From Clostridiales bacterium (lineage in GTDB: Bacteria > Bacillota > Clostridia > Oscillospirales > CAG-272), in contig JAEEKG010000034.1 in assembly GCA_016282315.1 (NCBI GenBank), forward strand, positions 1-34,965: DNA of 34,965 nucleotides, given 5' to 3'. Below are positions 1-34,965 of the stretch, in pieces. The translations under genes were made by a program, and so were the position numbers. The notes beneath the pieces are model-generated. The model had not been told where the DNA came from and searched no databases. It saw nothing but the letters and a program-made list of their open reading frames with translations. Position 1 is the stretch's first letter. Every line of letters begins with the position of its first letter.

Positions 1-379
1 CACAAAAAAGTGCCACTGCTGCGGATTCTGTAATTCTGATATTAAGCTCGAAGACAGAAAATGGGTTTGTCCGAATTGTGGAGTAATGCATGACAGAGAT
101 GAAAATGCGGCAATAAACATCCGTGAAGAAGGAAAAAGAATCTTTGCCGATTACTACCAATCTGTTCTGAAAAAAGAAGAACAGTCGGAAATGAGAGCAA
201 AGCGTAGATCTGAATTCAGACACAGATCACGTAAATAAGAAAAAAACAACCGGTCGGGACGCCGGGGCTAGACTCCTTATGCTTGTGGGGATACCTGCAT
301 CGAAGAGTAAAAAAGATTGGATGATGCAAATCATCTATGAAGCCCCCACCTCAGTGTAAATAGGTGGTGGGTAGTTCAC
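1..379 (+). mobile_element. Right end of an IS200/IS605-family (TnpB-carrying) element
   Basis: This is the right part of an IS200/IS605-type element whose left part lies outside the window. It contains the tnpB 3' end, a non-coding stretch with hairpins, and a terminal imperfect hairpin at about 343-371 (arms CCACCT at 346-351 and AGGTGG at 362-367). It ends in GTAGTTCAC at 371-379, which is typical of clostridial members of this family. These elements transpose as single strands, recognise subterminal hairpins and make no target duplication, so no flanking repeat is expected. The boundary at 379 is inferred from the end motif. Sequence from 380 onward is coding sequence of the interrupted anti-sigma-like gene. 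Confidence 0.8.
2..238 (+). CDS. tnpB: TnpB RNA-guided nuclease (IS605 OrfB family), C-terminal fragment cut by the window edge
   Basis: Only the last 78 codons are visible. They show the C-terminal zinc ribbon (CHCC then CPNC) followed at once by the final RuvC motif [11 protein letters not shown], whose second aspartate is the third catalytic acid of the RuvC nuclease. A basic tail follows ([12 protein letters not shown]). TnpB is the transposon-encoded relative of Cas12. It is guided by an omega-RNA that starts near the tnpB 3' end and runs through the element's right end. The visible part is intact in frame, with no sign of decay, but the upstream RuvC motifs and any tnpA partner cannot be judged here. 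Confidence 0.85.
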
Positions 380-395
380 GCAATGCTAATAATTC
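190..395 (+). ncRNA. Putative TnpB omega-RNA (reRNA) scaffold plus guide
   Basis: TnpB elements make a non-coding RNA that overlaps the tnpB 3' end and crosses the right end, with about 16-20 nt of flanking host DNA as guide. Here the non-coding region 239-379 is GC-richer than its surroundings and holds a perfect 6-bp hairpin (GATGAT at 320-325, ATCATC at 330-335) and the terminal hairpin. The natural guide would begin at 380 (GCAATGCTAATAATTC). The 5' end is a guess. Position and hairpins support the call, but the scaffold fold has not been compared with known families. Confidence 0.45.
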
Positions 396-1259
396 TTCGA
401 TTTGGCTTTTTTCTACCTGAACATTTGTGTAGGTCAGAACAATGTCACTGTTTGAAGGAAAGATTTTGATTAAAATGTTTCCGTTGACTGAAGCCAAAAC
501 ATCTATGACAAGGCACAATTCGTTTTGAGATGTCACATCAAGTTTTAATTCAAAATCGTATGTTTCAAGATAAACATCAGAATCATGGGCTTTGACCAAA
601 ATACTATTCAGACAATTCAGTACTTTTTCATCATCTGATTTTGAAGAAGTTAATCCCGAAATGTTAAATGCCAAAAGAAACTCTTCTAAGTCCATTTTTT
701 GAATTTCACTTGAACAAGCAATTCCTTTAAGTTCACTATTGGTTGCATAGGCGGCGATTGACATGGGAAGGTCTTGCAGTTTGTGCAATTCAAAAACCTG
801 ACCTGCAATTGTAATAGTTGATTCTGATTTTTTTACATATGAATTGTTTGAAAGTTCGCATTCTATGAAATTGTTAAGATGGTTGACTATTCCGTCAATT
901 GCTTCATTTGTCTCACTGGTTGCAGTTGGCGTTACAGATTCAGTATATTTTTCTTCAGTACCTATTGCAGCCTGATTTGATGTTTCAGGAATAGAATTGT
1001 TGTTAAATTCTATCCTTGTTACGTTATAAAGCGATCCATAAGCAGATGGCATTGCATCTTCAGTACGAACATCTTTGGCATTTTGCTTGCTGGCATTGGC
1101 CATGTGGGGTAAGAACAAAACTATGCCTACTACAATGACAAAGCAAGCAGCTATTGAGAGGGAAGTGCTCATGATAATTTTGAGTCTGCGCGCAGCTTTT
1201 TTGTTGTGCTCATCTCTTAAATGAAGAATATATTCGGTTTGCTGTTCACTATTCCTCAT
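351..1259 (-). CDS. Anti-sigma-factor-like single-pass membrane protein with an IS-derived C-terminus
   Basis: The protein has a short charged cytoplasmic N-terminus (about 30 residues), one transmembrane segment (about residues 29-52, rich in I, V, A and F) and a roughly 250-residue extracytoplasmic region without recognised motifs. Its gene overlaps the upstream ECF sigma gene by 11 nt, the usual layout of a sigma/anti-sigma pair. I chose ATG 1259 because GGAGGG lies 8 nt upstream; a start two codons earlier has no better site. The last residues (ELPTTYLH) and the stop codon are read from the IS right end, because the element boundary falls at 379. The original C-terminus has therefore been replaced. 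The regulatory role is inferred from neighbours and topology. Confidence 0.65.
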   Translation of the reverse strand: MRNSEQQTEYILHLRDEHNKKAARRLKIIMSTSLSIAACFVIVVGIVLFLPHMANASKQNAKDVRTEDAMPSAYGSLYNVTRIEFNNNSIPETSNQAAIGTEEKYTESVTPTATSETNEAIDGIVNHLNNFIECELSNNSYVKKSESTITIAGQVFELHKLQDLPMSIAAYATNSELKGIACSSEIQKMDLEEFLLAFNISGLTSSKSDDEKVLNCLNSILVKAHDSDVYLETYDFELKLDVTSQNELCLVIDVLASVNGNILIKIFPSNSDIVLTYTNVQVEKSQIEELLALRELPTTYLH

Positions 1260-1800
1260 ACACAAATCCCTCCTTTTCCAATTGTTCTTTAAGTTTTAAT
1301 TTTGCCCTGTATGTAAGATTGATAACTCTTTTGTTGTTTGTTTTCAACACTGTTGCAATCTGTTCTGTGTCCATGCCCGAAAAGTACATTAGATTTAAGA
1401 CTTCATAGTAATCGTGAGGCAATTTAGCCATTGCTTCATGAAGCATCTTTTCGCGCTCGGTTAAAATGAATTCATCCTCTGGCAACTCATTATCTGACAA
1501 TTCAATATGCTCTGAAATATCTTCCGAAGGATGTCTTTTTTGTGATCTCAGATAGTCAAGAGCCTTGTTTCGGGCTATTTGGTAAAGCCACGTTTTAAAT
1601 GAAGAATTTTCTTTAAAATGTGGTTTTTTTATTATCAGTGAGAGAAAGGTATCAGCGGCTATATCTTCTGCATCTTGTATATTCTTGACATATGAAAAGA
1701 TAAACATGATCATTTTTGAGTTGTGTTCTTCGACAATTCCGCCAAGTGCTGAATCATCTCCGGAGAGGTAACGTTTGTATAGTTCCGTACAGTCAGCCAT
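1249..1800 (-). CDS. ECF (extracytoplasmic function) RNA polymerase sigma factor
   Basis: This is a 183-residue sigma-70 family protein of ECF size. Region 2 is at about residues 22-90: DAEDIAADTF in region 2.2, then FKTWLYQIARNKALDYLR for -10 recognition and melting. Region 4 is at about 112-170, with a helix-turn-helix around YFSGMDTEQIATVLKTNNKRV for -35 recognition. Regions 1 and 3 are absent, as expected for the class. The ATG at 1800 follows a purine-rich AGGAGAAAGG site. The 3' end overlaps the anti-sigma-like gene, so both are probably translated together and the sigma factor is held at the membrane until a signal arrives. The signal and regulon cannot be read from this window. Confidence 0.9.
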   Translation of the reverse strand: MADCTELYKRYLSGDDSALGGIVEEHNSKMIMFIFSYVKNIQDAEDIAADTFLSLIIKKPHFKENSSFKTWLYQIARNKALDYLRSQKRHPSEDISEHIELSDNELPEDEFILTEREKMLHEAMAKLPHDYYEVLNLMYFSGMDTEQIATVLKTNNKRVINLTYRAKLKLKEQLEKEGFVYEE

Positions 1801-1855
1801 ATGATTTCCTTTCTCCTTTCTTTTGACGTTAATTATTTCTTATAATCTCAAAAAA

Positions 1856-2689
1856 TTACAGAGTTTTGTCCAAATACTCTATACAATCTGCGATTGCCCC
1901 GTCTTTACAGTGACAAACAGTTCTGTCGCAAATCTTTTTGATTTTTTCATGGGCATTTTCAGGACAAACGGAAATGTCTGCACATTTCAGCATTTCTTCA
2001 TCATTGAAATAGTCTCCCACACAACACAATGTGTGTTTTGCTCCGGATTTTTCTTCACAAATTCTTTTTAGTTTTTTAAGAGTCGATGCTTTTGATACCC
2101 CTATTGGATTCATCTCAAGCAAAGTGTCACATGATGTAGTAAATACTAATTTTGGGAATTTGTCTTTTACTTTCTCATAAATCAATCTGATCTTGTCTGC
2201 ATCTTCAACAAATACAGCCTTGAACAATCCTTCTGTGACAAGATTGTCCAAGTTATAAAAAGTGGTTTTTGATGAATGACCTGCAGAACTCAAGTCTGCT
2301 CTGATTCTTACATCAGAAAGAATGGCTGTGTAACCATTGGCGCAAGAAGCTCTCCAACCAGCATCGGGATCGACTTCATTCCATACATATTCAAGTATTC
2401 CTTTGGCTTCCACAGGATCCAAGTACAAAGGCTCCATGATTTCATCTTTTTGAACATCGTATAGGAAACTGCCGTTACACAGTACGCAAGGAGCATTTAC
2501 AATGTTTTCGACATCTTTAATAATGTTGACTAGGTCAAATTGGTTTCTTCCGGATGCAAAAACGAATTTGCCGCCCTCTTTTTTAAACCATTCAAGAGCT
2601 TCCAGGTTTCTTGGGCTGACATAATTGAATTGCCACAGATATGTTCCGTCTATATCTGATGCAATGATAACATTTTCAAATCTTTTCAA
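1856..2689 (-). CDS. HAD-superfamily hydrolase, Cof-type sugar-phosphatase-like
   Basis: All haloacid dehalogenase motifs are present: motif I SDIDGT (nucleophile Asp12, acid/base Asp14), motif II FASGR, a lysine before KKLK, and motif IV GDYFNDEEML that binds magnesium. The long insert between motifs II and III fits the C2 cap of the Cof/YidA group, which dephosphorylates sugar phosphates and related small molecules. The substrate is unknown. The start is probably TTG at 2689, which overlaps the upstream pseudouridine synthase stop as TTGA, so translation is likely coupled. The length of 277 residues is normal. It is the last gene of the sepF-to-rluD run, about 55 nt before the sigma gene. 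Confidence 0.85.
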   Translation of the reverse strand: MKRFENVIIASDIDGTYLWQFNYVSPRNLEALEWFKKEGGKFVFASGRNQFDLVNIIKDVENIVNAPCVLCNGSFLYDVQKDEIMEPLYLDPVEAKGILEYVWNEVDPDAGWRASCANGYTAILSDVRIRADLSSAGHSSKTTFYNLDNLVTEGLFKAVFVEDADKIRLIYEKVKDKFPKLVFTTSCDTLLEMNPIGVSKASTLKKLKRICEEKSGAKHTLCCVGDYFNDEEMLKCADISVCPENAHEKIKKICDRTVCHCKDGAIADCIEYLDKTL

Positions 2690-3615
2690 TTATTTTTCCC
2701 CCTCATCAAGTTAAGTATTTTTGTAAAGTAGTCGGGCAAGTCGCACTCAAAATGCATAAGCTCGTGTGTTTTGGGATGTTCTAATACTAATTCTTTTGCA
2801 TGAAGACATTGTCCTAAAGTATATTGTGAAAATTCTTTTTCCAATTTATTCTTTTCAAGTCCGTATGTTTTATCACCTAAAATTGGTCTGTTAATTGAAG
2901 ACAGATGAACTCTTATTTGATGTGTTCGCCCTGTTTCCAAAACGCACTTCACATAAGTTGCACCTATATCAAATACTTCCAATGGATAAACATGAGTTAC
3001 AGCAGGCTTTCCATCAGCAACAATAGCCATCTTTTTTCGGTCTTTAGGTGAACGGTATATAGGCTTATTAATAGTAATGTTTTCTTCAATTTTACCTAAA
3101 GCTATTGCGTGATAAATCCTGTGCATTCTATGATCTTTTAATTGTGAAGAAAGAGCCAGGTGAGCGTCATCATTTTTTGCAGCTACAATAAGGCCGCTTG
3201 TGTCTTTATCTATTCTGTGAACAATACCCGGTCTCATTACTCCTCCGATTCCCGAAAGAGAATCTTTACAATGGTAGAGAAGAGCAGATACAAGTGTTCC
3301 TTCATTATTGCCTGCTGCAGGATGCACTACCATGCCTTTAGGTTTGTTGACAACAATAATGTCGTTGTCTTCGTAAACAATATCCAAAGGAATGTTTTCG
3401 GGTTCTGCTTTGCAGGGCTCAGCCTGAGGTATCGTCACATCAATACAATCGTTCAATCTTGTCTTATAGTTTTTGTCCTTTATTGAACCATTGACTTTTA
3501 CCAACCCGTCTTCGATGAGCTTTTGAGCTCTGGAGCGAGTTACTCCCATAAAAGAAGAGACAAAAATGTCTAATCTCAAAGCAATTTTTGTCTCATCATT
3601 AATCAATTCAATCAT
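2686..3615 (-). CDS. rluD: RluD-type ribosomal large subunit pseudouridine synthase
   Basis: The protein isomerises uridine to pseudouridine in 23S rRNA. An N-terminal S4 RNA-binding domain (about residues 12-70, SRAQKLIEDGLVKVNG) is followed by the RluA/RluD catalytic domain with the signature HRIDKDTSGL, whose first aspartate is the nucleophile, and later GRTHQIRVHL. The reading frame is open to 3657, but ATG 3615 (MIELINDETKIALRLDIF) matches the family's usual N-terminus and overlaps the lspA stop by 8 nt. ATG 3627 is an alternative. lspA followed by rluD is a common Firmicute pair. The exact uridines modified cannot be told from sequence. Confidence 0.9.
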   Translation of the reverse strand: MIELINDETKIALRLDIFVSSFMGVTRSRAQKLIEDGLVKVNGSIKDKNYKTRLNDCIDVTIPQAEPCKAEPENIPLDIVYEDNDIIVVNKPKGMVVHPAAGNNEGTLVSALLYHCKDSLSGIGGVMRPGIVHRIDKDTSGLIVAAKNDDAHLALSSQLKDHRMHRIYHAIALGKIEENITINKPIYRSPKDRKKMAIVADGKPAVTHVYPLEVFDIGATYVKCVLETGRTHQIRVHLSSINRPILGDKTYGLEKNKLEKEFSQYTLGQCLHAKELVLEHPKTHELMHFECDLPDYFTKILNLMRGKNN

Positions 3616-4183
3616 GTTTTTTTTCATCCTCGACAGTTTGTTCTGTTTGAGTCTCATCCGAACTCAAAGCCGGTTGAGTTTCTGTCTCGCTTACGTTGGT
3701 TTCTTCTTTTTTGTCTTTCTTCTTTTCTGATCTGAACAAAGTTTTGTTGATAAACACAAGGTATATGAACAACATGATTCCGCCTATTACAACACAGCTG
3801 TCTGCTATATTGAATACCGGATATTCTATAAAAGTAACTTCTATGAAATCAACAACACTTCCGATGAACAATCTGTCTATCATGTTTCCGATTGCTCCAC
3901 CCCATATCAAAGACATTGCGATGGCAAAAAAGTAACCGAAACCTCTCAATTTGTATGTGATAATCGGGATTGCAATGATGGCAAGAGCCGTAAGCACAAG
4001 GAAGATCCATCTGTGATCAGAAAGAATTCCCCAAGCAGCGCCTTCGTTGCGTACATATGTAAATGATAAAACTTTTTCAATAATAACAATGCTGTCGCCA
4101 ACTTCCATGTTGGTTGAGACAATTGTTTTACTCAGCTGATCGAATACAACGACCAGTATAGATATCGCTAAACAAGTTGACAT
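3608..4183 (-). CDS. lspA: Lipoprotein signal peptidase (signal peptidase II) with an extra charged C-terminal tail
   Basis: This membrane aspartyl protease cuts prolipoproteins just before the lipid-modified cysteine. Four transmembrane segments are visible in residues 1-150, and the two catalytic aspartates lie in GNMIDRL..VVDFI and FNIADSCVVIG. The conserved N-terminal DQLSK and NEGAAWG motifs are also present. The family is usually about 150-170 residues. Here some 40 extra residues follow, hydrophilic and acidic/lysine-rich (EKKKDKKEETNV through VEDEKKHD). The start at 4183 is 1 nt after the divIVA stop. Its substrates would include the three lipoproteins in this window (the FKBP protein and both serpins). 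Confidence 0.93.
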   Translation of the reverse strand: MSTCLAISILVVVFDQLSKTIVSTNMEVGDSIVIIEKVLSFTYVRNEGAAWGILSDHRWIFLVLTALAIIAIPIITYKLRGFGYFFAIAMSLIWGGAIGNMIDRLFIGSVVDFIEVTFIEYPVFNIADSCVVIGGIMLFIYLVFINKTLFRSEKKKDKKEETNVSETETQPALSSDETQTEQTVEDEKKHD

Positions 4184-4184
4184 T

Positions 4185-5165
4185 TCAAAAATCCGTTTCC
4201 GATTCTGTTAATTTTTCTCCTGAACCCAAGTCGAAATCCAATTTTAATTGAACATCATCTCCTGGGTTTGAAGAACCGAGTGTGCTGCTGTCCTCATATC
4301 GGTCAAGCGTCTTGATGACTTCTTCAGAGGCTTTGCCGCGTGTCCTTCTGGCTTTGCTCTCGCGTGCATCTTTCATCAAAGAGTCAACATCGCTGTCAGT
4401 CTGCTGTTGAATTGGACTTTCACTATCTCTGATAGCACTTCTTACTGCGTCAGGAATAGGCATGCTGAAATCAGCAATATCTCCTTTTTTGTTTTGTGCG
4501 GATGAAGCGTGGCTTGATGCTTTTTCTTTTCCGAACAGGTTGGTTTGAGACAAAGCTTCGTCAATAGTCGGATTATTCTTTTTTACAGAAGATTGTGACG
4601 TCGGGGAAGAGATGTCCTCAAGTGTCATTCCGAAATCCGAAGCTACTTCGCGCTCCAAATTGTCGATGACTCTTCCAACATATTGGTCAGGTGACAAATC
4701 TTCTTCGTATTCGTAAATAGGAGAAATCTTCTCAATTAGTTCAATGTGAAGTCTGTACTTTTCAAACAGTTCATTCTTAAACTGGAATATGGTTGTCTGA
4801 ATCTTTGCCAACGCTACTTTCTGAACTTCAATCTTGTCTCTGAAACTGTTCAAAATCAAATCACAATTCTTCTTGATTGAGCCAAGAATATCATCAGCTC
4901 TTTCATAAGCATCGGAAACAATTTTCGAAGCAGCTTTTCTGGCATTGCTGAGTTCTTGCTTTACCAGTGCGGATTCAGTGTCTATGTTTTCAAATCTCTT
5001 CTTTGATTCTTCGAGTTCAATTGAGAGTTTAACATATGACTCGTACAGCTCGGTATATTGTTTCAACAGATAGGCAATATAATCGTCTGTTTCTTTTACA
5101 TCATATCCGCGCAGACCCTTTTTTAGTTCGGCCTTCTGTAAATTGTCCGGTTTATTAACAGCCAT
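4185..5165 (-). CDS. divIVA: DivIVA-domain cell division/polarity protein
   Basis: The N-terminal DivIVA lipid-binding segment (LKKGLRGYDVKETDDYI, about residues 15-35) leads into a long coiled coil (to about residue 150). A low-complexity, Ser/Asp-rich C-terminal half of about 170 residues follows. DivIVA binds negatively curved membrane at septa and poles and recruits division or growth factors. The frame is open to 5189, but ATG 5165 (MAVNKPDNLQ) has GAGG about 7 nt upstream and is preferred over the two ATGs before it. The gene sits between sepF and lspA, the classic position at the end of the Firmicute division cluster. The long disordered tail is larger than in Bacillus DivIVA. Confidence 0.88.
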   Translation of the reverse strand: MAVNKPDNLQKAELKKGLRGYDVKETDDYIAYLLKQYTELYESYVKLSIELEESKKRFENIDTESALVKQELSNARKAASKIVSDAYERADDILGSIKKNCDLILNSFRDKIEVQKVALAKIQTTIFQFKNELFEKYRLHIELIEKISPIYEYEEDLSPDQYVGRVIDNLEREVASDFGMTLEDISSPTSQSSVKKNNPTIDEALSQTNLFGKEKASSHASSAQNKKGDIADFSMPIPDAVRSAIRDSESPIQQQTDSDVDSLMKDARESKARRTRGKASEEVIKTLDRYEDSSTLGSSNPGDDVQLKLDFDLGSGEKLTESETDF

Positions 5166-5234
5166 TGCCATACCTCTTTCCATATACAAATTTGACGGGA
5201 CTTTCGCCCCGTCTAGATTCTTTGTTTTTTATGA

Positions 5235-5735
5235 TCAATAAAGTGTGTCGCCTGAAAAACTAGCGGGTTTCTGTGGCACTGTGTCAACGGTTGTTGTTGC
5301 AGCTGTGTCTGTGTCTACAGGCTGTGCAGCAACTGCTGCCTTCTGTGATGCAGGATCTCCTGAAACGCTTACGTTGTCAGGTGTGATAACATATGTATTA
5401 TTAGCAACGGATTTTAAGCTTCCGTTGATAGAGTATGTAACACCTGTAAGGAAGTCCAAAATACGTCTTGCTGTTTCTTTATTAGTAGCTTCAAGGTTGA
5501 GCACTACTGTGCGATGATTTAAAAGGTGATCAGCAATTTGTCTTGCTTTAGGATAACTATCCGGTTTAACTACTTTCAATTCCAATGCTGCTGCGTTTAT
5601 GCTCATACCTCTTGATGGACGATCAATAGAAGGCTCCTCATCAATGTCATTTTCTAACTCATCTAGTTCCTGCTCAGGTTCTTCATCACCATTGAGCATT
5701 CCTTTAATTTTGTCAAATAAGCCCATCTTTTCCAT
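5235..5735 (-). CDS. sepF: Cell division protein SepF
   Basis: SepF anchors and aligns FtsZ filaments at the septum. The sequence starts with a membrane-binding amphipathic helix (MGLFDKIKGML), then an acidic linker, then the SepF core (about residues 55-135, with SYPKARQIADHLLNHRTVVLNLE and RRILDFLTGVTYSINGSL). An Ala/Thr/Val-rich tail of roughly 35 residues follows. The frame stays open to 5834, but ATG 5735 has GGAGG 5 nt upstream and gives the normal N-terminus. A sigma-A-like promoter lies at 5855-5884. The gene probably starts the sepF-divIVA-lspA-rluD-HAD operon. Confidence 0.92.
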   Translation of the reverse strand: MEKMGLFDKIKGMLNGDEEPEQELDELENDIDEEPSIDRPSRGMSINAAALELKVVKPDSYPKARQIADHLLNHRTVVLNLEATNKETARRILDFLTGVTYSINGSLKSVANNTYVITPDNVSVSGDPASQKAAVAAQPVDTDTAATTTVDTVPQKPASFSGDTLY

Positions 5736-5854
5736 CTTAACCTCCGTTTTCTTAATATTGAGTTTAAAACTCATGAAAAACATGAGTAATCTCTTCAAAT
5801 ACAACTCATCTTTGCAAAAAGATGAAAAAAACACTTAAATAAATGTCTAGCGTC

Positions 5855-5884
5855 ATTATAACATAACGCAAAAGCATTTTGCAA
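5855..5884 (-). promoter_or_regulatory. Sigma-A-type promoter for sepF operon
   Basis: On the minus strand TTGCAA (5879-5884) is separated by 18 bp from a perfect TATAAT (5855-5860), about 120 bp upstream of the chosen sepF start. The stretch 5836-5923 has no gene and is very AT-rich. Confidence 0.6.
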
Positions 5885-5923
5885 TTACTAAAACAATAAA
5901 ATAACAAATATTTTTAGATTTTT

Positions 5924-6622
5924 TTACACAATTGTGGTGGTGTATTTTCTGGGACCGAAAATCCCTGTTCCGATTCGCACAATATCTGCCCCTTCATCCA
6001 ATGCCTCAGCGTAACTGTCTGACATTCCCATAGACAGCAGAGGATGGTTAATGTAGCCTTTGAAATAAGACAAATTATCATCACGCAATTGTCTTAGAGC
6101 AGAGAAATACTCCCTGCGTTTTTTTGAGTCATCTGTAACTGGCGGAACAGTCATTAGACCGACTATTTCAATGTTGCTTTCTTTGCATGTGGAGTCTAAA
6201 AAAGCAGATAATTCATCAGGCATAACCCCGCTTTTCTGCGGCTCTTTTCCTATGTTTACTTCGACCATTATTTTTGAAATCAAATCAAGCTTTTTGCTAT
6301 GCTTGCTGATTTCTTTCACTGCGCTCATTGTGCTGACAGATTCCAAAATATTTATCTTGCCTACAAGGTATTTTACTTTGTTTGATTGAAGAGTGCCTAT
6401 GAAGTCTGTTTTGACATTGTCTAGACACCCAAGATGATTTAGAAACTCTTGCGCATGGTTTTCGCCTACGTAGTCTATACCGCATTCGTTAATGGCAAAA
6501 GAGATCTCTTCAAGGCTTCTCATTTTTATGACAGCCATAAGTTGGGAATTTGGATAATTTTCCATTCTTTTGCGGATTTGAATTATGTTGTTTTCAATTG
6601 CTGAATAATTGATGTTCTCCAT
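5924..6622 (-). CDS. yggS: YggS/PLPBP-family pyridoxal-phosphate homeostasis protein
   Basis: This is a single-domain alanine-racemase-fold PLP carrier that buffers pyridoxal phosphate and is not known to be a catalytic enzyme. Family motifs are present: the PLP lysine (K33, in AVIKM, where most members read AVSKT), VGENHAQE, DFIGTLQSNK, VEVNIGKEPQKSG, GLMTVPP, LSMGMSDSYAEAL and RIGTGIFGPR. The length of 232 residues is usual. The ATG overlaps the stop of the HlyD-like gene by one base (TAATG), so the two are coupled. yggS next to sepF is a widespread arrangement in Gram-positive bacteria. Confidence 0.92.
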   Translation of the reverse strand: MENINYSAIENNIIQIRKRMENYPNSQLMAVIKMRSLEEISFAINECGIDYVGENHAQEFLNHLGCLDNVKTDFIGTLQSNKVKYLVGKINILESVSTMSAVKEISKHSKKLDLISKIMVEVNIGKEPQKSGVMPDELSAFLDSTCKESNIEIVGLMTVPPVTDDSKKRREYFSALRQLRDDNLSYFKGYINHPLLSMGMSDSYAEALDEGADIVRIGTGIFGPRKYTTTIV

Positions 6623-7830
6623 TACCCGATTACCTTTCCATCATACAAATCGGATTGATTTGAAATAACCAAATCATTTAAGTTCAGATACTTGTATTTT
6701 CCGGTTGTGTTCTTGTCTACAAGATAATAACCGCTCATCTCGAATATGATGTTAACTTCTCTAAGATTGGCCACTCCTTCGTTGAAAATATATACACAAC
6801 TGACTCCGTCAATCATATACACATCGTCAATTTTGACTTTGAGCCCGGTAGCGCTTTCTGTGACCACATGAGCAGTTGTTTTTCTATCCAATTTGCTATC
6901 GCTGTTGACTACGCTGGAATAGAATGTCAAAACAGCCTGTCCTTTTTGTCTGTCAACTGTTTTCTTTTGCAACAACATTTTCAGTGAGTCATCTCGTTCA
7001 TTGAAAAAAACGTTGTAGTATGTGTTTGGAACGTATTTTTCTGATTGGTTGATTTCCACAAGACACTCATAATACCAGGATATACTCGTGACCATGGATC
7101 CTATTGCATTGTTAGGCGAAACTTTTACGATTGAATCAAAATCAAAATATGAACTCGGAGAAGATTCAATCTTGTCGGTTGTCAGAAGGCCTTCATAACC
7201 ATCATAACTGCTGAAAAAATACCCGGATTCTTCAGTAATAATGGGGAAAGAATTGCCAAGATACATCAATTGTTGTTCCCTTAGAACTCTGTATACAGAC
7301 AATTCTGAACTCATATCTGTTTTTCCGTCTAGTATCATCTTCTTGATAGATTTCAGGCGTTCCAGTTCCTCCTGGTTGTCCAAAATCCAGGTTGCTTGTC
7401 CATTAAATGACTTGTCATTTATGCTTTTTTGAAGCAGCTCGATTTGTTCAGACAATTCATTAAGTGATACAGTTGAATTGATTTTGCACTTTTCGAGTAT
7501 TTTTATGATTTTGTTTATGCGCACCAACAAATCAAATTGTTGTTTTGGAGCGTTGGGATAAACGTTTGCAACAATGGATTTTGCAGACACTCTTTCGCCG
7601 TCTTCAAACAAATATTCTACGTACCCTGAATAAGGACTGATGATAAATTTGTCGTCTTTAAGAATATACCCGCTTACAGATTCTGATTTATTCATCGTTT
7701 CGTATCTTGCAGCAGTCAAAGTGACTGTTGGCTTCAACGTGTTATAGATATGAAACGATATGTACACAATCGCAATCAAAGCAACTGCGATTATGATCGT
7801 CAATCTTATAGCGGGTTTGTTCTTAAGCAT
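6622..7830 (-). CDS. HlyD-like membrane-fusion/adaptor-type protein
   Basis: An N-terminal signal-anchor (about residues 8-29) precedes a lipoyl/barrel-sandwich half-motif (SGYILKDDKFIISPYSGYVEYL and EDGERVSAKSIVANVYP). A helical hairpin of about 110 residues and a C-terminal beta-rich part follow (VKIDDVYMIDGVSCVYIF). This layout is that of HlyD/RND-type periplasmic adaptors, which in Gram-positives occur as envelope proteins. No transporter partner is nearby. The gene lies 4 nt after miaA and overlaps yggS by one base, so it belongs to the queA-miaA-yggS transcript. I assign the fold only; a role in envelope or division is inferred from yggS and sepF downstream. Confidence 0.6.
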   Translation of the reverse strand: MLKNKPAIRLTIIIAVALIAIVYISFHIYNTLKPTVTLTAARYETMNKSESVSGYILKDDKFIISPYSGYVEYLFEDGERVSAKSIVANVYPNAPKQQFDLLVRINKIIKILEKCKINSTVSLNELSEQIELLQKSINDKSFNGQATWILDNQEELERLKSIKKMILDGKTDMSSELSVYRVLREQQLMYLGNSFPIITEESGYFFSSYDGYEGLLTTDKIESSPSSYFDFDSIVKVSPNNAIGSMVTSISWYYECLVEINQSEKYVPNTYYNVFFNERDDSLKMLLQKKTVDRQKGQAVLTFYSSVVNSDSKLDRKTTAHVVTESATGLKVKIDDVYMIDGVSCVYIFNEGVANLREVNIIFEMSGYYLVDKNTTGKYKYLNLNDLVISNQSDLYDGKVIG

Positions 7831-7834
7831 TTTT

Positions 7835-8770
7835 TTAGTCCTTTGACAATAGTTTCAATGATTTTTCAAACAATTCTGTTTCTGACAATTTATCTGCAAA
7901 AATCCAGTTGACATCACTGTATTTTCTAAACCAGGTCAATTGTCTTTTTGCATACTGTCTAGTGGATATTTTTATCTGTTCTTTTGCTTGGACCAAAGAT
8001 ATTTCACCATTTAGATACTTTACAGTCTCTTTGTATCCAATTGCCTGTCCTGCCGTAGTGTTTGGGTTCAGATATCCTTTTTTCAGCAGGGAAGACACTT
8101 CATCAATCAATCCCTTTTCAAACATGTCTTCAACTCGTTTGTTTATTCTATTCACGAGTATTTGTCTGTCTTCAAAATCAATACCGATTCTGATGTATTC
8201 ATATGAAGAAGAAGCTTTGTTCTGTTTGTCGTGTTCTGTTTTTGTCAATCCGGTTGTTTTGTATATTTCAAGTGCTCTGATAACCCTTTTGACATTGTTG
8301 GCATGAATTGTTGATGCTGACACGGGATCGATTTCTTCCAACATTTTATGGAGAGTTTCGGGGCCTTGTTTTAATGCAATCTCTTCGAGCTCTTTTCTGT
8401 ATTGGGGATCTGTTTCTTCATCAGAATAATTTATATTTCCCAACACCGCTTGCTCGTATAAGCCTGTGCCGCCGCAGAGAACAACTCCTTTGTTGATTGA
8501 GTGTAAATAATCAATGACTTCTTTGGATTTTTGGGCATAATCCGCTACCGAATAGTTGATATCCGGTTCGACTATGTCTATCATGTGGTGTTTCACGGAC
8601 TTTTGCTCATCTTTGCACGATTTTGCTGTGCCAATGTCCATGCCATTGTATATCTGCATTGAGTCAGTAGAAACCAACTCTCTGTTAAAAGTTGAGCATA
8701 GTTTCAAAGAAAGTGAACTTTTGCCTGAAGCGGTAGGTCCTATTACTGAAATAATGGTTTCTGTATTCAT
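7835..8770 (-). CDS. miaA: tRNA dimethylallyltransferase
   Basis: MiaA transfers a dimethylallyl group to N6 of A37 in tRNAs that read UNN codons. The P-loop GPTASGKS is at residues 11-18. Other family motifs are STDSMQIYNGMDIGTAK, HHMIDIVEPD, CGGTGLY, NVKRVIRALEIY, AIGYKE and TRQYAKRQLTWFRK. The length of 311 residues is normal. The ATG lies inside the 20-bp repeat that flanks the toxin-antitoxin insertion, and the last codons of queA are repeated just upstream of it. Before insertion this ATG probably overlapped the queA stop as ATGA. No good ribosome binding site is visible in the present upstream sequence. Confidence 0.95.
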   Translation of the reverse strand: MNTETIISVIGPTASGKSSLSLKLCSTFNRELVSTDSMQIYNGMDIGTAKSCKDEQKSVKHHMIDIVEPDINYSVADYAQKSKEVIDYLHSINKGVVLCGGTGLYEQAVLGNINYSDEETDPQYRKELEEIALKQGPETLHKMLEEIDPVSASTIHANNVKRVIRALEIYKTTGLTKTEHDKQNKASSSYEYIRIGIDFEDRQILVNRINKRVEDMFEKGLIDEVSSLLKKGYLNPNTTAGQAIGYKETVKYLNGEISLVQAKEQIKISTRQYAKRQLTWFRKYSDVNWIFADKLSETELFEKSLKLLSKD

Positions 8771-8786
8771 AGAATAATCATCGCAT
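8767..8786. repeat. Left copy of 20-bp direct repeat flanking the toxin-antitoxin module
   Basis: TCATAGAATAATCATCGCAT is identical to 9450-9469. It contains the miaA start codon and a copy of the last codons of queA. It marks one edge of the inserted module. Confidence 0.9.
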
Positions 8787-8813
8787 TGCCTGATTTAATA
8801 GGAAGTGGGTATA

Positions 8814-9092
8814 TCAGAATAAATCACTATGAGTGCCTGTGCGTATAAGTTCTAACACTAATCTGTCAGAGAAGACTTTGTAAATCAGTAACCAGTCTGG
8901 TTGTATATGACATTCCCTCATTCCCTTGTAGTGGCGGGAGTTTTCAAGCGCATGATCCCTATATTTTTCAGGTAACGGCTGTTCAGCCGCCAAAAATGAT
9001 ATGACAGTGGCAAGATCTTGCGGATCGCAGCCTCTCTTCACGGCTAGTTTATAATCTCTTTTAAACTGTCCAGTGAATTCGATTCTAAGCAT
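8814..9092 (-). CDS. yafQ: YafQ-family type II toxin (RelE superfamily mRNA endonuclease)
   Basis: The 92-residue protein shows the YafQ pattern throughout: FKRDYKLAVKRG near the N-terminus, then LPEKYRDHAL, GMRECHIQPDWLLIY and a C-terminal RTGTHSDLF. The His, Asp and Trp of HIQPDW and the final His and Phe match residues important for ribosome-dependent mRNA cleavage in Escherichia coli YafQ, so the toxin looks active. It overlaps the antitoxin gene by 8 nt and is therefore translated from the same mRNA. There are 43 nt between its stop and miaA with no clear terminator, so toxin-antitoxin transcripts may run on into miaA. Confidence 0.92.
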   Translation of the reverse strand: MLRIEFTGQFKRDYKLAVKRGCDPQDLATVISFLAAEQPLPEKYRDHALENSRHYKGMRECHIQPDWLLIYKVFSDRLVLELIRTGTHSDLF

Positions 9093-9351
9093 TCAACGCC
9101 TCCATGAGTTCGTCAACGCTGTCAAAGGGACCATAAACGTCTTTTTTCTTCTCGGCCGAATCCATTGCGGCAAGTGTTGTGGAGTTGGGAACTTCGGTCG
9201 TCAGTTCAAATGGTATCCGTTGTTCTCTTACTACAGTCTTAGCAAAAATGTTGAATGCGGCGCTTACGGATAACCCGATTTCTTCACAAAACTTGTCAAA
9301 AGCAACTTTGGTTGCTTCGTCCATTCTAATGTTTACATTTGTTTGAGCCAT
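9085..9351 (-). CDS. dinJ: DinJ/RelB-family antitoxin
   Basis: The 88-residue protein has an N-terminal ribbon-helix-helix (NVNIRMDEATKVAFDKFCEEIGLSVSAAFNIF cut into strand and two helices, residues 4-38), which dimerises and binds the operator. The C-terminal part, ending in VDELMEALNA, would wrap the toxin. The ATG at 9351 has GGAGGG 7 nt upstream. The promoter at 9382-9410 and repeated TTTGTC boxes around it fit autorepression by the DinJ-YafQ complex. The gene pair is complete and lies between queA and miaA. Confidence 0.92.
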   Translation of the reverse strand: MAQTNVNIRMDEATKVAFDKFCEEIGLSVSAAFNIFAKTVVREQRIPFELTTEVPNSTTLAAMDSAEKKKDVYGPFDSVDELMEALNA

Positions 9352-9381
9352 CTAAATGCCCTCCTTTTTTGTTTTGACTAT

Positions 9382-9410
9382 ATTATATGCAACTTTTGTC
9401 CATTTGTCTA
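9382..9410 (-). promoter_or_regulatory. Promoter/operator of dinJ-yafQ
   Basis: On the minus strand TAGACA (9405-9410), a 17-bp spacer and TATAAT (9382-9387) make a strong sigma-A promoter. On the plus strand TTTGTC occurs three times (9395-9400, 9403-9408, 9425-9430). An inverted pair ACTATA/TATAGT (9377-9382, 9409-9414) brackets the core promoter. These are candidate operator elements. Confidence 0.7.
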
Positions 9411-9449
9411 TAGTATTAGATTATTTTGTCTATTAATATCATTGACATA

Positions 9450-9469
9450 TCATAGAATAATCATCGCAT
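9450..9469. repeat. Right copy of 20-bp direct repeat flanking the toxin-antitoxin module
   Basis: This copy is identical to 8767-8786. On the minus strand it encodes the last five residues (AMIIL) and the TGA stop of queA, so it is the native queA end. Confidence 0.9.
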
Positions 9470-10517
9470 CTCCGAAAGAGAAGAATCTGTATTTTTCCTG
9501 AACGGCAGTTTTGTATATGTTCATGACATATTCAGATCCTGCAAAGGCGGAGACTAACATAATTAAGGTGCTTTCGGGCAAATGAAAATTGGTTATCAAA
9601 GCATCTGTAGCTTTGAATTTATAACCAGGATAAATGAAAATTCCTGTGTCATCGCACATTGCATGGACAATACCATTTTCATCCGAGCAACTTTCCAGAG
9701 TTCTGCAAGATGTAGTTCCGCAGCAGATAATTCTGCCTCCGTTTTTTCTGCAGTTGTTAATAATGTCAGCGCTTGACTGAGAAACTGAGAAAAACTCGCT
9801 GTGCATAATGTGATCTTTTATGTTTTCAGCTTTCACAGGCCTGAATGTGCCAAGTCCGACATGAAGCATAACGGGAGCTATGCTTACTCCCATATCTTTG
9901 ACTTTTTGCAACAGTTCATCGGTGAAGTGAAGTCCTGCTGTAGGAGCTGCAGATGAACCTTCTTCGTTTGCATATACAGTTTGGTACTCGCTGTTGTCCC
10001 GTATTTCTTCTGTGATGTATGGCGGAAGTGGCATGTGCCCTATTTCATCCAGAATAGAGAACAAGTTTCCGTTCTTCTTATCATACTCAAAAGTTACTAT
10101 TCGGTTGCCGTCTTCAACAATCTCATCTATTGTCGCACTTAATAGTCCGTTTCCGAAAATTACTTTTGCGCCGGGCTTTAAACGCTTTCCGGGTTTCACC
10201 AGAACTTCCCAAGTGTCAAGGGATTTTTGCCTCAACAACAAGAATTCAACAGCGGCAGAACCTTCTCCTGCTTTTACGCCATATATTCGTGCAGGAATAA
10301 CTTTGGAGTCATTTATGACCAATACATCGCCCGGTCTAAAGTATTCGGTTATGTCTCTGAAAATTCTGTGCTCAATGGATTTTTTCGACCTGTCCGCAAC
10401 AAGGAGTCTTGCCGAATCCCTCGGCTCGCATGGGTGCTGAGCAATGAGTTCTTTCGGCAAGTCATAATAAAAGTCGGATGTTTTCAGATTTGTATTAACT
10501 AGGTTGTTTTTTATCAT
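9450..10517 (-). CDS. queA: S-adenosylmethionine:tRNA ribosyltransferase-isomerase
   Basis: QueA uses the ribosyl part of S-adenosylmethionine to turn preQ1-modified tRNA into epoxyqueuosine tRNA. Family motifs run the full length: DFYYDLPKELIAQHPCEPRD cut at the start, LLVADR, DVLVINDSKVIPARI, VLVKPGKRLKPG, GHMPLPPYI, YQTVYA, GSSAAPTAGLHFT, HVGLGTFRPV, TTSCRTLES, FKATDALITNFHLPESTLIMLVSAF and YRFFSFGDAMII. The length of 355 residues is slightly above the usual 340-350, because the ATG at 10517 adds about ten residues before the conserved TSDFYYDLP. No better start is seen. It is 24 nt downstream of the acidic hypothetical gene. Confidence 0.96.
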   Translation of the reverse strand: MIKNNLVNTNLKTSDFYYDLPKELIAQHPCEPRDSARLLVADRSKKSIEHRIFRDITEYFRPGDVLVINDSKVIPARIYGVKAGEGSAAVEFLLLRQKSLDTWEVLVKPGKRLKPGAKVIFGNGLLSATIDEIVEDGNRIVTFEYDKKNGNLFSILDEIGHMPLPPYITEEIRDNSEYQTVYANEEGSSAAPTAGLHFTDELLQKVKDMGVSIAPVMLHVGLGTFRPVKAENIKDHIMHSEFFSVSQSSADIINNCRKNGGRIICCGTTSCRTLESCSDENGIVHAMCDDTGIFIYPGYKFKATDALITNFHLPESTLIMLVSAFAGSEYVMNIYKTAVQEKYRFFSFGDAMIIL

Positions 10518-10541
10518 AAGGTGTGTGATTGCTTTCTATGT

Positions 10542-11171
10542 TCAGATTTTATCAGATTCGGTATTCTTTGCAACTTCGCTCAATTCTTTTTGTTTTTCTT
10601 CTTCGAGTTTTACCAAGAATTCTTCCAAATCTTCTTTCACAGAATCGAGATTATCTGTTACGCTCACAACTTCTCTGAAGAAAGTTTTATATATTCTGAC
10701 AAGCATAACTACTAGATAGGCTGAAGTGCGTTTGAGCTCATCTTCTGACTCTTCTAATATTCTGTCATTTTCTCTCTGTTCGCTGTCATATTCTTCTTCA
10801 GTTTGCTCTTCAACTGTAGAGTTCTCATCTGAAGCATCTTCATCGTTTTCCTCGATTCCGAATCTATTTGCATCTTCAAGAACTTCGTTTTTTATAGAAT
10901 CGTCTTCAGCAAGAGGGGCGTCTACTGGTTTTCTGACAAGAATTCTTGCCTGACTTGAATAACCCACTTCGTATTTTCTGGGAGTGTCGAGCTTAAGTTC
11001 ATGGAAAGAGAACTCATCATCAGTCTTTCTCTGAGGTTTTAAGACCAATTCATAACCGATTGCTGCAAACTTAGCCTTGTATTCTTGCAGTAATTCTTCT
11101 ATTTGCTGTAACAGTTCACATTCTTTGGCTGCTATCATTTCATCTGAAAAATCTTTGCGCTTAATTTCCAT
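10542..11171 (-). CDS. Hypothetical acidic coiled-coil protein
   Basis: I do not recognise this family. The 209-residue protein has an N-terminal helical segment (KECELLQQIEELLQEYKAKF), a short beta-like part (GYELVLKPQR to RKYEVGYSSQARILVRKP) and a strongly acidic, probably disordered middle (about residues 90-140). A C-terminal helix/coiled coil of about 55 residues is Glu/Lys-rich. No signal peptide or membrane segment is evident. ATG 11171 has GGAG 7 nt upstream and is preferred to a TTG two codons earlier. It has its own promoter, back-to-back with that of ireB, and probably heads the queA transcript. Confidence 0.7.
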   Translation of the reverse strand: MEIKRKDFSDEMIAAKECELLQQIEELLQEYKAKFAAIGYELVLKPQRKTDDEFSFHELKLDTPRKYEVGYSSQARILVRKPVDAPLAEDDSIKNEVLEDANRFGIEENDEDASDENSTVEEQTEEEYDSEQRENDRILEESEDELKRTSAYLVVMLVRIYKTFFREVVSVTDNLDSVKEDLEEFLVKLEEEKQKELSEVAKNTESDKI

Positions 11172-11205
11172 AGACAATCTCCATCAATAATTAAATTACG
11201 CACAT

Positions 11206-11234
11206 ATTTTACAGCAATATTACAAATCTATCAA
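11206..11234 (-). promoter_or_regulatory. Promoter of the acidic hypothetical gene/queA run
   Basis: On the minus strand TTGATA (11229-11234), 17 bp, then TAAAAT (11206-11211), about 35 bp upstream of the chosen start. Its -35 is only 5 bp from the -35 of the divergent ireB promoter. Confidence 0.6.
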
Positions 11235-11239
11235 GACTA

Positions 11240-11268
11240 TTGAAAAAAACAAAAAAAGGTTGTAAAAT
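11240..11268 (+). promoter_or_regulatory. Promoter of ireB
   Basis: TTGAAA (11240-11245), 17 bp, then TAAAAT (11263-11268), about 31 bp before the ireB start codon. Confidence 0.65.
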
Positions 11269-11298
11269 ATAGCCATCCTGTTGGAGGGAATGTTTATT

Positions 11299-11559
11299 AT
11301 GGAGAACGGATCAGATTACAATCAAACAATAACATTTTCAATCAGTTCTGAAAATGAGGCAGAGACAAGAAACATTTTGCGTCAAGTTTATGATGCACTT
11401 CTTGAAAAAGGGTACAACCCCATCAACCAGTTGGCCGGATATATTTTGTCCGAAGATCCGACATACATCACCAACCACAAAAACGCTCGTGCCTTAATCC
11501 GCAAGATCGACAGAAACGAATTGCTCAACGCAATGATTCGCGGATATTTGGGAATTTGA
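11299..11559 (+). CDS. ireB: IreB family regulatory phosphoprotein (UPF0297/YrzL)
   Basis: This small conserved Firmicute protein carries the family signature ILRQVYDALLEKGYNPINQLAGYILSEDPTYIT cut over residues 26-58, then NARALIRKIDRNELL. In Enterococcus faecalis IreB is phosphorylated on N-terminal threonines by the kinase IreK and affects cephalosporin resistance. Threonines 10 and 12 here are candidates. ATG 11299 has GGAGGG 10 nt upstream; earlier in-frame starts overlap that site. In many Firmicutes the gene sits in alaS-yrzL-ruvX-yrzB, but here it stands alone with its own promoter and terminator. Confidence 0.92.
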   Translation: MENGSDYNQTITFSISSENEAETRNILRQVYDALLEKGYNPINQLAGYILSEDPTYITNHKNARALIRKIDRNELLNAMIRGYLGI

Positions 11560-11624
11560 TTGGATAAAAACATATAAATCAGCATGCATGTGAAAAACAG
11601 CATGTAGTTGTTTTGTGCGCTTTT

Positions 11625-11656
11625 GACGATGGTTAATAATCATCGTCTTAATTTTT
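11625..11656 (+). terminator. Rho-independent terminator after ireB
   Basis: GACGATG (11625-11631) pairs with CATCGTC (11641-11647). Three more inner pairs (GTT/AAT with one wobble) leave a three-base loop. The stem is followed by TTAATTTTT. Confidence 0.7.
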
Positions 11657-11678
11657 GTAAAGAGGGGAAGGGATTCAA

Positions 11679-12509
11679 GTGATAGAAAATAAAATCATAG
11701 CATCCACAGGCACTTTTATCGGAAGAGCAAATGGCGCTGATTACACCCTCATACCAAAGATATATGAACAATTAGACTGTGATGGAATTGAACTGTTGTT
11801 TATGCAGGTTTGGAACGGAAGACTAGAAAAGATAGCTGAAGAGGTCAAATCGTGCGGAATAAACATATATTCGGTTCACCTCGATAAATCTATAGGAGTA
11901 TTGTTCTCGGAAGGAACAGACAAGGATGATTTGGAAGCTCTGAAATTGTTTGAAAACAACATTTATTCAGCTGGTTTAACAGGAGCAAAAATTGCAGTTC
12001 TTCACCTGTGGGGCGGCCCGAAATCCGACGGGAAGATAGACAGGACAAAGAAGCTACTTAGTCAAATGTATAAAATGAGCAAAGAGCAAGGAATCACCTT
12101 GACAATCGAAAACATACCATGTGTGTTTTCAGACCCTCTGTCAGTCTGGAAAATACTACAGGAAGAGTATACTGATGTAGTCTTCACTTTTGACACAAGG
12201 TTTGCAGATTTTCACAATCAGTACATGGACATTTTCAAAAGCGATATGTGGAGTCACGTAGTACATGCCCATGTGAGCTCATATAACGGACAGAAAAACA
12301 ACATAGGGTTTATACGACCTATTCTTCACTATGACGAAGGAGCAATAGATTTTGAACATCTGTTTTCAAACATGCCCGGGTATAAGGGAGCTGTAGCGCT
12401 AGAGTCTCCTGCTTTAAGAGAAGATGGTTGGATAGATGTCAACAGGTTGAATAAATCATTGAATTACATAAGAAACAGTTTGAAAAAATACAACATATAC
12501 AACAAATAA
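11679..12509 (+). CDS. Sugar phosphate isomerase/epimerase-like TIM-barrel protein
   Basis: The 276-residue protein has the xylose-isomerase-like TIM barrel pattern (AP endonuclease 2 family): DGIELLF near strand 2, IYSVHLDKS, KIAVLHLWGG, LTIENIPCV (metal-binding Glu), VVFTFDTRFADF (Asp), VVHAHVSSY (His) and GAVALESPAL (Glu). These are the usual metal ligands, so it is probably an active isomerase or epimerase of unknown substrate. The start is GTG 11679, preceded by AGGGGAAGGGA. It is followed after 11 nt by the FKBP lipoprotein gene, which suggests one transcript. Confidence 0.75.
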   Translation: MIENKIIASTGTFIGRANGADYTLIPKIYEQLDCDGIELLFMQVWNGRLEKIAEEVKSCGINIYSVHLDKSIGVLFSEGTDKDDLEALKLFENNIYSAGLTGAKIAVLHLWGGPKSDGKIDRTKKLLSQMYKMSKEQGITLTIENIPCVFSDPLSVWKILQEEYTDVVFTFDTRFADFHNQYMDIFKSDMWSHVVHAHVSSYNGQKNNIGFIRPILHYDEGAIDFEHLFSNMPGYKGAVALESPALREDGWIDVNRLNKSLNYIRNSLKKYNIYNK

Positions 12510-12520
12510 AGGAAAAATAT

Positions 12521-13981
12521 ATGAGAAAAATATCGATTCTTTCATTTATAATCGCAGTCATTATGCTTGTGTCAGTCCTGACAGGATGCACAGCAAGAAT
12601 AGACTACTCTGAAGCTAGCAAGTATATTAATTTGTGTGATATCGATAAGATAGATTACGAAACAATTGAACAACTCTATATGGATTATAGGAGCAAAAAC
12701 TCAATTGCCACCCAGAGTGTCAAATTGGGTATCAGCGACATTGTTGATTTTTACCTGACAACCGAAATTGTAGAAGGCATCGGAGAATTCGCCACTTATA
12801 CAAGAGTAGAAAACATGTGTTATGACACTGATGGTAACATGTACGAGGGCTATGAGATAGGGAAGTACTTGACCAGATACGAATTTGATTATGGCTTAAG
12901 ATGGAATGTGAACGATGCTTCAGAAATGTCCCAGGAACACAGATTAGCTAAAATAGGTTCCAAGTTCTCTTTTACAGTTGATTATGATGAGTCATTTGAA
13001 CTTGAAGAAGTTGCTGGTAAAAAAATCAGATACACAGTGCTGTTGACAAGAGTATATCCGACAGGAGAATACATTTCCGAATTCGAGTCATATGATTATT
13101 CAGACTCAAGCATATATACGAGCGTGGAGAATTTCTTCCGCAACTACGAGTCAAACAAGGAAGTGGCTGAAATAGGCGACTGGATTGTCATTGATTTCGA
13201 AGGAAAAGTAAATGGTTCGACTTTTGAAGGCGGAAGTGCTGAGGATTACGGACTGCAATTAGGCAATGGCTATTTATTCAATAGATTTGAAAGCGCAATG
13301 TTTGGACATAAAGTTGGCGATGTATTCGAAACCAATTTAACAGTTCCTTCGTCATACGAAAATGAGCAGGTTGCGGGAAGAGATGCAGTGTTTACAGTGA
13401 AAATAAAGGCAATTTATGACACTGAAAAGACAGTTAAAGAAAATACCACTTTTGACACATTGTACGATTTGAAAAATGCTCTGAGAGTAACTAATTTCGG
13501 CAAATATGAGATAATGACATACATTACAGATAACTCGGAAATTACAAGTTATCCCAAGAATATGTTGACTCTCTACACCAAAATTTGCAGAGATACTATG
13601 GAAACAAATATCTCATATGCCAGAAATTACTATATGTCTTACGGAATGGCATACTCAGATAAAGAAATATATGTGGCACTATTCGGAACAACAGATCTGG
13701 ACAAATATGCGGATGAGCAGGCCAAAGCTGAAATAAAGAGAATATTGACAGGATATGCAGTTCTCGACAAATTGGGGCTTCAGTACACCGAAGAAGATTA
13801 CAAGAGAGACTTAAAGAATCAGACGGATGCCATGAATTACACAAGTGGAACAAGCTTGACCGAAAAAGAGGTAGAGCAGACATACAACAAAGACAGATTA
13901 AAAGGCTATTTCATCATTGAAAAATGCGGATATGCTGTATGGGACAAAATAGATTCTCCAACAGTGCCTCAGAAACAATAA
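12521..13981 (+). CDS. Trigger-factor-like FKBP-type peptidyl-prolyl isomerase lipoprotein
   Basis: A lipoprotein signal peptide ends in the lipobox LTGC (mature Cys at about residue 23). A region of about 190 residues without recognised motifs follows. The FKBP domain (about 215-305) has GDWIVIDFEGKVNGSTFEGG, then YGLQLGNGYLFNRFESAMFG and KVGDVFETNLTVPSSY. This is the trigger-factor type of FKBP rather than the eukaryotic type. The helical C-terminal part (about 310-470) resembles trigger factor's C-terminal arms. It is probably a membrane-anchored foldase for exported proteins. The ATG at 12521 follows AAAGGA. A strong terminator follows the gene. Confidence 0.82.
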   Translation: MRKISILSFIIAVIMLVSVLTGCTARIDYSEASKYINLCDIDKIDYETIEQLYMDYRSKNSIATQSVKLGISDIVDFYLTTEIVEGIGEFATYTRVENMCYDTDGNMYEGYEIGKYLTRYEFDYGLRWNVNDASEMSQEHRLAKIGSKFSFTVDYDESFELEEVAGKKIRYTVLLTRVYPTGEYISEFESYDYSDSSIYTSVENFFRNYESNKEVAEIGDWIVIDFEGKVNGSTFEGGSAEDYGLQLGNGYLFNRFESAMFGHKVGDVFETNLTVPSSYENEQVAGRDAVFTVKIKAIYDTEKTVKENTTFDTLYDLKNALRVTNFGKYEIMTYITDNSEITSYPKNMLTLYTKICRDTMETNISYARNYYMSYGMAYSDKEIYVALFGTTDLDKYADEQAKAEIKRILTGYAVLDKLGLQYTEEDYKRDLKNQTDAMNYTSGTSLTEKEVEQTYNKDRLKGYFIIEKCGYAVWDKIDSPTVPQKQ

Positions 13982-13991
13982 ACGACAAATG

Positions 13992-14031
13992 ATTTGTGCC
14001 TCTTTGCTCAAAAAGGAGGCACAAATTTCTA
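13992..14031 (+). terminator. Strong Rho-independent terminator after the FKBP lipoprotein
   Basis: Arms at 13992-14005 and 14013-14026 form about 14 contiguous pairs with one G-T wobble and a 7-nt loop, followed by TTCTATT. Confidence 0.85.
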
Positions 14032-14060
14032 TTGACTAAGCAAATACAATGTGATACGAT
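14032..14060 (+). promoter_or_regulatory. Promoter of tRNA-Ser
   Basis: TTGACT (14032-14037), 17 bp, then TACGAT (14055-14060), 19 bp before the mature tRNA 5' end. Confidence 0.7.
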
Positions 14061-14079
14061 ATGCACGTTGTGAATAGAT

Positions 14080-14171
14080 GGAGAAGTCGCCTAGTTGGTC
14101 GAGGGCGCACGACTGGAAATCGTGTAACCGTCATAAGCGGTTCAAGAGTTCGAATCTCTTCTTCTCCGCCA
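14080..14171 (+). tRNA. tRNA-Ser, anticodon GGA
   Basis: The 92-nt class II tRNA has acceptor arms GGAGAAG/CTTCTCC, a D arm with TAGTTGGTCGAGGGC, and anticodon stem CACGA/TCGTG with loop CTGGAAA (anticodon GGA at 14115-14117, reading UCC and UCU). It also has a long variable arm (AACCG..CGGTT), a T arm AAGAG-TTCGAAT-CTCTT, discriminator G and an encoded CCA end. The long variable arm and the discriminator G fit serine. Confidence 0.97.
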
Positions 14172-14175
14172 ACTG

Positions 14176-14216
14176 AAACCTAAATCGAACCCATAAAGTT
14201 TGGTTTAGGTTTTTCT
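14176..14216 (+). terminator. Terminator after tRNA-Ser
   Basis: AAACCTAAA (14176-14184) pairs with TTTAGGTTT (14204-14212), with extra inner pairing GAAC/GTTT, followed by TTCTTTT. The rest of 14217-14369 holds no gene that I can support. Confidence 0.75.
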
Positions 14217-14280
14217 TTTGAAAAAATCCCGTGTTTTTCTGCATTTTTCGTGTTTTGGTATAGGTTTTCGGCGTTCAAAA

Positions 14281-14340
14281 TGTGTTCGTACAGGTGTGTT
14301 CGTATCGCTCTGTCCCTATCACATCAATTGTAACGTTACA
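14281..14340. promoter_or_regulatory. Direct repeat and palindrome upstream of the diguanylate cyclase gene
   Basis: TGTGTTCGTA occurs at 14281-14290 and again at 14295-14304. The perfect 12-bp palindrome TGTAACGTTACA is at 14329-14340, 30 bp upstream of the -35 of the following promoter. These may be protein-binding sites; no regulator is identified. Confidence 0.35.
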
Positions 14341-14369
14341 TCTGACGAGGCTGCAGTCCGTTTTTTGCA

Positions 14370-14399
14370 TTGAAGGTTAAACAGTCAATATGATATAAT
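14370..14399 (+). promoter_or_regulatory. Promoter of the diguanylate cyclase gene
   Basis: TTGAAG (14370-14375), 18 bp, then TATAAT (14394-14399), about 60 bp before the start codon. Confidence 0.6.
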
Positions 14400-14458
14400 G
14401 AATAAAGAGATATCCTTATGGCAAAAAAATAAGAATCAGCACGGCTTCGGAGTAAAAA

Positions 14459-15544
14459 ATGAATTTATTAAAAAAACTTCGTAATTATATTTGTTATTGT
14501 GGAATAGAAAAGGAAGAATACAACAAAGTTAAGAAAGATGCGTATGCTTCTAACTACGATATTTGGAAGATTCTCCATTACTTGATGATTGTAGTCTTTG
14601 GATTTTTGTTTGTAGTTTCGTTGTTTACAGATTTAATAGAAATGAACAGGATGTATTATTTTCTGTTATTGTTGTATTCTGTGTTTGCAGTAGTTATCTT
14701 TCACTTTCTGGATAAACGAGAAATGCCTGCTCAGTTCGTAATATATGCATCCATTATTGCTCTATTATTGTTTGGTTGTATGATTACACAAAATAAGCCA
14801 GATAAACCGGCAACGACTTTTTTGGTTTTGCTGATTATCACTCCTATGTTCATGATAGATAAACCATATTTTATGACTGTTGTTTTACTAGGGTCTTCGT
14901 CAATTTATTTGGTTTGGATGTATTTCGTCAAATCTTATGAAACATGGTCATTTGATGTTGTAAATATTGTGACTTACACTGCCATCGGAATATTCCTGCA
15001 CGTAATCTCAAGTTCAATACGAATAAAAGAATTTGTCCTGACGCGGAAGATTAACATTCAAAAAGACACAGATGAATTAACGGGAATAAACAATAAAGCA
15101 GCTGTAACAAGGGGTATAAACGAATACTTAAAAGACAAAAGCCAAAACAAGGGCGTCATGATAATACTCGATGTAGATCGTTTTAAAGCTATCAATGACA
15201 ACTATGGTCACGACGTTGGAGACAGCGTAATCAGTCAGATGGGTACATTGCTCAAAAGACAGTTTGTAAATGATGAAATAATAGGACGTTTCGGAGGCGA
15301 CGAATTTTTGGTATTTGTCAAAAACACAGACAGCAAAGAAACTGCAGCTATCATTGCTGACAATGTCATTTCAGATGCTGCGAAGAACATCAAAGTTGTT
15401 GATGGTTACAGTGTCAGTGTTAGTCTTGGAATGGCCATATACCAAGGAGAAGAAAACAACTATTCCGAGATATTCAAAAAAGCGGATATAGCTTTGTACA
15501 GAGCAAAAGCAGATAAAGAAAAAAGATATTGCATCTACCAATAG
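14459..15544 (+). CDS. Membrane-bound diguanylate cyclase (GGDEF protein)
   Basis: Residues 38-190 contain about five or six hydrophobic transmembrane segments with no recognised sensor motif. The GGDEF domain (about 200-360) starts with DELTGINNKAA, has LDVDRFKAINDNYGHDVGD, and the intact active-site GGDEF at 279-283. It should make cyclic di-GMP from two GTP. The product-inhibition I-site (RxxD five residues before GGDEF) is not present; that position reads VNDE. The signal is unknown. The next gene, a TIM-barrel protein, starts 16 nt downstream and is probably co-transcribed. Confidence 0.92.
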   Translation: MNLLKKLRNYICYCGIEKEEYNKVKKDAYASNYDIWKILHYLMIVVFGFLFVVSLFTDLIEMNRMYYFLLLLYSVFAVVIFHFLDKREMPAQFVIYASIIALLLFGCMITQNKPDKPATTFLVLLIITPMFMIDKPYFMTVVLLGSSSIYLVWMYFVKSYETWSFDVVNIVTYTAIGIFLHVISSSIRIKEFVLTRKINIQKDTDELTGINNKAAVTRGINEYLKDKSQNKGVMIILDVDRFKAINDNYGHDVGDSVISQMGTLLKRQFVNDEIIGRFGGDEFLVFVKNTDSKETAAIIADNVISDAAKNIKVVDGYSVSVSLGMAIYQGEENNYSEIFKKADIALYRAKADKEKRYCIYQ

Positions 15545-15560
15545 AAAGGAATACACAAAC

Positions 15561-16502
15561 ATGCATCTATCTCAAACAAACGGACCGGCTCTTTACTATT
15601 ATGGATATGATGTGAAAAAGTCCATAGAACACTTATCAAAAGCAGGATTCAAATATTGCGATGTTTCATTTTTTTCATGCTTCAAAAAAGGTTCAATTTA
15701 CTTTTCCGATGAATATACGAAAGTAATTGATGACTACAAAGAGGCAATGAAAAGATATAATGTTACACCGGTTCAGGCTCATGAACCAGCAGGTAATTCA
15801 GTTGGGGATGACAACGGCGAATACTATATGAAAAAAACACCTCGTTCCATTGAAATGGCTGCAAAAATCGGGTGCAAATCGATTACGCTTCACCCCGGTA
15901 CAGCAAATCAGTATGTTATGTCAAAAGATGAGTTTGTTGAAGCCAATATTAGAGTTTTGAAAAAACTTATTCCTTACGCCGAAGAATATGGCATAGAGCT
16001 TCTTTTGGAAAACATAGGTTTTATAAATACGGTTCAAAATGCCGGATGGCACGTTGCTACAGCTCAGGATTTGATTGATATAGTAGATGTGATAAATCAC
16101 CCGTTGGTTGCGGTTAACTGGGATGTTGGGCACGCCCATTGCAATGGATTGAATGAGTATGATGAAATGACAAAACTTGGTTCCAGACTCAGAGGAATTC
16201 ATGTTCATGACAATTTAGGATTCAGACATTTCGAATCTAATGGTGTAACTCTTCAAGGCGACATGCATACAATTCCACTGTTTTGCAATTTGGATTTTGA
16301 TGCTGTGATGAAAGCTTTGATAGACTCAAAATACGAGGGAACCATGAACTTTGAAGTAGATGCGCCGCAGCGTGTCCTTCCGTTTATTGAGGGTAGAAGC
16401 GATTTGTTGGATACAGCAATTGACATCCGCTTAACAACAGACATGTTGGTATATAAAGTGGGTAAGCTATTACTTGAAAAATATAACGTTTTTGAAGATT
16501 AA
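15561..16502 (+). CDS. Sugar phosphate isomerase/epimerase-like TIM-barrel protein
   Basis: The 313-residue protein belongs to the xylose-isomerase-like TIM-barrel superfamily. Metal-binding and strand motifs are clear: CKSITLHPGT, ELLLENIGF (Glu), VAVNWDVGHAHCNG (Asp, His), LRGIHVHDN (His) and GTMNFEVDAP (Glu). It is only distantly similar to the first TIM-barrel protein of this window, so it is not a recent duplicate. The ATG at 15561 follows AAAGGA. Substrate unknown. A terminator follows the gene, so it closes a two-gene unit with the diguanylate cyclase. Confidence 0.78.
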   Translation: MHLSQTNGPALYYYGYDVKKSIEHLSKAGFKYCDVSFFSCFKKGSIYFSDEYTKVIDDYKEAMKRYNVTPVQAHEPAGNSVGDDNGEYYMKKTPRSIEMAAKIGCKSITLHPGTANQYVMSKDEFVEANIRVLKKLIPYAEEYGIELLLENIGFINTVQNAGWHVATAQDLIDIVDVINHPLVAVNWDVGHAHCNGLNEYDEMTKLGSRLRGIHVHDNLGFRHFESNGVTLQGDMHTIPLFCNLDFDAVMKALIDSKYEGTMNFEVDAPQRVLPFIEGRSDLLDTAIDIRLTTDMLVYKVGKLLLEKYNVFED

Positions 16503-16511
16503 TAACCTTTG

Positions 16512-16545
16512 GTGGAATGAGAATTATCTTGTTCCACTTTTTTTG
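16512..16545 (+). terminator. Rho-independent terminator before lon
   Basis: GTGGAATGAGA (16512-16522) pairs with TCTTGTTCCAC (16527-16537), including two G-T wobbles, with a four-base loop and a following T tract (16538-16544). Confidence 0.85.
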
Positions 16546-16590
16546 TTGTCTCATGGAGAATGTTAACAATATATTAATTTTTCATAAAAA

Positions 16591-16620
16591 TTGGAATTTG
16601 TGTTAACCATATGATATAAT
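16591..16620 (+). promoter_or_regulatory. Promoter of lon-ysxC with TGTTAAC repeats
   Basis: TTGGAA (16591-16596), 18 bp, then TATAAT (16615-16620). TGTTAAC occurs at 16561-16567 and again at 16601-16607, inside the spacer, exactly 40 bp apart. Neither a CIRCE element nor a CtsR heptad repeat, the common heat-shock operators, is seen. Confidence 0.6.
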
Positions 16621-16664
16621 TACAAAAATTAATAAGTATATGTTATCCTGAATGGAGATTAAAT

Positions 16665-19085
16665 ATGGTGACTAGAGAACATATAAGTGAAAAGGTATTG
16701 CCTTGCCTGGCTATAAGAGGCGCAGTTTCTTTTCCGAAAATTCCAATGAATATTGATGTCGGCAGAGCAATATCCAGAAAAGCTGTCGATGTCGCTATGT
16801 CAAACGACAGCATTATTATGATGGTTTGCCAAAAGGACCAGAGCGTGGATAACCCGGGTCCTGATGATTTGTACAAAATTGGCACAACCGCGAAAATAAC
16901 ACAGAAAATTCGTGAAAACGGCGGAAGCTACAGAATACTCGTTGAGCCTATATACAGGGCAGAGATAAAAGAATTCATAGACAATAGCAAATATCTTGAA
17001 GTTGATGTTTTTGAAAAGGAAGTATTTGTAGACAACAGAAGTGTTAAAGCAGAAGCACTTTTAAAGGATTTGAGAACTTCCATTGTGGATTTCATTTCCA
17101 TGATTCCTAAGTTTTCAAGCAATATCAAAAACCTCATAAACAGCATAGAAGATTTGTCAACTCTTTGTGACTTGGTTGGCTCGAATATCGTAGCTTCACT
17201 TGAAGATAAGCAAACCCTTCTAGAAGAATTCAATCCAATGCGCAGAGCTGAAAAGCTTATGATCATTCTTGAAAAAGAAAAAGAACTCATAGAAACCGAA
17301 GAGAGAATTCAGAAAAAGGTCAGAAGCAAGATTGACAAGAGTCAAAGAGAGTATTATTTGCGTGAACAAATGAAAGCTATTTCCGATGAACTCGGAGAGG
17401 GCGGAGAGAATGGTTCAGAAGCAAGTGAATACGAAAAGAAAATCGCTGCACTGAAAACAACCGAAGAAGTAAAAGACAAACTTCGCAAGGAAGTCAAAAA
17501 ACTGAACAAAGTCCCTTACGGCTCAGCTGAAGCATCTGTTATAGCAACATATCTGGATACAGTTTTGTCCATTCCTTTCGGAACAAGAACAAAGGATCGT
17601 ATGGATATACCAACAGTTCAGAAGATTCTGGACAAGGATCACGATGGTCTGAAAGAAGTCAAGGACAGGATTATTGAGTATATTGCTGCTCTCAAACTTA
17701 ACCCTGATCTAAAGAACCAGATATTATGTCTTGTCGGACCTCCCGGAACAGGTAAAACATCAGTTGCTTCTTCTATTGCCAGAGCGCTTAATAGGAAGTT
17801 TGTAAGAATTTCTCTCGGCGGAATTAGAGATGAAGCAGATATCAGGGGACACAGAAAAACTTATATAGGTTCTATGCCGGGCAGAATTATTAACGCTGTA
17901 ATTACAGCCGGAACACAGAACCCAGTCATTTTGATGGATGAAGTTGACAAACTTACAAGAGATGCACACGGAGACCCCGCATCTGCGCTTTTGGAAGTAC
18001 TCGACAATGAACAGAACAAAGCATTCAGAGATCACTACATTGAAGTGCCGATTGATTTGTCAGACTGCTTGTTCATCACAACAGCAAACACACTTGCTAC
18101 AATACCGGAACCACTCCTTGACAGAATGGAAGTTATTTCCATGAAGATTTACACAAGGTTTGAAAAACTTGGTATTGCAAAGAATCATTTGATTCCAAAA
18201 CAATGCAAGATTCACGGACTCACTTCAAAAACATTCAAGATGACAGATGAAGCTGTCCTTGAACTCATAGATACATACCTGAAAGAAGCCGGAGTAAGAA
18301 ATCTTGAGAGATATATCGCTAAATGTTGCCGCAGAGCAGCAAAACAGATTTCTTGCAATGAAAAAACCAGCGTGAGAATAACCAAAGACAACTTGGTTGA
18401 ATATGCAGAAGAGAGCAAGCTTATTAAAGATAAGATACTCGACAGCGATGAAGTTGGAACAATTTGCGGAATGGCTTACACGGAACTCGGCGGAGAGATA
18501 ATGCATATTGAAGTTCTTTCATACGATGGAACGGGAAAAATCGAACTTACAGGTTCCCTTGGCGAAGTCATGAAAGAAGCTTCTCAGAATGCCTTGAGTT
18601 ATGTAAAGTCTAAGGCAAATGAACTGGGTATAGAACCAGAATTATTTAAGAAGAGAGACATACATATTAATTTCCCTGAGGGAGCTGTTCCAAAAGATGG
18701 ACCCTCAGCCGGCGTTGCAACTGCAATTGCTATAACAAGTGAACTAACAGGAATACCGGTCAGAAGAGATGTAGCTGTGACTGGTGAGATTACTTTGAGA
18801 GGAAGAGTATTGCCAATTGGCGGACTCAGAGAAAAGACTATGGCTGCATATTTAGCAGGCGTGAAGACAATTATGATACCTGCTGACAACAAAATTGATG
18901 AAAAAGACATCATTGATGAAGTAAAACAGAACGTTGAGATTGTATATATTTCTAAAGTAGATGAAGCTTTGAAAATAGCATTGTCAAAGAATCCATTCGA
19001 AAGAACTGATGACAAAACAGAGAGCGATCTCAGACAACTTGCTTCAACAAATCAACAAGGCAATCAACCAAACATGATCAACTAA
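16665..19085 (+). CDS. lon: ATP-dependent Lon protease (LonA type)
   Basis: Lon is a cytoplasmic hexameric protease that degrades misfolded and regulatory proteins. The 806 residues show the N-terminal substrate-binding domain (about 1-210, LPCLAIRGAVSFPKIPMNI), then a coiled coil. The AAA+ module has Walker A GPPGTGKTS near residue 360 and Walker B ILMDEVDKL. The protease domain has PKDGPSAG (catalytic Ser about 679) and LREKTMAAYLAG (catalytic Lys about 724). The length is normal for LonA. The ATG at 16665 follows TGGAG. lon followed by ysxC is the Bacillus order. Confidence 0.97.
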   Translation: MVTREHISEKVLPCLAIRGAVSFPKIPMNIDVGRAISRKAVDVAMSNDSIIMMVCQKDQSVDNPGPDDLYKIGTTAKITQKIRENGGSYRILVEPIYRAEIKEFIDNSKYLEVDVFEKEVFVDNRSVKAEALLKDLRTSIVDFISMIPKFSSNIKNLINSIEDLSTLCDLVGSNIVASLEDKQTLLEEFNPMRRAEKLMIILEKEKELIETEERIQKKVRSKIDKSQREYYLREQMKAISDELGEGGENGSEASEYEKKIAALKTTEEVKDKLRKEVKKLNKVPYGSAEASVIATYLDTVLSIPFGTRTKDRMDIPTVQKILDKDHDGLKEVKDRIIEYIAALKLNPDLKNQILCLVGPPGTGKTSVASSIARALNRKFVRISLGGIRDEADIRGHRKTYIGSMPGRIINAVITAGTQNPVILMDEVDKLTRDAHGDPASALLEVLDNEQNKAFRDHYIEVPIDLSDCLFITTANTLATIPEPLLDRMEVISMKIYTRFEKLGIAKNHLIPKQCKIHGLTSKTFKMTDEAVLELIDTYLKEAGVRNLERYIAKCCRRAAKQISCNEKTSVRITKDNLVEYAEESKLIKDKILDSDEVGTICGMAYTELGGEIMHIEVLSYDGTGKIELTGSLGEVMKEASQNALSYVKSKANELGIEPELFKKRDIHINFPEGAVPKDGPSAGVATAIAITSELTGIPVRRDVAVTGEITLRGRVLPIGGLREKTMAAYLAGVKTIMIPADNKIDEKDIIDEVKQNVEIVYISKVDEALKIALSKNPFERTDDKTESDLRQLASTNQQGNQPNMIN

Positions 19086-19105
19086 TTATTGGAGAATTCC
19101 TTATT

Positions 19106-19717
19106 ATGAAGATTAACAGACAAAACTCAAAATTTGTGATTTCTGCTGCCACTCCATCAGCTTTTATCAGTGACGGAAAACCTCAAATAGTTTTGTCCGG
19201 AAGATCCAATGTCGGAAAGAGTTCTCTGATAAACACGATTTTATCCAACGGAAAACTTGCTAGGACAAGTTCAGCTCCGGGTAAAACCGTGATGGTTAAT
19301 TTCTATTCAGTTGACAACAAATTCTACTTTGTGGATCTTCCGGGATACGGATATGCAAAGAGAAGCGGTGATCAGAAAAAGCAGTTTGGATCGCTGACTG
19401 ATTCATACCTTAACAAGTACGGATCACCTACATTTGTGCTTCAACTGATAGATTTAAAGGTTGGCCCTACAGGTGATGATTGCATGATGCTCGACTGGCT
19501 GGCTTCTTCCAATATACCATATGCCGTCGTAGCCACAAAAACAGATAAACTAAACAAGACAGATAGAGAAAACAATCTCAATGCTCTCAAAACTCATCCT
19601 TTGTTATGTGATGAAAATGGTAAAAATGTAGTTGATATAATTCCATTCTCATCCCTTAAAGGTGAAGGAAAAGAGGAGGTTTTCTCGTTGATTATTTCAC
19701 ATATTTCCGGAGAATAA
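19106..19717 (+). CDS. ysxC: Ribosome biogenesis GTPase YsxC/EngB
   Basis: This is an essential GTPase for late 50S subunit assembly in Firmicutes. G1 is GRSNVGKSS (about residues 32-40), the G2 region is TSSAPGKT, G3 is DLPGYGYAKR, G4 is TKTDKL and G5 is PFSSLKGEG. The length of 203 residues is typical. It lies 20 nt after lon with TTGGAG as ribosome binding site and 1 nt before the site-2 protease gene. Confidence 0.96.
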   Translation: MKINRQNSKFVISAATPSAFISDGKPQIVLSGRSNVGKSSLINTILSNGKLARTSSAPGKTVMVNFYSVDNKFYFVDLPGYGYAKRSGDQKKQFGSLTDSYLNKYGSPTFVLQLIDLKVGPTGDDCMMLDWLASSNIPYAVVATKTDKLNKTDRENNLNALKTHPLLCDENGKNVVDIIPFSSLKGEGKEEVFSLIISHISGE

Positions 19718-19718
19718 G

Positions 19719-20480
19719 ATGCTAATACGATTAATCAGGAGCATGTCAGAAGGTGTTCCGTTTACAGACGTTTTAATTTACATATTGCTTTTGATTCCAG
19801 TTATACTGATTTCATTGACTGTGCACGAATACATGCACGGCTTGGTTTCTTACAAACTTGGCGATCCAACAGCGATGAATTACGGAAGATTGACACTTAA
19901 CCCTATAAAGCACATAGACCCACTTGGAGCAGCATGTATGTTGCTGTTCGGATTTGGATGGGCAAAGCCTGTTCCGATTAATTCAGGTTATTACAAAAAT
20001 ATACGTTTGGGCATTTCTCTTGTGTCTATAGCAGGTCCATTGTCCAACTTCCTAATGGCATTTATTGCAACACCGATTATGCTTTTGATCGGACATATAA
20101 ATGTTGCAGTAGAATCAATGAAACTCCCTGTAATGGCTGTATACAACCTGAAACAATACGGAATCATGCTGAATATAGATAATTTCGGTGGAAAACTGGC
20201 AGTAATCGGTTTCATGTTTTTCCTGTTCTTCGTTGAAATGAACATTATGTTTGGCATATTCAACTTATTGCCTATTCCTCCTCTGGACGGATCCAGATTA
20301 GTAATGGTGTTTTTGCCAACAAAAGTTTATTTTTTCATTGTTAAGTACGAGCTTTATATAAAAATCGCACTCTTAGTCCTGTTATACGTTGGTGTTTTTA
20401 ACGAACCGCTTAACTTCCTTGAAAATGGAGTATTTAGAGGGTTTATAGGGCTTTGGAGTCTAATTCCGGGGTTGGGATAA
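19719..20480 (+). CDS. Site-2 protease family (M50) membrane metalloprotease
   Basis: This is an intramembrane zinc protease of the short, PDZ-less M50 group. The zinc motif HEYMH is at residues 36-40, and the third ligand lies in LLPIPPLDGSR (about residue 190). Several transmembrane segments surround these. The group is common in Clostridia directly before scpA, with unknown substrates. The start at 19719 is 1 nt after ysxC. Its TAA stop overlaps the scpA ATG by one base. Confidence 0.9.
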   Translation: MLIRLIRSMSEGVPFTDVLIYILLLIPVILISLTVHEYMHGLVSYKLGDPTAMNYGRLTLNPIKHIDPLGAACMLLFGFGWAKPVPINSGYYKNIRLGISLVSIAGPLSNFLMAFIATPIMLLIGHINVAVESMKLPVMAVYNLKQYGIMLNIDNFGGKLAVIGFMFFLFFVEMNIMFGIFNLLPIPPLDGSRLVMVFLPTKVYFFIVKYELYIKIALLVLLYVGVFNEPLNFLENGVFRGFIGLWSLIPGLG

Positions 20481-21247
20481 TGACGGAAATAACGTATAAA
20501 CTTGAAAAATATGAAGGTCCTTTGGATTTGATTTTGTCCTTGGTCAACAAGAACAAGATGGAAATAAAGGACATTCGCATTTCTGAAATATTTGAGCAAT
20601 ATATGGCCTACGTTGAACAGGCAAAGGAAATAGACATGGATTATGCCGGTGAGTTTATTACTATGGCAGCTGAACTCATGTACATAAAAAGCAAGATGCT
20701 TTTGCCGCAACAGGATGAAGAAGATCCAAGAGAAGAACTTGTAAGACAACTCATGGAATACAAGAGCGCAAAAGAGGCTGCTAAGACTTTGTCTGAGCGT
20801 GAAAATGAATTTTCAGGAAGATTTGAAAAAGATACAGTAGAAATAAAGCCTGAAATAGGTGAAGATACAAGAATTGATCTCTCTTTGTTAACCAAAGCAT
20901 TAGCGAACGTTTTTGCCAGAGCTGCTGAAGAAATAAAGCGCAAAGAGATGATGAAAATACCAAACATTCCTATAGTAAAGAGAAAGCATAGGACTGTTGA
21001 AGGAAGTGCAGTTACAATTCTCAAAAAAATGGTTAAGCGAAAAGCTGTACATTTTGATGATTTGTTTGAGGGAGCAGAAGACAGAACAGACATTATATCT
21101 ATCTTCTATGCTTTGCTCGAACTTTTGAGAGTGGGAAGAATAACTCTTGAAAGAGCAGATGATTTTGACAAGACAGACTCAAACGTTATATTGAGACTGA
21201 ATACAGAGCATACAAGGGACAAAAAAGAGGTAAGCGCCAATGGATGA
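20480..21247 (+). CDS. scpA: Segregation and condensation protein A
   Basis: ScpA is the kleisin of the SMC-ScpA-ScpB condensin and helps chromosome segregation. Kleisin motifs are visible at the N-terminus (YEGPLDLILSLVNKNKMEI, then IRISEIFEQYM and EFITMAAELMYIKSKMLLP). The C-terminal winged-helix part includes IISIFYALLELLRVGRITLE. The ATG at 20480 overlaps the previous stop (TAATG); the longer open frame from 20453 lies inside the protease gene and is rejected. The 3' end overlaps scpB by 8 nt. Confidence 0.95.
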   Translation: MTEITYKLEKYEGPLDLILSLVNKNKMEIKDIRISEIFEQYMAYVEQAKEIDMDYAGEFITMAAELMYIKSKMLLPQQDEEDPREELVRQLMEYKSAKEAAKTLSERENEFSGRFEKDTVEIKPEIGEDTRIDLSLLTKALANVFARAAEEIKRKEMMKIPNIPIVKRKHRTVEGSAVTILKKMVKRKAVHFDDLFEGAEDRTDIISIFYALLELLRVGRITLERADDFDKTDSNVILRLNTEHTRDKKEVSANG

Positions 21248-21788
21248 AGAAATTGTACTGACTGAGTACGAAATGAAGAGAATAATAGAAGCAGTTCTGT
21301 TTGCTGCCGGTTACCCTGTAACTTTTGATAAACTCGCTGAAGTGTTGCACACCGATGTTGAGACCGTTGAAAAGATAGTAAAAGAGTATTCAGATGAATA
21401 TAACAAGACAGAACTAGCCAGAGGCGTTCAATTGCTCGTTCTCGGAAAAGCATGTCAGCTTGTCACAAACGAAGTTTTTTCTGAATATGTTAAAGAGGCA
21501 CTGGGTGTAAAAGAGGGTGGCAATTTATCAAGATCATCTCTTGAAACAATTGCTATTATTGCATACAACCAGCCTGTTACCAGAATGTATGTTGAACAGG
21601 TGAGGGGAGTTGACAGTACATATTCAATAGGAATATTACTTGATAGAGGATTGATAAAAGAAGTTGGAAGACTGGATGTGCCCGGAAGACCTCATCTTTA
21701 CGGAACTACAGAAGCATTTTTGAGAGTGTTTGGCTTGTCTTCGCTTGATGACCTTCCCCCTCTAACAGACAGGTCTGAAGATCAATAG
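21240..21788 (+). CDS. scpB: Segregation and condensation protein B
   Basis: ScpB is the winged-helix (KITE) partner of ScpA in the condensin complex. The 182 residues carry IIEAVLFAAGYPVTFDKLAEVL in the first winged helix, and LSRSSLETIAIIAYNQPVTRMYVEQVRGVDS and LYGTTEAFLRVFGLSSLDDLP (each cut at natural breaks) in the second. It overlaps scpA by 8 nt and is followed after 3 nt by the DUF2953 gene. Confidence 0.95.
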   Translation: MDEEIVLTEYEMKRIIEAVLFAAGYPVTFDKLAEVLHTDVETVEKIVKEYSDEYNKTELARGVQLLVLGKACQLVTNEVFSEYVKEALGVKEGGNLSRSSLETIAIIAYNQPVTRMYVEQVRGVDSTYSIGILLDRGLIKEVGRLDVPGRPHLYGTTEAFLRVFGLSSLDDLPPLTDRSEDQ

Positions 21789-21791
21789 TTT

Positions 21792-22376
21792 ATGAGCTGG
21801 TGGGGGATTGTAGGAATTGTTATCGGAAGCATAATCGCTTTGATTCTGCTCTTGATAAGCATTCCATTTCACATAGTCTTAAAGATGTCAAATACTGACA
21901 TCAAGATTCACATTAAATACGGACCGATTAAGCAGTTAAAACTCTCATCAAAAGAAGAAATAAAGGAAAAAGAACCAAAGAAAGAAAAAGAGATAGTCAA
22001 AAAAATTGAGGAAAAAGAACCGGATTCATTGTCTGATATGATTGATCAGGTTTCACAGATAGGTGATGTTTTGTTTTCTGTGTTGAAAAGGTTGGGAAAC
22101 AACATCAAACTGACAGTGAAGAGATTCGATGTAATGATAGCCGGTTTTGATGCATCTACAACGGCGCTTGTGTACGGAAGTGTGCAAATGTTTGTTTACA
22201 ACGCAATAGCTGTACTGAGCAAATTCAAATGGTTTGTTATTTCCAAAAAGTGCAAAGGGGTCAGTGCTGACTTTTTAAAAGAAAAATCCGATGTTCAACT
22301 GGAATTGGATTTACAAATGAGCATAATCAAAGCGATAGTGGTATTGTTACCAGCATCAAACAAAATACAATTGTGA
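21792..22376 (+). CDS. DUF2953 domain membrane protein
   Basis: The protein has one N-terminal transmembrane segment (about residues 4-27), a Lys/Glu-rich charged linker (about 50-78) and a C-terminal region (about 85-190) with the DUF2953 features RFDVMIAGFDASTTALVYG and a hydrophobic stretch after it. Function unknown. In spore-forming Clostridia and Bacilli genes of this family stand beside ytfJ, as here (16 nt upstream), so a sporulation-linked role is possible but not shown. Length 194. Confidence 0.75.
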   Translation: MSWWGIVGIVIGSIIALILLLISIPFHIVLKMSNTDIKIHIKYGPIKQLKLSSKEEIKEKEPKKEKEIVKKIEEKEPDSLSDMIDQVSQIGDVLFSVLKRLGNNIKLTVKRFDVMIAGFDASTTALVYGSVQMFVYNAIAVLSKFKWFVISKKCKGVSADFLKEKSDVQLELDLQMSIIKAIVVLLPASNKIQL

Positions 22377-22392
22377 TAAGGAGAAAGATAAA

Positions 22393-22824
22393 GTGGAAAA
22401 CGATTTTGATAAGATTTTTGAATCAGCAGTCAACAGCATAACCGGAAAAGCTGACTCCAAGGTAATTACCGGTGAGCCAATTGAAACTAAAAATGGCGTT
22501 ATTATAATTCCTGTATCAAAAGTTTCAATCGGATTTATAGGTGGCGGAACAAAATTGGCATCAAAAGTTGCTGACAAGAACAATGCCGGTAATGGCGGAG
22601 GAATCGGAATGAATTCGGTTCCAGTAGGTTTTCTTGTTATTTCAACTGATGGCAACGTAAAATACATCAGCACAAATAGCGACAGCAATTCTATAACACT
22701 CGATCAACTCGGAGATCAATTGAGTGACATTCTCGGAAAGATTAAAGATGCTGTTTCAAAGAAGAAAGCAGAAAAGAAAGAAGCTGAAGTTGTAAAGACA
22801 GAGGCAAAAGAGAAAGATGAGTGA
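22393..22824 (+). CDS. ytfJ: GerW family protein (YtfJ)
   Basis: The family core is at about residues 20-95: TGEPIETKNGVIIIPVSKVSIGF in two parts, then a glycine-rich stretch GIGMNSVPVGFLVIS. A Lys/Glu tail closes the protein. YtfJ/GerW is a sporulation protein in Bacillus, but homologs also occur in non-sporulating Clostridia, so presence alone does not prove spore formation. The start is GTG 22393 with AAGGAG upstream. It overlaps rluB by 8 nt. Confidence 0.88.
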   Translation: MENDFDKIFESAVNSITGKADSKVITGEPIETKNGVIIIPVSKVSIGFIGGGTKLASKVADKNNAGNGGGIGMNSVPVGFLVISTDGNVKYISTNSDSNSITLDQLGDQLSDILGKIKDAVSKKKAEKKEAEVVKTEAKEKDE

Positions 22825-23533
22825 ACCATTAAGGATTTCAAAATATCTTTCAGAGTGTGGGATCCTTTCTCGCAGAGCGGCGGATGACGCTATAAAAAGC
22901 GGAAGAGTATTGGTTAACGGACAGCAAGCACTGTTAGGTCAAAAAATAGACCCATCTGTTGACGAAGTGTTTTTTGATGGTAAAAAAGTTGAACAATCAT
23001 CAAAGAAGATTTACATAATGATGAACAAACCTGTCGGTTATGTAACAACACTGAAAGATGAAAAAGACAGAAAGTGCGTCAAGGAGTTGTTAACCGGATT
23101 GAAAGAAAGAGTTTATCCGATAGGACGACTTGATATTATGTCCGAAGGGTTATTGTTGTTTACAAATGACGGCGAATTAGCCAACAAGATAATGCATCCG
23201 AAATATAACAAGCAGAAGGTATATGAACTCAAGGTCAAAGGTCTTGTGAAAAATGAGATAGTAGAGGCCATGAGAAAACCATTTGTTATGGATGGCTACT
23301 CAACTATGCCTGCTGAAGTGAGAAAACTGGAATCGGATGACAAATCAACAACTCTTGAAATAACCATACACGAGGGAAGAAACAGAGAAATACGCAATAT
23401 GTGTGAGATAGTCGGACTCAAAATTATATCTCTGAAGAGGGTTTCGGAAGATGGACTGCAATTGGGCGATTTAAAGAGCGGTTCGTGGAGATATCTCACA
23501 CCTTCGGAATTGAAAACGCTCAAAAAACAATAG
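22817..23533 (+). CDS. rluB: RluB/RsuA-family pseudouridine synthase
   Basis: An N-terminal S4 domain (RISKYLSECGILSRRAADDAIKSGRVLVNG in halves, residues 5-34) is followed by the RsuA/RluB catalytic domain with GRLDIMSEGLLLFTNDG (nucleophile Asp) and EGRNREIRNM. It would pseudouridylate the large-subunit rRNA near the peptidyl-transferase centre, by analogy with RluB. The length of 238 is standard. The 8-nt overlap with ytfJ shows coupling. It is not closely similar to the RluD-type enzyme at the left. Confidence 0.93.
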   Translation: MSEPLRISKYLSECGILSRRAADDAIKSGRVLVNGQQALLGQKIDPSVDEVFFDGKKVEQSSKKIYIMMNKPVGYVTTLKDEKDRKCVKELLTGLKERVYPIGRLDIMSEGLLLFTNDGELANKIMHPKYNKQKVYELKVKGLVKNEIVEAMRKPFVMDGYSTMPAEVRKLESDDKSTTLEITIHEGRNREIRNMCEIVGLKIISLKRVSEDGLQLGDLKSGSWRYLTPSELKTLKKQ

Positions 23534-23552
23534 AGAAGAGAAAGAGGACAAA

Positions 23553-24656
23553 ATGGTTATTCAATTAGATGAGGCAAGACTCAAATTAAATGCGATGTTA
23601 AGCGATGTAGATGAACTGGCATCCGCATTGAAAATAGAAAAACTCAAAGAAACCATCCCTGTTCTTGAAGAAAAAACAACTGATCCTAATTTCTGGTCAA
23701 ATCCGGAACAATCTACAGCTGTTTTGCAGGAACTAAAAAGGGCTAAGGACAAAGTTGAGTTTATAGAAAAACTGAAAAGCAGAGTGGAAGATGACATAGC
23801 ACTTTGCGAAATGGGTATCGAAGCAGACGACGATGGTGATCTGGAAGAGATACAAAATGATGTCAAGGACATTGAAAAGACAATAGAAAACATGAGAATA
23901 GAAGCTCTGTTGTCAGGTCCTTACGACAAAAACAATGTCATAGTGTCTATTCACCCCGGTGCAGGCGGCACCGAAGCTCAGGACTGGGCAGAAATGCTGT
24001 ACAGAATGTACATGAGATGGGCTGAAAGACACGGATACAAAACAACATTGGTTGACTGGCTTGATGGAGATGAAGCAGGAATTAAGAGCGCAACATTCAC
24101 AGTTGAAGGTATCAATGCTTACGGATATCTTAAAAGTGAAAACGGGGTTCACAGACTTGTCAGAATATCTCCTTTTGATGCCTCGGGAAGAAGACATACT
24201 TCCTTTGCTTCAGTAGAAATAACTCCTGAAATAGATGATGATAAGAGTATCGAAATCAAGGATGAAGATATTGAAGTAACTGCCCACAGATCAAGCGGAG
24301 CAGGCGGACAGCACATCAACAAAACAGATTCAGCAATCAGAATAGTACATAAGCCCACAGGAATCGTTGTAGGTTGCCAGACAGAGAGAAGCCAGCTACA
24401 GAACAAAGAGACGGCTATGAAGATGTTAAGATCTAAACTGGCAGAGAAAAAGCGTGAAGAAGATATGGCCAAACTTGATGGAATCAGGGGCGAAAAAACT
24501 AATATCGAGTGGGGCTCTCAAATAAGATCTTATGTGTTTATGCCATATACTTTGGCCAAAGACGCAAGGACAGGATATGAAGACGGAGATATTACATCAG
24601 TCATGGATGGCGATATAGACGGATTCATCAATGCATATTTAAAGTACATTTCATAG
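23553..24656 (+). CDS. prfB: Peptide chain release factor 2
   Basis: RF2 ends translation at UAA and UGA. The recognition motif SPF lies in RISPFDASGRRHTSFASVEI and the catalytic GGQ is at residues 251-253 (SGAGGQHINKTDSA). The length of 367 is normal. Many bacterial prfB genes need a programmed +1 frameshift at an in-frame UGA near codon 25. Here that region reads straight through (ALKIEKLKE) without a stop, so no frameshift control exists. It lies 19 nt after rluB. Confidence 0.96.
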   Translation: MVIQLDEARLKLNAMLSDVDELASALKIEKLKETIPVLEEKTTDPNFWSNPEQSTAVLQELKRAKDKVEFIEKLKSRVEDDIALCEMGIEADDDGDLEEIQNDVKDIEKTIENMRIEALLSGPYDKNNVIVSIHPGAGGTEAQDWAEMLYRMYMRWAERHGYKTTLVDWLDGDEAGIKSATFTVEGINAYGYLKSENGVHRLVRISPFDASGRRHTSFASVEITPEIDDDKSIEIKDEDIEVTAHRSSGAGGQHINKTDSAIRIVHKPTGIVVGCQTERSQLQNKETAMKMLRSKLAEKKREEDMAKLDGIRGEKTNIEWGSQIRSYVFMPYTLAKDARTGYEDGDITSVMDGDIDGFINAYLKYIS

Positions 24657-24669
24657 GGAGGCAAATATA

Positions 24670-24954
24670 ATGAAAAAAACTAAATTTTACATAGGATTGG
24701 CTTTACTTGTTCAATCATTTGCAGCTATAGCAACATTTTTTGTTTGTTTAGTAAGAAAGAAAAATCTGTTTGCAGCAATCTCAGCAGCTTTGGGAATGGT
24801 TTCAGGAGTTGCGGGCGCATACATGCTCTATGAATGCAAAACAGAGAACAATCTTCTCAAAACAGGCGATGAACCAGAAGAGAGTCTGAGTGAATCTGTT
24901 GCAGAAGACGACGTAGACTTAGACAACAAAGAATTATTCGAAAGAGACGACTGA
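24670..24954 (+). CDS. Small two-helix membrane protein with acidic tail, unknown function
   Basis: The 94-residue protein has two transmembrane segments (about residues 7-27 and 33-52) linked by RKKN, which suggests a hairpin with both ends on the same side. An acidic tail (from about residue 56) follows, ending ELFERDD. I do not recognise a family. It has a GGGAGG ribosome binding site 13 nt after prfB. The 3' part (24823-24954) is repeated with changes at 25119-25251. Confidence 0.75.
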   Translation: MKKTKFYIGLALLVQSFAAIATFFVCLVRKKNLFAAISAALGMVSGVAGAYMLYECKTENNLLKTGDEPEESLSESVAEDDVDLDNKELFERDD

Positions 24955-24979
24955 GTGTTGCACTCACGTGGGGGTTAGC

Positions 24980-25075
24980 ATGAAATTCAAAATCATATTT
25001 ATTATTGTGGGATTGATACTCGCTGTAGCTTCGTTTGCGCTTCTCGAGTATCTTCATGCCAAGGGATATTTTTGA
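24980..25075 (+). CDS. Possible 31-residue single-pass membrane microprotein
   Basis: A short frame starts at ATG 24980 with GGGGG 5 nt upstream and encodes one hydrophobic helix (IIFIIVGLILAVASFALLEY) with a short tail HAKGYF. It sits between the two copies of the duplicated segment. Size, ribosome binding site and membrane-helix composition make it plausible, but so short a frame can occur by chance. Confidence 0.45.
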   Translation: MKFKIIFIIVGLILAVASFALLEYLHAKGYF

Positions 25076-25103
25076 TAAAAATTATTCTCTAATCATATTT
25101 GTT

Positions 25104-25120
25104 CACCAATATAATTGGTG
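25104..25120. repeat. Perfect inverted repeat at the edge of the duplicated segment
   Basis: CACCAAT (25104-25110) and ATTGGTG (25114-25120) are separated by ATA. No T tract follows, so it is not a usual terminator. It lies exactly where similarity to the upstream copy begins. Confidence 0.6.
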
Positions 25121-25251
25121 CTCTTGATGAATGCAAAACAGAGAACAATCTTCTCAAAACAGGCGATGAACCTGATGAGAGTCTGAGTGAATCAGTTGCA
25201 GAAGACGATATAGATATTGACAGCAAAGAAATTTTTGAGCGAGATGAATGA
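25119..25251 (+). pseudogene. Duplicated 3' fragment of the small membrane protein gene
   Basis: This copies 24823-24954 at roughly 85-90% by eye. The frame is kept (DECKTENNLLKTGDEPDESL then SESVAEDDIDIDSKEIFERDE and a stop), with mostly conservative changes, but the two transmembrane segments and a plausible start codon are missing. It is therefore a gene remnant or a recombined paralog. The retained frame suggests it was once part of a full second copy. Confidence 0.7.
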
Positions 25252-25255
25252 TTAC

Positions 25256-25279
25256 ATCCCCTGTTTTCAGGGAATTTTT
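25256..25279 (+). terminator. Weak terminator after the duplicated fragment
   Basis: CCCTG/CAGGG around a TTTT loop, followed by AATTTTT. The stem is only five or six pairs. Confidence 0.4.
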
Positions 25280-25294
25280 CACGGGTGTTTATAA

Positions 25295-26041
25295 ATGAAT
25301 GTTTTTATTGGATATGCTTTTATTTTCATAATCGGCTCAGTGCTGGGATGGATAATAGAAGTATTTTTCAGAAGGTTTTTTTCTAGTGCCAACCCAGAAA
25401 GAAAGTGGTTAAATCCCGGTCTTTGTACTGGTCCATACCTTCCTCTATACGGAACGGGACTGGTATTATTGTACCTTCTTTCTTCGCTGGACAAAGTTGA
25501 GTTTACAAGCGTAAAAGCAATCAATCTAATTATCATGTTTGCAATTATGTCTGTATCCATTACAGCAACAGAGTTTCTTTTCGGATTTGTTCCTTTGAAA
25601 TTCAACAAAGTCAGACTGTGGGATTATTCGGATAGATGGGGTAATGTTATGGGATTGATATGCCCAAAATTTTCACTTGTCTGGACTATACTGGGAGTAG
25701 GGTACTATTTCCTTTTACACAAACATTTTGTAGTTATTTTTGAGTGGGCAGGACAGGGAAACCTGGCAGTTGTTTTTGCTATGGGACTGTTTTACGGCAT
25801 CATGCTCATAGATGTTTGCGTATCTATGCAATTAATGTCCAAACTCAAGAAATTTGCTGTTGAAAACAATATCGTCGTCAAGTATGAGGAGATCAAAGTC
25901 AACATCAGAAATTTCAAAGAAAAACAAAAAGAAAAATATCATTTTCTTTTCCCATTCCATTCAAGCAGGCCGCTGTCTGAGCATTTGAGCGACTGGAAAA
26001 AGTCTGTTGAAGATATAGTAAATAGAAGGAAAAGCAAATAA
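25295..26041 (+). CDS. PF06541-type membrane protein (annotated 'putative ABC transporter permease')
   Basis: The 248-residue protein has about five transmembrane segments. Family motifs are GSVLGWIIEVFFRR, WLNPGLCTGPYLPLYGTG, KVRLWDYSDRWGNVMG and ICPKFSLVWTILG. A basic cytoplasmic tail follows, with HSSRPLSEHL near the end. Databases name the family a type IV ABC transporter permease, but no ATPase subunit for it is present here and the transport role is unproven. The ATG at 25295 has only a weak upstream site (GGGTG). Confidence 0.8.
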   Translation: MNVFIGYAFIFIIGSVLGWIIEVFFRRFFSSANPERKWLNPGLCTGPYLPLYGTGLVLLYLLSSLDKVEFTSVKAINLIIMFAIMSVSITATEFLFGFVPLKFNKVRLWDYSDRWGNVMGLICPKFSLVWTILGVGYYFLLHKHFVVIFEWAGQGNLAVVFAMGLFYGIMLIDVCVSMQLMSKLKKFAVENNIVVKYEEIKVNIRNFKEKQKEKYHFLFPFHSSRPLSEHLSDWKKSVEDIVNRRKSK

Positions 26042-26065
26042 TATTTGTACTTAAAATATAATATA

Positions 26066-26094
26066 TTGACATAAACATACTAAAATGGTATGAT
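26066..26094 (+). promoter_or_regulatory. Consensus sigma-A promoter of the suf operon
   Basis: A perfect TTGACA (26066-26071), 17 bp, then TATGAT (26089-26094). Transcription would start near 26101, about 65 nt before sufC. Confidence 0.8.
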
Positions 26095-26104
26095 TATAAA
26101 CAAG

Positions 26105-26137
26105 AAAAGACATTTCTTTTTGGAATGTCTTTTTTTC
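26105..26137 (+). terminator. Hairpin with T tract between the PF06541 gene and sufC (terminator or attenuator)
   Basis: AAAGACATT (26106-26114) pairs with AATGTCTTT (26124-26132), followed by a T run. It ends upstream transcription, but because the suf promoter lies before it, it is also at the very 5' end of the suf mRNA. A second AAAAGAC at about 26140-26146 could pair with the 3' arm instead. Confidence 0.65.
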
Positions 26138-26165
26138 ACGAAAAGACTACCGAAAGGATTTATAT

Positions 26166-26930
26166 ATGGCAGAGAACGGATCTATGCTTTTGGATGTTAA
26201 AAAAGTTACAGCAGGAGCGGGAGAAAAAACAATTTTAAACGGACTTTCACTTAAAATTAATGTTGGAGAAACACACGTAATTATGGGACCAAATGGCGCG
26301 GGAAAGTCTACACTTGGACATACAATTATGGGAAGTCCCGAATACAGCATCAAAAAGGGCAAGATTATTTATAAAGATACGGACATAACAGGGTTATCTG
26401 CAGACAAGAGAGCGAAACTTGGAATATTTATGACTTTCCAGGACCCTATTGAAGTGCCCGGTATTACTTTGTCTGCTTTTATCCGCAACTCAATTCATGA
26501 GATGACAGGAAAACCAATAAAGATAGGCGAATTCAACAAGAAATTGTCTGCTTACATGGATTTACTTAAAATGGATCAATCATATGCTCAGAGAGATCTT
26601 AATGTAGGTTTTTCGGGCGGAGAAAAGAAAAAGGCAGAAATACTTCAAATGCTTATGCTCAATCCGGAATTGGTTATTCTGGATGAGACGGATTCTGGTC
26701 TGGATGTTGATGCAGTTAGAACTGTATCTGAAGGTGTTGCCGAATTTGTTAAAAACCATGACAAGTCTTTGCTTATTATCACACATACAACAAAGATTAC
26801 AGAAGCTTTGAACGTCGATTACACTCATGTATTGGTTGGAGGAACAATCGTAAAGACAGGGTCCGGAAAACTGATAGATGAAATCAACAAAGATGGTTTT
26901 GACAAGTATATTAAGGTTGGTGAAAACTGA
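26166..26930 (+). CDS. sufC: Fe-S cluster assembly ATPase SufC
   Basis: SufC is the ABC-type ATPase of the SufBCD scaffold. Walker A is GPNGAGKST, the Q-loop is MTFQDP, the signature is FSGGEKKK, and Walker B is VILDETDSGLD followed by the H-loop ITH. The length of 254 is standard. It opens the suf operon, and its stop overlaps the sufB start by one base (TGATG). No iron or redox regulator gene lies beside it. Confidence 0.97.
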   Translation: MAENGSMLLDVKKVTAGAGEKTILNGLSLKINVGETHVIMGPNGAGKSTLGHTIMGSPEYSIKKGKIIYKDTDITGLSADKRAKLGIFMTFQDPIEVPGITLSAFIRNSIHEMTGKPIKIGEFNKKLSAYMDLLKMDQSYAQRDLNVGFSGGEKKKAEILQMLMLNPELVILDETDSGLDVDAVRTVSEGVAEFVKNHDKSLLIITHTTKITEALNVDYTHVLVGGTIVKTGSGKLIDEINKDGFDKYIKVGEN

Positions 26931-28339
26931 TGCCGGATAAATCAAAAATTGTAGAAACAGACAGAAGTCTCTATGATTTCAGATATGAAGAGAACTCTAA
27001 GGACTACCACAGAGAAGAGTCCGGTATTACAAGAGAAATTGTTGAAAACATATCTAAAGAAAAAGATGATCCCGAGTGGATGAGAGACTTCAGACTTCAT
27101 TGTCTGGATATTTATAACAATACAGATATGCCTAATTGGGGACCTGACACATCAGGACTTGATATGAACAAAATTGCGGCATATGTAAGACACAAAGCAG
27201 GTATGAAATCCGACTGGGAAGATGTGCCTCAGGAAATCAAGGACACATTTGAAAGGCTCGGTATACCTCAGGCGGAAAGGCTGTCTTTAGCCGGAGTTGG
27301 CGCACAATATGACTCAGAACTTGTTTACCACAATCTTAGAAAAGAAGTGGCAGAGACAGGCGTAGTTTATACAGATCTTGAAAGCGCCATGAAGGGCGAA
27401 TACGAAGAAATGATTAAAACTCATTTCATGAAACTCGTTCCTCCGACAGATCACAAATATGCAGCTCTACACGGAGCAGTGTGGTCAGGCGGCTCATTTG
27501 TTTATGTACCTAAGGGCGTAAAAGTAGATATTCCTCTTCAGTCATATTTCAGACTGAATGCAGCAGGGGCAGGCCAGTTTGAGCACACACTCATTATTGT
27601 TGATGAAGGTGCGGATTTGCATTTCATAGAGGGTTGTTCTGCACCTAAATACAACGTTGCAAATCTTCACGCAGGATGCGTTGAATTGTATGTAGGAAAG
27701 AACGCTAAACTTAGGTATTCAACAATCGAAAACTGGTCAAAGAACATGTACAACCTTAACACAAAGCGCGCCATTGTCGAAGAAAACGGCATTATGGAGT
27801 GGGTTTCAGGTTCGTTTGGTTCTCATGTTTCGTATTTATATCCTACTACTATCCTGAAGGGCGAAAACTCCAAGATGGATTATACAGGTATAACTTTTTC
27901 AGGAGCAGGTCAAGACTTGGATACTGGTGCAAAAGTAATTCATCAAGCACCCAATACTACATCTGTAATGGCCTCTAAATCCATAGCAAAGGATGGAGGA
28001 ATAGGCACATTCAGAAGCAGTGTGGTTATTACTTCAAAAGCAATCAATTCAAAAGCAAGTGTTTCTTGTGATTCGCTTATGCTCGACAGCATATCAAGAG
28101 CTGACACAATTCCAGCAATGGATATCAGAACAGACAAAGCGGATGTCGGTCATGAAGCCAGAATCGGTAGAATAAGCGATGAGGCAGTGTATTATCTGAT
28201 GTCAAGAGGCATTAAAGAAGCTGATGCAAGAGCGCTTATAGTTAGCGGTTTTGCTGACTCCGTTTCAAAAGAGTTGCCGCTGGAATACGCAGTTGAAATG
28301 AACAATCTCATTAAACTTGAGATGAATGGAAATATGTAA
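26930..28339 (+). CDS. sufB: Fe-S cluster assembly scaffold SufB
   Basis: SufB is the scaffold on which Fe-S clusters are built in the SufBC2D complex. The 469 residues carry the SufB N-terminal region (EWMRDFRLHCLDIY, MPNWGPD) and the beta-helical core (FVYVPKGVKVDIPLQSYFR, FIEGCSAPKYNVANLHAGCVEL). The C-terminal part has ASVSCDSLMLD, with the conserved cysteine, and DVGHEARIGRISDEAVYYLMSRG. It is full length. It is joined to sufC by a one-base overlap and followed after 11 nt by sufD with GGGGTG upstream. Confidence 0.97.
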   Translation: MPDKSKIVETDRSLYDFRYEENSKDYHREESGITREIVENISKEKDDPEWMRDFRLHCLDIYNNTDMPNWGPDTSGLDMNKIAAYVRHKAGMKSDWEDVPQEIKDTFERLGIPQAERLSLAGVGAQYDSELVYHNLRKEVAETGVVYTDLESAMKGEYEEMIKTHFMKLVPPTDHKYAALHGAVWSGGSFVYVPKGVKVDIPLQSYFRLNAAGAGQFEHTLIIVDEGADLHFIEGCSAPKYNVANLHAGCVELYVGKNAKLRYSTIENWSKNMYNLNTKRAIVEENGIMEWVSGSFGSHVSYLYPTTILKGENSKMDYTGITFSGAGQDLDTGAKVIHQAPNTTSVMASKSIAKDGGIGTFRSSVVITSKAINSKASVSCDSLMLDSISRADTIPAMDIRTDKADVGHEARIGRISDEAVYYLMSRGIKEADARALIVSGFADSVSKELPLEYAVEMNNLIKLEMNGNM

Positions 28340-28350
28340 GGGGTGATATT

Positions 28351-29382
28351 ATGGCAGATCAAATAAGAGTTAATTCACTTCCTTCAAATACTTTCAGATA
28401 TCTCAAAGTAAATGATTCGGTTTTGGATTTGTCGGGATTGTCTCTGAAAAAGCAAAAAGATAATGTGAATTCTAAGATTAGAAAAGCTTTCTCACAAATC
28501 AAGACAGGCATGGGCAAAGAGATAGATTCTTTGACAGATGAATATGCAAAAAAAGAATTGGTGCAGATTAAAAAAGATGAAGAAAAAACTATAAAAATAT
28601 CTGATTTTGAATCATTGAATGGTTTTTTATTCGATATAGACAACAATTCCAGACTTAATGTCATTTTTGATTGTTCCAGCTTCAATGATGACTGTCTGCT
28701 TGGAATAAGCACTAAATTCATTTTAAAAGAGAACTCAAAAGTTAAGTTGACTGTTGTTCAGATGCTTAATAGCAAAAAGAATTTTTTCTTTGATGTAGGT
28801 GCTGAATTATCTAAAGAAGCATCTTTTGAATTCTTGAGTGTTGTTCTCGGCGGAAAGGACAGTTACATCGGATGTAATATTGCTTTGAAAGGCGATAGTT
28901 CTTCATTTAAGAGCAGTACGGGATATATCGTTAAGGCCGGTCAGTCTCTTGATATGAATTATGTGTCTGATCAATATTCAAAAAAGACAAAGAGCAATAT
29001 TGATGTAAGCGGAGTACTTGGAGAAAAAGGTTCAAAAACATTCAGAGGAACAATCGATTTCAAAGTCGGTGCTTCAGGTTCAACAGGAGCTGAAACTGAA
29101 AACGTCCTGACAATAGGGGAAGATATTATTAACAAGAGCGTACCATTAATATTGTGCGGAGAAGAAGACGTTGAAGGTCAGCATGGAGCTTCAATAGGCA
29201 GCTTGTCTGATGAAATCCTCTATTATATGAACAGCAGAGGAATCGACAGAAATACTGCAATAAAGATGGCTTCTTACGCCAATGTTATGAGGACTGCTTC
29301 TCAAATTGAAGATAAGCAATTAGTTGAGAAGATAGAAAAACATATAGACAAATCTTTTGATGGAGTTAAAAATGGATTATAG
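28351..29382 (+). CDS. sufD: Fe-S cluster assembly protein SufD
   Basis: SufD pairs with SufB and helps deliver iron to the scaffold. It is shorter and more divergent than SufB (343 residues). The C-terminal SufBD core is recognisable: SSSFKSSTGYIVKAGQSLDM, KTFRGTIDFKVGASGSTG, and EGQHGASIGSLSDEILYYMNSRGI with the conserved histidine. The N-terminal 100 residues are weakly conserved. It overlaps sufS by 11 nt. Confidence 0.92.
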   Translation: MADQIRVNSLPSNTFRYLKVNDSVLDLSGLSLKKQKDNVNSKIRKAFSQIKTGMGKEIDSLTDEYAKKELVQIKKDEEKTIKISDFESLNGFLFDIDNNSRLNVIFDCSSFNDDCLLGISTKFILKENSKVKLTVVQMLNSKKNFFFDVGAELSKEASFEFLSVVLGGKDSYIGCNIALKGDSSSFKSSTGYIVKAGQSLDMNYVSDQYSKKTKSNIDVSGVLGEKGSKTFRGTIDFKVGASGSTGAETENVLTIGEDIINKSVPLILCGEEDVEGQHGASIGSLSDEILYYMNSRGIDRNTAIKMASYANVMRTASQIEDKQLVEKIEKHIDKSFDGVKNGL

Positions 29383-30580
29383 AGGACATTTTCCTATATT
29401 CAAAAACAATAATTCTGTATATTTAGACAATGCTGCAACATCTCAAAGACCAGGGTGTGTTATAGATGCTGTTTCAGATTTCTATGCTTACAGCAACGCA
29501 AATCCTTTGAGAGGATTGTATGATTTGAGCATGAAAGCAACAAAAAAATACGAAGATGCAAGAAAAAAGGTTGCAGATTTTCTAGGTGCTCAAAGTCCGT
29601 CTGAAATTATTTTTACAAGAAATACAACAGAGTCTATTAATCTTGCCGCATACAGCTATGGTGATGAATACATAAAAGAAGGCGATGATATCGTTATAAG
29701 TGTTATGGAACATCACAGCAATCTTCTTCCATGGCAGAGATTGGCAAAAAACAAACATGCAAATCTCGTTTTTATGGAACCCAAAGAGAATGGTGTTATA
29801 GAAGACGACGAGATTGAAAATAAAATTGGCAAGCAAACTAAGATTGTTGCAATAGCTCAAACGTCTAATGTTTTAGGAATAGAAAATCCTATAGAAAGAA
29901 TAATTGAGCGAGCTCATCAAATGGGTGCTGTCGTACTCATAGATGGCGCTCAATCAGTTCCTCACAAAAAAGTAAATGTAAAAGAACTAGATGCAGATAT
30001 GTTTGCTTTTTCCGGACACAAAATGATGGGGCCTATGGGTGTTGGCGTTCTCTACGTTAAAAATAGTATCATGGAAAAAATGAAACCATTTTTGATGGGT
30101 GGAGAAATGATAGAATACGTGACTAGGGAAGAAGCAACGTTTGCTGAGCTTCCTCACAAATTTGAAGCCGGTACCGTAAATGCAGCTGACGCTTATGGAC
30201 TTAGTGTAGCTATAGATTTTATTAACAAGGTCGGTTATGACTATATTGAAAAGAAAGACACAGAACTGACTCAAAGAATAATAAATGGCATGCAAGCTAT
30301 GGGTCACATTACAGTTTACGGACATGAAGACCCATCAAAACATAATGGAATCGTGACATTTAATGTTGAAGGCGTGCACCCTCATGATGTATCATCAATA
30401 TTGAATGAGGATGGAGTTTGCATCAGAGCGGGACACCATTGCGCACAACCCTTGATGCAGTTCATGAAAGTAGGCTCAACAGCCAGAGCAAGTGTATATT
30501 TTTATAACACTAGTGAAGAAGTAGATAAATTCCTGGACTGTTTGTCAAAAGTCAGGGAGGTTTGCGGATATGGAACTTAA
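29372..30580 (+). CDS. sufS: Cysteine desulfurase SufS
   Basis: SufS takes sulfur from cysteine as a persulfide using pyridoxal phosphate. The PLP lysine is K217 in SGHKMMGPMGVG, and the active-site cysteine is C357 in RAGHHCAQP, the short-loop type typical of SufS (group II). VLIDGAQSVPH and ISVMEHHSN are also present. ATG 29372 has GGAG 6 nt upstream and is preferred to upstream TTG and ATG codons inside sufD. The resulting 402 residues are the normal length. It overlaps sufU by 11 nt. Confidence 0.96.
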   Translation: MDYRGHFPIFKNNNSVYLDNAATSQRPGCVIDAVSDFYAYSNANPLRGLYDLSMKATKKYEDARKKVADFLGAQSPSEIIFTRNTTESINLAAYSYGDEYIKEGDDIVISVMEHHSNLLPWQRLAKNKHANLVFMEPKENGVIEDDEIENKIGKQTKIVAIAQTSNVLGIENPIERIIERAHQMGAVVLIDGAQSVPHKKVNVKELDADMFAFSGHKMMGPMGVGVLYVKNSIMEKMKPFLMGGEMIEYVTREEATFAELPHKFEAGTVNAADAYGLSVAIDFINKVGYDYIEKKDTELTQRIINGMQAMGHITVYGHEDPSKHNGIVTFNVEGVHPHDVSSILNEDGVCIRAGHHCAQPLMQFMKVGSTARASVYFYNTSEEVDKFLDCLSKVREVCGYGT

Positions 30581-31001
30581 ATCTTTATACAGAGAAATCG
30601 TAAATGAACATAATTTAAGACCTTCACATAAGGCTGCAATAGAGAATCCGGACCTGGTGCTCAGGGGAGTAAACCCAAGTTGCGGAGATGATATTTCTCT
30701 TCAGTTGAAATTTGAAGGTGATGTCATTTCAGATGCGGGTTTTGTCGGGACGGGATGTGCCATTTCTCAGGCATCAGCTGATATTATGATAGACAATATA
30801 ATCGGTCTGAACAAAGAAGAGGCTTTAAAGCAAGCAGAATTATTCATGAGTATGATTAAAGGCGAAGCTTTATCTGAAATCCAATTTGATGAATTGGGTG
30901 AAGCATCAGCATTGCAAGATATTTCACATATGCCGGCCAGGGTCAAATGTGCCGAGCTTGGATGGAGAACAATGAAAGAAATGGTAGAAAAAAACAATTA
31001 G
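30570..31001 (+). CDS. sufU: SufU sulfur-transfer protein
   Basis: SufU is a zinc-dependent sulfurtransferase that accepts sulfur from SufS in Gram-positive bacteria. The conserved ligands are C38 (NPSCGDD, with D40), C63 (GTGCAIS) and C127 (RVKCAEL). The length of 143 matches. The region between the second and third cysteines carries the insertion typical of SufU as opposed to IscU. Its stop codon is embedded in the AGGAG ribosome binding site of the first serpin gene. Confidence 0.95.
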   Translation: MELKSLYREIVNEHNLRPSHKAAIENPDLVLRGVNPSCGDDISLQLKFEGDVISDAGFVGTGCAISQASADIMIDNIIGLNKEEALKQAELFMSMIKGEALSEIQFDELGEASALQDISHMPARVKCAELGWRTMKEMVEKNN

Positions 31002-31011
31002 GAGTTTTGTT

Positions 31012-32295
31012 ATGAGAAAATTCATTTTAATTACAGTAAGTTTGTTGCTTTCAATCTGCATTTTGTTTACCAGTGTTTCATGCACAGTTAACCCGATTAC
31101 TCCGAAATACCAAGATAAAGATATTTCAGTGGAGAATCTTCTTGGAAAATATTCAAGCAGAACAGATAAAAGCGGCATTCAGGTTACACAAGACTTTAAG
31201 GATGCGTTGGTTCAGTTTTCTTTTGACATATGCAAAGCTGTAACAAAAAAAGATGGCAATAATGTTGCAATGTCACCTTTGTCTATTTACATATGCCTTG
31301 CAATGATAGCAAACGGAGCCGATGGAGATACCAAGGCTCAGATGGAAGATGTATTGGGCATGAGTATTGCTGATATAAACAAGGGTCTATATGCTTTGCT
31401 CAATGGCTTTACTTCGAGCGAGAATTGCAAATTGGACATAGCAAATTCTGTTTGGTTCAAAGATGATAACATACTTAAGATTCAGGAGAGTTATTTACAG
31501 GAAATAGCTGACTGGTACGAATCTGAGATATATAAGGCTCCTTTTGACAAGCAAACTCTTGAAGATGTAAACAATTGGTCAAGCAATAAAACCAAGGGTT
31601 TAATTGACAAAATTCTTGACTATATATTGGATAATGACGAAGCATTCATTTTGAATGCAGTTTTGTTTGATGCAAAATGGAGAGACGAATACACAAGCAA
31701 AGACATATTGAACAATTACAAATTCAATAACATAGACAAGACAACCACAACAGTGACTATGCTCAAATCTGAAGAACATGTTGTATTTATGGGCACAGAC
31801 TACATAGGCACAAAGAAGGACTATGACGGGCAAAAATACAGTTTCGTTGTTCTTTTACCTAATGAGGATGTTGATTTTTATGAGTTTGTTAATTTCCTTG
31901 ACAAAGAAAAATGGAATGAAATAATGACGGTGGACAAGAATCCTGTGACAGTCAGTCTGTTAATGCCTGAATTTGAGGTTAAAACCGACATGATGCTCAA
32001 TCCTGCTCTTCAAATGTTGGGAATTAAAGATGCATTCGGAAATAAAGCAAACTTCGGAAAAATGGCCGAAATAACACCTGATTGTGATTTGTACCTATCA
32101 AGAGTAATACAAAGAGCGTATGTCAAAGTTGACAGAGTAGGGACAAAAGCTGCAGCATCAACTATAGGTGCAATGACAAATAAATCTGCTTCTAATCCTC
32201 AAACAATTATAGTTGACAGACCTTACGTATACGCAATTATCGACAATGATACTAATTGTCCGATTTTTGTTGGACTTAATGTCAAGTTCAGTTGA
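31012..32295 (+). CDS. Lipoprotein serpin (serine protease inhibitor), copy 1
   Basis: A lipoprotein signal peptide with lipobox TSVSC (Cys at about residue 24) precedes a full serpin domain (about 60-427). Serpin signatures are NVAMSPLSIYICLAMIANGADG, IANSVWFKD, LNAVLFDAKW and the C-terminal DRPYVYAIIDN. The reactive loop hinge GTKAAASTIG has small residues, as in inhibitory serpins. Counting from the hinge glycine as P15, P1 would be Lys, followed by Ser. It should trap a target protease outside the cell while tethered to the membrane. It begins 10 nt after sufU with no terminator between. Confidence 0.93.
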   Translation: MRKFILITVSLLLSICILFTSVSCTVNPITPKYQDKDISVENLLGKYSSRTDKSGIQVTQDFKDALVQFSFDICKAVTKKDGNNVAMSPLSIYICLAMIANGADGDTKAQMEDVLGMSIADINKGLYALLNGFTSSENCKLDIANSVWFKDDNILKIQESYLQEIADWYESEIYKAPFDKQTLEDVNNWSSNKTKGLIDKILDYILDNDEAFILNAVLFDAKWRDEYTSKDILNNYKFNNIDKTTTTVTMLKSEEHVVFMGTDYIGTKKDYDGQKYSFVVLLPNEDVDFYEFVNFLDKEKWNEIMTVDKNPVTVSLLMPEFEVKTDMMLNPALQMLGIKDAFGNKANFGKMAEITPDCDLYLSRVIQRAYVKVDRVGTKAAASTIGAMTNKSASNPQTIIVDRPYVYAIIDNDTNCPIFVGLNVKFS

Positions 32296-32345
32296 TGAGA
32301 TTTTTTAATCATTTGTTCGTCAAAGCTATGTAGGAGGAAGATAAT

Positions 32346-33671
32346 ATGAAAAAAATATTGTTAATATCTACAAGCATGCTGCTTGCTATAAGCATTTTGT
32401 TTACGAGTGTGTCCTGTTCACCTGTAAAAGAATCGGGTAAAGTGACTACGGAAAAAACAGTAGTTGAAGTGAAGGAGTTACAATCACAAAACCTACTTGA
32501 TGGTTACCAGAGTTCTATTACAGATAAAGGAGAAGTAACAAAAGAATTTAAAGATGCTTTGAATGATTTTTCATTTAAGCTTTACAAGGCTGTGACCGAG
32601 AAAAACGGGAAGAATGTAATTGTATCTCCTTTGTCCGTTTACATTTGTTTGGCATTGATAGCAAACGGTGCTGAAGGCGAAACAAGGTCTCAGATGGAAG
32701 AAGTACTTGGCATGAAAGTGGAAGAGGTAAATGAAAGCCTATATAGTTTTGTTGACAGTTTATCTTCTTCCGAAAAATGCAAAGTCAGCATAGCTAATTC
32801 TGTTTGGTTTAAAGATACAAATGGAAATATAAAAGTTAATAGCGAGTATCTGCAGGAAATAGCAGATTGGTATGATTCTGAAATATATAAAGCACCATTT
32901 GATGAAACAACATTGAAAGATATTAATGATTGGTGCAGCAATAAGACAGATGGCCTGATCAACAAAATATTGGATGAAATTAATCCGCAATCTGTAGCAT
33001 ATCTCATTAATGCGGTTTTGTTTGACGCAAAGTGGGAGAAGGCATATAAAGATGAGGACATAATTGAAAATTATGATTTCACCAATTATGACAAAACGAA
33101 AACAAAAGTAACTATGTTACATTCTAGAGAAGGTGTCTATTATACCGGAAAAGATTTTGTGGGAACTCAAAAGAGGTATGCTGGCGGACAATATAGTTTG
33201 GTTGTCCTGCTTCCTAACAGTGACGTAGATATTTATGATTTTGTCAATTCTTTAGATCGCGACAAATGGGCTCAAGTCATAATGTCTCATTTTGCCAGAA
33301 GCACACTAGTTGATGTAAATTTGTTAATGCCTGAATTTGAAAGCGAAAGCGAGATGCCTTTGAACGATGTATTGCAATCAATGGGAATGAAAGATGCTTT
33401 CAATTCAAATGCAGATTTTACAAATATGTTCAATGAAAGCAAAAAAGGTGATTTCTGTATATCAAGTATAAAACAGAAAGCAATCATCAAAGTAAACAAA
33501 GAAGGAACAAAAGCTGCAGCTGTAACTATCGGAGAGATGACAGCAACATCTGTTGAGCCTGTGAGCCAAACCGTAAATATCACCCTTGACAGACCTTTTG
33601 TTTACGCCATAGTAGATAATTTTACATTTTGTCCGTTGTTTGTCGGAGTCAATGTAAATATTAACAATTAA
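32346..33671 (+). CDS. Lipoprotein serpin, copy 2
   Basis: This is a tandem paralog of the previous gene, roughly half identical by eye, with the same lipobox (TSVSC). Serpin motifs are NVIVSPLSVYICLALIANGAEG, IANSVWFKD, INAVLFDAKW and DRPFVYAIVDN. The hinge GTKAAAVTIG is of inhibitory type. The reactive loop differs: the predicted P1 is Thr where copy 1 has Lys, and the loop from the hinge glycine to DRP is three residues longer. That suggests a different target protease. It has its own strong GGAGG site 50 nt after copy 1 and is followed by a terminator. Confidence 0.93.
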   Translation: MKKILLISTSMLLAISILFTSVSCSPVKESGKVTTEKTVVEVKELQSQNLLDGYQSSITDKGEVTKEFKDALNDFSFKLYKAVTEKNGKNVIVSPLSVYICLALIANGAEGETRSQMEEVLGMKVEEVNESLYSFVDSLSSSEKCKVSIANSVWFKDTNGNIKVNSEYLQEIADWYDSEIYKAPFDETTLKDINDWCSNKTDGLINKILDEINPQSVAYLINAVLFDAKWEKAYKDEDIIENYDFTNYDKTKTKVTMLHSREGVYYTGKDFVGTQKRYAGGQYSLVVLLPNSDVDIYDFVNSLDRDKWAQVIMSHFARSTLVDVNLLMPEFESESEMPLNDVLQSMGMKDAFNSNADFTNMFNESKKGDFCISSIKQKAIIKVNKEGTKAAAVTIGEMTATSVEPVSQTVNITLDRPFVYAIVDNFTFCPLFVGVNVNINN

Positions 33672-33685
33672 CAATCGCAATTTTG

Positions 33686-33726
33686 CCCCGAAGCACCATT
33701 AGAGTGTTTCGGGGTATATGTTTTTA
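33686..33726 (+). terminator. Rho-independent terminator after the serpin pair
   Basis: CCCCGAA (33686-33692) pairs with TTCGGGG (33708-33714), with an inner CAC/GTG stem, followed by TATATGTTTTT. It closes the suf-serpin unit. Confidence 0.85.
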
Positions 33727-33734
33727 CAAACAAT

Positions 33735-33762
33735 TTGTCTTTTTTGCAAAATATGATAAAAT
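33735..33762 (+). promoter_or_regulatory. Promoter of the oxidoreductase gene
   Basis: TTGTCT (33735-33740), 16 bp, then TAAAAT (33757-33762), about 33 bp before the chosen start. Confidence 0.5.
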
Positions 33763-33795
33763 AAAAAAGTGAGCCGAGACGAAAAGGAGACAAAT

Positions 33796-34833
33796 ATGAG
33801 AAAGCTTAATTTAGCAATCATTGGTCAGGGAAGAAGCGGAAAGAACATTCACGGCAGTTACTATATAAGTGAAAACAACAAGTACTTCAATGTTAAATAT
33901 GTTGTGGATTTTGATCCTTTCAGAAGAGAAGTTGCAGAACAGAGGTACCCCGGATGTTCAACATTATCCGATTACAAAGAGCTTTTTGCAAAAAAAGATA
34001 TAGATTTGGTGGTTAATTCAACTTATTCCGAACTCCATTATTCGATTACAAAAGATCTTCTTTTGCACGGATTTAATGTTTTGGTTGAAAAGCCTTTTTC
34101 AAGAACAAGATATGAATGTGATGAGTTGATAAAAATCGCAAAAGAGAACAATCTAACTCTTGCGGTTTTCCAACAAACTTTCTTTGCTCCTTTCTATCAG
34201 TTTACTTACGATTTGATGAAATCAGGAAAACTTGGAGATATAAAACAAATAAGTGTGGTATACAACAATTTCGCAAGAAGATGGGATTGGCAGACACTTC
34301 AGAAGAAATGTGCAGGAGGTGTATATAACACGGGTCCTCATCCCGTTGGAATAGCTCTGGGTTTGCTTGATTTTGATAAAGACAGTAAAGTTGTTTTCAG
34401 TAAGTTAGGTCTGGCTCTCACGAGCGGAGATTCAGATGATTATGCAAAAATAATTGTTACTGCTCCGAATAAACCGGTTGTTGATATAGAAATATCTTCA
34501 ATTGATTGTTTTTCCGATTACAACATAAAGATTCAAGGGTCTAAAGGTACATACAAAGCTACTCCGAAATCATATCAATTGACATACATAGTAGATGGAG
34601 AAAATCCACCTAGAGAAGTCATTGAAGAATCTCTGAAAAACGAACAGGGTGATCCTGTGTATTGTTCTGAAAAACTAATAAAACATGAAGAATCAGGGGA
34701 ATTTACAGGAACTGCATTCGATGTTGGAACAGCTACTTTATATGAGCAGTTGTACAACAAGATTACAAAGGGTAAGGAAATGACAGTTACTCCTGAAATG
34801 GCTGCTCAAATCATTTCAGTTATAGAGGCATGA
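33796..34833 (+). CDS. Gfo/Idh/MocA-family NAD(P)-dependent oxidoreductase
   Basis: The N-terminal Rossmann fold carries the nucleotide-binding motif AIIGQGRSGKNIHG (about residues 6-19), followed by DLVVNSTYSELHY and the family motif VEKPFSRT with its lysine. The C-terminal substrate domain has GGVYNTGPHPVGIALGLL, with the conserved histidine position. The family oxidises or reduces sugars and related compounds; the substrate here is unknown. The frame is open to 33769, but ATG 33796 has GGAG 6 nt upstream. The length becomes 345, normal for the family. It could use products of neighbouring isomerases, but no pathway is shown. Confidence 0.9.
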   Translation: MRKLNLAIIGQGRSGKNIHGSYYISENNKYFNVKYVVDFDPFRREVAEQRYPGCSTLSDYKELFAKKDIDLVVNSTYSELHYSITKDLLLHGFNVLVEKPFSRTRYECDELIKIAKENNLTLAVFQQTFFAPFYQFTYDLMKSGKLGDIKQISVVYNNFARRWDWQTLQKKCAGGVYNTGPHPVGIALGLLDFDKDSKVVFSKLGLALTSGDSDDYAKIIVTAPNKPVVDIEISSIDCFSDYNIKIQGSKGTYKATPKSYQLTYIVDGENPPREVIEESLKNEQGDPVYCSEKLIKHEESGEFTGTAFDVGTATLYEQLYNKITKGKEMTVTPEMAAQIISVIEA

Positions 34834-34877
34834 TAAAAAGGTAAAGTGGTGAAAAGCAGTACGAGAATTCTGTGAAT

Positions 34878-34898
34878 CTGTTACAATAAAAGTAACAG
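34878..34898. repeat. Perfect inverted repeat in the final intergenic region
   Basis: CTGTTAC (34878-34884) and GTAACAG (34892-34898) are separated by 7 nt. No T tract follows, so an operator is as likely as a terminator. Confidence 0.5.
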
Positions 34899-34956
34899 GA
34901 AGACAGAGTAGATACTAATTCGTCATAAACAATGATTCTAGAGATCTATAAGGAGA

Positions 34957-34965
34957 ATGAATGGG
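34957..34965 (+). CDS. Probable start of the next gene, cut by the window edge
   Basis: AAGGAG (34950-34955) stands just before ATG 34957 and ATG 34961. Spacing favours 34961. Too little sequence remains to identify the gene. Confidence 0.35.

Follow-up and report, generated by a model that had tools for sequence, protein, structure and literature searches.

Tandem serpins with different reactive-centre loops and different predicted promoters in a gut-type Clostridia bacterium

Results

The serpin pair and its surroundings

The window, that is the whole stretch of 34,965 nucleotides analysed here, carries two consecutive serpin genes directly behind a SUF operon, as well as the genes for an ECF sigma factor and a membrane protein (Table 1).

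Table 1. Positions of the genes, predicted signals and loops in the window
Feature	Positions	Strand	Remarks
Membrane protein, putative anti-sigma factor	351..1265	-	Overlaps the end of the sigma gene
ECF sigma factor	1249..1800	-	Sigma70_r2 and r4_2 domains; the serpin-operon sigma factors of G001 and G002 are its reciprocal best matches
ECF-type promoter TGAGATT-N15-CGTC of the sigma gene	1825..1850	-	Ends 24 nt 5' of the sigma start
Sigma-70-type promoter upstream of sufC	26066..26094	+	11/12, extended TG; same stretch in G003 and G004
SUF operon sufC-sufB-sufD-sufS-sufU	26166..31001	+	10 nt 5' of serpin copy 1
Serpin copy 1 (K type)	31012..32295	+	427 aa, lipoprotein-type leader, Cys24; PF00079 264 bits
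Copy 1 reactive-centre loop, from the hinge Gly (P15) to the residue preceding DRP	32140..32214	+	P1 Lys codon 32182-32184
ECF-type promoter TGAGATT-N15-CGTC in the gap between copies 1 and 2	32296..32321	+	Ends 24 nt 5' of the copy 2 start codon
Serpin copy 2 (T type)	32346..33671	+	441 aa, lipoprotein-type leader, Cys24; PF00079 301 bits
Copy 2 reactive-centre loop, from the hinge Gly (P15) to the residue preceding DRP	33504..33587	+	P1 Thr codon 33546-33548
Hairpin of 13 pairs with a T run behind it, terminator-like, downstream of copy 2	33684..33716	+	

Both copies belong to the serpin superfamily (PF00079, MEROPS I4): they pass the curated full-length Pfam cut-off of 27 bits by a wide margin and cover nearly the whole profile (E-values of 3e-78 for copy 1 and 2e-89 for copy 2), while an NCBIfam search gave no serpin match for either. 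Given these domain matches, and serpins in 220 of the 395 family genomes searched (at most four matches scored per genome), the tandem arrangement is not a chance observation. AF2 models were obtained with a pLDDT of 80 and a pTM of 0.82 for copy 1, and of 78 and 0.81 for copy 2. When the copy 2 model (the only one searched) was compared to the PDB, the 50 matches listed were serpins. Tengpin is the best fold match of copy 2, and among bacterial structures it and miropin match best; Group T of the bacterial serpins is the tree group that holds these two proteins and the siropins (PMC8233489).

The leader LFTSVSC ends at Cys24 in both copies, a residue that is nearly invariant in a ten-row alignment. 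Among the matches listed, 163 serpins are 380 aa or longer, and in 141 of these a hydrophobic segment is followed by [AGS]C; a strict lipobox pattern (92/163) missed obvious leaders and was dropped for this looser one. The two copies are 56% identical in the body and 37% in the loop (P9 onward). Recent gene conversion between them was rejected: they agree at 62% of nucleotides, share no identical stretch longer than 19 nt, and use the same codon for a common residue at a rate of 0.41-0.63 in every segment compared.

Conserved hinges and divergent loops

With the invariant hinge Gly taken as P15, the copy 1 loop reads GTKAAASTIGAMTNK up to the canonical P1 Lys, then SASNPQTIIV before DRP; the copy 2 loop reads GTKAAAVTIGEMTAT up to the canonical P1 Thr, then SVEPVSQTVNITL before DRP. 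Hinge-to-P1 spacing is identical, so the three extra residues of copy 2 (28 from the hinge Gly to the residue preceding DRP, versus 25 in copy 1) lie on the primed side. The P17-P8 hinges, RVGTKAAAST and KEGTKAAAVT, have the small residues by which inhibitory serpins are recognised (ExGTEAAAA), with Arg or Lys at P17 and Lys at P13; P15, P14, P12, P10 and P8 are among the slowest-evolving sites. Both loops have Gly at P6. The preliminary description had reported a common hinge, Lys and Thr at P1 and a second loop longer by three residues, all of which hold in two complete tandem serpins, the common hinge being GTKAAAxTIG.

To place these loops in the family, serpins outside the genus were taken from the matches listed, strongest first, with six loci from a separate listing, a sample in which weak serpins are under-represented because the strongest matches were taken first. 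The relatives' genomes are mostly drafts in many contigs. Copy 1 of G004, which is without a loop, and L144, without a DRP match, were excluded from loop comparisons, and the contig-edge fragment L013 (G004 C112), classed as a short locus, from the main set. Both tandem copies of G004 are interrupted in that assembly.

Across 164 serpins among the matches listed, the mean rate at P6-P5' is 1.94 versus 0.71 for the body (about 2.7-fold), and none of 318 contiguous body windows of equal width reaches the loop rate. The suggestion that the loops evolve faster than the rest, which equal rates were to refute, is thus borne out. In 19 tandem arrays among the matches listed, the loops are also more divergent than those of pairs from other genomes matched for body identity (mean percentile 0.28, p=0.0024; below 0.5 in 16 arrays). 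Four control body segments were compared in the same way: one leans like the loop (0.35, p=0.036), one does so more weakly (0.37, p=0.096), one is neutral (0.50), and one leans the opposite way (0.60, p=0.16, or 0.66, p=0.023, when the window's genus is left out). The window pair itself shows average loop divergence for its body divergence (percentile 0.45). The earlier proposal that duplicated inhibitors diverge towards different targets gains partial support, from the loop rates and the family's tandem loops but not from this pair in particular.

Of 163 loops among the matches listed, three contain TNKS and three ATSV, all within the window's genus. Judged from these sequences, neither loop type drifts freely; both turn up again in further species of the genus, alike in amino acids but not in silent codon positions. 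ATSVGPG is common to the downstream copy of G001 and copy 1 of G003 at 36% body identity; this pair, picked post hoc with some 15 comparisons possible, scores highest for the loop among 2674 pairs with comparable body identity. Recent transfer of this loop between the two genomes was rejected, six of its seven codons differing silently. In the body tree, the window copies group with each other (93/95) and not with the copies of like loop; in AU tests, like-loop grouping is not rejected for the K type (p=0.14) and barely rejected for the T type (p=0.045).

Different predicted promoters for the two copies

Upstream of copy 1, sufC, sufB, sufS and sufU score above their NCBIfam cut-offs and sufD at 155 bits, under its cut-off of 222. 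The promoter scan says little by itself because it found 34 promoter-like sites versus 30.2 expected, and the predicted sufC promoter rests also on its conservation. Similarly, positions 25500-34000 contain four terminator-like sites versus 4.1 expected from shuffles, the hairpin behind copy 2 being the only intergenic one. A serpin follows sufU in G000, G003 and G004, and other genes do so in five other genomes fetched. SUF linkage was rejected as a family-wide rule: close SufU relatives (at least 45% identity) occur in only 8 of 196 family genomes.

The motif TGAGATT-N15-CGTC occurs exactly twice in the window, where 0.06 occurrences would be expected, once before the sigma gene and once before copy 2, and on both strands these are the only sites with at most one mismatch at N15 spacing. 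It was not found in the 100 nt upstream of copy 1 (5 mismatches), and control of copy 1 by this motif is not supported. That the predicted promoters of the two copies differ had been overlooked in the preliminary description.

Among the matches listed, 162 serpin upstream regions could be compared: five carry the exact motif and one (G000 C17) carries it with one mismatch, all six in G000, G003 and G004, with N15 spacing and 24-34 nt from the start; the other 156 have at least two mismatches. In 3,240 shuffles, an exact motif never arose and one with a single mismatch arose about 24 times. Put by genome, six of the ten serpin genes of G000, G003 and G004 lie directly behind the motif, two follow in line and two are without it. 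One distant serpin at a contig edge (G004 C112) had no motif in 220 nt (4 mismatches). Genome-wide, matches number 13 versus 0 for a reversed control in G003, 10 versus 1 in G004 and 7 versus 3 in G000, a small excess in this last case; several lie inside coding sequence and are presumably due to chance. In G001 and G002, the promoters of the sigma genes depart from it by 3 and 2 mismatches, respectively. A motif common to the sigma gene and its predicted target, and kept in relatives, as in an ECF regulon, was found for copy 2, not for copy 1.

ECF sigma genes near serpins in the family

The window sigma factor shares 39% and 41% identity with the serpin-operon sigma factors of G001 and G002; these are reciprocal best matches, the next-best in either genome being at E 1e-9 or weaker. 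In G001 and G002, the operon runs sigma factor, membrane protein, serpin(s). The N-terminus of the window's membrane protein matches a profile of sigma-adjacent membrane proteins (E 9e-7), while a Pfam search detected no anti-sigma or other domain in it; it has matches in G003 and G004, and none was found in G001 or G002. Among the matches listed, a serpin lies behind an ECF sigma gene in 33 of 105 loci examined, about a third, usually with a membrane (anti-sigma-like) gene between the two. Elsewhere in the family, five serpins themselves bear the sigma-adjacent, anti-sigma-like N-terminus with its cytoplasmic and membrane parts (one match being weak).

Discussion

We think it probable that the locus encodes two secreted, membrane-anchored inhibitory serpins with two different loops, copy 1 being expressed via the SUF operon and copy 2 via the ECF sigma factor of the window. 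Both would be suicide inhibitors of serine (perhaps also cysteine) proteases that reach the cell surface of what its named relatives suggest is a gut-type Clostridia bacterium: a protease would cut the exposed loop, the loop would insert into sheet A and the acyl-enzyme would be trapped, serpin and protease both being spent. The K type (MTNK/SA) may meet a basic-specific protease and the T type (M-x-AT/SV) an elastase- or subtilisin-like one. Copy 1 would be co-transcribed with the SUF genes. Copy 2 would be activated from its own promoter by the sigma factor, predicted to bind the motif, to autoregulate and probably also to control the third serpin of the genome. Its stress-type promoter matches that of the sigma gene, which suggests that copy 2 is made on demand against proteases outside the cell. 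In this account the domains, hinges, loops, leaders, conserved motif, sigma orthology and operon layout are read from the sequences, while inhibition, targets, binding of the sigma factor to the motif, the anti-sigma role of its membrane partner and co-transcription with SUF are inferred.

Assigning a protease class from P1 (Lys to trypsin-like, Thr to elastase- or subtilisin-like enzymes), as the preliminary description did, is not warranted: targets are unreadable from P1 alone because published siropins are cleaved off-register, and miropin uses several bonds. This bears on a somewhat unlikely alternative, that both copies are broad-spectrum inhibitors like miropin, with P1 largely irrelevant and the duplication serving dosage or separate regulation. 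In the two siropins of Eubacterium siraeum, whose loops are just 48% identical, neutrophil elastase and proteinase 3 both cleave at P3-P2 and P6-P5 (PMC5127057), so that one pair of human enzymes serves for both serpins; use of several bonds by miropin is described in part of a review (PMC8201313), PDB titles include trypsin- and subtilisin-induced miropin, and the loop divergence of the window pair is only average. However, each loop type retains most of its P4-P1' core between species, and tandem partners in the family tend to have different loops.

The siropins are also among the closest known systems. As described in the sections devoted to them (PMC5127057), they are two serpins with inhibitory hinges in one gut Clostridia species, 60% identical overall and 48% in the loops (54-56% and 37% in the window, within our own loop limits). 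In contrast to the window copies, siropin 1 is reported there as intracellular, siropin 2 has Val at P6 where it is cut (Gly in both window loops), and those sections describe no tandem layout or promoter. Tengpin (Thermoanaerobacter tengcongensis, PDB 2pee) is the best sequence match of copy 2 (272.6 bits) but only 35-36% identical, with a loop unlike that of copy 2.

We know of no sigma linkage for miropin. This Tannerella forsythia serpin (PDB 5ncs) matches the copy 2 model in its native and cleaved structures, but comes from a Bacteroidota species and is only 29-32% identical. Tandem SERPINA3 copies of woodrat have diverged in function as well (PMC12646145), but in a mammal and with rapid birth-death, whereas the window's loop types recur between species.

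It is unlikely, in our view, that the proteases kept in check are secreted or envelope enzymes of the cell itself and not those of a host or competitor. Sigma control of the envelope-stress type would also suit internal misregulated proteolysis, and Clostridium thermocellum serpins are said, in a passage of PMC12484212, to shield the cellulosome from subtilisin-like proteases. In that species Cthe_0190 and Cthe_0191, two serpins (PMC12484212), sit side by side in locus numbering and are listed with similar transcript levels, but differ from the window copies with their lipoprotein-type leaders in being listed as cellulosomal components (PMC3990059). An extracytoplasmic location and diverse family loops better fit variable outside targets, and the Pfam proteases among the window's genes scanned (Lon, an M50 membrane peptidase and signal peptidase II) include no obvious target.

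Plain duplication and drift, with exposed loops changing while both serpins keep the same job, would suit a window pair as divergent in loop as its body predicts and the two control segments that lean like the loop, but is improbable given a loop rate above every body window, like loops with different silent codons in different species, and ATSVGPG shared at such low body identity.

Beyond a K-type copy expressed with SUF and a T-type copy under the ECF sigma factor, we tentatively propose that serpins of this family work within a sigma circuit that senses proteases. In the five fused loci, the sigma factor could be set free when the serpin is cut by, or captures, a protease outside; the window would be a separated version, whose sigma/membrane pair, 29 kb away, still marks the T-type serpin with its promoter, while the K-type copy would have passed to the SUF operon.

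Little is known of the means by which bacteria of gut and rumen detect extracellular proteases and counter them. In the papers compared here, regulation of bacterial serpins is described only for bifidobacteria: B. longum responds to sugars, and B. breve uses a two-component system (PMC8012564), which senses the outside, where the window has an ECF sigma factor and a membrane partner. The conserved sigma factor, promoter and serpin would form a circuit that its defined 26-bp site makes testable. The pair of K and T loops predicts that one cell meets two separate protease classes and, if confirmed, serpins fused to the membrane part of a putative anti-sigma factor would represent a novel type of protease sensor, with inhibitor and detector combined in one protein.

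Tandem serpins with a common frame

A preliminary description had proposed tandem serpins with a common GTKAAAxTIG hinge, Lys or Thr at P1 and a second loop three residues longer, and the complete ORFs, PF00079 matches and loop alignment bear this out. Counting from the invariant hinge Gly as P15, copy 1 (K type; GTKAAASTIG) has Lys at the canonical P1 and copy 2 (T type; GTKAAAVTIG) has Thr, with Ser at P1' in both; the additional residues of copy 2 are placed after P1. Their leaders are near-identical and end in LFTSVSC, which we take to be a lipoprotein-type signal, Cys24 being nearly invariant in a 10-row alignment. Among solved structures, tengpin comes closest to copy 2 both in sequence (272.6 bits) and in fold. 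The AF2 models reach pTM 0.82 for copy 1 and 0.81 for copy 2, the region around P1 and beyond it being modelled with low confidence. The genome (G000; 1.9 Mb, 110 contigs, 94% complete), of which the window is contig C58, encodes a third serpin on contig C17.

Features of the window and of related loci
Feature	Position	Strand	Remark
Serpin copy 1	31012-32295	+	complete ORF; PF00079, 264 bits
Serpin copy 2	32346-33671	+	complete ORF; PF00079, 301 bits
ECF sigma gene	1249-1800	-	window
Membrane partner of ECF sigma	351-1265	-	window
Predicted ECF-type promoter	32296-32321		gap between copies, 24 nt before copy 2 start
sufC-sufB-sufD-sufS-sufU	end 31001		gene row directly before copy 1 (start 31012)
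Sigma-70-type promoter before sufC	26066		11 of 12; same stretch in G003 and G004
Hairpin after copy 2			13 pairs; only intergenic one of four terminator-like sites in 25500-34000
ECF sigma - membrane protein - serpins, G001	L047:8118-12882		slot behind prfB, held by SUF and serpins in the window
ECF sigma - membrane protein - serpin, G002	L223:4060-6719
Overlapping sigma and serpin	L017:674-2549, L066:3103-5417, L163:932-2913, L174:3087-5185, L193:3218-5130
Motif-led lipoprotein genes, G000, G003, G004	L239:561-1466, L237:1552-2448, L252:578-1474		DUF4349 by Pfam in the two scanned

Evolution of the reactive loop

Loops evolve faster than the rest of the protein, a comparison already put forward as a check. 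Across 164 serpins (from a set of 165 ORFs of at least 318 aa in the fetched loci), site rates average 1.94 over P6-P5', where P3'-P5' are inflated by length differences as they were aligned without gaps, compared with a body mean of 0.71; of 318 contiguous body windows as wide as this segment, none reaches the loop value. P3, P2 and P1 rank no lower than the 97th percentile of body sites, and the slowest sites include P14, P12, P10 and P8, in keeping with expectation for working inhibitors. The canonical P1 of the 163 hinge-bearing serpins is most commonly Glu (47), then Gly (30), Thr (27), Lys (18), Ala (12), Asn (11) and others (18). Glu is unusual at this position among known serpins; its excess may reflect Glu-specific proteases or an off-register scissile bond. 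Reading target classes from P1 (trypsin-like for Lys, elastase- or subtilisin-like for Thr), as had been suggested, is a weak guide: elastase and proteinase 3 cleave siropins off-register, at P3-P2 and P6-P5 (PMC5127057), and more than one loop bond serves in miropin (PMC8201313).

Loop similarity of tandem copies was ranked as a percentile against other-genome pairs at equal body identity. It averages 0.30 over 23 tandem neighbour pairs, 3 of which have the same P1 (6.3 expected). Taken by array (n=19) the mean is 0.28, with 16 arrays below 0.5 (p=0.0024), and it is again 0.28 when the window's genus is excluded (n=16, p=0.0076). The proposal that duplicated inhibitors diverge in the loop is supported across the family but not for the window pair, which at 0.45 is ordinary. 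For four control segments of the body the percentiles were 0.60, 0.37, 0.35 and 0.50 (p=0.16, 0.096, 0.036 and 0.95); the first leans the opposite way to the loop, and since the second and third lean like it, the tandem effect may be partly common to other exposed segments. One array, L060:4771-12481, has five consecutive serpin genes after ECF sigma and membrane protein genes, with canonical P1 G, G, K, T and G.

A predicted ECF-type promoter before the T-type serpin

The window's sigma factor and those of the serpin operons of G001 (39%) and G002 (41%), two other genomes of the genus, are reciprocal best matches in both directions, the next matches having E 1e-9 or weaker; its orthologues in G003 and G004, also of the genus, are 80-82% identical. 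No serpin stands behind the sigma/membrane pair in G003, where the next gene is on the opposite strand, or in G000 and G004 within the ~350 nt to the contig end. The motif TGAGATT-N15-CGTC, an arrangement typical of ECF promoters, is conserved 5' of the sigma gene in G000, G003 and G004. On both strands of the window, exactly two sites have at most one mismatch at N15, one before the sigma gene and one between the serpins (0.06 exact matches expected by chance). G003 and G004 each have an exact copy between sufU and their first serpin and another before a separate serpin (contigs C105 and C22), and the C17 serpin has the motif with one mismatch. Six of the 10 serpin matches in these three genomes have the motif immediately ahead, 24-34 nt before their start, and two, the second copies of G003 and G004, follow a motif-led gene in the same row; window copy 1 (5 mismatches) and a contig-edge serpin of G004 (4 mismatches) are without it. 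That last gene (L013:1-1017, contig C112) is a distant fourth G004 serpin, preceded by a stretch that on visual inspection resembles the end of a sensor kinase gene. Among 162 serpin upstream regions, zero or one mismatch occurs in 6, all from G000, G003 and G004.

Genome-wide, motif counts against the reversed pattern are 7 v 3 (G000), 5 v 0 (G001), 3 v 0 (G002), 13 v 0 (G003) and 10 v 1 (G004), several matches falling within coding sequence. In G001 and G002 the sigma gene has a related but different promoter sequence (TGAGAAA and TGAGATA with N15-CGAC). One kind of lipoprotein gene is also motif-led (N15 or N16) in each of G000, G003 and G004 and is likely an additional regulon member. The window also encodes signal peptidase II (3608-4183, -), Lon (16665-19085) and an M50 membrane peptidase (19719-20480); M50 enzymes are of the kind that can cleave anti-sigma factors within the membrane and so set sigma factors free.

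The gene directly behind the motif at the tandem locus is the T-type serpin in G000, G003 and G004 (in G004 by body). The K type follows it in G003 and G004 and precedes it in the window, so that the window K type would depend on SUF. Given the predicted promoter before sufC and the sole intergenic hairpin after copy 2, copy 1 is probably transcribed together with SUF; by themselves the scans over 25500-34000 give counts no higher than shuffles (terminators 4 v 4.1; promoters 34 v 30.2). The layout prfB - SUF - two serpins is the same in G003 and G004. No close SufU was found in G001, where prfB is followed by the row ECF sigma - membrane protein - serpin - serpin - small lipoprotein, its genes overlapping by 4 nt or separated by tiny gaps. 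Within SUF, SufD (window 28351-29382) is 58-59% identical between G000 and G003/G004, against 96% for SufB, 90-91% for SufC and 87-91% for SufU.

History of the K and T types

Each loop core is confined to three of the 163 loops: TNKS to window copy 1 and the second serpins of G003 and G004, ATSV to window copy 2, the first G003 serpin and the downstream one of G001. The K type comes first (K-T) in the window and G001, whose upstream copy reads NTK|GA, and the T type (T-K) in G003 and, judged by body, G004, whose first copy is without its loop in the assembly. Both G004 tandem serpins are interrupted (L051:9270-11638; the first without loop region, the second with its start region out of frame), by assembly error or decay. 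The body tree, contrary to the loops, groups the two window copies (93/95), and the group of window, G003 and G004 tandem copies is itself starred (100/100), the G001 pair and single G002 serpin lying outside. Constraining copies with like loops to group has a cost of 7.9 log units for K (p=0.14) and 10.4 for T (p=0.045); site patterns lean as the body tree in the body (10 v 3 v 6) and run 0 v 3 v 0 in the loop. We nevertheless favour an ancient K/T pair as the more probable history, chiefly on account of the promoter evidence. The G003 and G001 T-type serpins, whose bodies are 36% identical, have ATSVGPG in common; their loop score is the highest among 2674 pairs of similar body identity. Recent transfer of this loop is ruled out by silent differences in 6 of 7 codons, so its sameness is old conservation or convergence.

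Sigma factors and serpins across the family

Serpin loci contain 50 sigma-like ORFs, one of them in a locus whose serpin duplicates another. Relative to the nearest serpin, 43 of the other 49 are same-strand upstream, 3 same-strand downstream and 2 opposite downstream, and one is the window's at 29 kb, the DNA compared being nearly equal (518 kb upstream, 510 kb downstream). Where the available upstream sequence spans 1.5 kb or more, which is so for 105 serpin genes or arrays, 33 have such a same-strand sigma gene at most 2.6 kb upstream. Between the two there is usually a membrane protein with a hydrophobic segment around residues 28-48; because no Pfam family exceeded the cut-off in those scanned, their putative anti-sigma role is inferred from place, topology and coupling.

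In five loci no membrane gene stands apart: the serpin ORF begins in overlap with the sigma stop and bears its own N-terminal cytoplasmic and membrane segments, resembling those of the stand-alone membrane proteins next to sigma genes. A profile from 32 stand-alone membrane proteins, which includes the membrane segment and so scores partly hydrophobicity, matches L017 (E 5e-8), L066 (2e-9), L163 (6e-3), L174 (5e-6) and L193 (4e-7); these are apparent anti-sigma - serpin fusions, weakly so for L163. Beyond them and their duplicate, other matches below E 1e-5 are sigma-adjacent, the window partner included, except L111, which lies near a contig edge and precedes a serpin. The five fused serpins retain a GTKAAA or GTKAGA hinge and are scattered over the tree (5 changes for 5 cases). 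Several more serpin ORFs in the family are 600-1300 aa long, and S-layer homology domains (PF00395) in L024:1489-3177 and L115:234-2450 are another surface-anchoring mode.

Tandem bacterial serpins are already known in print, in C. thermocellum at least as consecutive locus tags in the excerpt cited (PMC3990059), and the cited part of PMC8012564 describes sugar control of the B. longum serpin and a two-component system controlling that of B. breve. The open-licence literature searched yielded no link between serpins and ECF sigma or anti-sigma factors: the passages of PMC10059941 use all three terms unconnected, and none of the titles listed, including PMC3990059 and PMC12484212, suggests one. 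Most likely, copy 2 would be an inducible surface inhibitor and copy 1 a surface inhibitor co-expressed with SUF, the different bait loops of these putative inhibitors serving for different proteases.
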